Assembly: GCA_035048495.1 (NCBI GenBank)
Contig: CM068548.1
Location: 6,809,464-6,873,463, forward strand
DNA: 64,000 nt
Origin: Euptelea pleiosperma
Taxonomy: Eukaryota > Streptophyta > Magnoliopsida > Ranunculales > Eupteleaceae
Direction of reading: 5' to 3'
Within the stretch, counting starts at the first letter, position 1. Each line of letters begins with the position of its first letter. The notes below the pieces were generated by a model that saw only the letters and a program-made list of their open reading frames with translations, did not search any database and had not been told where the DNA came from. Positions 1-64,000 of the stretch are shown here, piece after piece. The position numbers and the translations under genes are program-made.

Positions 1-889
1 AATATTCTTCAAAAAAAAAAAATCATAAAAGACAAGATTTTGGACTAAAATTGCTCGTCAGGGTGGTAATTGGCCAGGCACAAGACTCCGGTAGGTTGGC
101 TGCCTGTGATAGGTTGCCAAGCTACAAAGTCCCAGGGTCAGAGGACCATCGAAATGACACCGGTTGCAAACTCCACTAACCTAAACTCCCTGGCATAAAT
201 CTATATATAGCTTAATGGCATTCAGGGGCATGAACAACGTATTCACCCCTGCTGCTATTAGACATAGGCCGGCGAATTAATGCCATCATCACTTGAATCA
301 AATAAAAGGGGACTCCCCCTACCTTTGATCTGAGCCAGAGGGGATCATCGATCTACTTAGCTATGGCCAAACCAACCCATAAGCTGATGAAGCATACCTC
401 ACCCATTCCATATCCGGAGGGGGCACCTCCCCTATCTCTGATCCAGCCGCCCTAGTCTTTCTCTAGCTCGGGCCAGCATCATTTGATTTGGAGTTAGGGT
501 TTCAGCCCAAACTCATATTCTTGCTTTAAGGTTGAAGAAAGGTTCATTTATCCTTCAGAAAAAAAATTGTTGGTCAATTTGGATCATGGACGGTCATAGA
601 CGATGGACCAGGTCATCGGAGGTAAGTCAGCTTTTTCAAATTGTGTGGGGGTATGTAAAATTTCAAAGACAAGACGAGGGTATGTCATAAATTCCCTTAT
701 ATTTAGTACTCCAAATGTGTCTCAAACAAACATGAACCGGTCTCAAACAAACATGAACCAAATTGCCTTAATTAGCATTGTAAAACGCATTATAATCCAT
801 GTCCATACACACTCTTATTCTCTGAATTCAAAGTGCAAATACAACTAAAACATAAGATTTCGATCTCACCAACACCGTAACATCGTAAA
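1..889. other. No gene recognised
   Basis: I find no coding region with family resemblance in this stretch. Short open frames here lack recognisable motifs. Poly-A runs near positions 10-22 and 559-566 suggest old retroposon debris, but no element ends can be set. The right end (about 849-889) is the probable 3' UTR of the minus-strand gene that follows. Confidence 0.5.
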
Positions 890-1387
890 TTACTTACTAG
901 GGCGCAGAGCTTCTTCCATTCTCTTTCCCATGACCTGCAGGCCATTGTCGATAAAAGAAAAAACATTCTCAAATGTCCAGCCTTCTACCGGATCAACTTC
1001 GAATGACCACTCGATTTCACAACCTTCTTGGCCATCATTCTCCCATGGCAATACCTTGACTGTCGACACATAAGAGTAGAACTTAACATTGCTATCGATA
1101 ATCGAATAGCTATAGGTCTTCATGATCGGATCAATAGCTAGTAATTTCTGTTTGGTCCAATTAGTTGTCTCTCCGTCACCGTTGTCGTATGGGGTTTTGA
1201 AGCCAGCACAGTAACGGACGCAACCAGGTTGTCCCGAGATGCCTTCAACTTGACGGCAAGTGGCGAGGGTCGGGAACCACTTGTTCAGGGTGAAGAAATC
1301 CTCCAAGAGCGGCCATACCTCGTCTGCTGTTGGGCCTGTTAGCTTGGTACGAGCCTTGCCTTCCCATTTTGGCTGTTCATGTGCCAT
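890..1387 (-). CDS. Lachrymatory-factor-synthase-like START/Bet v 1 family protein
   Basis: Predicted 165-aa single-exon protein of the polyketide-cyclase/START (Bet v 1-like) fold. It resembles the plant group annotated 'lachrymatory-factor synthase-like', small soluble proteins with a hydrophobic cavity. Visible family motifs are WEGKA near residue 8, VWPLLEDFF at 24-32, KWFPTL at 36-41, VEGI-GQPG at 47-55, RYCAG at 58-62, KLLAIDP at 81-87, VKVLPW near 110 and DPVEGW followed by the C-terminal helix GKRMEEAL. Length is normal for the family. I chose the ATG at 1387 because the upstream in-frame ATG at 1438 lies beyond the TATA box (1427-1434). Only onion-type enzymes are shown to make lachrymatory factor. 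The residue after WTK here is Gln, where the onion enzyme may have an essential Glu; this needs an alignment. The substrate is therefore unknown. The frame is intact, so the gene is probably functional. Confidence 0.88.
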   Translation of the reverse strand: MAHEQPKWEGKARTKLTGPTADEVWPLLEDFFTLNKWFPTLATCRQVEGISGQPGCVRYCAGFKTPYDNGDGETTNWTKQKLLAIDPIMKTYSYSIIDSNVKFYSYVSTVKVLPWENDGQEGCEIEWSFEVDPVEGWTFENVFSFIDNGLQVMGKRMEEALRPSK

Positions 1388-1426
1388 GAGTGACTTTTTT
1401 GTGAGATAGAGAGAATACTTGGCAGG

Positions 1427-1434
1427 ATTTATAG
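1427..1434 (-). promoter_or_regulatory. TATA box of the START-like gene
   Basis: The minus strand reads CTATAAAT about 40 bases upstream of the ATG at 1387. A start roughly 30 bases downstream gives a leader of only 10-20 bases. This argues against the longer reading frame that begins at 1438. Confidence 0.65.
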
Positions 1435-1439
1435 GCAAA

Positions 1440-2087
1440 CTTGTGATGGAAGATTATCAAAAAAAAAAAATAGTCCAGGAAGATTACCAAAACTTGTGAC
1501 CAAATGTCCTAATCCAATGATCCATGATATTTTTTTTTAGGCGGACAAATCTAGTATGCATATGTTTGCAGACTTAAAAGTATGCGAACATTGTCAGCAT
1601 TGTTGGCTGTCCATTGAAAAACGTGTTATTTCGATGTAGAATGCCACTTAACGGTAGTTACCTTAACATTGGAGATAAAGCAACTAGAGTTAAATGCCAC
1701 GTAACCCCAGGACAGGTAGTACTTAAGTATGAGAAAAGATTCCATGGCCCCGTCTCCCCCACTGAAAATGTCTGACACGTACTCCAATCCCTTAACTCAA
1801 CCCGCGTTAAGCCCTTGGGAGACATTTTGGGAGGGCATGGGGCCAGCAAATATTTCCCCCTTAAGGTCTAGACCTGGTCTTTGGGATTCGTGTGTTGTGA
1901 ATCCGTACATCGTCCCTTCTCCAAACCATTGGATGTTCTTTGAAATTTGTATGGCTGTCTGTGGTGGGGACTCGTGGGAATCTCGTGGGAATCAATGGTC
2001 TGAAAAAGCTTTGGGACGATGCTAATGCTTACTATCCGTAGCACAACAGAAAGTGGGTGACCAGTGTTGCCATCGTCCCATCATCTT
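1440..2087. other. Intergenic, nothing recognised
   Basis: I see no coding potential beyond short chance frames, and no element ends. The segment left of the MITE at 2088 is not clearly repeated elsewhere in the window. Confidence 0.4.
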
Positions 2088-2484
2088 GAGTAAAACTTCA
2101 CTGACCGCTCATGGTCAGCGAAGCCAATGACCGCCCACAATATGAGCAACGTGGCACATTTTTAGAGGACACTGACCATATGCATTGATGTTTGGCCAAT
2201 CCGTAGGTGAACCTACAAACCAAAAATAAACCTGATTAGTGATTTCTATGTGTTGGATTGGAGTCATTTTCATGGGTTGATTTTAACCATGAATTTGAAC
2301 ATTACTGACCATTTTTTGGTACAAAGATCCAAATGTTCGAATAAATCACTAATCTAGCTGATTTTTTGGTTCCTCAGTCAACATAGGGATTGGCCAAACA
2401 TCCATACGGGCGTCCTCTAAGTGTGCCACGTGGCTCATATCGTGGGTAGTCACGGCTTTGCTGACAGCAAATTAAGTTGTACTC
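2088..2484. mobile_element. MITE, family A (GAGTAAAACTT ends), foldback
   Basis: The ends read GAGTAAAACTT and AGTTGTACTC in inverted orientation. The two arms carry matching inverted motifs: a 'gtttggccaatcc' arm with 'caaaccaaaaat' on the left, and 'ttttttggtt' with 'ggccaaacatcc' on the right. The whole unit is about 400 bp, has no coding capacity and folds back on itself. The same family recurs at least eight times in the window. Superfamily assignment (Mutator-like) rests on the copy at 28883-29265. Confidence 0.7.
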
Positions 2485-2554
2485 CATCATCCCTATTATT
2501 GTCGATGGATGGGCATTGTTACCATTGTCCTATATATCCTCGCCCATTCATATT

Positions 2555-3381
2555 GTGGATAATCCTCACATTCACACCACACAAATTACAAAGAAAATCT
2601 AAGGGACCACGATGCTAAAGGACGTTACTATCCTCTTCCAAATCGGATTGCTAACCATGCCCGAAGGCAAAAACATGTTTTAAACAAGAGTTGATAGTGA
2701 AAAGCTAAAAGCTAGGTTACTCGAGTACGACTGAGACATCGCTAGAATATGTCATGGACACGGCATTTCATCCTAGAAATGTTTCTTGCTAAATGTACAT
2801 AAATTTGTTTTTCTAGATCAATAAATCCTTTTTTCTAGAAAACTTTCCCTTGCCATACAGGGCCTTAATTATTAATTCTTACTGTTAAAATGCAAGTGTC
2901 GGTTAAAATAATCGTAACTAGATGCTTGCTTTTTTGCGGATATATAAGAAAAAAAAATTCCACACTTTCCGAACGACATATAGTACGCGTGCTCAGGAAT
3001 CCATATAAGCTAAGGCAGTGTTTGGTAGCATGTCTTTATCCGAAGACGTTAAGGTGCGTCGGGTACAGCCATCAATATCAGCAAATGTGGTACCCATCGA
3101 TAATACAATACTATTATGTAATGGTCCGAGATGGCATGCAGTCCATAGGAGCTCCATCCTCGGGTATTGAGGTCGTGGTTCCTTCAAGGTGTTTGGCATT
3201 TCTACTAAAATTATATTTTGAATATAAGGGCATTTTTGGTAAGTCATTTTGTAGGCAAATCCAAATATTTGCCCTCGCAAATCACATTTTCTTGTGTTTA
3301 ATGTGCAATTTTCTCAAGAAAATATTTATCTGGGCCTACTTGAACCATGAATGTTGGGACGTACCCCTCGTATATCTAAAT
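2555..3381 (+). repeat. Dispersed segmental repeat, copy 1
   Basis: Starts near 'cacaccacacaaattacaaag' and carries 'caaaaacatgttttaaac', 'aagagttgatagtg' and 'tagtacgcgtgct'. The same landmarks appear in the same order at 3470-4484 and 6829-8296. Part of it (3075-3320) also recurs at 20419-20680. Non-coding; probably an old DNA transposon or a duplicated block. Confidence 0.6.
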
Positions 3382-3447
3382 GAGGGATTGGCCAAACATC
3401 CATATGGTCAGCTTTAATGACCGTTGGCGGTCAGCAAAGTTTTACTC
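3382..3447. mobile_element. MITE family A, right half only
   Basis: Contains the right arm 'ggccaaacatccatatgg' and the inverted end 'caaagttttactc' without a left arm. Truncated copy. Confidence 0.55.
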
Positions 3448-3469
3448 CACCATCCCTATTATTGTTGAT

Positions 3470-4484
3470 GGATACGGACCATGATTCTAAAGGACGTGAC
3501 TAACGTTTTCCAAATTAGATTACTGACCTTGCAAGAAGGCAAAAACATGTTTTAAACAAGAGTTGATGGTGAAAAGCAAAAAGCTAGGTTACCCGAGTAC
3601 GATTGAGACATCACTAGAATATGTCATGGACATAGAATTTAAAATGGAGCTAGAAATCATGGTTTGAGTAACAACAGTACATAACCGCTGTTATAACGGT
3701 TACATCCTTTTACCATTACTATTATTTTACAGTTATTTATTGTTAGGCCTAGTATGTTGCCCTTAAAAAGTTCCCTAGAAATAATTCTTGCTAAATGGAC
3801 ATAATTTTTTTTTTCTAGATCAACACATTTTAACATTTAAATCATTTTTTCTCAAAAACTTTCCCTTGCCATACGGGCCCTTAATTACTAATTCTTACTA
3901 TTAAAATGCAAGTGTCTGTTAAAATAATGGTCACTGATGTATGCTGTTAAGATGCTATGACAGTCCCTTTCTAATCATGCTTTTTTTTATTTTTGTGGAT
4001 ACAGAAGAAAAAAATTCAACACACTTTCCAAATTGCACATAGTACGCGTGCTTAGGAATCCATACAAGCCAAGGCTGTGTTTGGTAGCATGTCTTTATCC
4101 GACGACGTGCATCTTGAAGGTGCATCTTATAGATTTTTTATAGAAAACCTTTTTTCAACCATGAATCTAAAGTTATGGACAAAAACAAACTGAAACTGAG
4201 ATTTTGTTTTGAGGGTCCAATTTCATCTTTCAAACCTACCTGCATTTTAATCTATATAAATAACAAATAAGATTCAAACCTAAGGCTCTGTATGGTTGCC
4301 TTGAATAAGTTTTCTAGAAATGATTTTTGCATATATATTCCTACTTTAAAGCCAAAGCTTGGGTTGTCACATGATTTTTACTGCAACGTTCACATGATGT
4401 TCACCTAGGAAACTATGCCCGTAAAAAAAAAACATATACGCACTTATTAGTTTATTAAATGTGCTTCTCCATCAAAAACCTATG
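3470..4484 (+). repeat. Dispersed segmental repeat, copy 2
   Basis: Same ordered landmarks as 2555-3381. It extends further, through 'aacctaaggctctgtatgg' (4280) and 'cgttcacatgatgttcacc', which are shared with the copy at 6829-8296. Confidence 0.6.
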
Positions 4485-4670
4485 ATAGGTTTCATAGTTT
4501 CAATTGAGTTATAACTCCTAATTGTAGTAGAATTCATTTTAGTCGCACCCCACAAAATGTGAGGGCATCCGACCTGTTGAGAGCAACCCACTAAGATTAT
4601 CGAAGTTTATGAGAGTGGGGGGATCTGCCTCCCTGGTCAAAGCACTCAACTATTTTCAAAGTTTTTGATT

Positions 4671-4954
4671 TAGGGGGCGTTTGGGAACGAGAAGTAAAAG
4701 CACTTCTACTTGTAGTAGAAGTTATAAGTTGATTTTTTACCTCCAAAAAATAGAAATTCAAATGTCAGGAGGGATTCTAATTTTCGAGAAGTTATTTCTC
4801 TTAGAAGTCAAAAGCTAAAAATTTTAGCTTCAGTTTTAAGTTAATTTTTAACTTTCAAAAGTTAAAATATAAAACACATCCAAACTAACTTTTTAACTTT
4901 TTGACTTATAAAAGTCAATAAGTTACTTATTTTTGTGTTGCCAAACGCCCCCTA
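4671..4954. mobile_element. MITE with GGGGGCGTTTGG terminal inverted repeats
   Basis: Left end TAGGGGGCGTTTGG and right end CCAAACGCCCCCTA are inverted repeats. The 284-bp unit is A/T-rich with repeated 'agaagtta' and 'aaaagtta' motifs, typical of non-autonomous hAT- or Harbinger-like MITEs. No clear target duplication is seen. A second, interrupted copy lies at 42746-43647. Confidence 0.75.
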
Positions 4955-4997
4955 GATGGCCATTACAGCACGATCCAAACGGGCACTATAGCAAATC

Positions 4998-5396
4998 AGT
5001 AAAACTTGTCACAACGGCTTGTGACCGAAGCCGATCACCGCCTACAATATGAGCCACATAGCTGACTATTAGAGGGCGCTGACCGTATGGATGTTTGGCC
5101 AGTCCCACGGTGGACCTGCAAACAAAAAATCAGCCTGATTAGTGATTTACAATGTTATGGATCTTTGCACCCAAATAACGCTCAATAATGCTCAAATTTC
5201 TACGGTGAAATCAACCCGTGAAAATGACTTCAATTCAACGCTTAGAATTCACCAATAAGGCTGATTTTTGGTTTGCAGATCCACCGAGGGACTGGCCAAA
5301 CATCCATACGGTCAGCGTCCACTAAGAGCGTGCCACGTGGCTCTTATTGTGGGTTGTGACCGGCTTTCATAAGCCCGTTGTGACAGAAGTTTTACT
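4998..5396. mobile_element. MITE family A, complete foldback copy
   Basis: The ends AGTAAAACTTGTCACAACG and the inverted 'cgttgtgacagaagttttac' match closely. Both arms carry the family core with 'ggatgtttggccagtccc' on the left and 'gggactggccaaacatcc' on the right. This is one of the best preserved copies. Confidence 0.8.
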
Positions 5397-6828
5397 CTCT
5401 CACAGTTGGTTTGCAGAGAAAAAGAGAGAAAAGATGAGAGGGTGCGTAAAAAGTATAAAGTTTTCATAAGGGTATTTATGTAATAAAAAAATTAAGTTAA
5501 AAAACAAGGATTTCGAGTGCCCTCACATTTTATGGGGTGCGACTAAAATTACCCTTTGATTTAAGTAGAATTAGGTTTTTCAAAGAGATGGAATTACTTA
5601 CAACTTAGTTTATTACTTATACATCAATTTAACCATACATTATGAAAATAAAATAGTCAATAATGACTCATTATACCCATACAAGATGTATGAACACAAA
5701 TAGATCTTGGGCCAAGCCCACATGGCTTGGATGACCCATATCCATATCTAGATAAGATCACAACATCATATATGATTAGATGACTGTAAATTATAAATTT
5801 TTATCTTTTAAATAACTCCCAAAATACAAGTCAAATTCATCTCAAATAAAGGATCCACCATAAAAACGAATTATCTACATGATGTACCAATAAAATTTCT
5901 ATTCACAAATTTTGAAATTCACGTACTTGGTAAAATTACAAAAATACCCCTAAAAATGAAAATTACTATTCTAATGAACACATAAACTAAAATAAGTAAA
6001 AGTGAGTTGTGAAAAAACTTAATTACCCCGAATAAGCAAAATCATGAAACTACGTACCCTCTCAGAGACAAACTATTTGAAAGCTCTCCTAGGTTATTAA
6101 GTTCACCTAAAAATTTATGGTTATGCTTACAAGGGAGTGAAATTATTAATTTAACCATAGTTATAAAATTATCAAAATGCTCTTTTAAAAAAAATTCTAG
6201 GTACTACAAGCACATGCCTGCACTAAGGTTCACATCAACCTGGGTCTAGAAACTTTGGGTTATTATAGTGTGACGACTATTTGAGGGACTTTTGTATCAA
6301 TATAGAATTATGTATCATAATTTTCATTTGATCAAGGATTTGCTCATTGAAATCCAATGGTTATAATTAATTAATCATGGGTTGGTGTTTTAACTGTAGC
6401 TCCATCTAGGGATGTGCCAAACAACCATACAGTGTATGGACTCTGAGTGTGCCACATGGCTCATATGAACGTTGGTGAGCATCCATGTGCAAAGACGTTC
6501 ATGAGAAAAACTAGACTCATTTCATTCGATGAGCGTTCGGTTATTACAAGTATGTTCTGAATACAAATCTTTAAATTCCTTTCAACCATTTCAAGCGCCT
6601 TTACACAGGTAAGAAATGATTCCATTTTTGCGTATGGACATCTGTATAAGCCCCGTGGGGTGGACCTATATAATCCAAAAGTTAGCCTTATTGGTCTCTA
6701 AGAATGTGCCACATAGCTCATATGGTCGTCTGTGAGCGAGCGATCGTGCTCAAAGATGTTTGTGAGCGAAAATGGACTCGTAAAAAGTGTTTCCACTGAA
6801 TAAAACTTGCAAGTCAATTAACGATATT
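5397..6828. other. A/T-rich intergenic DNA with decayed family-A MITE arms
   Basis: No gene found. Between about 6405 and 6780 there are two degenerate arms with 'gtgccacatggctcatat' and 'gtgccacatagctcatat' that recall family A. The rest (5400-6400) shows no recognisable element. Confidence 0.45.
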
Positions 6829-8296
6829 GGATGGTCCTCATCTTCACACCACACAAGCTACAAAGAAAATCTAAGGGTTTGAAACTAGGGACCACGTTGC
6901 TAAAGGACTTGATCATTATCCTTTTCCAAATTAGAATATTACTGACCTTGCAAGATGGCAAAAACATGTTTTAAGCGCAAAAGCATGTTTTAAACAAGAG
7001 TTGATTGAGAGTGAAAAGCTAAAAGCTAGGTTACCCGAGTACGCGTCGATTGAGACATTGCTAGAATATGTCATGGACATAGAATTTAAAATGGAGCTAG
7101 AACTCATGGTTTGAGTAACAACAGTACATAACGGCTGTTATAACGGTTACATCCTTTTACCAGTACTATTATTTTACGGTTATTTATTGTTAGGCCTTTT
7201 ATGTTGCCCTTAAAAAGTTCCCTAGAAATAATTCTTGCTAAATGTTCTACATCAACACATTTAACATTTAAATCGTTTTTCTAGAAAACTTTCCATTGCC
7301 ATACATGGCCTTAATTACTAATTCTTACTATCAAAATGCAAGTATCTGTTAAAATAATGGTAACTGATGCCTGTTGTTAAGATGCTATGATAGTCCTTTT
7401 TAAATCATGCTAAAAAATCCCAACAAGGGGAATTTTTATTTTTTTGTGGCGGATATATAAGAAAACAAATTCCACACACTTTCCGAACTGTACATAGTAC
7501 GCGTGCTTAGGAATCAACATACAAGTTAAGGCTGTGTTTGGTAGCACGTCTTTATCCGAAGACGTGCATCTTGAAGGTGCATCAGACAGCCATCTCGTGA
7601 AAGTATTTATCTGGGTCCACTTGCACCATGGTTGGGACCCCTCGTATATCTACCAATATTCCACATGGAACATGGATTTTTGTGTCCAACTTTTAAGATA
7701 TGGAATTCTGTATGATCTTTTTCATCTTTTTTTGTGGGTCCAATTTCATCTTTCAAACCTACCTACATTTAATATATATTACTATTTTAAACCGAAAAAT
7801 TGAGTCGTAATACTTTACGCACGACGTTTTATGTACCAATTCTTCCAAATGTCATTCCATCCATATTTCCGAAACAATCCCTTTAACTACTTTAATTTTT
7901 CAAAATAGTTCACTTATTTTCCAATTGAAAACCAAACTTTAGTTTATTTACCACAAAGCAATCATGTTTGACAACCAAACTTTACTCCTTGCGTTGCCAA
8001 ATTTTTCAAAGCAGTCTCTTCAAAATGGTGCGTTTAGAATTTGCTAATCATGCGTCACCCTTTAGTCTCAAAATCTAAATTAGAAAACAACACATAAGAT
8101 TCAAACCTAAGGCTATGTATGGTTGCCCTGAATAAGTTTTCTAGAAATAATTTTTGCATATCTATTACTGCTTTAAAGCCAAAACTTGGGTCGTAACATG
8201 ACGTTCACCACAACGTTCACACGATGTTCACTTTGGAATTCCTGTAAAAAAAAACATGTACACTTACTACTTCATTAAATGCGCTTCTCCACCAAA
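6829..8296 (+). repeat. Dispersed segmental repeat, copy 3 (longest)
   Basis: Shares ordered landmarks with 3470-4484, from 'cacaccacacaagctacaaag' to 'gcgcttctccaccaaaag'. It carries extra sequence between about 7590 and 8090 that the second copy lacks. Non-coding. Confidence 0.6.
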
Positions 8297-8898
8297 AGTA
8301 AAAAAAAGGTTCATTAAATGCCCCTAATGTACTCACCGGTTCTCATGCCATTAATTATATTTTTAATTCAGTTACTTGATAAATGTTTAATTACTTTGTC
8401 ATGCCATCATTATTATTTTTAATACATCTCCTTGATAATCACTTAATTACTTACTATGATATTATTTTCATTTTTTTAAAATAGTTCCTTAATAATAATT
8501 TTAATTCCTTTCTATACCCTCTAAACTGCCCTTTGGGTTGAAACTTTCTCACTTTGCCAATTCTTCCAAAAAGGCCCCTACAACTCATGTGCAACACACA
8601 TGGCACCCACTAGTACGTGTCATAATTAAAACTTTTTCTACATCAATACTTTCTAACACACAAATCATTTTTCTGTAAAAAAATGTGTCGATCGGTTTAG
8701 CCTAAGATTTTAGATTTTTCACGGGTTTCAATGGTTGGAGGTCCATACTCCATACCTATGTCTATAAAAAGGTATGTCCTTTGTTGTACAAAAAAAATTG
8801 AATCTTGGTTCGAAATCTCAGGATCGGAGACCGAATCGGTGGGCTTCGATCCCGATCCAGATCGGTCCTATTCAGAACAGGATCGACGCATCTCCCTC
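8297..8898. other. Intergenic flank of the large retrotransposon
   Basis: No gene recognised. The last 120 bases are richer in G+C. 'cggtgggcttcgatcc' (about 8840) and 'cggtgggctccgatcc' (about 20170) flank the insertion, so the element landed inside a short pre-existing direct repeat. Confidence 0.45.
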
Positions 8899-8903
8899 GA
8901 GAC
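8899..8903. repeat. Target site duplication GAGAC, left copy
   Basis: GAGAC abuts the left LTR. The identical pentamer abuts the right LTR at 20114-20118. Five bases is the usual duplication for a Ty3/gypsy integrase. Confidence 0.9.
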
Positions 8904-9880
8904 TGTAGGGAATAAATCCACACACCCCAAAATACGCGCTTTTTCCACGGGCTTGATATCCTTTGTGCTGTTGGATCCGAGGTCCCGGGACAGATCCGAG
9001 GTCAGAGTCCGAGGTATCCGAGGTCAGATTCCGATGTGTCCGAGATCAGATTCCGAGGAGTCCGAGGTGTCCGAGATCAGATTCCGAGGAGTCCGAAGTG
9101 AGGTTCCGAGACCGCCGAGTGATCCTGCAAATAACTCAATGTGGTGGAACTCCACCAAATGAGCCTCCGATGCTTAAGTCAGTCTTCTGAATAAAAGTTA
9201 TAATCCAGCTTCAATCTCCAAAATCGCGTCTTTCATACTGTAGCAAATGCTACTATTTATAGTGTTCAAAACTAGATATTTATGCAGATATTTTATATGG
9301 GCCAGTAAGAACTCACCATGTGTCTTTCGATAATAATTCTTCAAGTCTAAAAGTAATTCCGAGGTTTCCGAGGTTACCGAATATCATATCCGAGACTTCC
9401 GAGGATCCCGAATAAGGTAAATAAGATCAAGTGCCAAAATCAGTCACTAGCACCCGAGGACCCGAGGTCATAATTCATGGACCCGAGGTACCCGAGGTAC
9501 CCGAGGTGAATTCGTCAAGGGATCCAAGGAGTCCGACGTACCCGAGCAATCCGAGGTACCCGAGGTCAACTTGTTGGTGGGATCCGACTAACCCGAGGTA
9601 TCCGAGACCCCGAGGTCAATTTGTCATGGATCCGAGGAGTCCGAGGTACCCGAGGTCAATTTGTCATGGATCCGAGGGGTCCGAGGTACCCGAGGTCAAT
9701 TTGTCATGGATCCGAGGAGCCCGAGGTGCCCGAGGTCAATTTGTCATGGATCCGAGGAGCCCGAGGTGCCCAGTAAAGTTTTTGCAATTCCATGTTTCCG
9801 GCTAACCACGTGTCAGTCGAATCATGTGACACGTGGCACAATCGCATACGTCCACGTGTCAACAGATTTTATCCCCCACA
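8904..9880 (-). repeat. 3' LTR of the Tat element
   Basis: 977 bp, colinear with 19137-20113 at a constant offset of 10,233 with no indels seen. On the minus strand it starts TGTGGGGGATAAA and ends ATTCCCTACA. The plus strand carries many 'ccgaggt' and 'acccgaggt' units (8980-9120 and 9350-9770), a repeat-rich U3 region. A TATA box CTATAAATAG sits at 9253-9262 (minus). Confidence 0.95.
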
Positions 9881-10022
9881 ATCGCCCCTCTTGGAGATGA
9901 CACGTGTCCCACGCACGTGTGCACCGCACGTGTGATGACACGTGTCACCACCAAGAACGTGACGCGTGGTTTTCTCTGCGTCTCTTCGGCTCCTCTGCGC
10001 AGCATTTAATGCTTGCCACGTG
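9807..10022. promoter_or_regulatory. Array of eight CACGTG palindromes (G-box/ABRE core)
   Basis: CACGTG occurs at 9807, 9830, 9853, 9901, 9914, 9927, 9939 and 10017. The first three are spaced 23 bases apart and lie inside the LTR. The next four are spaced 12-13 bases apart and lie just outside it. Most sit in 'cacgtgtc' or 'gacacgtg' contexts. G-box and ABRE cores bind bZIP and bHLH factors in plants. The array lies upstream of the TATA box at 10081. Its LTR part is also present in the 5' LTR (20040, 20063, 20086), so it could serve both promoters. Confidence 0.8.
9881..9892 (-). promoter_or_regulatory. Polypurine tract of the Tat element
   Basis: The minus strand reads AAGAGGGGCGAT directly before the 3' LTR start TGTGGGGG. 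This is the plus-strand DNA primer site used in reverse transcription. It also overlaps the upstream region of the antisense gene. Confidence 0.8.
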
Positions 10023-10080
10023 TCAACCTGCCATTGGTCCGTACACACTGTTTTGTCAGTGTCATCATTACACTGAAGGG

Positions 10081-10090
10081 TATAAATAGG
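10081..10090 (+). promoter_or_regulatory. TATA box of the antisense gene
   Basis: TATAAATAGG sits on the plus strand about 250 bases before the ATG at 10339. It is preceded by a CCATTGG (CCAAT-like, 10031) and the CACGTG array. It is followed by a pyrimidine-rich leader with repeated 'ctctcggct' units (10150-10290). This is a complete plant-type core promoter inside the retrotransposon, directed against gag-pol. Confidence 0.75.
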
Positions 10091-10338
10091 TTGCTCTCGT
10101 CTCATTTTTCATCTTCTGGATTTTCAGTTTCTGTAGCTTCTCATTCTCGGACACGTCGGCTCTCTCGGCTCTCTCGGCTCCCTATTCTTTACATACCTCG
10201 GCACCATCGGATACCTTACTCGGCCCTCTCGGCTTCAATCCTCGGCCCTCTCGGCTCATTGTCTAACACTTCTCGGAGCTCTCGGCTCTCGTAGGTAAGC
10301 TTCTTTTAGTAAATTCCATGTCATCAGTCTCCTAAAAA

Positions 10339-12569
10339 ATGCCAAAAGAATCTTTAAAATCCGTTTTAAAACACGCTGATCCCCAAACTTGGCCTCGTCC
10401 AGACCTAGATGAGATCCGAGCAAAATACCATATACCCGAGTCAATTGAACTTGAGCATGTGCCCAACTCCCTTCTCTATTCCCATCATTCGCTGCCGAAT
10501 CCGAATGTAACATGTTTAACAGTCGGACAACTGCTCTCGGGTATTCCACTTCCGCTTACTCCCTTCGCCCGAGAGCTACTAAATTTCTACAAAGTTGCTC
10601 CGGGTCAGGTGAATGCCAATTTTTGGCGTATGGTACGTTCGTTTGAACGTATTAGGGACATATGGGGCCGAGGTCCTTCCCTTGAGGATGTTCGCCGACA
10701 ACATTTCCTAAAAAAGGTTCCCAAGGAGCGGGGGGAGAATTCAGATATAACTTTCTACTTCTTGGCAACCCGGACCCGAAGACTCCCAATCCTAGAGAGG
10801 ATCCAGGATTGCGATAAATCGTGGCAATGCTACCCTGTGTTCTTATCAGGGGATTGGGAGAGAGGATCCGAGGATGACGCCCCAGGTCTCCTGTATAAAA
10901 GTTTTAATTTTGAAGGTACCCGGGTATTTTTTCAAAAATAAATCATTCTTTTTCTTTCAACAAGTCTCTAATCTCTTTCACAATGTTTTGCAGATGTGAA
11001 TACGGATAGTTCTTTTGCCTTCCCCGAGGATACGCTTCCCCTGTGCTTCGATCTGCGCCGACTTCCTTCTATTATCTATCAACGTCTAGTCGGTCTCAAT
11101 ACTCTCGGCTATTCTCGGCTTTGTGTTGATCCGACGTCCGAGGAGTTGAGCCAAACAATACCTGAGGAAGAATTTCTTCGAAAACTTCCTCTCGGATTCT
11201 CCACCGATCCAGCCCAACCTCGTCAATCGAAGAAAAAGGCTAAGAGGTTAAAACCTCAGGTCTCATCTTCGGATACCCCAGTTCGAGCCGACTCTGAAGC
11301 CACGGAGTCCGAGGTAGTAGACGTTGATCCAATTTCTTATTATATTCCAATCTCATCCGATTCGAGTTCGGTCACTCTCTCTTCTGGATCCAGCTCTTCA
11401 TCTTCATCTTCATCTTTTGACCCTTTTCTTGAAATCGCACAGTCTCTCGGCAGATCATACCGAACCGGATTCCAAGACATGGGACGACTTCAAGCGGATG
11501 TCGGAGCCGACTCTCCCATTCGTCAGAAAAGGAAGAGTTCTGGGCAGGGTTTGCCCCGAGTCACCAAGAAGCCGGCTACAAAAAGTAGGGAAGCTGGTCA
11601 ATCCAGCCAAAACGCCCCGACTCGTGATGAGGCACCTCTGAACTCTGCACCTCCCATTATTATTCTTCCGGGTGCAGATGTTCCTGAGTCGGCGTCTCTG
11701 CCCCAAGAAGCTGAAAAATCCCAAAGCCAGCCTTCCGGGTCCCAGCATGAGCCTGGGAAAGTTGCTCAGAAGGAGGGACGTCACGAACAGGTCCACCAGC
11801 ATAAAGGTCCTGTTTCCAAACCTTCGGATGTCTTCCGGCCCCGACCAGTCCTGAAGTCGGGTAAATCTGTTGTTCTCGGCGATAGCGCCGTAAAGAATGC
11901 ATCGGTGGCTTCTGCCATTGTGGAGCAGATCCGACTCCCTGCTGATATCGATCATTATAATCGGCAAAATGAGGAATCTCTTCTCGGCTCATACTACACT
12001 TCAACCTTCTCCGTAAGTTCAAAAATATTTTTACATATACATTTGTTTCGCCCATCCTCTGTATAACATGTTTGTAATTTCGTTGGTTGCAGAGTATCAA
12101 CTCGGTACATTCGCTGGTGGCTAAGCTCAACAACAAGCTCAAAGCGTCCGAGAATGATCTACACGCCACCCAAGCCCGGAATCGGACCTTGCAAGGTCAA
12201 GTCTCCAAAGCTAAGGACGAGGCGGGGAAAGCTCAAGCTGCTGCCAAGACATCCGAGAATGAAGCTACCCGTCTTCGTCAGGCTTTGGCAGAATCGGAGT
12301 CGGCGCGTCGGGCTCTGGAGAAGATGATGGCCGAGAAGGAGGCCAAATTTGAAGCCGAAAAAGAGGCTCTGGATGCTGCTCTCGCGGCTAAATACCAGAA
12401 TGAAGTTCAAGAATTACTTGCCCCTGTTAATAAAAGGGTCGATCGCCTTCGTGCCGAGCGAGATCGTCTACAAGACATAGTAGACAAGTATGATCTCCCC
12501 GAAGAGGATGACGCGGAGGCCGAGAAGAATCCTGAGGAGGGAGAATTACCCGACTCCGAGAATAAATGA
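10339..12569 (+). CDS. Antisense ORF protein of a Tat element, three exons, 690 aa predicted
   Basis: Proposed exons are 10339-10915, 10994-12012 and 12093-12569. Intron 1 (78 bp) runs from GAAG|GTACCC to TTTTGCAG|AT. Intron 2 (80 bp) runs from CTCC|GTAAGT to GGTTGCAG|AG. Exon lengths of 577, 1019 and 477 nt keep one open frame to a TGA stop. The second and third open frames have no good ATG of their own, which supports splicing. Residues about 30-130 ('TVGQLLSGIPLPLTPFARE', 'YKVAPGQVNANFWRM') resemble the 'putative gypsy type transposon' (Transposase_28-like) domain known from antisense ORFs of Tat elements. The middle is Ser/Pro/Lys-rich and probably disordered. The C-terminal 150 residues form a Lys/Glu/Ala-rich coiled coil ending in an acidic tail. 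Function is unknown; roles proposed for this ORF class are speculative. The frame is intact and has its own promoter. Confidence 0.82.
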
Positions 12570-12794
12570 ACTTCTCTTTTATTTTTATTTTTTGATATGT
12601 AATTAAGATACATTGGGGAGGTTTCGACCTTTTTCCCCTAGGAATTTTCTTCTTTCTTGTTAACTTCAAATATAATCGTTACAATGCTTCATTTGCCATT
12701 TCTTTTTCGCATGATAAAATTGAATCCGACTTATCATTTAATAATTATAATGCTCGTATTTGTAACTTCAAACGCAACTTTGACCAAGAATCAA

Positions 12795-13555
12795 TCCGAA
12801 TCCGACTTCACTTCTAGACGGAACTTCAAATCGGACTCCATTTCTGAAAAACGAGAACTTCAAATCTGGATCCGACTTCATTTCAGAAGTGGACCGAGAA
12901 CTTCAAATCCGGATCGGACTCCATTTCTGAAGTGGACCGGGAACTTCAAATCCGGATCCGACTCCATTTCTGAAGTGGACCAGGAACTTCAAATCTGAAT
13001 CCGACTCCATTTCTGAAGTGGACCGAGAACTTCAAATCCGGATCCGACTCCATTTCTGAAGTGGACCGAGAACTTCAAATCCGGATCCGACTCCATTTCT
13101 GAAGTGGACCAGGAACTTCAATCTGAATCCAACTCCATTTCTGAAGTGGATCAGTACTTCAAATCCGGATCCGACTCCATTTCTGAAGTGGACCAGGAAC
13201 TTCAAATCCGGATCCGACTCCATTTCTGAAGTGGACCGAGAACTTCAAATCCGGATCCGACTCCATTTCTGAAGTGGACCAGGAACTTCAATCTGAATCC
13301 AACTCCATTTCTGAAGTGGATCAGTACTTCAAATCCGGATCCGACTCCATTTCTGAAGTGGACCAGGAACTTCAATCTGAATCCAACTCCATTTCTGAAG
13401 TGGATCAGTACTTCAAATCCGGATCCGACTCCATTTCTGAAGTGGACCAGGAACTTCAATCTGAATCCAACTCCATTTCTGAAGTGGATCAGTACTTCAA
13501 ATCCGGATCCGACTCCATTTCTGAAGTGGACCAGGAACTTAAATCTGACAAATTT
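12795..13555. repeat. Tandem array of about 42-bp units with an 84-bp higher-order repeat
   Basis: The unit is recognised by 'ccatttctgaagtggacc' and 'ttcaaatccggatccgactc', about 43 bp early in the array (13031 to 13074). From 13277 the array switches to an 84-bp dimer (13277, 13361, 13445, 13529) made of a 'ttcaatctgaatccaac' unit and a 'cttcaaatccggatccgac' unit. As 84 is a multiple of three, long frames stay open on both strands (28-residue repeats); I do not regard these as genes. Tandem arrays in the 3' region are typical of Tat elements and can seed satellite DNA. Confidence 0.92.
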
Positions 13556-13616
13556 CAAGAAGTATCCCATCTTTACTGATACACAATCTCTTTACAATCT
13601 GGTCGTAACTAATATC

Positions 13617-16600
13617 TCATTGATAAAATTTCTTCAAATTCATTACATTCCAGGGTTTTTCTATGTACTTTCCCTCCATAGTTTCCAGGTGATAGCTTCC
13701 GGCTTGACCAACCTTCTGAATCAAATACGGTCCTTCCCAATTGGTTGCTAGTTTTCCTGCATTTACTTTTCTTGTATTCTGGAATACTTTTCTCAATACT
13801 AGGTCTCCTTCTTGGAAATTCCTTTCTTTGACTTTCTTTTGATACCATTTTCTTAGTTTTCGATGATAATCTTCTATTCGGACTCGAGCTTGCTCTCTTC
13901 GTTCTTCTGCCATATCAACATCGAAAACCTGAGTTTCGAATCCAGAACCTTCTTCTACCGCTTTGTGACGAGTTGTTGCTACTACCATTTCTGCTGGTAT
14001 TACTGCCTCCATCCCAAATGCTAGGGCAAATGGCGAATCTCCAGTTGACCTTCTTGGTGTAGTCCGATAAGCCCATAAAACACCATCTAGTAATTCTGCC
14101 CATTTCCCTTTGGCTTTCTCGAGTCTCTTCTTCAAGTTTTCTAAAATCACCTTGTTGGTTGCTTCAGCTTGTCCATTACCTTGGGGGTACATGGGAGCGG
14201 AGAACAATTGTTTTATACCGAATTTTTCGCAAAAATAGGCGATTTTACTACCTCGAAACTGTGCCCCATTATCTGAGATAAAAGCATAAGGGAGGCCAAA
14301 CCTGGTGACGATCTTCTCCCACAAGAATTTTTCCACTTCTTCTTCTCGAACTTGTTGTAAAGCCACTGCCTCTACCCATTTTGTGAAATAATCGGTAGCA
14401 ACTAACATGTATTGTTTCTTTCCTGGGGCCATAGGAAGAGGTCCAACTACGTCAAGACCCCATAGTGCAAACGGCCATGGGCTAGCTACTGAGTGTAATT
14501 CTCCAGCAGGAGCATGGATTGTTCGTGCGTGTTTTTGGCATTTTTCGCACTTCTTTGCATACTTCTTTGCATCCTCTTGCATGTAAGGCCAATAGTATCC
14601 TTGAGTCCAAGCTTTATGGGCTAAAGATCTTCCTCCTGAATGATTTCCACATTCTCCTTCATGAATTTCTGCCATGATCTGTTGAGCTTCTGAAGGGGTA
14701 ACACATTTCAACCATGGTCCCCCTGCTGATTTTCGGTATAGCTCGCCCCCAAGTAAACTATATCGCTTGGCCCTTTCTTCAATTCGTCTGGCCACTTTCT
14801 TGTCTGGATCTCGGATTCCATCTCTTATAAATCTTATGATTGGTGTCATCCAGGTGTCATCTTCTTCCGTCTGAGAACATTCTTCCACAAATGAAATGCT
14901 CGGGATGGCTAAAAACTCTATTGAGATAGATCTTCTCTCGGTTTCTCCTAGCATCGCTGCTACATAGGCCAAGGCGTCTGCATGACGATTCTCTCCCCTG
15001 TTTATGTGAAACAACTTTGCATTTTTGAATTTTCTCATAGCCAGTAAAGCTACCTCCAAGTATTTAGCCATCTGTTCATTTTTTGCCGTAAATTCTCCGT
15101 TTACCTGATTTACAACTAGCTGCGAGTCGCTGAAGACTTTCAGTTCTTGTATCTCTAGATTCTCTGCCATTCTCAATCCTGCCAGAAGTGCTTCATATTC
15201 TGCTTCATTGTTCGAGGCCAGAAAACCAAGTCTTATTGCTAGTTCCAGTCTTGTGTTATCAGGTGTAACCAAAATGGCACCTATTCCTGCTCCTGTGCTG
15301 CTGGCTGACCCATCGACGAAGAGCCTCCATCCGCTCTTTTTATCCCATATATCTAAAGGTCCTTCCGATTCTTCTTCAGTTATAATGGGTTCTGGTTCTT
15401 CTTCCCAAAATGGATCTTCTATCGGAAAATCTGCCAGAAAATCGGCGACAGTCTGTCCCTTCTCGGCTGTTCTAGGTCTGTAAGTGATATCGTACTGACC
15501 CAAAGCTACTGCCCATTTTTCCATGCGACCAGACTTTTCAAACTTCGTCAGGATGTTCTTGAGAGGGAGGTTTGTGATAACAATTATTGGGTGAGCTTGG
15601 AAATAAGGTCTTAACCTCTGAGCCGAAAACATTAGAGCCAATCCTGCTTTTTCAATCCTGCTGTAGCGAGTTTCGGCATCCAATAGTGTTTTACTGAGAA
15701 AGTAAACCGGCCTTTCTGCCCCGTCTCTGTCTCGGATTAGTACTGAACTTACTGCAAATTCCGAGACTGAGAGATATAGTAACAAAGGTTCTTCTGCTTC
15801 TGGTTTTGATAAGATGGGAGGCTGTCCGAGATACTCCTTCAAATTCTTAAAAGCTTGCTCACATTCATCTTTCCATTCGAATTTGGCGTGCTTTTTCAGT
15901 AACTGGAATAAAGGTTGACATCGATCCGAGGACTTAGAGATGAATCGATTCAAGGCTGCAATCATTCCAGTTAACTTCTGAACTTGTTTCTTGCTGCATG
16001 GAGATGGCATTTCTTGCAAAGCTCGGATTTGATCGGGATTGGCCTCTATACCTCTTCTGGTGACAAGGTGTCCAAGGAACTTGCCTGATGATACTCCAAA
16101 CGTGCACTTCTCGGGATTTAGCTTCATTTTATACTTTCTCAATACTTGAAAGGTTGATTCTAAATCCCTTAAGTGATCTTCTCGAATCTTGCTTTTTACT
16201 AGCATGTCATCGATATAGACCTCCATTGTTTTTCCGAGTTTGTCCCTGAACATATTCTCTACCAGGCGTTGGTACGTAGCACCCGCATTTTTTAGGCCAA
16301 AGGGCATCCGTTTGAAGCAGAATGTGCCTCGGTCTGTATAAAATGCGGTTTTTTCTTTATCCGATTCGTGCATCAAAATCTGATTGTACCCTGAATATCC
16401 ATCCATAAATGACAGAAGTTCAAATCCGGCTGTCCTGTCAATTAGTTCGTCTATCCGGGGCATGATGTAACTGTCTTTAGGGCAGACTTTATTCAAATCG
16501 GTGAAGTCGATGCAGACTCGAACCTTCCCATTCTTCTTTGGGACTGCTACTATGTTGGCGATCCATTCTGGGCATTGTATTTCTTCAATAATTCCGGCTT

Positions 16601-16934
16601 CAAAAAGTCGGTTGACCTCTTCAGAAACTGCCTGGGCCACCTTTGGGGAGATGCGCCTTAATCTCTGCTTTACTGATTCCGCCCCATGCTTTATGTTCAG
16701 TTGGTGACTTACAATGCTTGGATCAATCCCTGGCATATCCTTCATTGACCAGGCAAATACGTCAGTATTTTCTTTCAAGAATTTCATTATTAATCCTCTT
16801 TCGTCTTGACTCAAGCCAGCGCCCACATAAGTGATTTTCCTTTCTCCTTCCTGCCCGAGCTCTACTGGCTCTATTTCCTCAATGGTTCTTGTTCTTTTCT
16901 CACTCTCACCCTGGAGCGAAATCGCCTGTAATTG
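13617..16934 (-). CDS. pol: Pol polyprotein (RT, RNase H, second RNase H, integrase), entered by stop readthrough
   Basis: 1105 codons follow the UAG at 16937-16935 in the same frame as gag-pro. Numbering from the valine codon at 16826: reverse transcriptase about 40-260 with YIDD at 204-207; first RNase H about 345-430; a second, plant/archaeal-type RNase H about 499-626 (acidic residues near D505, E543, D567, D617); integrase zinc finger H722/H729/C760/C763; catalytic core D792, D852, E888 (35-residue spacing); C-terminal GPY-like motif 'NWEGPYLI'. The dual RNase H is a Tat hallmark. There is no ATG near the start, so Pol is probably made as a Gag-Pro-Pol fusion of about 1813 residues. All catalytic residues I looked for are present and no frameshift is seen. 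Confidence 0.95.
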   Translation of the reverse strand, partial: QLQAISLQGESEKRTRTIEEIEPVELGQEGERKITYVGAGLSQDERGLIMKFLKENTDVFAWSMKDMPGIDPSIVSHQLNIKHGAESVKQRLRRISPKVAQAVSEEVNRLFEAGIIEEIQCPEWIANIVAVPKKNGKVRVCIDFTDLNKVCPKDSYIMPRIDELIDRTAGFELLSFMDGYSGYNQILMHESDKEKTAFYTDRGTFCFKRMPFGLKNAGATYQRLVENMFRDKLGKTMEVYIDDMLVKSKIREDHLRDLESTFQVLRKYKMKLNPEKCTFGVSSGKFLGHLVTRRGIEANPDQIRALQEMPSPCSKKQVQKLTGMIAALNRFISKSSDRCQPLFQLLKKHAKFEWKDECEQAFKNLKEYLGQPPILSKPEAEEPLLLYLSVSEFAVSSVLIRDRDGAERPVYFLSKTLLDAETRYSRIEKAGLALMFSAQRLRPYFQAHPIIVITNLPLKNILTKFEKSGRMEKWAVALGQYDITYRPRTAEKGQTVADFLADFPIEDPFWEEEPEPIITEEESEGPLDIWDKKSGWRLFVDGSASSTGAGIGAILVTPDNTRLELAIRLGFLASNNEAEYEALLAGLRMAENLEIQELKVFSDSQLVVNQVNGEFTAKNEQMAKYLEVALLAMRKFKNAKLFHINRGENRHADALAYVAAMLGETERRSISIEFLAIPSISFVEECSQTEEDDTWMTPIIRFIRDGIRDPDKKVARRIEERAKRYSLLGGELYRKSAGGPWLKCVTPSEAQQIMAEIHEGECGNHSGGRSLAHKAWTQGYYWPYMQEDAKKYAKKCEKCQKHARTIHAPAGELHSVASPWPFALWGLDVVGPLPMAPGKKQYMLVATDYFTKWVEAVALQQVREEEVEKFLWEKIVTRFGLPYAFISDNGAQFRGSKIAYFCEKFGIKQLFSAPMYPQGNGQAEATNKVILENLKKRLEKAKGKWAELLDGVLWAYRTTPRRSTGDSPFALAFGMEAVIPAEMVVATTRHKAVEEGSGFETQVFDVDMAEERREQARVRIEDYHRKLRKWYQKKVKERNFQEGDLVLRKVFQNTRKVNAGKLATNWEGPYLIQKVGQAGSYHLETMEGKYIEKPWNVMNLKKFYQ

Positions 16935-16937
16935 CTA
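16929..16937 (-). promoter_or_regulatory. Leaky stop codon UAG-CAA-UUA between gag-pro and pol
   Basis: On the minus strand the gag-pro frame ends GAC AAA TAG CAA TTA CAG and pol continues in the same frame with 36 open codons before 16826. UAG followed by CARYYA (here CAAUUA) is the strong readthrough context defined for tobacco mosaic virus replicase. Its exact match at the only stop separating gag-pro from pol makes programmed readthrough the simplest model. An intron removing the stop, as in Ogre-type elements, is the alternative, but no good donor is evident just upstream. Confidence 0.85.
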
Positions 16938-19058
16938 TTTGTCAGACGTCCCAATTTCCTCAGGGTTTTCTCTAGGGTTTGACAGTCCCTTTGTCATGGC
17001 TGTTTGGCATTTTTGAGCTGCACTCTGATCTCCGCGTATTTCAAACAGTCCCTGAGAAGTAGGGAATCTGATTGTCTGATAGTAAGTAGATGGTACCGCT
17101 TTCATGCTATGCGTCCATCGTCTACCCAAGATGATGTTATACGAAGATCTGGCATCTACTACCAAGAATCTTGTCATTACTGTGATTGGTCCTGCTGTCA
17201 CAGGTAAGACAATTTCTCCCAAAGGTTCTGAGGCAGCTCCATTAAATCCGTATATCGCTGCTCTTGAAGGTTCTAGAGCGGATAAGCTAATGCCCATATT
17301 ATCGAATGCGGATTTGAACAAAATCTCCACTGAACTTCCGCAATCGATGAGAATTCTTCTAACCGAGAAATTTCCAACTGCTAAGGAAATTACCAAGGCA
17401 TCATTGTGTGGTGCTGAAACCTTCTCCAGGTCTTTATCAGAAAACCAAACTGCCCTGCTGGGGTCGACCCCCTTTATCAATGAACCCTCAACTGGTCTAG
17501 GTTCGGTTGAGACTTCCATTACTTCTTGCATGCTCATGGTTCGCCGGACTTTATCCCGATGAGCACTGTTGGTTTCTGACGGTCCACCATATATCACGTG
17601 AATGATAGTTTTTGGTGGGCCTTCTCCATCCGATGGAGCTTTCTTTGGTTGTTCTTCGACAACCTCTTCTCTGACCCCTGTCTGGACCACGAATTGCGGT
17701 ATTTTTCCTCTATCAACTAGATCTTGGATAAATCCCTGCAAAGCATAGCATCGATCAGTTGCATGGTCCCTTGCCTTGTGATACGCACAATATGGTCTCT
17801 CTGGGCGATCTTCATATGTTCTTCTGGGGGGTCTGTAAAAGGGTCTTCCCCTGATGCTCTCCAAAATTACAGATAGAGATGCTGTCAGGGGAGTATATTC
17901 CCTATTCTGGAATTGCTTCTTCTTCTCTTCTGGTTCCTTTCTTGCAGATTCGGTATTGCTTCTCTTTTCTCCTCGCTTCTCACTGCTTCTCCCAGCTGAA
18001 GTCTTCACTTCTTGTACTTGACTCTTCTGGGCCTCATTCCTGGCCCGAATTGATTCGTCCACTCGGATGTGTTCCTCGATAACTAGATAAGCATCTTCTA
18101 GTTGGGAGAAATTTCGTATCACCAGAGTTTCGTGAGCTCTACTTCCTGCGAGAACCCCGATCTGTAGCGCATATGCGGCAGTTTTCTCGTCCATCTGGTC
18201 TACTAATGTAACCTCCTTCTTGAATCGAGTCAGATAATCTCGTAGAGATTCATTTTCTGTCTGTCGAACACTTAGCAAAGAAGTTACATTTAGCATCTGC
18301 TTTCTCTGGTGATAATAGTGCCGTACGAATGCATCTTCCAAATCTTCGAAGATTTGTATGGAGTCGGGACCAAGGTTGTGAAACCAAGTTAGGGCCGGGC
18401 CTTTAAGACTTGCAGGAAAAAGTCGACATCTTAATCCATCATAGATTGGTGACTCCCAGAGCACCATGAGTTGTTTATAATGTAGCATGTGTTCTACTGG
18501 ATCTGATGATCCGTCGAACATTTCAAATTTTGGCTGTACAAATCTTTTTGGGATCTCCGATCTTAAGATCCCTTCAGAAAATGGCGAAGATCTCAACATC
18601 CTTAGGGCTTCCCTGGATGCTCCAGCTGCCGATTTTTGTCCCACTTCTGGCCTTCTCTCTCTGTCTTTCCTGATCATCTCAGTTACTTTCTCCATAGTGA
18701 CTAAGCGATCAGGGTTGGGCTGCGTTTCCATCTTTTCTGCCGGTTCACGACCGGGTGCATGTGATTCTCTTCTATTAGAGCTGATCTCTAATTCTTTCTT
18801 TCCAACTTCTTCTTCGTGATAATTTTTGCTTGAGTCTCTCTGATAGCCTTCCGAGGCTTGTAATTTTAATGCTTCATTCTCTTTTCTGATCTCCTTCATG
18901 TCTTCTCGCATGGCAGCCATTTCTGCCATTAGCATCTGGGCTATTCTCTCTAAACCCGTCTGAGCTGGGACGTCAGCCTCACTATTCTCTGGCTGAGCCC
19001 TGACGTCCTCATCCACTTCCTTTTCCTTAGAAGCCCCAGGTAATCTTCGCGGAGGCAT
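16935..19058 (-). CDS. gag: Gag-protease polyprotein of the Tat element
   Basis: 707 residues from the ATG at 19058, the first ATG downstream of the PBS. An open extension up to 19181 would start inside the LTR and is not used. Order of parts: charged, coiled-coil-prone N-terminus (about 1-150); retrotransposon Gag core about 169-331 ('GPALTWFHNLGPDSI', 'SLRDYLTRFKKE'); a basic linker; a CCHC-like knuckle at 424-437 with the C-x2-H-x5-H-x4-C spacing usual for Tat Gag; aspartic protease near 572. The protease motif reads LIDCGSS, with Cys where Ser or Thr is usual in D-S/T-G, so its activity should be checked. The protein packages RNA and forms virus-like particles. It ends at the leaky UAG. 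Confidence 0.93.
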   Translation of the reverse strand: MPPRRLPGASKEKEVDEDVRAQPENSEADVPAQTGLERIAQMLMAEMAAMREDMKEIRKENEALKLQASEGYQRDSSKNYHEEEVGKKELEISSNRRESHAPGREPAEKMETQPNPDRLVTMEKVTEMIRKDRERRPEVGQKSAAGASREALRMLRSSPFSEGILRSEIPKRFVQPKFEMFDGSSDPVEHMLHYKQLMVLWESPIYDGLRCRLFPASLKGPALTWFHNLGPDSIQIFEDLEDAFVRHYYHQRKQMLNVTSLLSVRQTENESLRDYLTRFKKEVTLVDQMDEKTAAYALQIGVLAGSRAHETLVIRNFSQLEDAYLVIEEHIRVDESIRARNEAQKSQVQEVKTSAGRSSEKRGEKRSNTESARKEPEEKKKQFQNREYTPLTASLSVILESIRGRPFYRPPRRTYEDRPERPYCAYHKARDHATDRCYALQGFIQDLVDRGKIPQFVVQTGVREEVVEEQPKKAPSDGEGPPKTIIHVIYGGPSETNSAHRDKVRRTMSMQEVMEVSTEPRPVEGSLIKGVDPSRAVWFSDKDLEKVSAPHNDALVISLAVGNFSVRRILIDCGSSVEILFKSAFDNMGISLSALEPSRAAIYGFNGAASEPLGEIVLPVTAGPITVMTRFLVVDARSSYNIILGRRWTHSMKAVPSTYYQTIRFPTSQGLFEIRGDQSAAQKCQTAMTKGLSNPRENPEEIGTSDK

Positions 19059-19113
19059 TCTGAATCCGTCTAAATTAATCAAGCTCTGGAGAGCGCGTAA
19101 GTCTTCTTCGAGT

Positions 19114-19131
19114 TTCCCACAGACGGCGCCA
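19114..19131 (-). promoter_or_regulatory. Primer binding site (TGGCGCCGTCTGTGGGAA)
   Basis: Lies five bases after the 5' LTR on the minus strand. The first nine bases TGGCGCCGT match the complement of a plant tRNA-Asp-type 3' end; the rest departs from it, so the primer tRNA is uncertain. Confidence 0.8.
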
Positions 19132-19136
19132 AAAGA

Positions 19137-20113
19137 TGTAGGGAATAAATCCACACACCCCAAAATACGCGCTTTTTCCACGGGCTTGATATCCTTTGTG
19201 CTGTTGGATCCGAGGTCCCGGGACAGATCCGAGGTCAGAGTCCGAGGTATCCGAGGTCAGATTCCGATGTGTCCGAGATCAGATTCCGAGGAGTCCGAGG
19301 TGTCCGAGATCAGATTCCGAGGAGTCCGAAGTGAGGTTCCGAGACCGCCGAGTGATCCTGCAAATAACTCAATGTGGTGGAACTCCACCAAATGAGCCTC
19401 CGATGCTTAAGTCAGTCTTCTGAATAAAAGTTATAATCCAGCTTCAATCTCCAAAATCGCGTCTTTCATACTGTAGCAAATGCTACTATTTATAGTGTTC
19501 AAAACTAGATATTTATGCAGATATTTTATATGGGCCAGTAAGAACTCACCATGTGTCTTTCGATAATAATTCTTCAAGTCTAAAAGTAATTCCGAGGTTT
19601 CCGAGGTTACCGAATATCATATCCGAGACTTCCGAGGATCCCGAATAAGGTAAATAAGATCAAGTGCCAAAATCAGTCACTAGCACCCGAGGACCCGAGG
19701 TCATAATTCATGGACCCGAGGTACCCGAGGTACCCGAGGTGAATTCGTCAAGGGATCCAAGGAGTCCGACGTACCCGAGCAATCCGAGGTACCCGAGGTC
19801 AACTTGTTGGTGGGATCCGACTAACCCGAGGTATCCGAGACCCCGAGGTCAATTTGTCATGGATCCGAGGAGTCCGAGGTACCCGAGGTCAATTTGTCAT
19901 GGATCCGAGGGGTCCGAGGTACCCGAGGTCAATTTGTCATGGATCCGAGGAGCCCGAGGTGCCCGAGGTCAATTTGTCATGGATCCGAGGAGCCCGAGGT
20001 GCCCAGTAAAGTTTTTGCAATTCCATGTTTCCGGCTAACCACGTGTCAGTCGAATCATGTGACACGTGGCACAATCGCATACGTCCACGTGTCAACAGAT
20101 TTTATCCCCCACA
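19137..20113 (-). repeat. 5' LTR of the Tat element
   Basis: 977 bp, read as identical to 8904-9880. Contains the promoter for gag-pol: TATA box at 19486-19495 on the minus strand, with the 'ccgaggt' repeat field and three CACGTG motifs upstream in U3. Confidence 0.95.
19486..19495 (-). promoter_or_regulatory. LTR TATA box
   Basis: CTATAAATAG on the minus strand. It predicts transcription start near 19460, giving a U3 of about 650 bp and an R-U5 of about 320 bp. The same box occurs in the 3' LTR at 9253-9262. Confidence 0.7.
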
Positions 20114-20118
20114 GAGAC
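20114..20118. repeat. Target site duplication GAGAC, right copy
   Basis: Identical to 8899-8903. Confidence 0.9.
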
Positions 20119-20418
20119 AACGTGAGACTTCTTTGAGAAAGAGACGATCCACTTTTTTGGATTAGAACGGTGGGCTCCGATCCAATCCAAATTGCCAGAT
20201 CCAGGACGGGGTCGTCTGAGACTTCAAACCATGCTCAAGATTAATTCATTACGACAAATACTTGATATCAGAACATTCAGACTTGAACAGGACTTCAAAT
20301 ATCCATGCTCTAATCCTTTGAGTAATGCTTAAAGTGACCTCTGAGTAATTAAAACGTAAGTTGATAGTGAAATGCTGAAAGCCACATTCTATCACGCACA
20401 CAAAAAATGATCTGATAA

Positions 20419-20680
20419 CCATCGATATCAGCAAATGTGGGACCCATCAATAATACAATACTATCATCTAATGGTAGGAGAGCACGCAGTCCATGGGGGC
20501 TCCATCCTTGGGGCTTGAGGTCGAGGTTCCTTCGAGGAGTGTTTGGTTTATGCTACAAATTATGCTTTGAAGATACAGGCATGTTTGATAATCCATTTTG
20601 AAGGGAAATCCAAATATTTACCCAGGCGAATTATATCTTCTTTGTGTTTGGCGTGCCAGTTTAGCCTTGGTGGTGAAAAA
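20419..20680 (+). repeat. Dispersed repeat, copy of the 3075-3320 segment
   Basis: 'atatcagcaaatgtgg', 'cccatcaataatacaatac', 'gctccatccttgggg' and 'gaaatccaaatatttaccc' match the 3075-3320 landmarks in order. Confidence 0.6.
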
Positions 20681-20729
20681 AGAAATTGCCCACTAGGAAA
20701 ATGTGAGAAAACGATCCCACTGACTTAAA

Positions 20730-21772
20730 GCCTCCACGTGGCACACATTTTTGGGCCCACTTGCACCGTGAATGCTGGGACCCCTCGTATATCTACCAAT
20801 ATTGAGACCCTTGAATATCTACTAATAGGACACGTGGCACACCTTTTTGGGTCCACTTGCACTCTGAATGTAGGGACCCCTCATATATCTATCAATATGA
20901 CACGTGGCACATTTTTTTAGACCCAATGAACATATGGATGTTTAGCCCGTCCCTAGGTGGACGTACATACCAAAAATCAGGCTGAATAGTGATTTTCAAC
21001 CTTTGAATCTTTGTAACCAAAATAATGTTGTCGGTGATTGATCCCTTAATTGGATGGTCCAAATCATGAACATGTGCAAAAAGATTGATCCCGGTGATAT
21101 CACAACTTTTTTATATAACGAATACCGAAGTACACGATCAACCGATCCCACAAACATGTGTTCTTGGTGGTAAAGCATTCTTTTAGGCCACGTGACCCTG
21201 TTTCACTATGACAAGTATCGATTTATGATACTTGTGCAGTGCGCAGGATAACTTTTATAAATTTGCCTATGCCATCCAACACCATGAAAATTTAGATGTC
21301 AAAAAATTTGGCCGTTGCCAAACATTTTAAAATATTTTCAGGCTCGAATATTTAGCTGTGAAGTTTATTAGCTACGACAACATATTCTCTTAGAAGTAAA
21401 TTGCCGACTAACCAAATATGCCCTAATTTTTTAAATCTCCTTTCTACGCTTTCGACCGCATTTTACCTGGAAGTGCTACTACTAAATAAAACATGCAAGT
21501 CAAGGAACAATATTGGATGAAAACCAACTCAGAATAGACTTGTTAAAGTAACCAAACACCCCTTGTAGTAAGAAAGAGCTTTTTGAGTTTTGACTAGTAT
21601 ATAATTCAGATCAGCTCCTTATAAAATGGGGTAAGTCTAAATAAATAACTGCATATCTAATTCTATGGTCAACTTTGTAATTTTGATTTTATAATTGTGC
21701 CTTGAACTGTCACAATTTATATATTCACCCTCTAAACTAATCTTCCAAAGTGCCATTTGGGTTGAAAGTTTT
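20730..21772. other. Intergenic DNA with short direct repeats
   Basis: Around 20733-20910 a block with 'cacgtggcac', 'cacttgcac' and 'gggacccctc' occurs about two and a half times in tandem. The rest is A/T-rich with no gene. Confidence 0.45.
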
Positions 21773-22225
21773 GAGTAAAACTTCTGTCACAGCGTTCTGA
21801 CAAATGCTTCTGTCAAAATAAAAAATACATGCCACATGGCACACTCTTAGTGGATGCTGACTGTATGGATATTTGGCCAGTCCCTCGGTGGACCTATAAA
21901 CCAAAAATCAGCCTGATTAGTGATTTACAACCTTTGGATCTTTGCACCCAAATAACGCTCAATAATGTTCGAATTCCTACCGTTAAAATCAACACATGAT
22001 AACTTCTAGCCGTTGGATTAAGTATCCCAAAAATATGCTTGAATCCAACGGTTAGATCAATCCTAAAGAAGTGCTTAAATCAATGGCTAGAGAAAACCAA
22101 TCAGACTGATTTTTGGTATGTATAACCACCAAGGGATGGGCTAAACATCCATACGGTCAATGGGCCCCAAAAATGAGCTATGTAGAGCCACGAGAGCCCT
22201 TAGCATCGACTGCATCCCAAGTCCT
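21773..22225. mobile_element. Chimeric MITE: family A left arm joined to family B right arm
   Basis: Starts GAGTAAAACTTCTGTCACA with the family-A core. The right part ('ctgatttttggtatgtata', 'gggccccaaaaatgagct', 'agtcctctgcatct') matches the right part of 33478-33775 instead. It looks like a nested insertion or recombination product. Confidence 0.55.
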
Positions 22226-22543
22226 CTGCATCTAAAATTTTTCCTCCGGGAAAACTTTGTACAACAAGTACCTTAAAAATATCCTCAACCCATGTTAAAA
22301 AAGTGACCAAGATTGGTAAGGTTTGTGACCAGCTTGCTAAGTTGGTAACATCTGTATTTATGAAACACAGAACAAGCATTGTCATGGAAAGAAAAACTTG
22401 TAAAGGCCTAAGCAAATCAAAATTGACAGTTTACTCTTTTTCCATTTAATCCTTGTAGTGTTTAGTTACTCCTTTTCTCTTTCTGGGTTTAGTCAAATTA
22501 ATTGCCTTCAATCCAGAGAAAGTTGGTCCAGTTAGAAAGAATA

Positions 22544-22929
22544 TGTTACGATCCTAAAGGTTAAGACTTCAACTTTCCGCATCACTATCACCTAGGTGCT
22601 TTTGGTGTATTGGTTTGGGTCTTAACATTTGGTATCAGAGCCAACCCAACATCATGGGTTCAAGTCACGAGAGGGGCGACTTGAGCAAAGGGCTACCTGG
22701 GGGCTTGTTCAAAAAAGAGAAAAAAGGGGTACCGGAAAAAAATGCCAGAGGCTCGCTCACAAAAAGTGAGAAAATAGGGGTACCGGAGTGAAAATCGCCT
22801 TAGAGGGGGGCCACCATGGACGTTGGCCTTGGAAGCGTGGTGGAATGTTATTATCCTAAAGGTTGAGACTTAAACTTTCCGCACCACTATCACCTAGGTG
22901 CTTTTAGTGTACTGGTTTGGGTCTTAAGA
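22544..22929 (+). mobile_element. TRIM retrotransposon, 386 bp, 84-bp LTRs
   Basis: Two 84-bp LTRs (22544-22627 and 22846-22929) differ at about 8 positions. A perfect initiator-Met PBS TGGTATCAGAGCC (22630-22642) lies two bases after the first LTR. The 5-bp target duplication GAATA is at 22539-22543 and 22930-22934. The internal 218 bp has no coding capacity, so mobilisation would need a helper. The last dinucleotide of the right LTR has changed from CA to GA. Confidence 0.92.
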
Positions 22930-22934
22930 GAATA

Positions 22935-23889
22935 CAATAATAAAAAAGCTCCTCAAGACTCATCACCACAAAGACTTGATATCACAAACTTCAAAAGTGA
23001 ATTGGATCACTTACTTCAATTATCATGGCGTGATCTTTCTTGATGCTTAACGTGACCTCTCAGCAGCGAAGGTGGAAAGCTCCAACAATATGTAATCCAT
23101 CCGTCTTCTATGCAATTCCTAACTTCCAAGAGAAAAATAAAGTACACGGAAAATACTCATGTTTTGCACTTGTATCTCTCAAGTTTTTAATATCGCATAA
23201 TTTTTGTGTCAGGGAAATATTTAAGCTCCTCATTTGAGATGATGCAATGCCAGAAAGATGGCTCCAAGTAGATCTTTAACTGGATATTTTCCCCTAGGTT
23301 CAGAGCTTTGTAGGACAAGAATTTCATGGCTCCCTCCCCAGCTCAAATCAGCATTTCTTGTGATCTTAACTGCAACATTTACCAATTGCATATGCGGCAT
23401 TGGTTTCTTATCAGCCATCGTTTATGAATTTATTTTCTGTTCAAAGTAACCCTGACAAAACAAATTGCCCACACAGTCATGTCACCTGAAACATCCAAGG
23501 TAGGTGCACAACTGTCTGACACCTCGACCATAAGAGTAAAAGCCTGTTTGCCCATACATATCTGTGTTATCTTTGCCATACTCATGCAGCACCAACGATA
23601 TTCATTCCATGATAAGTAAATGGAATGTAGACAAGGAAATTTAATTGGAATATAAAAAATAATTTGCAAAATGTAGTATAAATTGAACACTAACAAAGCT
23701 CAATGTTTTGAATTCAAAATCGTTGTAAACATGTTGGTTGGACCGAGTTGATTTGCTTTCCAAACAATATTTCTTGACATAGTTTCATTACGTGGCTCAC
23801 GCAATCAAGGAGAAGCTGGTGACTCAAATCTCTTTGGTAGAGATTGTATAGCTTGATTCCTCTACTTATATTCTATTCTGATTTCTGGC
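22935..23889. other. Intergenic, no gene recognised
   Basis: Short minus-strand frames (about 23230-23418 and 23500-23600) have protein-like composition but no motif I can name. They could be decayed exons. Confidence 0.35.
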
Positions 23890-24780
23890 AGGTGGAAGAA
23901 ATGGCAGAGCATGTATTATTTTGATTGCTGTCATTCCAATCAGGTTTGGAAAGAAGTACTTGCTCATTTAAACTTCAGAAGTCAAGTCATTCTTGAATGG
24001 AGGGGCGAGATAAAGTGTCTGGTTTCTCATTTTTCTAGTTCATACATGTGGTATCTGTGAGGAAAATTGCTTTTTGTGCCACGACTTGTTATTTATGGGC
24101 TAAAGAACTGTTGAAATTTTCAAAGAAGGTTTAAACCAGAAGATATGCTCATCAAAAGAATTGTCATTGACACTAGGACTGTCTCATAGCAAGATATCAA
24201 AACTCTTGACTCTCCAATTGCTAGAAGTTATCTTGAAGACTGGAATTTGCCGCTTAATGTGTTTCTTCCTAGGCCTCGGTATTTCTCAAGCCAAAGCCTG
24301 GAGTGATTTTTGAGCTCTAAATTTTAATGGATCTATGAAGAGTGGAAGAATTGGTATTGGTGAAATTATTCGTGACCATCTTGGAGCACCTATTATGCTT
24401 AGCACTGCTCATTAGGTTATGGCCCTATCTTTCTAGTTGAGCTTAAGGGTTTACTCAGATGTCTCACTCTAGATCAAAACCATCATGTGGAAAATATTTT
24501 GTTTTTTTACAGATTCTTAAAATGTTGTTAATTTTGTAAATAAAAATGTTGATTTTCTATAGGAGGTTAGGACATGTCTGGTGACCACCTTTAGCACTTT
24601 GAGTGAGTCTAGGTCATGGATTTTATGTCATATGTGGAGAGAAGCTAATAGGGCTGCTGTCTTCTTAGCTGTGTGGCATAACAGAGGTGAGGGGAGGCTG
24701 TAATGTCCGTTTTTGTTATGGTCAGGTAGTGGCCAGCCTAACCCCAGCTTACCCAACCACCCCCAACAAAAAAAAAAAAA
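23890..24780 (+). mobile_element. 5'-truncated LINE tail (zf-RVT and RNase H relics, poly-A)
   Basis: Translated fragments resemble the end of a plant L1-type ORF2: 'CHSNQVWKEVLAHLNF' (zf-RVT), then 'LNFNGSMKSGRIGIG' and 'EIIRDHLGAPI' of the RNase H domain near 24310-24400, then 'HVWREANRAAVFLA' near 24630-24670. Several stops and shifts interrupt the frame. A run of 13 A at about 24768-24780 ends the copy. Confidence 0.75.
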
Positions 24781-25002
24781 AGCTAGCATGGTACAACCAT
24801 ACAAGAAGTTCAGACTACAACAAAAAATGCTAATCTGTTGAATGAGAATGAACATTCTAATCTATTGTTGAAATTCTCGGTTAAGAAAATCTTAAAAATT
24901 AAAGGAGGACAAAGAAAATAAATGACTAACCTACAGTTTACTTTGTCCTGGAAGAATAAAGATCTAAATTACAGCATTTACTCCAAGGCGATGCATCGGA
25001 GA

Positions 25003-26262
25003 TCATTCCTCACTCTTGTATTCATTTTCAGCATGCGGAAGCATCTTTAGACTAGCAGCCCCTTCCGTTTCTTGTTGAGAAGCAACAGATTTGGAATCCT
25101 CTTTAACTATAACATCTTCTTGTGTTGTTTCTGAAGTCCCATTGATGCTTGAGTTATGACCAGAATCAAAACTAGTTTCACCATCAGCACTTGTGTCAGT
25201 ATTTGCACCATCTGCGTCAGAACCATGGCTGCCTTCATCGGATTTAACTCCCTCTTTTTCAATAATTTTGTCATCAACTGGCATCTTTATGTCATTTCGA
25301 TCGTTGGGTTGAGATGAGTTGGTAAATCCCTCAGATGCCCGGATTGTATTTTCGCCAACTCCAGTCTGATTATCTGAACCCAAAATGGTTACTTGATTCA
25401 GACTTATGGCCTGCTCATCAATTTTTGTCCCATTATGTGTGGAGCTTACAAGTTCCTGACCATCTTGTGGAACCCCATTTTCATCCTGAAAACCATTGGC
25501 ACCATTTCCTGTTTCTCTTTGACCAGGAACAATAGTGCTCTCCTTTTCAATGGGTGGCAATGTTGTTTCCTCTGCACTTCCTTTAGAAAACTCATCCTCA
25601 TCTGAGCCCACTGCTTCATTCCCATTTCTTACTCGATCATTAGTATTATCTTCTGCATTGTTTTGTGGTTCCATTTGTTGTGTTTCTGGCTCCTTTTCAT
25701 CCTCTTTTTCTTCATGATTTGTGACACTTTCCTCTTCATTTTCTTTCGAGTCTTTCTCATCCTTGTCCAAACCAAATGGTTCATCCCCGTCTCTTACTTG
25801 AGTATCGATAATATCTTCTTCATTGCTTTGTGATTCCTTTTGTTGCATTTCTAACTTCTTATCCTCTTTCTCTTCATGATTTCTGATGTTTTCCTGTGAA
25901 TGTTCATGTCCCTTGAGGAAAGACTCTTCTTCGGCCTTCTCTTCTGTATTCCTATCTAACTCATCATCTCCACCCCCTCTGTCTTCTTTCTTTTCCCCTT
26001 CTCCTATGCGATTTCCATCAAACGAGTCCATCTCAACTCCATCACTAGATCCTGTGTTCCCTTTACGTCCTAAATCTATTCTTCCATGTTCATTGCTAAG
26101 CTTGTTTTCCACAGTCCCACCATAACCCTTCCTCTTATCATACGAGTTTTTGATCTGGTAGAGCAACCAGAAGCAAACTGCCAAAAGCAAAGCGAACTGA
26201 AATGCCTGCTTAATCTTAAACCCTTTGGTTCTCTGGTTCCTGCCAACGGATTGGTGAAACAT
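25003..26262 (-). CDS. Acidic single-pass membrane protein, plant-specific, function unknown
   Basis: 419 residues from the ATG at 26262. The start is chosen at MFHQSVGRNQR because a splice acceptor lies just upstream (26277); the open extension to 26358 would be intron. The N-terminus is basic, followed by one hydrophobic segment at about 20-37 (QAFQFALLLAVCFWLLYQI) and a short basic stretch. This suggests a signal-anchor with a long second domain. The remaining 370 residues are very rich in Glu, Asp, Asn, Ser and Lys, with two copies of a block starting NHEEKED (about residues 130-240). It is probably disordered. Similar plant proteins are annotated 'dentin sialophosphoprotein-like' or uncharacterised. 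The open frame despite low complexity argues for a live gene. Confidence 0.85.
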   Translation of the reverse strand: MFHQSVGRNQRTKGFKIKQAFQFALLLAVCFWLLYQIKNSYDKRKGYGGTVENKLSNEHGRIDLGRKGNTGSSDGVEMDSFDGNRIGEGEKKEDRGGGDDELDRNTEEKAEEESFLKGHEHSQENIRNHEEKEDKKLEMQQKESQSNEEDIIDTQVRDGDEPFGLDKDEKDSKENEEESVTNHEEKEDEKEPETQQMEPQNNAEDNTNDRVRNGNEAVGSDEDEFSKGSAEETTLPPIEKESTIVPGQRETGNGANGFQDENGVPQDGQELVSSTHNGTKIDEQAISLNQVTILGSDNQTGVGENTIRASEGFTNSSQPNDRNDIKMPVDDKIIEKEGVKSDEGSHGSDADGANTDTSADGETSFDSGHNSSINGTSETTQEDVIVKEDSKSVASQQETEGAASLKMLPHAENEYKSEE

Positions 26263-26276
26263 CACACTTTGTTCCA

Positions 26277-27287
26277 CTGCTTCATCAATCAATAAAGACC
26301 ATGTAATTAGAATCAATATCAGTAGCTCAAGTAAATAAAAGTAAAAAACGAAAGCCAAAACAATAGTTAAGCTTATGTTGCATGGATTCTTCTAAATGAG
26401 CGAAGTACCTGTGTCGGACATGTGTAGGAGTCTGACATGATACGGATTCTAGTGCAACACTTCCAAATTCAGTTTCATTTCTTCTTTCCTTAGGTGCAAG
26501 ATACTAATTAACATTTCCCATAGGGTAAAACTAATTACAGAACTCTCGAACTTGTACTACAAGATTTCTTTAGAGGGACTTAAACTTTAACAGTGTAAAT
26601 AAAGCTACAACATCAACAGAAAATGCCTTGCCATGGTTTAATTTTAATAATATAATTAAATGGCTCTTGACCCGGGTTAGAAATGAACTAAGCCACTCAG
26701 AATCAAACTCGTGGAGCTACAAAAAGGGGATACCAGGGACACCCAAATCAGTGAGGTGATTGTATCAACTCATTGGATCAAAATTGGTTCTTTTCAATGA
26801 TCAACAAAGAATTTCTCTCCAACTTTCATTTTTCCGTTTTCATTCCATTTTCAGAAGAAAAAAAAAATTCTACAGCAAAATCTCCACCACAAAAAACAGT
26901 CTTCCAAAACTTCAATTCCACTTCAACAGTCATAACAAGCAAAAAATCAAAAAACCCATCAATGAATACATCTCCAAATCAAAATTCTCCATAAGAAATA
27001 AAGCAAATCCGCAAAGATAATCTCCCACAAATAAATCATTAACATTGAATTTCCTTCTCCGCATGAAATCAAAATTTGAAAACCTAAAAGACATAATTTA
27101 ATCACGGATACCAAAAAAAAACGGCACAAAACCAAAGCCTATCTTTCTAGTTTTAGACCAAACGGCCTCCAAATTAATCATTTTAGATCGAAAATCTCCC
27201 AGTTTCCTAATTTTAAGCAAGATTAAGAGCTGTAAACTAATCAAGAACCAAATTTAACGAAAAAACATGAAATTTACAGAACAGAAC
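26277..27287 (-). other. Probable 5' UTR intron of the acidic membrane protein gene
   Basis: The acceptor GAAGCAG|TG ends 14 bases before the ATG. A donor CAG|GTTCTG is at 27287 (alternative ACG|GTAATT at 27298). A pyrimidine-rich leader lies at about 27300-27500 on the minus strand. The splice-site choice is inferred; short frames inside this leader are not genes. Confidence 0.5.
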
Positions 27288-27659
27288 CTGTAAATTACCG
27301 TTTTCAATGATTAGAAATGGAGAGATCGGCGAATGACAGATAGCTAGCGCTTCGAATCGAACGATGATTACTCGAATTATGGATCTTTTGAGCGCAATTT
27401 GAAGAATTCCCAAAGAACGTTTTTTTTCTTTCTTTCTGTGTTTCAAGTGTCTTCTTTCTTTGCCGACAAAGAAAAAATAAAGATGGTTGAGAGTCTTGAG
27501 ACCCCAAAGCAGCCGTTATTTTTATTTCATTGTCCCAAAAGTGCCCCTGCGTTTTTACTTGAATGAAGATATGATTTTAGTTAAATACATGGAAGGATTA
27601 GGGGGTGTTTTGGGATTTAGGTTTTAGTGATCCAATGAGGCCCTGGTGTCATTTTCTCT

Positions 27660-28040
27660 CGCTCACACCATGCTGTGAGCAAAGTTGATCACAGCCGTCA
27701 TTACGAGCCACGTGGAACACTCTTAGTGGATTCTGACCGTATGGATGTTTGGCCAGTCCCTCCCTAGACCTGCAACCCAAAAAACATTCTCATTAGTGAT
27801 TTGCAACCCTTGGATCTTTGTTATCAAATAACGCTCAATAATGCTGAAATTCCTATGGTTAAAATCAACCCATGAAAATAACTTCAATCAACGTTTATAA
27901 ATCACTGATCAGGTTTAGTTTTGGTTTGTAGGTCCACCTAGTGATTGGCCAAACATCCATACGGTCAGAATCCACTAAGAGGGTGCCATGTGGCTCGTAT
28001 TGTGGGATGCGATCGGCTTCGCTCGCAACGGTATAGTCAT
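27660..28040. mobile_element. MITE family A copy
   Basis: The left arm 'ggatgtttggccagtccc' and right arm 'ggccaaacatccatacgg' are inverted. The termini have diverged to 'gctcacaccatgctgtgagc' and 'gcttcgctcgcaac'. Confidence 0.65.
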
Positions 28041-28081
28041 TTTCTCAGTGGGCTTAATGTAACTCATGCAAGAGCATTAAC

Positions 28082-28199
28082 CAGTGATTCTATTGAGGGC
28101 CGTTCTCTTTTTATTCAAGGGGCAAAAGTGTAATTCGAACCAGTGATTCTATGGAGGGCCGTTCTCTTTTTATTCAAGGGGCAAAAGTGTAATTCGAAC
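28082..28199 (+). repeat. Tandem duplication of 59 bp
   Basis: 28082-28140 and 28141-28199 differ by one base only (tattgagg versus tatggagg), so the duplication is recent. Confidence 0.9.
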
Positions 28200-28580
28200 G
28201 ATTATTACTAAATTTAAGTGGCTTGCACGAAGGACGAGGTACATTATGCATTAAGAAAAAGGATACCATGTCTGTCTCCAGACTCTCCACATTTTCAGCA
28301 TATTTAGGGTAATTTAGTATCTGTTACGCAAAAGTAATTGGCACTATCCTCTTGCACTTTCCCACTGCCATGTTAGATCCGGCATCATAGATTAACACGG
28401 GCATCACATTTGTCCGTTATTCTACTTGTTAAATGTCCAAAGTGCCCTTAGGTCTTTTCAATCTCCAACTCTTCACTGATGAAGTCTCCAAAAGTAATTT
28501 TGTTAGTTGCTTACACAAAAAAAAATTGTTAGGTTCACTATAATAACCAAGAGTGGGGCGGCCCGGGGTTCGGTGCTTGG

Positions 28581-28802
28581 CATTTCAGCTGTGAATTCTG
28601 GTCTCCTTGTCCGCTAACTTGGATTAGTTTCCTGACGGCTACTGCGCTCCCATCTTTGAGCTGCACTGACACTTTGTTGATGTCCCCAAAGCTTCTAGAC
28701 CCAACGAAGGCTGTCGTTGTGGAAGAAATTGGTGGCTTTGAGCAAGTCGACAAAGGTGAGCTTCCAAAGGGATTTCTCAATGGTGGGAAGGTTGATGCTC
28801 AA
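28581..28802 (-). pseudogene. BRI1/BRL receptor kinase fragment (juxtamembrane and P-loop)
   Basis: The minus strand encodes, in two frames, 'LSINLPTIEKSLWKLTF' and 'VDLLKATNFFHNDSL', then 'FGDINKVSVQLKDGSAVAV' and 'RKLIQVSGQGD', then 'EFTAEM'. This follows the brassinosteroid receptor BRI1 and BRL proteins from the juxtamembrane segment through the glycine-rich loop and the catalytic-lysine strand. The glycine-rich loop is broken by a stop and a frameshift. The fragment ends abruptly after the AEM motif. No kinase activity is possible. Its place between long inverted repeats marks it as captured DNA. Confidence 0.82.
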
Positions 28803-28882
28803 GGTTTCCCGAAGGGAAAACTTACAGTAACTGCCCTCTTACTCAATGACGTTAGATCTTGGTCGAGGGGGTAACACAGCAG

Positions 28883-29265
28883 GAGTAAAACTTGTGTCAC
28901 AAGATGTTGTGACGGAAGCCGGTCACAGCGCTCAGTACGAGCCATGTGGCACAAGATCAGAGGGCACTGACTGTATGGATGTTTGGCCAGTCCCTCGGTG
29001 GACCTACAAACCAAAAATCAGCCTGATTAGTGATTTACAACCATTGGATTTTTGCTCAGAATCCTACTATTAAAATCAACCCATGAAAATAACTTCAATA
29101 GAATCGGTTAGAAATCACTAATCAAGCTGATGTTTTGTGTACCGGTCCACCGAGGAACTGGCCAAACATCCACATGGTCGTCGTCCTCTAATAGTATGCC
29201 ACGTGGCTCGTATTGAATGCTGTGACCGGTTTCGGTCACAACATCTTGTGACACAAGTTTTACTC
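28883..29265. mobile_element. MITE family A with 9-bp target duplication
   Basis: 383 bp; ends GAGTAAAACTTGTGTCACAA and its inverse. Flanks ACACAGCAG (28874-28882) and GCACAGCAG (29266-29274) agree at 8 of 9 bases. A 9-bp duplication points to the Mutator superfamily. It inserted into the right TIR of the BRI1-carrying element, so it is the younger of the two. Confidence 0.85.
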
Positions 29266-29340
29266 GCACAGCAGTGGGAAAGTGCGGGGGTAGTGAAAAT
29301 TACTTTTGCATAGCAAGGGGGTGATACTAAATTACCCTAT

Positions 29341-30365
29341 ATTTTATGGTAATTGGTCATCACATATTCTTATTAGTTAATTGGACACTATATATGTAGT
29401 CTTAAATTTATTCTTTTATTTAATGGATGTATATTTTACCCATTTATGGACTAGCATCACATTCAAATGCATAACCTCAAGTTTTTGCAACATTAGCTGT
29501 CTCAAATTTTTTAAAATTTCGACAGAGTTTTCTCTATTTTTATGACATTTGAAATTTGTCAAACCTATCATACATAAAAGAAGTAACCATAACAATAGTA
29601 AGTTCATAGTCTGCAATGAAAGTAGCATTCTTATTAGTTTAATAGAATAAAACTACTCGACTAGATTACTGTTTTCAAAGATAATGCCTGTTTGATGATA
29701 GGATGGGACCACATTGTTTCTATACCAAGCCGCTCTGGGGTTTACCTACAAGACACACCGTGTAATTAGTCTTTTGAAAGTTGGAGAGCAAATTAAAATG
29801 ATTAATTGAAATAATACTATATTGAAACAAATTGTTACATACCTGTTTATAGGATTCCCAAACATTGTTATATATAAAAACCAATGAATTCTCATTGTCT
29901 CAACTGAATCCAAGTTGAGCCAACAGTTGTAGTATAAACTTATACTTCAACATGTATGTTTTCAGCCGAGTCTAAATATGGTTGAAGATAACAAGCACAC
30001 CCACATTATCTGCTATGGCGTGAGTAACCATCGTGAATACTGAAGGTTTCTAATTATTGTCGACTCTCGTGTCTTGTGCACACGACACAAATATTTCCAA
30101 TAGAATATTGTAGCAGTCTACATCATCGTGGTAGTGCCTAATAGTATAGAATACACAAAATGCATAAAATTTCTAAAAATTTTGGCAGAGTTTCCTCTTT
30201 TTTTATAACATCTGAAAATTTTCGAACCTGTCTTAAACATGAGTATTTTTCAAACCTATCATAAACTTGTCTTTACCTAATACTTAAAAATTAAAATTCA
30301 TATATACAATGGTCACAGTTATAACAAAAGATAATGTCTATTCTTTATTAACTACATTCATTGTT
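29341..30365. other. A/T-rich intergenic DNA, no gene recognised
   Basis: Only short frames without motifs. 'gacagagttttctctatttt' style blocks near 29520 and 30185 are similar to each other, so an old duplication is possible. Confidence 0.35.
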
Positions 30366-30610
30366 TCACGACTTCCTCCTTTCAGTCTCTATTTTATTGA
30401 TCTTCATATCATCAATAAGAGACTTGAGGTGCTCCACCTCTTCGCGTAAAGTAGTAATTGAATCTTTTTTATCCTTCTCCATTGCACACTCATGCTCTAT
30501 GTGGTAGGCAACTAATGCCTCCTCGGCTTCCTTTCTTGTGGGGCTTCTGCGATGTATTCCCCCTGAAAATCCAACCACTTAGACAACACAATCTTCTCAG
30601 GTGTCATAAA
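30366..30610 (-). pseudogene. RNase H1 N-terminal (viroplasmin-like) domain relic
   Basis: The minus strand encodes a degraded domain with 'GFSGGIHRRSPTRKEAEEAL' followed by a charged helical tail. The preceding segment has 'VYDT' and 'EDC' with two in-frame stops. This pattern fits the RNase H1 N-terminal hybrid-binding domain found in eukaryotic RNase H1 and in plant transposon proteins. The parent element is unclear. Confidence 0.5.
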
Positions 30611-30906
30611 CACTTAGATTATGTCATTTACATACATCATAGTATTGCATTTTAGAGGACATCCTTACACAAACATGTATAATCATACACGTAAATAGTA
30701 AAAAAATATTGAAATCATCATATAGATACGCACTAAGAGGGAACACACATGTAATAGAAAAATATATGTTCAACTCATCCAAATGTATCAGTTGCTAATC
30801 CCAAAACGAAAAACAAACCCATTGTATCATTTACAGACCAAGATATATAAAAGTACACCACTACATAATCAATGGCATCTAAAACAACCAGTGTAAAAAC
30901 AGTTCA

Positions 30907-31260
30907 TCACCCAAGATACTTTAACAACCATGCATGTCTTCTATCATGAGGCACAATAAAGAAGACCTTCAGCTTCAGTTCGTTCCCATCAGGTACTCGA
31001 CCGCCTTGTCATAGTTCTCACCATCCAGGTCGAATATCTTTGACAATGTCTCAGACAAGTACTCTGCAATCCCAGTAGGTGTGTGATGTCGCATTGCCAG
31101 CTGATATTTTATCGAACATTGAGTTCATCGCAAAGATCATGCCGCCACTGGTAGGAGTGCTGCTCCTCCCCTCCGTATAGGACCACCTGACTACAATGGT
31201 CCAGAGGGAGGACGAGTAGTAGTATTAGTATCCAATAACTCATCATTAGCTGTCAGATCA
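30907..31260 (-). pseudogene. Myb/SANT-like protein of a PIF/Harbinger element, C-terminal relic
   Basis: Frames carry 'TPTGIAEYLSETLSKIFDLD' and 'NYDKAVEYLMG', then after a frameshift 'VFFIVPHDRRHAWLLKYLG' and a natural stop. This is the usual C-terminus of plant Myb/SANT-like partner proteins of Harbinger transposases. Broken by at least one frameshift and one upstream stop. The N-terminal Myb domain is not seen. Confidence 0.6.
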
Positions 31261-31369
31261 TGATATATAGGGGTTTGCTTGGGTATCTTACATTTCTTCA
31301 TTTGGTATTTCAATCCCACTAAGGTCAGCCTCTATTCCGATCTATGCGCGATCTCTAGTGGCCTAGTCA

Positions 31370-31572
31370 TTCCCAACTTTAAGAGGGAAACACCTATAAT
31401 AACAAAATATACTTTCAGAATACATACTTGCAAGAATCAAACTCCTCTCCATTTCTTCATTTTTAATTGGTGCTCTAGGTAATATCTTCATTTCGTATGC
31501 CACTATGTAAGTCACATATGGGACACTCACTGCAACTATGGCTGCTACCTCTTCATCTTCTATATGATCCAT
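31370..31572 (-). pseudogene. Harbinger nuclease (ALP1-like) N-terminal relic
   Basis: 'EVAAIVAVSVPYVTYIVAYE' followed by 'ILPRAPIKNEEMERSLIL' and 'ASMYSES' resembles the N-terminus of plant ALP1-like/Harbinger DDE nucleases. The catalytic domain is absent. It lies next to, and on the same strand as, the Myb/SANT-like relic, as expected for a dead PIF/Harbinger element. Confidence 0.5.
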
Positions 31573-32343
31573 CTATGATATTTATGATAGGGTTATTATG
31601 AACTCACAACAAGAATCAAACATTATTTTGAAGTTCTTAACTATGTAATGTAGAGTCTAGCAGTATGACTAAAATAGAATGATAACGCATAGTGGATACA
31701 CGATGATATGAATGATAATGTAGAGTGGATACACAATAATAATGCAGAATCTAGCAATAGCCTACATACTACCTAGAAACAGTGAGTAGTGGCAGTTATA
31801 TATATAGCCATGTAGTTTTCTATGTGAACAAAGTCATCCCTTTGAAACAACGAGTTGTTCCTAAATGCGGGATTTATTATGCAGAGTACAAACAAATAGT
31901 ACATATCAAATGTGAACAGAGGTTGGAGATAATACTGTCTAATGTAACCTAGATTGTTTAGAATATACAACTATTTATAATGTACACTGATCCCCTCACA
32001 TGAATGATTGTCCACTAAAGTGGTTATAGGTAAAGCTTACAACATGTCATGTGCATCTTGCAAAACATCCCTATGCTTCTAAGTCAAGTAGTTATATTGA
32101 ACAAATAATGCAATTTTTCAGGTAGACCCATACAGAAGGTGCTCCATCAATTAGATAGATTGCCACGATGGGCATGGTCATTGATTGGAGATGACATAAC
32201 AAAGAGATGACACAACATAGAGATGACCGCATAGGTTTAGTGATATACAAATCTATAGGATTACAACACCAAACAATACTACAGAGAAGATCTATAAAAA
32301 TTAAAAACACCTAGCCACAATGTCCATTTGAGGTGTACACTAA

Positions 32344-32648
32344 AGGTGTGTTTGATTGCACAAATTTTTTTCCAAGAAAATACATCTGAGAAATGCCTTA
32401 AATTGCTGATTGATTGCAACTGGAAGCACATATTTCAATCGTGTGAGAAAATAAAGGCGCATTTTTAGGTGGAAATGAATTCTCACCTATCTGGAAGGGA
32501 AATGAATTCCGGGCTTAATAGGGAAAATTATCCATATTTAAATGCTTGGTAGGGAAAAGTATACAGATTTAAAATGGCTATCTAACAATGGACAATTGTG
32601 TTTTCCCAAGGAAAATGTAATTTTCCCACTTGACAATCAAACACGCCC
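32344..32648. mobile_element. Tourist-like MITE (PIF/Harbinger), TAA target duplication
   Basis: 305 bp; left end AGGTGTGTTTGATTG and right end inverse GGGCGTGTTTGATTG, two mismatches in 15. TAA flanks both ends (32341-32343 and 32649-32651), the Harbinger signature. It sits near Harbinger protein relics. Confidence 0.85.
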
Positions 32649-32651
32649 TAA

Positions 32652-33477
32652 GAGTAGATCATATGTGAGTAAAAAATTATTACTAAACACGATTCAATAG
32701 TTGATCTTGGTGTATAGCTGAACTGAAGGAATAGCTCGCAAGCATATAGCCGAACAATATATCTTTGAAACAAGCTTACTGATAGTCTATACACAAACAC
32801 TGAAAAATCACAATTGTTGTTGCCATAATTCCAAAGCTTATGGATATGTACTAGTATCCATATCCACAAAAAAAGCTAGTATACTAAATAAATTTTAGCA
32901 ACTCGTTACAAAGTACATATCCACAAAAAACTTTTGCTTATCCTTGCAATCGGACTTGCATAGTATCTCATTGATCCTAATATTGCAATATAGTACTGTA
33001 ATTCATTTGACTGTAGTAGATTTGCACTTGACAAAAATTAGCACGCTTAATCAGTAAAAGCTAACACAACTTAGGTAATAAACCTAAGTCTAGGGCTTGG
33101 TATTCAAAATATCGAAATGGGAAAGAGAAAGATAGATCATATTCATAATCAACCAACAACCTTTCAAACTGTTCAAATCAATAGATCACATACATAATTG
33201 ACAAACGAATTAAGCTAACATATTGGAATTAACTAACAAACGAATTATGCTAACACATTTCGAATCAATCCACATATATATAGGGAAATTGAAGCTACAG
33301 TATTATAAGATCATCCAATCTTTACACTGCCACCAATAACAATAACAAAGATCAAAGTAGCAAATTCTCATTTTTCATCTAATCATCAACATGGAATTCT
33401 AGAATTTGATATATTCTGGACCAATTTGGGGAATATCAAATTTGGTGAGAGAAGGCCCCAAGCCCAGGTTCCACCAG
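32652..33477. other. Intergenic, nothing recognised
   Basis: A/T-rich sequence without coding signal or clear repeat ends. Confidence 0.4.
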
Positions 33478-33775
33478 CCACATGGATTTTTAGTCCACCC
33501 CTTATTGGATATACAAAACAAAAATCAAACTGATTGATTATCTCTAGCCATATATTTTAGTACTTTTTAGGACATGATTCTAGCCGTTGGATTCAAGCAT
33601 GTTTTTTGTGTAGTAAATCCAAATGCTAGAAATCATCAATCAAGCTGATTTTTAGTGTGTATATCCACAAATAGATCATCCACACAATCATTGGGCCCAA
33701 AAAATGATATATTTAGGGCTACGAGAGTCTTCTGCTTTGACTGCAATGGGAGTCCTCTGCATCTAAATTTTTTGT
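33478..33775. mobile_element. MITE family B
   Basis: The left part 'tagtccaccccttattgg' with 'caaaaatcaaactgatt' is the inverse of the right part 'aagctgatttttagtgtg' with 'cacaaatagatcatcc'. The right part recurs in the chimeric element at 21773-22225. Confidence 0.55.
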
Positions 33776-33924
33776 ACTTTTTTATTAGATAGTTTTTATA
33801 TAAATATTTATAATAGAGAGTCAAAATTTTTAATTAGTACCATTAATATATTAAATATTAAAAAGGCCATATATAGAGTTTTCGCCTTAGGCATCAACTT
33901 GTATCGAGACAGCCTTGACTATAT

Positions 33925-34270
33925 GAGCCGCGTGGTACACTCTTAGACGATGCTGTCCGATGGATGTTTAGCCAATCTCTAGTTAGACCTACAGACCAAA
34001 ATTTAGCCAAGTTAGTGATTTTAAACCTTTGGATCTTTGCACTCCAAATAATGGTCAATAATGCTCAAATTTCATGGTTAAAAATTAACCCATGAAAAGG
34101 ACTACAATCCAATGCTTCGAAATTATTAATCAGGCTAATTTTTGGTCTGTATGTCCATCTAGGTTTGGGCCAACATTCGTACAGTCAGAAATCTCTAAGA
34201 ACATTCCATGTGGCTCATATTGTGGGGCGGTAAGTAACTTTGATAATCGTCGTCGTTCAACAAAGTTCTA
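33925..34270. mobile_element. MITE family A copy, diverged
   Basis: The core arms 'gatggatgtttagccaatc' and 'gggccaacattcgtacagtc' are inverted; the right end 'caaagttctactc' is kept. Confidence 0.6.
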
Positions 34271-34329
34271 CTCATCCCAATGGGTTATTTGGATAATAAA
34301 AGGGCTATTATAGTTTTTTTTTCCTCTAT

Positions 34330-35504
34330 TCAAAAGGGCCTTATAGAATAACTACTCCCAAATAATGTGGCAAAAGCCATTCTATCTATCCATTTGAGCA
34401 AAAACCCATTTTCCGATAGATGGTTTTGGCTTCCCCACCCACATGGTACATTCTTTGTAAAAATAGCTTACAGAACGCTGGTGCAAAGCACGCAACTCTC
34501 CACATCTACTTGTCACCAGTCTCATATCTGGAAGAGCATATTGAAGCTTCGACTCCCTTTTAGAGTCCAACTGTTTCTTTCAAAATTCTGTTGAAATATT
34601 CTCCCTTCTCGGGGCCTATTGCATTCTAGGATTCCCTCTATTCCTATTCAATGCCCAAGATATCATCACCCCGCGGAAACTAGCATTCACGCCATCTTCC
34701 TTTGTCCCCAAATAAAAAAGTATGGTTTGCTAGCCCATTAGGTTTCCTTTGGGAACAATGGAACGAATCCGACATCCGAGAATGGATCTTTTCACTCGTA
34801 TCCAATCACCATTCCCAACCACCTGTGGATACCTACTCCTGTCTTTATATCTGTACTCTGATGTGGCATCTGTGGTTTCTCAGAAATGATGTAATACATT
34901 CCTCCTCATCCAAAAATCCTCTGACCATTCTGAAAACTATTCCCTCCTATCTCCAAAGCAACCCTCCTAGCCAAACCAAAAATACTAGTCCGTCTTTATG
35001 GACTCCACCTCTGGCAGGGATCGTAAAGCTTAACTCAGATGCAGCTTGGAGTTCACGAGCCAAAAAAGCTAGTTTGGTTTTACTTTACGTGATCACACAG
35101 GTCAAATTGTTATGGCAGGAAGCCAATGGAAAGGCAGAATCTGCAGAAGAAGTAGAAGTTAGAGCTTTGAGATGGGGTCTTTAGGTGGGGGCTCAATTCT
35201 ATTAAGGAGAGCTGATTGTGGAAGCAGATGCCAAACTTGTTGTTGATCAGTTAGAACATCGATCCATTGTGCTGGATATTTTGGACTCTTGTTCTTTTTT
35301 TGCTTCAGTTCATTTTGTGTATATTCCGAGGGCTGCAAATATAACAGCCCATACTTTGGCTAGGAAAGCTTCGTCCTTTACGGGTCCCTCTCTATGGACC
35401 TCAAACTTTCCTAGCTGGCTTCTTGCTTCGGTGGAAGTTGTGGAAGCCCCCCTTTTTTTCTTTTCCTCCTCTCTTTAATATAATATGTTAATTACAAAAA
35501 AAAA
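34330..35504 (+). mobile_element. 5'-truncated LINE with zf-RVT, RNase H and poly-A tail
   Basis: 'ILSIHLSKNPFSDRWFWLP' and 'IWKSILKLRLPFRVQLFLSK' (34367-34590) match the zf-RVT segment of plant L1-type ORF2. 'WTPPLAGIVKLNSDAAWSS' (about 35000) and 'EADAKLVVDQLEHRSI' with 'VHFVYIPRAANITAHTLARK' (35218-35380) match its RNase H domain. At least two stops or shifts separate the pieces. An A-run at 35495-35504 ends the insertion. Confidence 0.82.
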
Positions 35505-38170
35505 GCCACTTATTAACTTTAATAAATAATAGTTGGATGTGCAATGAAAAAAAATGAGACGAGGACCCTTCCAATTTGGGAGCAAAACCATGGAAATGAT
35601 TTTTCTTCTAAATTATTAGAAACTACTAAAAATAAATTAGTTATGGGTCATGATTGGAGAACTACTCAAAATTTTGATTCAAAGTTTCACCCAAACTCTC
35701 GGCCATGGATTTCATGAAATCCAATGGTGGTTTTGCTTTGGTAATGTGAATGCGAGCTCATCACTACCAACCACGGTTTGATTTCATGAAATCCACGGAT
35801 GAGATTTGGGTTAAACTTTTTGAGTCAAAAATTTGAGTCTGTAGATCCCGACGCTTTTATTTTTATATTGGGGATGCGAGAGTATTAAGGAAGCTAAGGG
35901 CATTAAGGACACTAAGTTACTTTCCACATGCTTATAATTAGACAAAATGGGTCGTGGTTCATGGTGCAACTTTTGATTAGTTGCCAACTCACCTCGGACT
36001 GAATAAAGAGAGATGTTGAGGCTCCCACTGATCACAGTGGCATGATTTACACCTTCATCTCTGAACAGCTTGGGGTTAACTGGCCTGTTCTCATGGGAGC
36101 AAACAGAGGGAACGAGGTAACAAGAAATACAAAAAAACTTCACCCCATGGAGTAAAAATCTCAATGTAGGATAATTAATTTAAATATTAGTGCTTTATAT
36201 CCGTTAGATTTTAGTTTTTTTCATGGGTTGATTTTCAACCATGGGATTGGATCATTATTTTGGTGTGGGTACAAAGATCCAATGGCTAAAAATAACCAAC
36301 CAGGCTGATTTTCAACTGAGATTGGAGATCAACGGGATAAAAGGAAATCGGTTCATTGATCATTTAGAATGTGTCAATGGACTTTTTCCCGTAGGTGTCG
36401 AATTTGAAGTATTATTGGAATGTTTTATTGAAAAAATGGAAACACATGTTTTAATCGGTTTTAGAGAAAAACGGAGAATAACCCATACAGTTCAATGTGT
36501 ACGGTCGTTTAAAACATTTTTTTTTCCAAAAAAAAACCTTACTATTCTGGTATAATACATGTATAGTACGCAGAATTACTAACTAGGGCCAGGTCCACCA
36601 CATAATGTCCCCCAAAGTATGCAGAATTACTAACTAGGTTCGGGTCCAGTACATAGTTAGCAATTCGGTATATGGCAAAGTTTCGAAATGGGAAAAGTTC
36701 AAATTCATTTAGGTTTTGGGATAAAATAATTCGTTCAAAATCATTGTTGAAATATTATATTCGTTTACTTTGAAAAGCCTGAATTTTACCAATTTTTTCA
36801 TTTTATGCAGCCATTTAATACATTTTTATTTAAAAAAACACAAAAGTCGTGTATTAAACACGAATAATACTTGTTTTATTCGTATAAAATTAAAATTCAC
36901 AATTTTTTCTGATTTTTTATTTTATACGGCTGTATTAAACATTTGATGCTTTAGTATTTTAGGTTTCTTTACCATAGAAATGTAGTCACTTAGAAACACT
37001 TGTAGTTGTAACTGCCGACACCATGTATGCCAGCTCGGCGCTAACAACCACCGTTGGATCGTGGAATCCAATGGCCAAGCATATGAACATGAAAGGGGTC
37101 AGAAAAAAGGGGGTCCCCTGAGCTCGACCCATTGAAAAATACATTATATTGACTTACTACTTGGGATATGACATTGTTGTCCTTTAGAATTGAGTTTTTG
37201 GTTGATCAGCCTTTGAAGCTTAGCAAGCCACTTACACCATCTTCTTCTTCTTAGGACAGCCAGTGAATTTAATTAGATACTTTACTGTGTACCATATATA
37301 ATGGAAACCCTAGCATTATGATCTTTATTTTACAAAATATTAGGTCATAAAATTTTTATTCTAGGCCACATATCAATATCTCGATGGTCTCCGTTGGCCA
37401 TCGAATTAGATAATTGCATGTCAACATGATCCACACTAGATTAGAGGATTTATTCTCTCACATGCCACATGGACACACTATTGGATTAGTCCTGGATCAG
37501 CCCTAATCCAATCCAAACCCAATCCACTCATAGTCCTACCAAGTGCATGCCTATACATACTGGGCATCATCACAAAACAAAATTTAAACAATGTTAAAGG
37601 TAGACTTTAGGACCATAGTGGCCTTTGGATTTAGGATGCAACGGTGTGAACCTATAGAACACACCCTTCTTGTGATCCATAGAACCACTCCAGCTAGCAC
37701 ATGCAACTCAGAAATTTAAAGGCACAAAATCACACTCTCCGGTTGAATGTCCAAAAAATAAATTCGTCAAAGTACATAAAATATTCTAATTAATGAGGGA
37801 TTCATCCAAATCATCAGTGAGGAAGGACATCATCCACAATATTTACATGATTCCATGCATTCATCAACGAAAGTAAATTGATTTGGTGAATCAAGAACAC
37901 TGAACACATCATTTTATTATACTCAATTCAGAAGATTCCATCTTTATTATTTGATCAAACATGCTGCAACTGGATCCCACCCATTTATTATCCAATGTAA
38001 CTTTCCTAGGGTAGACCTAATAATATTACCTAATATAAACTGGTATGAGTAGACGCAACATTTCCACCTGCAATGAATGTAAGCAAACAAGTTATTAGAG
38101 GAGAATATAAATTGGAGAAACTAAGTAAGAGGTAGAAATGAGAGAGATTCGGTGATATTTCTTAGTCACC
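35505..38170. other. Intergenic, repeat fragments only
   Basis: 35570-36000 shares blocks ('catggaaatgatttttcttc', 'cttttgattagttgccaac') with 38835-39050. 36205-36315 is half of a family-A MITE. A plus-strand frame at 36300-36555 has no recognisable domain. 'gcagaattactaactagg' is duplicated at about 36570 and 36622. No host gene found. Confidence 0.45.
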
Positions 38171-38652
38171 TCAAGCTTGATTCAATAATGAACAACATAA
38201 CATATTAGCATTTGAATCCCAATACATTCCAATCTCATCTCCTTTTTTCAATTTGCGAGTCCTCCCATACCTAAATATCCTCTAGTTAAGAATAAATTGG
38301 CCATTTGGATACTTCTTGAAGGCTAGTGTGTAGCGTTTATCCTCGTCAAGATCAGATAGTGTAATTTGTAACTCCCCCCCCTGTTTTCCGTAGTATTGGA
38401 CATTTCTAATGGCCACATCTGATAAAGATACTTATTAACGTGTTCCTCGTTATGAAAACTAAATCTATCTTCAATGTCGGTTGTGGATAAAAATTTTTTT
38501 ATGATCCATGGATCGTTACGGTTCGGTGTGGGGGCGGGATTGTCAATTCTTAACTCTACCATCTGGCGGGGGAGCTGTTGGCCATTTGCTACTTCTCGTT
38601 CTTCGGCTTTGGTTAAAATGAACTTGTGCATAATTGTTTTCTTCGTCACCAT
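38171..38652 (-). pseudogene. B3-domain transcription factor, disabled
   Basis: The minus frame opens at MVTKKTIMHKFILTKAEERE and has 'DPWIIKKFLSTTDIEDRF', then past a run of eight G (38374-38381) shifts by one base to 'ELQITLSDLDEDKRYTL' and 'AFKKYPNGQFILN'. A TAG follows, then 'RTRKLKKGDEIGMYWDSN' and a terminal TGA at 38171. The order matches small plant B3 proteins (REM/DUF313-like), which bind DNA through the B3 barrel. Two lesions are seen: the poly-G shift, which could be a sequencing error, and one in-frame TAG. A TATA-like TTTATAAATT lies at about 38702-38711 (minus). Confidence 0.7.
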
Positions 38653-39249
38653 TTGATTTCAAAAGAAAAACGTACTGTAAAACCTATTGTAGAACTTGCT
38701 GAATTTATAAAGAGATTGTGGCATATATGGAGTTGGAAAGTTTAAGCAAAAGTGCAATTTCAGTAATTAATTATTACATAAAATCTTATAGGTATATGGA
38801 TGTTTCCATTCAAATTAGTCTTTGATTTGATTTCCACGATTTTAGGAGAAAAACATGGAAATGACTTTTCTTCTAAAATATTAAAAATTAGTAAAAATAA
38901 AAAGAAACACAATTAAGTTTATCTTTGGGGATCCGAGGGCATTGATTAAATACGCTAATCGGATTTCCATATGAATATAATTTAACAATATAGATCGGGG
39001 TCCATGGTATCTATTGTTGGCAACTTTTGATTAGTTGCCAACTCAACTCGGGCTTTGCATTAGCATTCTATATTTAATACTAAAATACAATATTTTAACT
39101 ATTTTCCAAATTAATCTAAAAGATTAAAATAAAAAAAGAAATGAAAAAACTCTTCCTATTCTTCATTCTTCTTTCCTCTCTCCCAACATCTCTTTACCCT
39201 CCTAGTTGTGTTTTTTTTTTTTTCGATACATTTTTTCTCTATTATTTAT

Positions 39250-40140
39250 TATAAACTAGTAAATGGCATGTGCCCACAGGACTCTCTGACAAAAGCGTTT
39301 GCAAAAATTGGGTGCCTTTGGCACTCAAACGGTATAACAGACTTGGGCGTTACCGTTTTTTCCATTATAACGGCCGTTATAATGGATTGTAACACACAGA
39401 GGGAGAAATGGGAAAATAACAGAAATAACAAAAAATAACGGTGTTGAAATTTAAATTTTGAATAAATTGAGGTCAAATGAGGCGGATTGAGTAGCTGAAA
39501 TCTAACCGTCCACATTAGATCGATGGATTTGATCTCAACCACTCTTTATCTAACCGTCCACATTAGATGGATGGATAAGATAAGAGAATATAACTGAGTT
39601 GTCTTGATATATGCGTGGGTGGCCCGTGCCGCGGCACTTTCCGACAAAGTGTTTGTCAAAATCGGGTGGGAGTTAATCTCAGCCATCGATATGAAGCATA
39701 GTAGATCTCAGCCACTCATTATTGAAGCCATATAAGATAAGAGGGGTATAAGAAAACCATTAAATTTTCGTTAGATTCTATTTTTTTTTTAATTTTGAAT
39801 TTCAACACCACTTTTTTCCGTTAAAATCATTAAAATCCGTTAAAATTCATTTTTCCATTTTTGCCCTGGCCATTTCAATCCGTTTTAACGGTAACACCCC
39901 TCTTGAGGCATAAAAAGTGGGGCTCCAGAGCCTGACCCTTGGGCTATATGTAAATCCAACCCATTTCATTCCTTTTATGTAGGTAAATAGTAGGTGACCC
40001 ATGCCCATGGCACTCATCGACAAAGCGTTTGTCAAAATTGGGTGTGAGTAGCTGAGATCCACTATTCATTTGGTGTGATAAGATCTTGGCCATCTTTTAT
40101 GAAGCCTGATAAGAGGGGTAGACAACCGTCCTGTTTTGTT
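39250..40140 (+). repeat. Three imperfect direct repeats, about 370-bp period
   Basis: 'gcgtttgcaaaaattgggtg' (39296), 'gtgtttgtcaaaatcgggtg' (39650) and 'gcgtttgtcaaaattgggtg' (40026) are each followed by 'ctcagcca'-type or 'tgagatcc' blocks. A related piece occurs at 43720-43780. Non-coding. Confidence 0.55.
39330..39905. repeat. Foldback with ACGG/CCGT-rich arms
   Basis: The left arm (39340-39465) carries 'cattataacggccgttata' and 'aaaataacggtgttgaaat'. The right arm (39770-39905) reads inverted, with 'aatttcaacaccac' and 'ccgttttaacggtaacacc'. It belongs to the same family as 41905-42060 and 43770-44062. Confidence 0.5.
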
Positions 40141-40996
40141 ATATAGATATTAAAATTCCACCGGTCCGTTCTCTTTAACTCAATATACCTAGAAGGGGGG
40201 GGGGGGGTTGATTAGGTATTTAAAATTAATTATACCTATACAGTTTTACTGGTCTATGGTATGTGGATAAAATCTCATGTCTTGGTTCTTTGAGAAAGGA
40301 TTATCACAACTGACTCAAATCAAATATATCTCCGTGGTATATTGTCTTTTTGTCGTTTGATTTAATTAGGATATAATGCGGAACACAAACAAACAATCAC
40401 ACAAGACAAGATATTTTTACGTGGAAACCTTAGCTAAGGAAAAACCACGGGACCACGTCCAGACGGAAAGTATCACTAACTGAAAAGTTAAACGAAACAA
40501 AGGTTACCTACGCAGCACCGTTGCAAATACAGCATCCAACTTTAGCCAAGGCCCACTGCCGATGCGTCCACGTCCTCTGAATCAACGTCACGAATCCACC
40601 CGCGGCCTTCCAGCCAAGAAGCCTTATCCGCTTGTTCAGTTTGGTACACCCCAAACCTACCTTTGACCGACTCCTTCGATCTTAATTCTCAACACTCCCA
40701 CCTTTGTAGAAAGTGAAGGATTTAGTACACCATGAACCCCAAGTTGCTCAAAAGGTGTTTGAGTCACACTGGTACTCTCAGGCTTACTAGGTTGAATATA
40801 AAAGTGGAAAACCTAAGCTGAGTAAAGATCAAGCTCTTGGCTTTGATCAAGAAGAGAACAAGCTCACAAGATGTGAATGAAAATAAACTTCTTGCTCTTC
40901 AAAATGGACACTCTGATAAATATAACATTTACTTTTATCTCTTGAAGATTGAGTCACTATGTGTCTCTGTGTGTTTAGAGAAGGCATAGAAGGGTT

Positions 40997-41006
40997 CTAT
41001 TTATAG
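40997..41006 (-). promoter_or_regulatory. TATA box of the copia-type LTR
   Basis: CTATAAATAG on the minus strand, about 85 bases downstream of the first CAATCGATTG palindrome. Confidence 0.6.
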
Positions 41007-41089
41007 AATTCCAAGACCCTGAGTCATGTTGAACGTAGGATAATAGAACCATGAATTTCATATCTGAGAAAATCGATACTGTTCAAGGT

Positions 41090-41515
41090 CCAATCGATTG
41101 TATACTTGGTCCAATCGATTGGGCCATGTCCAATTGATTGGGGACGAGTGTCCAATCGATTGGGCTCAATAAGTTTTCTATTCCGAATGCACCAATCGAT
41201 TGCATAGGGTTCTTCAATCGATTTGACATTTATAACTTTTTGTCCCGAAGTCTCCAATCGATTAATCAGAGTCTCCAATCGATTGTACTCAGAAAGATTT
41301 CTGTCACGAAGGTTCCAATCGATTAATCAGAGTCTCCAATCGATTGTACTCAGAAAGATTTATATCCCGTAGTTTCCAATCGATTAATCAGTGTCTCTAA
41401 TCGATTGGGCTCAATTATGTTTCTACCTCAAAGTGTCCAATCGATTAAACAGTGTCTCCAATCGATTGGGCTATGTCCAATCGATTGGGGACACATATCT
41501 AATCGATTGGACTTT
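41090..41515. repeat. Cluster of about 16 CAATCGATTG-type palindromes
   Basis: 'tccaatcgattg' or one-base variants recur roughly every 20-40 bases, often in a pattern 'agtctccaatcgatt' alternating with 'gattaatcagag'. The cluster lies upstream of the LTR TATA box on the minus strand, where enhancer repeats are expected. The same palindrome occurs in the copia LTRs near 45823 and 46853. Confidence 0.85.
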
Positions 41516-41904
41516 TCCACTAGTCAATAAAATTGACTTTGACCATTATATTTTGTTCATTTTAATCAATTATGGCCACTAAGTCACTTACCTTCCTAAT
41601 CGAGCGTACACGTTCATTAACTGACAAATCGACAATTACTCAGATGACTCTTGTCGTCAACCGTCTGATTCTTGCTGTCTCTATCTTTTAGTCTTTACGT
41701 AGTTGGCGAAGTATGCGTACCACAATATCTTCACGCTACACTTGTGCTCATAGGAACGGTTACAATAATATTTTTATGTCAAACAGAATCTTTGCCAAAT
41801 TGAATATGAAAATATTCCTTACAGATATGAAATTAGGTATATCTTTTTTATCTTTTTAATGCTTTGGAACACAAACATATTATGCCATGTTAGTGAGTTT
41901 GATA

Positions 41905-42060
41905 AGAGAATCATGGTTTAAAAAAATAGCCATTATTTTACGGCCGTTGTAATGGATTCGGACCTCACCATTATGTTATATACTGTTATAGCACTCAAAA
42001 TAATAACGGCCGTTATTTTTGTTATAACGACTGTTGTTTTCCATTATAAAAAAAATAACA
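41905..42060. repeat. CCGTTATAACGG-family repeat
   Basis: 'acggccgttgtaatgg', 'ataacggccgttattt' and 'gttataacgactgttg' in a short A/T-rich block. The same family occurs at 39.3-39.9 kb and 43.8-44.1 kb. Confidence 0.5.
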
Positions 42061-42745
42061 ACACTATTTTCAGCAAAATTTTATGAAAAAAAGGCGATTA
42101 TTTCCGTTTTTTCATTTTTGAAATTTTTGAACTTTAAAAATCGAACCAGTGATCGAACCAAAATTTTGACAAATTGGATGGACCATGGTTCAATATGGTC
42201 TGACCGGTTTGCATTTATTAAAAATTTAAAAAATATATCATTTAGAGAAATTAAAAAATATATGAGATAATAAAAGAAAGATCCGTAAAAAATGTGAAAA
42301 TTTGAAGTCAATATCTTTCTCCAAGGATACATTTAAGACTGAATTTAAAAAATGAATAGCTTATTTTTTTTCTTTTATAACAGTAAATAGTGTTTATTAT
42401 TTTGCATAAAAATATATCACAAAATCTTGAAGATTTAGTTAGAATTTGGATATTCTCTTTGATCATGGATAAAATCCCAAAATTTTAGGATTTCATAAGT
42501 AGAGGTTCATTATTCAACTGTCCAAAAGAACCGGTGGTTCAACCGGTTTGATGGTCAAACCACTGGTTTTGAAAAAACCGCCGGTTCTCTTCAAAATTCA
42601 GGTTAGTCATGAACCAAACCAATATTTGATGAAAATCCGGCCAGACTAGGTCGGACCATCGGTCCATTCCGATTTTTAAAACTTTGAATTTCAGCGCCAT
42701 TTTTCTGTTATTTCCATTATTTTCCATTATTTTCTATTATTTCCA

Positions 42746-43647
42746 TTACTTGTAGTAGAAGTTACTAGTTGATTTTTTACCTCCAAAAAAATCAGAGAAA
42801 TTAAAAATGTTAAGAGGCCTTCTAATTTTTGAGAAGTAATTCTCTTAGAAGTTAAAAGCTAAAAATTTTAGCTTCAGTTTTAAGTTAGTTTTTAACTTTT
42901 CAGGAGTTAGAGGGCCCGTTCGGCAAACCAATGGAAGCAAAAAGTAACTTCTAAATTAAGTTGTTGAATTTAAAAATTGTCATTTGGAAGTAAAAGTTTG
43001 TTTGGTGAAACACCGACTTATAAGTCAAAAAGTTAGTTTGGCATGAATTAAGTCAAAAAGTCATTTTCTTATAATTTTATATAGATATTATATTCTAATA
43101 AACCATTAATGAAGATTATAAACTAATATCACATATGTTGTTTTTTTCAAAAATTTTTAATTACAAATGGTCAGTAATAAATGACGGACCAAATGAGTCA
43201 TTTTATGGGTAATTATTTTTTTAAAAAAGAGATGGTCTACTGACCTACTCCTCAGCCAACCATCTTTGTTTTTTCTCCTTCACAAGATGTTTTCTATCTA
43301 CACTTCATAATGTGAAGTTTACAAGGGTAAAATAGACATTTGGGAAGATTCACTTAAAATTAGAAGCGTCGGTTCCGCAATTTTTTTTTGACTTTTGCTT
43401 CCACTAGAAGCAAGAAGCAAGAAGCAAAAATAATTTGCTTCCACAAAAAGCATGTTTTTGACTTTTGAGAAGCAATTCCAAAATTGATACCCGAACAAAC
43501 TTTTCAACTTTTTTGCTTTCAGAAGCAAAAAAGCAACTTATTTCAGTGTTGCCAAACGGGCCCAAAATATGAAACACATCCAAACTAACTTTTTAACTTT
43601 TTGACTTATAAAAGTCAATAAGTAACTTATTTTTGTGTTAACGCCCC
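42746..43647. mobile_element. MITE (relative of 4671-4954) split by a second MITE
   Basis: 'cttgtagtagaagttactag' through 'aagttagtttttaac', and after the insert 'acacatccaaactaac' to 'gttaacgcccc', are colinear with 4711-4950. The left terminus is lost. Confidence 0.75.
42912..43563. mobile_element. Nested MITE with GGGCCCGTTYGGCAA ends
   Basis: 652 bp; left GGGCCCGTTCGGCAA and right inverse GGGCCCGTTTGGCAA. It interrupts the outer MITE after 'gagttaga' and resumes at 'aaaatatgaaac'. No protein. Confidence 0.8.
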
Positions 43648-43769
43648 AAAGTCTACCTAATATATACTTATTTAAATACAAATCCACATGTGCACCCTAT
43701 GTGTTCTGGACGTTAAGATCTCAGCCATTCTTTATGGGGATAAGTGGGGCAACCTCCGTTGTTATATAG

Positions 43770-44062
43770 ATCAAGGTTTTATAATTGTCTGGGGGCGTTA
43801 CCGGTTTTCCGTTATAACTGATTGTAACGCTCAGGGGCAAAAATGAAAAAGAAGAAAAATAACGGGAAAAAATGGCATTAAAATTCAAAATTTCAATAAC
43901 GGGAAAAAACGGAATATAATGATCATTTTTTCACAAATTTTTTCAGAAAATAACGGGCTTAATTTTCTAAGAGTTAAAATGGTTCATAACGTAACGGGGT
44001 ATGGGTGTTACCGTTATAACGGCCGTTATTTTCGTTATAACGGCCTTATTTTAAACCATGAT
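43770..44062. repeat. CCGTTATAACGG-family repeat, longer copy
   Basis: Begins 'gggggcgttaccggttttcc' and ends with 'ccgttataacggccgttat' and 'cgttataacggcc'. The ends are weakly inverted. Confidence 0.5.
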
Positions 44063-44269
44063 ATAGATTGCTAGTATTTGATCATTGAACTACCACTCAT
44101 CTGACCATCAAAAAGAATTTAAACATGCAATGGTTTACATCTCAAAAGAGACCTCTTCTGCGAGTAGTAATGGACCCTGGCACGGGCTCGAATCCATTCA
44201 AAGTTTAATAAAATCCAAGCCCAGGCCTAGGTGATTTACACCCCTACCAGTGAGACCCATTAAAAAAAC

Positions 44270-44625
44270 TGGGGCGGGATATTGCCACACACCAAATTAT
44301 GGAAAGCACCCACTTTTTAAAACCACCCACCATGGTAAACGGTAATAGGCTACCTTTTGAACCTATCACTCTTTGTAGGTTCAAACGGTAGGACAGGGTT
44401 GTATCTATTTTCACTAAAACGATAGGAACCTACCGATATTTGAACAAGGGAAACAGTAATAGGCTATCGTTTGCACCTACCAGCCTGAATAGGTTCAAAC
44501 GGTAGGACATGGTCGTGTCCATTTTCACTAAAACGGTAGACACCTACCGAAATGTAGGGTGGGTGGTATTAGAAATTAAAGGGATTTTTTGTTTAAGTGG
44601 GTGCTTTCCTGGCAATATCCCAGCC
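44270..44625. mobile_element. MITE with TGGGSYGGGATATTGCC ends and internal duplication
   Basis: Left TGGGGCGGGATATTGCC and right inverse TGGGCTGGGATATTGCC, followed in both arms by 'aaagcacccact' and 'accaccca'. The centre holds two direct copies of about 105 bp, 'gtaataggctaccttttg' and 'gtaataggctatcgtttg', each with 'ggttcaaacggtaggaca'. Confidence 0.8.
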
Positions 44626-44736
44626 CAAAAAAATGGGTCATAATCCTCAATATGACCTCCCCTCCTAATCAACCCATCCAATCTTCTCACAATTACCACC
44701 AGTAATATGGGTCAGTGGACACGCAAACTCTTTCAT

Positions 44737-44969
44737 GTCCACTGACTCATGAATGTTAGGCCCACACCTTGGTGGACCTACACAAGAAAAATCAAATCAG
44801 TTGGATGATTTCCAGCCGTCAGATTAGATAATGTTTTCATCATGGGCTTGAAACTCATCCATAGGCCTATTCATGAAGCCTGTGATAAAAGAACTACTAA
44901 ATCGCCAATCAGACTGATTTTTGGTGTGTATGTCCAAGTGGTGGGCCAACCATTCATGGGTCAGTGGAC
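44737..44969. mobile_element. MITE family C, GTCCACTGAC ends
   Basis: Left 'gtccactgactcatgaatg' and right inverse 'gtccactgacccatgaatg', with 'aggcccacaccttgg' against 'tggcccaccacttgg'. 233 bp. A second 'gtcagtggac' just left of it forms an extra hairpin. Confidence 0.7.
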
Positions 44970-45465
44970 CCAAAATCCAATGGCTAGAAATCTTCTATCA
45001 CCATCTCCACTTACATGTTCCTCTTTCTGCATCCTGCAATTCATCACCGATCTTGGTGACTCCAAACCAACATCTCTGAACTTCAAACTCTAGAGTATAT
45101 ATGGAGAAAATATTTTAGTGACAGCTATGCGTACTCCGACCAACAACCAATGCTGATCATTGTCTTTCAACCCATTCCCCTCCAAATCACCATGTTCATC
45201 ACCCTCCTTGGTCATTGCCATTACAACCAATTACAGATCCCAAACAACCATCTCCGTTATGGATGTTTCTAAATTGTCTTATCAACTAAAACTCTTCATG
45301 TCTCTTCTTAATGCCAACTCATGCTACATCCCAATTACTAACCCAGAAATCAAGGTGTGGGGTTAACCTAACTAATCACCAAAATCACATGAATACTAGG
45401 TTTTGGGGCTATACTGTAACTTCAGACACAAGTATGCAATATAAATAAAGTTTTCGTGTGATATA
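44970..45465. other. Intergenic, nothing recognised
   Basis: No gene or repeat ends seen. Confidence 0.35.
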
Positions 45466-46906
45466 TGTTGTGGAAAACCCCCAAGCAATCCCTCGAGTAA
45501 CGACAATGGCCGTTGATAAACACACGTCACACAAGAAAAATCAAATAGAGTAGACAAAGAACATAAGCATTTACGTGGTTCGATCGAAACATATTTCCAT
45601 AGTCAATGATGATCGAATCTTCACTATGAATCAACAAAGTACAAAGTACAACCTCTCAAAGGCACTCCCTATTGATCTCACCCCCACCAACTCCAGAAGT
45701 CTCTCATACTCATAACAATGTGCAATGGGGCACTTAAATAACCCCCAAAGATGAACTAGGGTTTCCCAAAATAGAAGAACTTGAATAGAAATTTACTAAA
45801 TTTCTCAGTTCATCAGTCCAATCGATTGGACTTGCTACACCAATCAATCGGACAGAAACTCCAAACATTTTCTGGTGAGCATTCTCACCAAAAAACACAA
45901 CAATCTCCACCTTGGTGTGAATGTGTACGAGCCACCCCACTATTCAAGCGTTCTGTGAGCCACTACCACGAACCACTGCTCAAATGCTCTGCGAGCCACC
46001 AAATTGAGCCACTTGTCAACTACTCTGCAAACACCACCATCTGTCAGAAGATTCTCCAATTCGATCACCATCTACACTGCGCCTCGAAGGTGCTCAAACA
46101 TGCACCCTGTGCCACAAACATCCGAATGGATGTACTCTAGAGTACCTCCCTTCAAGTTCAATACATAGAGCTTCTTCTTAATGTACAATCTACTGGTGAG
46201 AGACTTCGTCATGTAGAGGCTTTCAAACTTTGACCAATCATCATCCGACATGTCATTAGGCTTACCCTTCAATGTTCTGTGTAAACCCTGCTAGATTAAG
46301 ATGTCCTTAACATAGACTTGCCATAATCCAAAACTGTTGCTCCCATCGAATTTCTCCACTTCGAACCTAGCGTTCGACACCTTCGTATACTTTGGCGCCA
46401 TCCCTATCGAATCCTTGAGCTCTAATACTAGTTTGTTGTAGAAAACCCCAAGCAATCCCTCAAGTAACGACAATAGCCGCCAATAAACACACACCACACA
46501 AGAGAAATCAAATAAAGCAGATATAACACAAACATTTACGTGGTTCAGTTCAAACCTACGTCCGTGGGCAATGATCGGATCTTCACTATAGAAATAAACA
46601 AAGTACAAAGATTGTTCTCTCAATCTCTCGTACAACCTCTCACAGGCACTTTCTATTGGTCTCACCTACCAACTCCAGAAGTCTCTCACATGACCTTTCC
46701 GAGTCTCTCACACTCATAACAATGAGCAATGGGCACTTAAATAACTCCCAAAAGACGAACTAGGGTTTCCTAAAATAGAAAAACCTGAATTAGATATCTC
46801 CAAAATTTCTCAATTTTTCAGTCCAATTGATTGGACCTGGAGTCCAATCGATTGGACAGAAACTCCAAACATTTTTTGGTGAGCATTCTCACCAAAAAAC
46901 ACAACA
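45466..46906 (-). mobile_element. Deletion-derived Ty1/copia element with two LTRs
   Basis: LTRs at 45466-45902 (3') and 46434-46906 (5') end TGTTGT...ACAACA on both sides. A PPT reading CCAAGGTGGAGAT adjoins the 3' LTR (minus strand). A mutated initiator-Met PBS TAGTATTAGAGC lies at 46419-46430. The internal part is only about 530 bp. No flanking target duplication is seen, and the LTRs differ by indels and many substitutions, so the insertion is old. Confidence 0.85.
46072..46401 (-). pseudogene. copia gag fragment joined to an integrase-start fragment
   Basis: From the ATG at 46401: 'FEVEKFDGSNSFGLWQVYVK' typical of copia Gag, then in another frame 'NDMSDDDWSKFESLY' and 'MTKSLTSRLYIKKKLY', still Gag. 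Directly after comes 'LEYIHSDVCG', which resembles the start of the copia integrase core. The zinc knuckle, protease and everything between are missing. RT and RNase H are also absent. It arose by internal deletion and cannot work alone. Confidence 0.7.
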
Positions 46907-47348
46907 CCTGCAACCTGCACGAAATGAAAACCATGAGAGAGAGAGAGAGAGTTGTTTTCTCGCCAGATTACGCCGAACATACATGTTATCTCCGACGGAG
47001 CAAAACTGGGAGAGGGAGAGAGAGAGAGAGGTGGTTCGAAGGAGGGTTTTGGGTCCAAAATTATGACCGATGCTGCAATGCATGATGAAATCTTTGTTAT
47101 CACTAAAAGGGCAAAACCATAAAGTTATCATTGGTGGAGGGATATGATGATGGAAGAATCTCGCCAATGGCGAGGTGGAGAGCAATTTTTGCTAACCCCT
47201 CTAAATAGCGAGGGGGTTAGCGAGGCTATTAGAGGATAATTTTGCGAGTTTCTATCCACACTTTGGTTTGGTGACTGACGATAGAGACCAGTTGGAGATG
47301 CTCTTAAGGTGGCCTTAACAGTAGAGAAAAAGCAACTACAGTTAATGG

Positions 47349-47579
47349 GGCGGCTTCTATGCGCCAAGGCCGCATAGAACAAACAAAACGGCCCTGCTCA
47401 AAGTCTACTACGTTAACAAAAAAGTAAAAGCTATTGCAACTACCAATACAACCGCAACCCAAGTTTATCGGTTACCTTTGGGGCGCGGTTACTTTTTTGT
47501 TTTTTTGTTGATGTGGCACACTTTGGGCAGGGCCGTTTTGTTTGGTCTGTGCAGCCCTGGGACATAGAAGCCACTTCCC
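47349..47579. mobile_element. Mutator-like MITE with 9-10-bp target duplication
   Basis: 231 bp with arms 'ggcttctatg', 'caaacaaaacggccctgc' and 'caaag' inverted at the two ends. AGTTAATGG (10 bp with the preceding C) flanks both ends at 47340-47348 and 47580-47588. Confidence 0.85.
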
Positions 47580-47599
47580 AGTTAATGGACCACATTAAC

Positions 47600-47997
47600 C
47601 AATCAACAACTATTTATGTCTTCACTCCACACTGTCTTGATGATTGGCCGTCTCTTTGAGTTAATAATACAAATTCGTGCTTAAATAAAACTTGAGTTGC
47701 ATAATAATCGACTGAAGCATAAAGTAAAGAATATTAATAGAAACCATTCAATTATATAATCAAATTTGAAATGGTATATCATCGATGATATATTGATAGA
47801 AAGTGATTTCAAAAATTTTTAAAAATAAAGAAATTTAAACCAAATTTAAAGATAGGATTGCCAGATATGACAAATTTTGGACTATATTCTGTTGAAGAAG
47901 TTTCCATCGGTGTACCGGCCCTTAAGTGACCATGACCTACCCCAATTGAATCTTATGAAATCCGATCCGGCCGGTTCAATTGTCGACCCACTCAACC
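47600..47997. other. Intergenic, nothing recognised
   Basis: A/T-rich, no coding or repeat signal found. Confidence 0.35.
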
Positions 47998-48240
47998 AAA
48001 GTGTGCTCAATGTAACAATGTAACACATGGCACATTCTTATTGGACAGACTGTATGGGTGTTTAGCCCTAGGTGGACCTACAAACCAAAAATCAGCTTGA
48101 TTATTGATTTCAAACCTTTGGCTTTTGTACCACCCCCAAACCATGGTCAATAATGCTCACATTCCATGGATAAAATCAACCCATGAAAACGACTCCCATC
48201 CAATGGTTTGGGTTTTGTACCCCAAACCATGGTTAATATT
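47998..48240. mobile_element. MITE family A, left arm and centre
   Basis: 'ctgtatgggtgtttagccc', 'ggtggacctacaaacc' and 'aaaatcagcttgatt' match family A. A 'ccccaaaccatggt' block is duplicated. The right arm is missing. Confidence 0.55.
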
Positions 48241-48889
48241 TGTTAATGACACGCGATTTAGCTAGCGACATCAAATGGCACCCTCGGATTCACAGTCTCT
48301 CAAGTACACTCCGACGTGGGTATTCGCCGTCGTCTGCTCCATCATTGTTATTATTTCACTCTTGGTTTAATGCACGCTTCACCACCCTGGGGAAAGCTAC
48401 ATTTTCTTTGATTCATATCTAATTTGCAAGGATAATAAGATCTGAAACAAGAAAAGGATTTCCTCGCTGGTTGATTTAATCATTTAGACCGTACAGATTT
48501 TACTTGTACAATCCAATGATCCTAGTCTTAATTATTTACATTCTACACGCTGCAGAACCTACGAATGCGGCGATCAGTAATTAACATCCAAGAACCTTCT
48601 TAAGTACTCCAATTTTTTTGAATTAAATTTGAAAAACTCAACAGGAGCTTTAGTCTTGAGTCAATAGTTTTAGGCTTTAAACCCTGAATATCGATCCTAG
48701 TGTTGTATATATAAGGGGACAGATTCTCTGGAGTTACAATCCAGAACTTTTTTAAGGAGTGGAGTAGTATTCACACATAACAGCTAAGGTGGTGAGCCAA
48801 AAGGGACCAATGGGCTATGCCACCTCGGCATCTCTCCAATAGGACTCTGTAATGTGGGCAACCAACATCAAATTTGATACAACAAGATC

Positions 48890-50133
48890 CATTTGGTGAG
48901 GTGGGAGTCCATTTGTTGACCCAAGATCCAAGGTGGTTTAGGTGTTTGGAATCTCTCGGTGATGAATGCGGCTTTATTGGGTAAATGGTTTTGGAGATTT
49001 GGGGAGGAACAGTCTAGCTTGTGGAGAAAGGCTATGGCTCATAAGTATGGGGTTCTGGAATTCGGTTGGGATACTCGGCAGTCTCATCTCCCTACGGCTG
49101 TAGTGTTTGGAGGGGGGTCATGAAACTCCAGAAGAGGTATTTAGAAGGCATTTCCTACAAGGTGGGCACAAGTAACAGAGTTCATTTCTGGGAAAATGTG
49201 TGGAATGGTGAAGCAACTCTTATGGTTGATTTTCCCGAGCTACACGCCATCATAGATTCAAATGGTTGCTTTATCTCTACGGTTACATCTACGGTAGGTG
49301 ATAATTTGACTTGAAATTTTGGTTTCAAAAGAAGATATAACGATTGGGAGATTGAAGTGGTCTCTAGATTGTTCCTTCGACTGCAGGACGTCACTATTGC
49401 ATTGGGATGGACAGGTGTATTTGGAGAGGGACTAAAAATGGGAGTTTTTCTGTCCGTTCTTGGTAGACAGAGCTTCTTCCTACCCTGCTCCTTTCATTTG
49501 GGGAACTAAAGCTCTATCTAAAGTTGCTTTCTTACTCTGGTAGCCTCCTTGGACAAGATATTGATGGTGGATCACTTGATAGCTCGCAAAGTTATTATTG
49601 TAGACTATTGTACTATGTGCAAGCTTAGCGGAGAATCTGTCAATCATCTTCTGCTACACTGTGACTTGGCTCGAGCCATTTGGTCCTCTTTCTTTGTGGA
49701 GTTTGGCATTAAGTGGATTCTTCCTTCCGTTTTACTTCTTATTTCGAGCTGGTTCACTAAGGCTTTCTCTACTACGGGGCGTATTATTTGGAAGTTGCTT
49801 CCCTTTGCCATTTCTTGGAGCTATGGAAGGAACGTAACCTCAGGGTGTTTAAAGGCAAGGAATAATCTGAGGCAAATATCATTCTCAATATATATCAAAG
49901 GACTTCTATTCTTTTGGTCCATACTCTATCCGGAGTGCAAGGGATTATTTTTTGAAGACTTCGTCTTTCGATGTGATCTCATTGTTAATAGAGACATTCC
50001 GTGACTTGTAGTTTTAGTCTTTTGGTAGTTTGGGGTGTGCCTTTTTCTTTGTGAAGGTTTCCTCAACCTTCTAGTCTGCTTTGTATCCTTCCCTTTTCTT
50101 TCTCAATAAAGTTATACTTGTCAGAAAAAAAAA
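48890..50133 (+). mobile_element. 5'-truncated LINE tail with zf-RVT and poly-A
   Basis: '[20 protein letters not shown]' (about 48940-49000), 'VGTSNRVHFWENVWNG' (49160-49210) and 'YCTMCKLSGESVNHLLLHCD' (49605-49665) follow the distal RT-to-zf-RVT order of plant L1-type ORF2. Multiple stops and shifts are present. The 3' end has 'aataaag' and an A-run at 50124-50133. Confidence 0.82.
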
Positions 50134-50790
50134 GATGGGATAGTAATGATAATTCCCTCTAGCAGTCACAAGAGTACGCCACACATACTCTGACACACAA
50201 ACGCACACACACATAGGGCGGGAGAGGGAGAGAGGAGAGAAACAAAAAACATATTATTCTACATTCAAACATGTCAAAACCTCACTGAATCGTTTCTTGA
50301 TGCTTGAAATGGTTAAGTAATAATCAAGGAGACATTAATTCAGCTACAATGGCCACTGAATGAAACTATAGAAACGAAGACTAGCTTTTCCACTAATTTA
50401 CAATAGTAATTGTCCATTGATGTGAGGAAACGATGTAGATGACGGTCAATCTCCGAAATCAGATCTTTCCCTTCAAGTTAAACACAAAAAGGACAGCAAA
50501 TGAAGAAGCGACGGAGTCATTACTTACTGGGACTCACCAATTAATGGGCCATGTGGAGATCTCATGGTCCAAAACCATGGCAAAAAGATTATCCTATCTA
50601 TCCAATGAAGAAAAAATATGCAGTTTTCATTGCCCATAAAATGTTTGAGCAATCAAAGAATAGAATAACAGATGGTTAGAATTCTTCCAATCACCATGGT
50701 TTGTACGCTATGAGGTCTCCAACATGCAGATAAAATCAATGCCAACAATGCTCGGTGGGATGGAAATTAAACTGATGTGTCAGTCCTAAC
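50134..50790. other. Intergenic, nothing recognised
   Basis: Contains a short 'cacacacac' and 'gagaggagag' low-complexity stretch near 50200-50240. No gene seen. Confidence 0.35.
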
Positions 50791-50794
50791 AATG

Positions 50795-51507
50795 CTCTCA
50801 AAATGGTATCCTTCAGTGCATGGTAGGCTTCTTCAGCATCCGCTTTGAACTTCTGTACAGAAAACTTTAGCTACCAATGATAATAACATGCATGTTAATT
50901 TTGCTAGCCTTTCAAGATTAACCACAAATGCACCATAACTGAATTCCATGAAGGTTCATTATGAAAAAAGATGCCACCCCAGAAATAAAATAGTAGTTTG
51001 AGTCTATGATGCTCGGATACCGATACGGATACGGGAAGTGGGGATACGACTCAACATTTTCCAAAATTTACGACTCAACATTTTCCAAAATCAAGGACAC
51101 AATACGAGTATCCTATTTTGTAGTTCAAAATTTCTATTTTTTTCCTATCTTTTCAACTTTTTATGAAGGATACGTGGAGATACGTGTCGGTAGAGTGTCC
51201 GGTGTCCGTATCCGTGTCGACACGACACGACACGACACTGGTACGAGGCACTAGTACATGTATCTAGGTATCATAGGTTTGAGTTACCTAGCTCTTAGTT
51301 GATTTGCTGGCACCAAATACACCCTTCATCAAGGAGCCCATATCCACAGACCGTTACCCTCATGATCTTATCATGGTACATCTTGCTGCCAATCTCGGTG
51401 ATTTGTTCTTCCAACTCTTCCAGTGTTTGGTCCACATTTAGTTGGAGCTCCCCTTTCGTGATGACAGTGACTCTGAAACCATTTGCTTTCGCCTCCTGAA
51501 AGGCATC
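50795..51507 (-). pseudogene. Exon fragments of an unidentified host gene
   Basis: A phase-0 exon at 51358-51507 has acceptor CTGTAG|GATGCC and donor ATGAGG|GTAACG. It encodes exactly 50 residues with 'NGFRVTVITKGELQLNVDQT' and 'LEELEEQITEIGSKMYHDKI'. A second exon-like piece starts at 50852 after TTCTGTACAG|AAG with 'KFKADAEEAYHALKDTILRA'. Between them (about 51000-51260) is repeat-like DNA with 'cgacacgacacgacac'. I do not recognise the family. Neither a start nor a convincing end exon is seen, so this is either a gene remnant or part of a gene with missing exons. Confidence 0.45.
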
Positions 51508-51814
51508 CTACAGAGAATTGGTGACCATTAAACAAGGAATAACAAGGTGTCTCGTCGCAAATGCCAAAGAATCCCCGTAATATCTTAAAGAAAATGAAGC
51601 ATATACACTAAAGGCAGCATTGTAAATAAAACATCCAAAGAAAAGCAGAATCCGAAGAGCATAAGGCGTCCAGTATGAGGAATACTTACATCAAGACCAA
51701 CAAACTCTGGGAATAACACAAGCTAGAACTGCTATCTTGCACTTATACATGTACAATTGTTAGAATCTGTCACAGGTATGGCATGTTGTACTCATAGACC
51801 AAAAATAGGATCCA

Positions 51815-53040
51815 TGAATGGTAGTGAGTTAGGTTATTTTGACCCATCTAAAATGACACACCTTTGTGGGCCCACGTGGAGATGAGTTAAGGGATGATTT
51901 TTGGTGAGGATGATCTCCTCACCCCATGGAGATCATCCTCAAAAAAATAAATTAGCTCATTCTCACATTTCTAGCCCTATGAAAAATAGGTTAAAAGTTG
52001 AAAAATCTAGACCGTCCTTTCACTGTAAATTTTAAGTTCACATTTGATAGGATTAAATGTTTCAGAATGGACTGATTTTTTTTACGGAAAATTTCAAAAA
52101 AGAAAATAAATTTTAATCTATTTACAAAATCAAAAATAAATTTATGACATTCCCAAAAAAAGTAACCAAACGCCCTTTGAAAGGGGGCGTTTCTCCTTGA
52201 CAGATATGAAAAGTGAAAAGACGATTGTTTCTCTGGACAAAAGCTGACAAATATGACAGAGTGAAAAGACAATTGTTTCTTTGGACAAAAGCTGACAAAT
52301 ATGACATATGAAAAAGCTGACAGACGCCCTTTAAAAGGGCATTTGCCCATAGAGGAGTAAAACTTTTGTCCCGATACAAGCCACATGGCACACTGTTATC
52401 GGATGATGACCGTATGGATGTTTGCCAAATCACTAGGTGGACCTACACACCAAAAAAGAAACATGATTAGTAGTTTATAAGCGTTGGATTGAAGTTATTT
52501 TCATGGGTTGATTTTAATCGTACGAATTTGAGCATTATTTGAGTGCAAAGATCCAAAGGTTGTAAATTACTAATCAGGCTGATTTTTGGCCTGCAGGTCC
52601 ATCAATGCACTGATCAAACATCCATATGGTCAGCGTCCACTAAGAGTGTGCCACGTGGCTCGTATTGGGATAAAAGTTTTACTCCTCTATGGGAAACTCC
52701 CTTTTAAAGGGCTTCTGTACCTGATAGACGCCATTTAAAAGGGCGTTTGTCAGCCTTTTCAGCTTTTTGCTACTTGTGCTAGGGGATTTATTTCTGTCAG
52801 GGAGAAACGCCCTTCCAAAGGGCTTTTAGTTACTTTCTTTGGGATTCTCACAATTTTATTTTTGTTTTTGTAAATAGATTAAAGTTTTTTTTCTTTTTAG
52901 AAATTTTCTGTTTTTTTTAATATGATCTCCATGGTGAGAAGATCATCCTCAAGAAAATAATCCCTTAAGTCATCTCCATGTGGGCCCACAAAGGTGTGTC
53001 ATTTTAGATGGGTCAAAATAACCTAACTCACTACCATTCA
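51815..53040. mobile_element. Large foldback element, 1226 bp, with nested MITE
   Basis: The left arm from TGAATGGTAGTGAGTTAGG is mirrored at the right end. The arms continue through 'ttttgacccatctaaaatg', 'gtgggcccac', 'gatgatctcc', 'aaacgccctt' motifs and 'cccatagagg' to the central MITE (52355-52684). Each arm is about 450-540 bp with small differences. A further 'ttttagatgggtcaaaataa' is repeated directly after the right end (53041). No coding potential. Confidence 0.85.
52355..52684. mobile_element. MITE family A at the centre of the foldback
   Basis: GAGTAAAACTTTTGTCCC and its inverse bound the family-A core. The flanks 'cccatagag' and 'ctctatggg' are inverted rather than direct, so they belong to the larger palindrome. 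Confidence 0.75.
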
Positions 53041-53140
53041 TTTTAGATGGGTCAAAATAACCTAAATCACTAATCAGGCTTAATATATAGGTCCACTTAA
53101 TTAAGTATGGGCCAAACATCTATATGGTTAGTAGTCTTTA

Positions 53141-53657
53141 AACTGTGTTGTTTGATTAACAAAGGTATCTACCACCCGTGCCAAGAATGACGACGGAGAA
53201 GAACCTCCGATCATTAGCGCTTCAGTTTTTTTCACCACTTTCTTCTTCAGCTCTTCCATGAACACTCTTATTTGCTCGAGCTCATGCAACCCAAGATCAT
53301 CGATCGGTGCATCCCACCAAAATGGACCCCATTCTATTTTCCTTACCTTTGCTCAAGCGTTTCTCTGTACTGTTGATGCTGCTCACCTGCACTAACCATT
53401 GGATGAGAGTTGATAAGTGAGAGCGGTCGACCAATGTCCTGTCAGATTAGAAACCAGTCTTCTACGGAATCAATACAAGGATGACCGAAGGAGAAGGGCT
53501 TCCCAGCCGGAGAGAACACGATTATGGCGATCTCGGCACTACAAAGAATGCATAACTAGCTCGCCTTCTTGAAGAGCCCAGCACGACGCTTCGAGATGGT
53601 AACCTGTCGGTTGGTTGATCGCTCTATCTTAATGATTGGGATCTTCCTGCGACCCAT
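53141..53657 (-). pseudogene. Type I (M-alpha, AGL62-like) MADS-box gene, disabled
   Basis: The ATG at 53657 starts MGRRKIPIIKIERSTNRQVT, the MADS DNA-binding helix, followed by 'ISKRRAGLFKKAS'. An in-frame TAG at codon 34 (53556-53558) replaces the Glu usual there. It continues '[20 protein letters not shown]'. Further down, after another stop and a frameshift, 'FWWDAPIDDLGLHELEQIRV' and 'FMEELKKKVV' match the conserved C-terminal motif of AGL62-like proteins. Members act mostly in endosperm and gametophyte. There is no intron in the coding part, as expected for type I genes. At least three lesions make it a pseudogene. Confidence 0.88.
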
Positions 53658-53699
53658 GCTTTGCTTTCTTTGTAGGATCTCAATTACTTATTTACTAGA

Positions 53700-55132
53700 A
53701 AGCTTTAAGAAGGACAGAAGAATAAAAGAGAATAAATTTTAGGGAAATTTTGTACTACCTCCTGATAAATTAGTGATATTGGCACTACCCTCGGTACTAT
53801 CATTTATTTGTGTTTCCCCCCTCGACCGCTATTTTGTCTGCGTTCACCAAAATGGACCTAGACAGGGCGTTAACCTTCTTCGACTCGGACCGTTTTACCC
53901 TTACCTTTATGTTTTGTCTTTCTCTGTCGCTCTGATCGAGCATCAGAGTGATCTGACACTTTTCTTCTGACGATGTATTTGACGTGGACATCACATCCTT
54001 TTCTAAGTCTGCAAAGTCACTACGTTATCACCAACAATTGACGGCCAGTTCAGATATGAAACGGAAAAGATCTCCACTGTCCGTTTTTCTAACCAATCCC
54101 CTCCCCCCACATGGCAGTTGCAGTGATTTTCAAAGTAAAAGCCGACCGGTAAAAAAATCTAGACCGTTTATTTGTAAAACCAAAATATTCCATCCACATG
54201 GCGTTATATCATGGGCTCAACACCCACCTATCGTCAGATCTAGTCATTGGGATTGAACGGACGAGATTTATTTGCATGTCTTTCGTCCGTCCAATCCCAT
54301 TATCGTCGTCTGCATGAAGCATCGAACCAGATTAAAGAAACAAACCAGATGCAAATCTGAAAGAAAAAAATGGGGAAAGGGGCCGGGAAAGGGGAAAACC
54401 AATTCAACGCCTTGTAGCTAATGTTCGATCCGTTGAAGCCCATTGAAGCTAGAGTGGAAGGTGCCGTTGAAGCCTACAATGTGTTGAGGACGGAAGCAAG
54501 CAAGTAAGCCACTATTTCTCCATTTTTGTTTATTTTTTTGTTTGATTTCCTCTGTCTCATCACACTCTTCTTCGATTAACAACAAATGGGTCCTACCTAA
54601 GCAAGACATGGAACCTCTTATGTTTTAGTTGGTGAATGGGTTAACAACAAATGGGTCCTACCTGAGCAAAATTGGTTATGTTAGTTGACAGACCATTTTT
54701 TGTAGGGTCGTAATGTAATAAGTTATACCTGAGATCCCTTTGAGAATGCGGCATTTTTGGTAGTCACCGCTACCATCTGAGTCCATTGACGCCTAAAAAG
54801 TGCTACTAATGGTTATAGATTACCAAGGAGGATTTAGAGCAAGTCGAGATGATAGATATACTGTTAGAGACTACCGTGGTGGGAAGGTGGGATAGATATG
54901 TAACATTGACTGTGATCGTATTTTCTATTTTGACTTCTTGGAAAAGCTTGCTCACGTGACAGAATGTCCACGTGGGACTATGGTTGTTATGGTAGTAACT
55001 TTGATTGTTACGGGAGTCTAATACATGTTGAAGGGGATGAAGGCCTAGTGCGTATGCTTGAATACTTCAAAAATGCTCTTGGAGTCGGTGATGTATTTGC
55101 TAATTAAGACGTTTGTGAACCTTTAGCCACAT
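53700..55132. other. Intergenic, no recognised gene
   Basis: Short frames near 53773-53994 and 54418-54609 have no known motif. 'aacaaatgggtcctacct' is duplicated at 54580 and 54645. Confidence 0.4.
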
Positions 55133-58100
55133 TGATATTCGCTCAAAAGTGCTTATTTTAAGCAATTATCCTTTTAGTGTTATCGTACTCTCCTACGTAA
55201 AATTGCTCTATTTATCCACTTTTCTACGTAAGAGTCTCTTCTGTTGTGTAAAACACACTTTTCGACGAAATGGTATATTTGCATGAATTAAACATATTTT
55301 CAAAAGTCTAGATATAAAGCCGTTTTGATTAAGTCTCATTACGCGCTTTTCATTATTGAAGGAAACTAGATCGGACGATTCTCGAGACTTGCGTGCACAC
55401 AATCGACCATAGAAGCCTACTATCAAAGCTTAAAAAGCCAACAGGCTATGACGATAAGATATGGGCCAAATACGGGCTAAGCTAGAGAATCGCAGAGCCA
55501 GACCGCAAACTAAGAGAATAAATCAAAGGTTGAATCGCAAAGGCGGGACCAAGTTGATCAAGCCCAGGGCCTAAAGGAGAGTACCGAAAAGAAAGTTTAG
55601 GAGATTGAAATTCAACTAAGGCCCAAAACCCAATGAGAAGCCCAAGTCCAATCAAAAGAGACCAATGACATGGCGAGTATGGATAACGGACATCTAGAAT
55701 GAGCCTCAAGCCTATTACTTTAGATGGTTTCTATAGGTGTCGGACAACATCCATAGGTTGAATGGTCCAGATTGCAAAGGGTGGCAATGAACCGAGGTGA
55801 TGGAATGTTAACATTATGGGTGAGATATATGCTTGATCACATGGTGGATAACTAAATGAATTAGACGATGGAGATCTGACCTCAAGTGAAGGATGGATGC
55901 ATTATAGAGACGCGGATCATTGGATAACTTGGTGGGCCCAGAAGAAATCAAGGTGGCATAAACAAGATGGTGGACCTCAAGATGGGACCCATAGGGTACA
56001 TGAGGTCAAAAGAAAAAAAAAGATGAGGGAGTATAAAAGAAGGAAGATAAGAGGATTCTGATCTCTCTCTCCTCTCCCCACATTCACAACTCTCTCCCTC
56101 TCCAAGAACTCCAAGCCGTCCTCATCCATTTGCCCCTCTCCACATCTTCTTCCACATCTTTCCACCCAACTCCCTCCATATTCATCTATCGGTGCTCGTA
56201 CCTCGACTCCACCACGCTGCCTTCATCACAATCCATCCATCTCTTCCTTCCAGATGCCACCATCACTTGCCCAACCGTCCGCATCAACCAAAAGAAAAAA
56301 AAGAAAAGAAAGAGAAGAGAAGAAGAAGAAGAAGTAAGAGAGGAAGGCACTGACCTCTCTCACTGGTTTGCATTGCCCCCACCTACTGGACCTTCTCCCC
56401 TTCCACGCCTCCATGCTGCCGCCTCCACTAAGACCTGCGACTCCGAGTTGCAGGTCTGCCTCCAAGCACAAGCAACAGCGCCTGTAGCAACCAAGGCCTC
56501 CACCTACCTCCATCAACCCATCTACAACAGCACACCGCTATCATCATCTCCATGCTGCTGTAAGGATCTGCAACAGTCGGGCAGCACCACCAATGGCCAC
56601 CGCTCCTCTCCACATGGTGTTACTCCCTGGACAGTTCAACCAGCTCCACATCACCACCATCACCGCTATCACCACCATCTCCATGTTTTTCTGAAGCACT
56701 GCCAAGAACAGCAAGCTCATGCTCCACCACGCTCCCACCATTGAAACCAGCGACTCCCTCTCTTCTATACGGTCTCCTTCCACTGATCCTCGAGTCTTTT
56801 GGATCGCCTCCCATTCTGAAAAACAAATAGAAAAAAAAAGTAAAAACAAAAGAGGAAAATGGAGAGAAGAGAAGAGAGGCGAGGAGGAGGGCAGGAACGT
56901 TGTAGTCTTCTTCTCCTCCACTCCCTCGATCTGCTCCCACCTGCAACTCCGCTTGGGTGTACGGGAGTGAAAAAAGGCAAGTAGCTGATGGAATCGGGAA
57001 GTTTCTAAAAGCGAAAAGCTCATACTTGGAAACTTTCCATCATTTTTTTTATATATTTTTAGAAGTATTTTAAATTACTATTTTTAATGCCTCAGAAGGT
57101 CGAGTGCAATTTGTAATAATTTAAGAATTTTACTGTTTTTCAAATAACTGCTTGATCTTGTTCTAGGGTTTTTTAGAAACCCTAGATTAAGTAAAAAATA
57201 CCAAAAAAATCAAAAAGAAAAAATATTAGGGTTTTATATTCTGCAGATTTTTAGAAATCACCAATCAAGGATTTGTGATTTTTGAAAAGATTCCAAAATC
57301 TTGAAACTCTACTAATTAGAGTTTTCCCTTTTAAAAGTTTTCACTTTAGAAGAATTTCTATCTTTAGAAATCCTCCGAATTTGGAAAAGTCTACAAAAGG
57401 AAATACCCCAAATCTAGAAGAATTTTAATTTTGAAAAATTTTCTAAAATTGTAAAGGATCTCACAATCAAATCTTTCATGGAAGATCTCCACAATTCGAG
57501 AAACTTTTCAATCTAGGTATTTTCCAATCTGAAAATTCCTAAATTTTAACCCATCTCGAATTTGGAAAATAATTAAAAAACTTGCCTAAATCCAGTGCTT
57601 GCTCTGCGAACCCTAAAAAGGCAAGGACATTCTATTAAAAATCTCATCCCTAGACCCGATCTAACCATTGAGTGCAAGAACACAATCTAGTGTGGGTAGG
57701 GAGCGAAAGCTCAAAGAGGTGGGGTCGAGCCCAAGCCCATTTGGATACCCCTCCCTATTCCATGGAGGCGACACCGTGGCGTGGCCCCTGAGAGAAAAGT
57801 CTCTATCCTCGCCTTGAGTGCAATACTGAGCAATTGGATGATTATTGTGCCTCATGTCTATTTGTTTTTTAGCATCAACTTATTCGACTTGCGTGGCATG
57901 GCCGTTAATCAATCAACTTTAAGAGAGCAGACCCAGCTCCAAAATTGAAACTGGTGGAATTTTATCATCCACCTCATCATTCCAACTGATTTGATCCCAA
58001 GGCTCCACGTAATTCAAAAGAATCAAGAAGTAGAGCCAATTAGCCCGGTGTTCGTGGAACAATCCACACAAAGCGAACCCGCTTAACATCCAATCGAAAT

Positions 58101-58590
58101 AAGACCACGAGCGCGGGTCCCTGTTTCCTAACACACCCATAGGTCCCTACTACTCAAGTACACTGAGCTCGAAGTGGCATCCTAAACTATTCGGCGGTTA
58201 ATTGCGTGTGGACTAAGAACACGCACCAACCCTAGCTTAATCCGAGAGAACACTCTTCTTAAACACTTGACCAATCCAGTTAGTCTGGGATGTATTTAAG
58301 TCAGTCGTTGTGCCGCACGTTTGTCTAGGCTTCTGATTACCTTGTTGTTGACTAGAATTAGTACTAAAGGATTCGCTCTGAAGAGTGTAGCCTGGTGAGA
58401 ACCTCTGAGTGCAAACAGTTAGTCCGACGATTAACAGATAAACCAGTGGTCCGCCCATTGTCATAATCTACTCTAGCCGCAAAAACTAACAAGATAATTC
58501 CAAAAATATATCCTGATTGTTTAGAATAGGATTATCTTGCTTGCTTTGTTTGCATCATTTAGGATCACAACTCCAGTGTCTCCTTCGTGG
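55133..58590 (+). repeat. Left LTR (3' limit uncertain)
   Basis: U3 with TATA box TATAAAAG at 56032-56039, then a 'ctctctctcctctcc' leader. At least 1.5 kb is confirmed by the right copy. The end is put near 58590, before 'tggcaactttttgcc', a poor match to a PBS, so it may be wrong by several hundred bases or more. Compared with the right LTR it lacks about 110 bases just upstream of the TATA box. Confidence 0.6.
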
Positions 58591-58706
58591 CAACTTTTTG
58601 CCAAGTCTCGGACTTGCTTTTTCAAGCAGAAGCCTGGTTGGACCCTACCTAACTTTTGACTGATTCGATCTAAGAGTCAGTCTACCGCACCCCTCGATCA
58701 CCTCTA

Positions 58707-59501
58707 ATGGTAGATGAATGGCCTCTGTATGAGACCTACTATAGTTTCAGTGAGAATCTAGGAGATAATTCTCAGCACTGGTATGGCAATTCTAAGTATC
58801 ATCATGACACTCCAATCTCGCAGACTTCTATGGGGTATGATAATCACGGAGATCCGGAGTACAAATCTGTACTCTATGAACTTAAAAACTCAGTCTCTGC
58901 CCTTAGTGTCACAGTCCAGCAGCCTGTGCATAATTTTAACTCTGTGGGATATTTCCCTCCCGTCTAGGAAGAGGTCTATAGCTTCTGTACATTTCAATTT
59001 CCAATGCAGACCTCCTATGACAACACTCCTTATCCGGACACTAGCAGTCACCCTAACTTTGGTTGGGAACCGTCTGCTCTCTCGCAGCAACTGCTGCAGG
59101 ATAATTATCCTTCCGGGTTTCATCAACCCAATGGAGAGTATGATTGACAATACTCACAATCGCAGTACCAGCCATATCCACAGACTGAATATTTTGGTCA
59201 ACAATGGACACCTCCGAATTTTCAGAGTCAGCATCTAGTCCCAGACTCCAACATGCCTTACAACTTCCATACTCAGTTGAAATACAATCAAGAGTTGGTA
59301 CATCAGCTTCCCTTAGCTGAACAGCCTCAGTTGGCTACAAAAACCAGTTTAGAGGACATCCTCTCTCAAAACATCATCCAGCAACAACAGTATTTGCAAG
59401 AGCAACAACATCACTCCATGGAGAGCTTAGCTCACCCAGTGAGTCCGTTAGAATCTGAGAGAGCAGAAGTCAACTTCCCTAGTCACCATAGCCTACCTTG
59501 A
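58707..59501 (+). pseudogene. Gag-like protein, two in-frame stops
   Basis: The frame starts MVDEWPLYETYYSFSENLGD and is rich in Gln, Tyr, Pro and Ser. It stays open except for a TAG at 58965 and a TGA near 59145, both explicable by C-to-T type changes. Its C-terminal part 'TSLEDILSQNIIQQQQYLQE' recalls the Gln-rich linker of Athila-type Gag. The capsid core and knuckle are not recognised. Confidence 0.5.
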
Positions 59502-59511
59502 GGACAATGAA

Positions 59512-60162
59512 ATGGGCACTGTCTATGAGAAGGAGTCGCTATCAATGCACAAGAACTGGAATTTTCAAGAGGAACTAGAAGTTGTTACCACCCCTAAAGC
59601 AAGCCAGATTATTGAGGAGCCAGTGTATCCATTTTCGATGCCCTTTAAAGCACCAAATCTTGTACTTCTCCCCGAGAAGCCTATTCTTCACTCTACCTCT
59701 GCTGCTTCTAACCCGGACCCTAAAGTCGATCTTCATGACACTGAGCTGTGTCTAGATCGCAAGATCTCAATTGGCCTAGACCTACCATTCCTCGACCCTA
59801 GTGAATCGTGCAACAAGAGTGATGAACCCGTGTCTCCATCTATGATTCCCTTACAGGCCACCACTTCTGAACCGAGCACAGAGATACCAATGTCCATCTC
59901 TATCTATGATGATTCTACCTCTGCACTAGTTGCAGATATTCCCACCGTTGAGTCGTGTCTAGAAAATGGGACTCCAGCTATCCTGGACCTACCGTTCCCC
60001 ACCGAGGATGAACACATCGAGTGTATGGATTGGAACATCCCTATTGTATTAGAAAACCTCGAGGAAGATGTCAACAGTTTTCACTCGCCACCCTACGTCG
60101 ATATTGTCGATGAACTGTGTGCCATAAAGAGTCTAATTCAGGACTCTCTCGAATTATCCTAG
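59512..60162 (+). CDS. Unrecognised acidic ORF of the Athila/LARD-like element
   Basis: 216 residues, rich in Pro, Ser, Glu and Asp, with repeated 'ESC' and 'LDLPF' motifs at two places: 'IGLDLPFLDPSESCNKS' and 'ILDLPFPTEDEH'. It lies 11 bases after the stop of the Gag-like frame, in another frame, so it may be its frameshifted continuation. No domain can be named; whether it is translated is unknown. Confidence 0.4.
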   Translation: MGTVYEKESLSMHKNWNFQEELEVVTTPKASQIIEEPVYPFSMPFKAPNLVLLPEKPILHSTSAASNPDPKVDLHDTELCLDRKISIGLDLPFLDPSESCNKSDEPVSPSMIPLQATTSEPSTEIPMSISIYDDSTSALVADIPTVESCLENGTPAILDLPFPTEDEHIECMDWNIPIVLENLEEDVNSFHSPPYVDIVDELCAIKSLIQDSLELS

Positions 60163-62392
60163 TGTCAAGAACACTTTGAGCCTGACTTCATCTCGGAGTC
60201 AGGCCACTATGGTATTACTGATTTGTAGGAGTTTGCTCCACTCAGATACATTCCTACTAAACTCAATGAGTTTGCGGCTCTGCTAACCACTGTCAGAGAA
60301 CCCACTACTACTCCCCTCTCAGTTTTTACTGAGAAGCTTCAATCCCTCCCTGCTCAACTACCTACTTTTGTGGGTCTACTCAGAAAGCTTATTATTCTTC
60401 TCTCAGTCTACACTGAGAAAGACCTGTTCTACACAGGTATACCTAGACAAGGGATAGGATAACTATCTCCATTCCACCTTAGGTGTCAGGAAGACTACAG
60501 ATCCACTCAGTCTCCCTGAGTTTTAACCTAGTTTGGGGTACTTGATATACCCCCGTCATGTCTTGCTGAAGACATAAAACTTATCGCTTTCGGAAAGGCA
60601 ATTCTGGTATTCCTAGAGTACATAAGTCTCATGCATTTGTTATTACTGTTATATCTCTAGAAATGTAGGTACATTCATTTTTCCATCATCAAGTACCACA
60701 CACTGTCGCGGTTTTGCCGACTTGGTAACATCCTCCCTGAACTTTTGCATCATTACCGATTTTTTTCATCATTTTATGTCCCGGTCATGAGCACCGAGGA
60801 CGGTGCTATATTTTGGTTGAGGTGGGTTTTAACCAAAACTCATGTTTTCATTTTGATAAAAAAAAAATATTGAGATTTTGAGTTGTTTCTGATGTTTTCA
60901 AAAGTTTTCTAGAATTTTAAAAATGTGTCAAATACCCTGACTTTGATTAGCTGAAAACCTCCGTTAAGTCAGTATTGAGGATGGCAAATTTTTGTTTAAG
61001 GTTAGCTTTGAGTCAAGTCAGGCGTGATTACAGCAGGTTTGAAAACTTAGAAAAACTCAAATTCGGCACAATTGTACACTATCAACATCAGAGTCATCCT
61101 AAGTTTAAAAAATCTAGAGATCCTGTGAGAATAATTGTGGAGACCTAACCTAATGAGCTTTCGAGCCTTTAATCATTTCAGAGGATGATACAATAATTCT
61201 GAGTCACAAGATGACTCACCTTTTTTCATGCTCGCAATATTCGTTGAGAGATCTCATTATCTTTTGCTTCGATCATAAAACTCGGAACAACATCAATATT
61301 AAATTACTACGATAGAACCTTCTCTGTATCCAGTCAAAATAGTGTACATGATAGTGCAAACCCTAGAAAATGATTTAGGCCATCTTTCTAAACCGTTCAG
61401 CCTTTACACTCACCTGAATTATACTTCACTGGAAACCCTTTGAACCATTTTATAAAAGCTTTTTCTTGTTAAGCCCATCAACCTAAAACTCAGTCCAGCT
61501 ATGAGTTATGACGAGCTACCTTAATTTTGAGATGGATGGAAGAATAAGTGCTATGTGTGTACCATGAAAAGAAAAGTTAAATATAAAAGAAAAAGACAAG
61601 TGGTTCAGACTGAAAAGAATGTATGAAAAAAAAGTATGAAAAACAGCTGAAAAAGAAATTGAGCAGTCTCAAAAATATCGCGAAAAAGATAAAATTATGA
61701 AAGAAGAAAAATGAAAAGAAATGGTGTTACACTCGTAGGAAAAATACAAGAAAATAAAGATATCCTCTCAAAACTTTGAAATCCTGTATTCCCTTATTTT
61801 TTCTACACTTGACCTAAGCCTCATTACAACCCAGGAAAGTCCTACTTGATTCTAGGATAGCACGATCGTAAAATGTAGAGATTGGAGAAAGAGAAGCTAT
61901 AGAGTTTGATCTGACGTTCCCGAGTGAAGTGATATTCCAATAATGAGATCGTCTTCTGTTAAAGATGTCATTCCTTCAAATAAGACATATGTGAGATATT
62001 TGCTTTCACATCTCCTCACATATAAATTAAGAGAAAAGAAGAAAACTATTCCTGAGTGATTCCATTCTGTGTGGTTTACAAGTGAAATTTGAGGTCGAAG
62101 CATACAAACTTATAGATGATCTAGAAATCTTTACTGCAAGATGATGAGAATGTTGAGCACACACACATGCAGAGCCTGACTATTCTAGGTCATGATTATC
62201 AGTCTGTAGTCTTGCCAAAACTTCTCAACTCTTTGCTAGCCTGTAACTATTTTTGTATCTATTCGATGATTTGATGAATGGTGTTTTCCCTGAGCTAATA
62301 TAAAAAAATGTGTAGCATGTGCTTAGCCCTTTTTAAGCTCATTTTTTTTTGTACTAATTGCCAAGGATTGGCAATATGCTAGTTGGAGGTTG
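60163..62392 (+). other. Non-coding 3' interior of the Athila/LARD-like element
   Basis: Contains 'gagcaccgaggacggtgct' (hairpin-like) near 60788 and 'gattggcaatatgctag' near 62367, of the kind found before the 3' LTR of Athila-type elements. No protein motifs. Confidence 0.5.
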
Positions 62393-64000
62393 TGATATTC
62401 GCTCAAAAGTACTTATTTTAAGTAATTATCCTTTTAGCGTTATCTCACTCTCCTACGTAAAACTGCTCTATTTATCCACTTTTCTATGTAAGAGTCTCTT
62501 TTGTTGCATAAAACACACTTTTCTGGACGAAATGACATATTTGTATGAATTAAACACATTTTCGGAAGTCTAGATATAAAGTCCTTTTGATTAAGTCTCA
62601 TTACGGGCTTTTCGTTATTGTAGGAAACTAGATCGGATGATTCTCGAGACTTGCGGGCACACGATCGACTACAGAAGCCTACTATCAAAGTTTAAAAAGC
62701 CAACAGGCTATGACAATAAGATATGGGCCAAATACGGGCTAAGCCAGAGAATCACAGAGCCAGACTGCAAACTAAGAGAATGAACCAAAGGTTGAATCGC
62801 AAAGGCGGGACCAAGTTGATCAAGCCCAGGGCCTAAAGGAGAGTATCGAAAAGAAAGTTTAGGAGATTGAAATTCAACTAAGGCCAAAAACCCAGTGAGA
62901 AGCCCAAGTCCAACCAAAAGAGACCAATGACATGGCGAGTATGGATAACGGACATCTAGAACGGGCCTCAAGCCTATTGCTTTAGATGGTTTCTATAGGT
63001 GTCGGACAACATCCACAGGTTGAATGGTCTAGATTGCAAAGGGTGGCAATGAACCGAGGTGATGGAATGTTAACATTATGGGTGAGATATGCTTGATCAC
63101 ATGGTGGATAACTAAATGAATTAGACGATGGAGATCTAACCTCAAGTGAAGGACGGATGCATTATAGAGACGCGGATCATCGGATAACTTGGTGGGCCCA
63201 GAAGAAATCAAGGTGGCATAAACAAGATGGTGGACCTCAAGATGGGACCCATAGGGTACATGGGTCAAAAGAAAAAAAAGATACACAAAGGCCAAGCTAT
63301 TTTTGAAGATATGGGGAATTAATTCCTGCACGTTGGAGGTAGTCAAGTGGAAGACCAAGGGCAAAACGGTCTCTCAAGGGGAGAAATTAAACCCTAAGAG
63401 GAGGGAGTATAAAAGAAGGAAGAGAAGAGGATTCTGATCTCTCTCTCCTCTCCCCACGTTCACAACTCTCTCCCTCTCCAAGAAAGTCGTCCTCATCCAT
63501 TTGCCCCTCTCCACATCTTCTTCCACATCTTTCCACCCAGCTCCCTCCATATTCATCCACCGATGCTCCTACCTTGACTCCACCACGCTGCCTTCATCAC
63601 AATCCATCCATCTCTTCCTTCCAAACGCCACCATCACTTGTCCAGCCGTCCTCATCAACAAAAAGAAAAAAAAAGAAAAGAAAGAGAAGAGAAGGAGAAG
63701 AAGTAAGAGAGGAAGGCGCTGACCTCTCTCACTGGTTTGCATCAGCCCCACCTGCTGGACCTTCTCCCCTTCCACGCCTCCATGCTGCCACTTCCACCAA
63801 GACTTGCAACTTGGAGTTGCAGGGCCGCCTCCAAGCACAAGCAGCAGCGCCTGTTGCAGCCAACGCCTCCACCTGCCTCCATCAACCCATCTACAATAGC
63901 ACACCGCCATCATCATCTCCATGCTGCTGTAAGGATCTGCAACAGTCGGGCAGCACCACCAATGGCCACTGCTCCTCTCCACATGGTGTTGCTCCCTGGA
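62393..64000 (+). repeat. Right LTR, truncated by the window end
   Basis: Colinear with 55133-56630. TATA box at 63408-63415. It has about 110 extra bases (about 63281-63395) relative to the left LTR. Confidence 0.8.

What the first reader, a model, noticed from the sequence alone, without database searches (positions are those of the whole stretch)
10081..12569. Intron-containing antisense gene with its own promoter inside a young Tat retrotransposon
Three open frames on the strand opposite gag-pol join through two canonical plant introns (78 and 80 bp) into one 690-residue frame, preceded by a CCAAT-like motif, a TATA box and a CACGTG array. Antisense ORFs are known in Tat elements, but here the exon phases, intact splice sites and complete core promoter can all be read. 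Introns can persist because the genomic (sense) RNA carries their reverse complement. A protein with a Transposase_28-like N-terminus and a C-terminal coiled coil could regulate or assist the element; an antisense RNA role is also possible.
Basis: partly seen in the sequence, partly recalled or inferred. Interest (0 to 1): 0.82.

Follow-up and report, generated by a model that had tools for sequence, protein, structure and literature searches.

The report
Spliced antisense gene inside a retrotransposon
A young plant jumping gene carries, on its opposite strand, what looks like a real three-exon gene with its own start signals whose protein has been kept by natural selection, although what the protein does is still unknown.

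Summary
A Ty3/gypsy Tat-type element lies on the minus strand (LTRs 8904-9880 and 19137-20113, identical over 977 bp, target duplication GAGAC). Opposite gag-pol, just inside the 3' LTR, is a three-exon gene: TATA 10081, ATG 10339, exons 10339-10915, 10994-12012, 12093-12569, introns of 78 and 80 bp, 690 aa.

It is a gene, not chance. In 40 genomic copies both introns keep GT..AG in 40 of 40. Each exon varies mainly at third positions, in exactly the frame that splicing predicts (p 1e-8, 5e-10, 4e-8); introns and flanks show no periodicity. Indels shared by copies: 0 in 2,073 exon bp, 5 in 158 intron bp.

It is old. Families of the same genome with only 45-54% identity in exon 1 keep intron 1 at the same place and, in most assessable loci, the same phase; intron 2 recurs where the fetched DNA reaches it. 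TATAAATA precedes the gene in 22 of 25 loci under 60% identity (0.07 expected).

Antisense TRP28 genes are known in Retand/Tat elements, own-promoter transcription in Grande. The two-intron structure is not mentioned in the papers I could read. Most likely: a spliced, nuclear, coiled-coil accessory protein. No RNA was available; function is inferred.

The parts
8904..9880 (-). 3' LTR of the element (the element reads on the minus strand)
   Evidence: 980 of 981 aligned positions identical to the second LTR, the one difference being a gap just outside the LTR; the 977 bp LTR itself is identical; TG..CA ends; TSD GAGAC at 8899-8903
19137..20113 (-). 5' LTR of the element
   Evidence: TSD GAGAC at 20114-20118
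16935..19070 (-). gag-protease frame (the stretch scanned; the open frame runs from 19256)
   Evidence: PF03732 Retrotrans_gag E 8.7e-16; PF13650 protease weak, E 0.0044, below its cut-off
13617..16934 (-). pol frame: RT, RNase H, a second RNase H-like domain, integrase
   Evidence: PF00078, PF17919/PF17917, PF13456, PF17921, PF00665
9807..10022 (.). array of 8 CACGTG (G-box) sites, 3 inside the LTR and 5 outside
   Evidence: at 9912-9934 the CACGTG core stays in most copies while flanking bases vary; some other sites have lost the core in a few copies
10033..10037 (.). ATTGG (reverse CCAAT), 48 bp upstream of TATA
   Evidence: a CCAAT or ATTGG lies 47-78 bp upstream of the TATA box in several divergent families
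10081..10089 (+). TATA box TATAAATAG of the antisense gene
   Evidence: intact in 38 of 40 copies, deleted in 2; TATAAATA in 27 of 30 TRP28 loci, 0.09 expected
10106..10338 (+). probable 5' UTR (start guessed from the TATA box), with an upstream mini-frame ATG 10318-10335 (MSSVS)
   Evidence: 14.2% informative sites, and 13 shared indels in 9881-10338: not coding
10339..10915 (+). exon 1: ATG and the TRP28 / Transposase_28 domain
   Evidence: PF04195 28.9 bits; informative sites by codon phase 1/1/22
10916..10993 (+). intron 1, 78 nt, phase 1
   Evidence: GT..AG in 40 of 40 copies; same place in divergent families, same phase in most
10994..12012 (+). exon 2: serine-rich linker with two basic, NLS-like clusters (aa 273-279, 371-385)
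   Evidence: informative sites by offset 8/50/14, the phase predicted by splicing; basic clusters
12013..12092 (+). intron 2, 80 nt, phase 0
   Evidence: GT..AG in 40 of 40 copies, 7 distinct indel events in 80 bp; also in L044 and L057, donor in L043, L045-L047, L066
12093..12569 (+). exon 3: coiled-coil-like C-terminus with acidic tail, and TGA stop
   Evidence: informative sites 6/6/34; heptad scan up to 7 of 8 a/d positions hydrophobic; stop at 12567-12569
12830..13548 (.). tandem array (43/84 bp unit) between pol and the antisense gene

Best explanation
The element carries a Pol II gene of its own on the strand opposite gag-pol, between the 3' LTR and the end of pol. It starts from a TATA promoter with G-boxes beside the polypurine tract, is spliced twice by the host, and is translated into a 690-aa protein: an N-terminal TRP28 domain, a serine-rich linker with nuclear-localisation-like clusters, and a C-terminal coiled coil. 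The introns survive each round of copying because the packaged genomic RNA is the sense strand, in which the splice sites are only present as their complement. Most likely mechanism: the protein enters the nucleus, self-associates through the coiled coil, and acts on DNA or chromatin for the element's benefit (expression, escape from silencing, or integration). Shown here, from sequence: gene structure, its age within this genome, and protein-level selection. Inferred: transcription, splicing, nuclear entry, self-association and the benefit.
For: 40 of 40 copies keep both GT..AG pairs. Changes shared by two or more copies: 107 synonymous, 42 replacement, 1 stop, pN/pS 0.13; in exon 1, 23 to 2. 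Three-base periodicity in all three exons in the frames that splicing predicts, none in promoter, UTR, introns or 3' flank. No shared indel in 2,073 exon bp against 5 in 158 intron bp. 26 of 40 copies have their first stop at the normal stop codon. In 25 of 31 TRP28 loci with matches to both exons, exon 1 and exon 2 are never contiguous (gaps of 74-152 nt); an automatic scan found a stop-free, frame-matched GT-AG intron in 20 of 24 assessable loci. Intron 2 in divergent families; in L044 it is 79 nt, phase 0, and followed by a lysine/glutamate-rich, coiled-coil-like exon. TATAAATA in 27 of 30 loci. The LTR-end/PPT-like junction lies about 440 bp upstream of the gene in L050, L053-L055, L062 and L067, as in the window. 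Basic clusters and heptads.
Against: No RNA evidence: transcription and splicing are not shown. 14 of 40 copies no longer have an open full frame, as expected of dead copies. Exons do carry indels, but only in single copies: 9 distinct events, 8 of them not multiples of three. Singleton changes show weaker constraint (69 replacement, 9 stop, 71 synonymous; pN/pS 0.35). L071 has an intron 1 open in frame. Some divergent copies have damaged or unclear splice sites: L070 acceptor, L043 stop just before the donor, L053 frame, L045-L047 and L057 donors not the ones expected. TATAAATA is missing in L041, L042 and L061. The LTR/PPT-like junction was found in only 6 of 25 loci under 60% identity by my pattern. 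All relatives come from one genome; no relative turned up in the protein or viral-contig collections. The single-sequence fold was useless (mean pLDDT 40.1), so no structure supports DNA binding.
Confidence: 0.8

Rival explanations
1. The antisense transcript works as RNA (for instance by pairing with genomic RNA and feeding small-RNA silencing, or as a brake on copy number), and the open frames are incidental.
For: Vicient and Casacuberta 2020 (PMC7264820, passages read) raise dsRNA regulation by antisense transcripts; the transcript would pair with the genomic RNA over its exons and introns.
Against: Selection is on codons, in three separate frames that only splicing connects; an RNA-only role predicts no third-position bias and no sparing of the exons from shared indels.
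Confidence: 0.08
2. Three separate antisense ORFs, or an intron-retaining mRNA, rather than one spliced gene: exon 1 alone makes a 200-aa TRP28 protein.
For: Exon 1 is open to a stop 26 nt into the intron (201-aa frame). The published survey counted continuous ORFs (PMC11963269). L071 can be read through intron 1.
Against: In the window copy the first in-frame ATG is codon 162 of 339 in exon 2 and codon 78 of 159 in exon 3, yet codon-level constraint is seen over both exons and similarity to divergent families begins at the first residues of exon 2. Splice sites recur over families at about 50% identity while intron-1 sequences are barely alignable (z 0.8-3.3).
Confidence: 0.1
3. A host gene captured recently by this one element family, with no role for the element.
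For: Introns and a full promoter look like a host gene taken up as DNA.
Against: The gene, its introns and the TATA box recur in families with 45-54% exon-1 identity, six loci beside the same LTR/PPT-like junction, and all but two of 63 analysed Retand clusters carry an antisense TRP28 domain (PMC11963269). Capture as DNA may still be the ancient origin.
Confidence: 0.04

Closest known systems
Antisense TRP28 (PF04195) ORFs of Retand-lineage Tat elements (Vicient 2025, PMC11963269; abstract, passages and the first of two parts of its section 11 read)
   Same: Antisense, between pol and 3' LTR, TRP28 domain, tandem repeats nearby; size of the region (3,736 bp here, 2,933-6,566 there).
   Different: That survey looked for continuous ORFs of 600 bp or more (and shorter ones with TRP28), and its text has no 'intron'; here the TRP28 ORF is exon 1 of a three-exon gene. 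Its separately listed Smc-type antisense domains could be later exons of the same gene (my inference).
gene23 of maize Grande (Gomez-Orte et al. 2013; paper not held; known through passages of PMC7264820)
   Same: Antisense accessory gene with its own promoter, protein in the nucleus.
   Different: Introns could not be checked; whether gene23 is spliced is unknown to me. Promoter and localisation are reported from experiment there, only read from sequence here.
Intron of Ogre elements (Steinbauerova et al. 2008; not held; known through a passage of PMC12786077)
   Same: Intron in a plant LTR retrotransposon (that Ogre is Tat-type: PMC6317226).
   Different: There the intron is in the element's own (sense) transcript (position between protease and RT recalled); these two are in the antisense gene, so copying through genomic RNA cannot remove them.
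Antisense gene HBZ of HTLV-1 (named in PMC11963269; that HBZ is spliced and has a leucine zipper is recalled)
   Same: Antisense, nuclear accessory protein of a retroelement.
   Different: No sequence relation tested; the HTLV antisense promoter lies inside the 3' LTR (PMC7264820), this TATA box lies 200 bp outside it.

Membership tests
Retand lineage of Tat Ty3/gypsy elements | Ty3/gypsy domain order gag-PR-RT-RH-INT | tested here: met
   (protease match weak, below its cut-off)
Retand lineage of Tat Ty3/gypsy elements | Long pol-3' LTR region with antisense ORF | tested here: met
   9881-13616, 3,736 bp
Retand lineage of Tat Ty3/gypsy elements | Antisense TRP28 (PF04195) domain | tested here: met
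   exon 1 28.9 bits against cut-off 26.2; whole protein 26.0, just under
Retand lineage of Tat Ty3/gypsy elements | RT phylogeny inside the Retand clade | not tested
   no reference RT set was at hand
Spliceosomal (U2-type) introns | GT-AG ends, plant-like length, frame restored, no coding constraint inside | tested here: met
   plant-like length from general knowledge
Spliceosomal (U2-type) introns | Removed from RNA in vivo | not testable with these tools
   no RNA reads available
Own-promoter antisense accessory genes (Grande gene23 type) | Core promoter outside the LTR | tested here: met
   by sequence only: TATA at 10081, 200 bp outside the LTR end, conserved; activity not shown
Own-promoter antisense accessory genes (Grande gene23 type) | Nuclear protein | not testable with these tools
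   only basic clusters seen

The most novel reading that the evidence does not exclude
The whole Retand/Tat antisense gene is one ancient spliced gene, captured once as DNA with its introns and promoter, and carried through many rounds of reverse transcription because it lies antisense. The TRP28 ORFs and the separate antisense coiled-coil ('Smc'-type) ORFs reported across flowering plants are exons of it, and its protein is a trans-acting nuclear factor of the element, possibly binding the element's own repeats or counteracting silencing.
Probability: 0.4. Interest if true: 0.75.

Novelty: new variant of a known kind. Interest (0 to 1): 0.62.

Why it matters
An intron read in the sense RNA of an LTR retrotransposon is at risk of loss each time the element copies through RNA. 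Here two introns in an antisense gene have outlived divergence to about 50% protein identity, which suggests that the gene was not rebuilt through its own spliced mRNA and argues that it was taken up as DNA. It gives a simple test for an open question (what the antisense ORFs of these abundant plant elements are): published ORF lists may be exon lists, and annotation or RNA mapping that ignores splicing would miss most of the protein, including its coiled coil. It also gives exact junctions that stranded RNA data can confirm or refute.

Tried and rejected
Protein search of the 690-aa model and of an exon-1 alignment in the large protein collection: no relative. Viral contigs: none by exon 1; 42 pattern matches but no confirmed relative with the alignment. 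Solved structures: one chance-level hit (E 0.9), then none. RNA-only role, separate ORFs and recent host capture were considered and set low (see rivals). A genome-wide search for copies with intron 1 precisely removed was asked for 11 times and never answered; what can be said is that none of the 40 copies and none of 25 loci with both flanks matched lacks intron 1. Literature on introns in these antisense genes: searches; Gomez-Orte 2013, Steinbauerova 2011 and Steinbauerova 2008 are not held, so earlier description there is not excluded. Found (sunflower, PMC11728184, passages): nothing on antisense or introns; (maize, PMC3091746, passages): nothing on splicing of Grande antisense RNA. A search on leaky stops in retrotransposons was seen as a listing only.

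Full report
WHAT IS THERE. The element reads on the minus strand. Its LTRs (8904-9880 and 19137-20113) are identical over 977 bp, with TSD GAGAC on both sides, so the insertion is young. gag-protease and pol carry the expected Pfam domains, the protease weakly. Between the end of pol (13617) and the 3' LTR (9880) lie 3,736 bp that hold a tandem array (12830-13548) and, on the plus strand, the gene in question.

IS IT MORE THAN CHANCE. The window's own genome (613 Mb, unnamed plant) gave 108 candidate places for a 1-kb piece, of which the 40 best were scored; I fetched those 40 (the window itself is one of them, L002). They hold 38 distinct gene sequences. Both introns keep GT..AG in 40 of 40; the ATG is intact in 40 of 40 and the TATA box in 38, with 2 deletions. 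Mean divergence from the window copy is 0.99, 1.96 and 2.08% in exons 1-3, 2.85 and 3.36% in the introns, 4.0% in the promoter, 3.7% in the 5' UTR and 2.3% in the 3' flank. Sites at which two or more copies share a variant number 21, 15 and 106 at codon positions 1, 2 and 3, of 691 each. By exon, the excess falls on the position that the spliced model makes the third one: 1/1/22, 8/50/14 (exon 2 begins inside a codon) and 6/6/34, with p 1e-8, 5e-10 and 4e-8; promoter, UTR, both introns and 3' flank show no periodicity (p 0.15 or more). These p-values treat sites as independent, and copies are related; the contrast with the flanks is the safer argument. Introns vary like third positions (17 of 158 against 106 of 691, p 0.17) and more than positions 1 and 2 (36 of 1,382; p 8e-6). 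Indels shared by two or more copies: 0 in 2,073 exon bp, 5 in 158 intron bp (all in intron 2), 13 in 458 upstream bp, 8 in 128 downstream bp; exons carry 9 indel events in single copies, 8 of them frame-breaking. Shared changes: 107 synonymous, 42 replacement, 1 stop (pN/pS 0.13); singletons 71, 69, 9 (0.35). 26 of the 40 copies have their first stop at the normal end. A retained intron 1 would be closed by a stop in 40 of 40 copies, intron 2 in 38 of 40.

HOW OLD IT IS. A search of the genome with PF04195 scored 150 of 347 candidates; the top 30 by score became loci (L041-L070), and L071 was fetched besides. Exon-1 identity to the window is 44-54% in most of them; five are near relatives (73-99%, plus L071), and L041, L042, L068, L069 are more distant (23-32%). 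Some loci are near-identical to each other (L045-L047; L059-L060), so counts are not independent. In the 25 of these 31 loci with matches to both exon 1 and exon 2, the two are separated by 74-152 nt (152 in L061, whose exon-1 match stops early). An automatic scan, on the 24 loci with both anchors, found a frame-matched, stop-free GT-AG intron in 20; for loci under 60% identity 14 of 18. In four of those 14 (L045-L047, L057) the donor picked is not the one that relatives use. Failures: L043 (stop just before the donor), L048 (anchor misplaced), L053 (frame), L070 (acceptor changed). Intron-1 sequences of the distant families hardly align with the window's (z 0.8-3.3, against 6-17 in near families). 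Intron 2 in distant families could be seen where the DNA reached far enough: complete in L044 (79 nt, phase 0, followed by a coiled-coil-like exon) and L057, donor only in L043, L045-L047 and L066. TATAAATA lies 100-400 bp before the projected start in 27 of 30 loci (0.09 expected from Markov simulations), 22 of 25 for those under 60% identity; missing in L041, L042 and L061. In L050, L053-L055, L062 and L067 the same LTR-end/PPT-like junction (CAATCGCCCC) lies about 440 bp before the gene; my pattern did not find it in the other 19 loci under 60% identity (L069 has a similar site). Nei-Gojobori dN/dS of exon 1 is 0.02-0.50 over the 38 pairs with dS between 0.02 and 1.2, among 18 loci with one long match and the window; the loci include broken copies, which raises it.

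WHAT IT DOES. The protein has a TRP28 domain with conserved blocks that run well past the Pfam model (LNFY, IQDxDKxW in 5 of 5 aligned families), basic clusters at aa 273-279 and 371-385, a heptad-like pattern from about 540 to 645 and an acidic tail. A nuclear, self-associating accessory protein is the natural reading, in line with the nuclear Grande gene23 protein (PMC7264820) and predicted DNA binding of TRP28 (PMC11963269). It is inferred, not shown.

WHY THE INTRONS STAY. Genomic RNA is sense; in it the introns are present only as their complement, so reverse transcription restores them. This is reasoning from the known replication cycle. It also suggests that the gene was not acquired as, or rebuilt from, its own spliced mRNA.

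WHAT IS KNOWN AND WHAT IS NEW. Antisense TRP28 ORFs are a hallmark of Retand elements (all but two of 63 analysed clusters; PMC11963269); Transposase_28 was found in 23% of Retand elements in an earlier survey (PMC6317226, passage). Own-promoter antisense transcription is reported for Grande (PMC7264820); that review asks that antisense and spliced transcripts be looked for. The word 'intron' does not occur in the main text of PMC11963269 or PMC7264820. A review of December 2025 (PMC12786077, passages) says that plant LTR elements generally lack introns, naming Ogre and EVADE as exceptions. So a conserved two-intron antisense gene seems undescribed in what I could search, with the caveat that three key papers are not held. 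The survey reports 104 antisense ORFs, 57 with TRP28, and Smc-type domains in some clusters; reading such ORFs as exons of one gene is my inference and is testable.

Noticed in passing
window 16935-16937 (minus strand): gag-protease and pol lie in one frame, parted by a single TAG followed by CAATTA (AAA TAG CAA TTA). This is the tobamovirus-type leaky-stop context (recalled, from no call), which could give a Gag-Pol fusion by read-through.
   Followed up: partly
L071 (G000:C6:14368424-14370924): A 90%-identical copy whose intron 1 happens to be open in frame, giving a 576-aa open frame in the genome scan; exon 1 of the same copy has a stop at codon 18.
   Followed up: yes
window 12830-13548: 43/84-bp tandem array between pol and the antisense gene, 17 or 8.5 copies, 87-93% matches.
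   Followed up: no
window 9609-9771 and 19842-20004: 40-bp tandem repeats, 4 copies, inside the LTRs.
   Followed up: no
window 9807-9858: Three of the eight CACGTG sites lie in the LTR, so the same sites also stand at the start of the identical 5' LTR and could tie sense and antisense transcription together.
   Followed up: no
window 5009-5366, 21787-21944, 27663-29265: A dispersed family of repeats of about 120-210 bp in direct and inverted pairs, MITE-like.
   Followed up: no
window 25003-26391 (minus strand): A 462-aa open frame, rich in acidic residues after an N-terminal hydrophobic stretch, without a Pfam match.
   Followed up: no
window 49522-50004: Open frame with a zf-RVT domain, probably a LINE-type remnant.
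   Followed up: no
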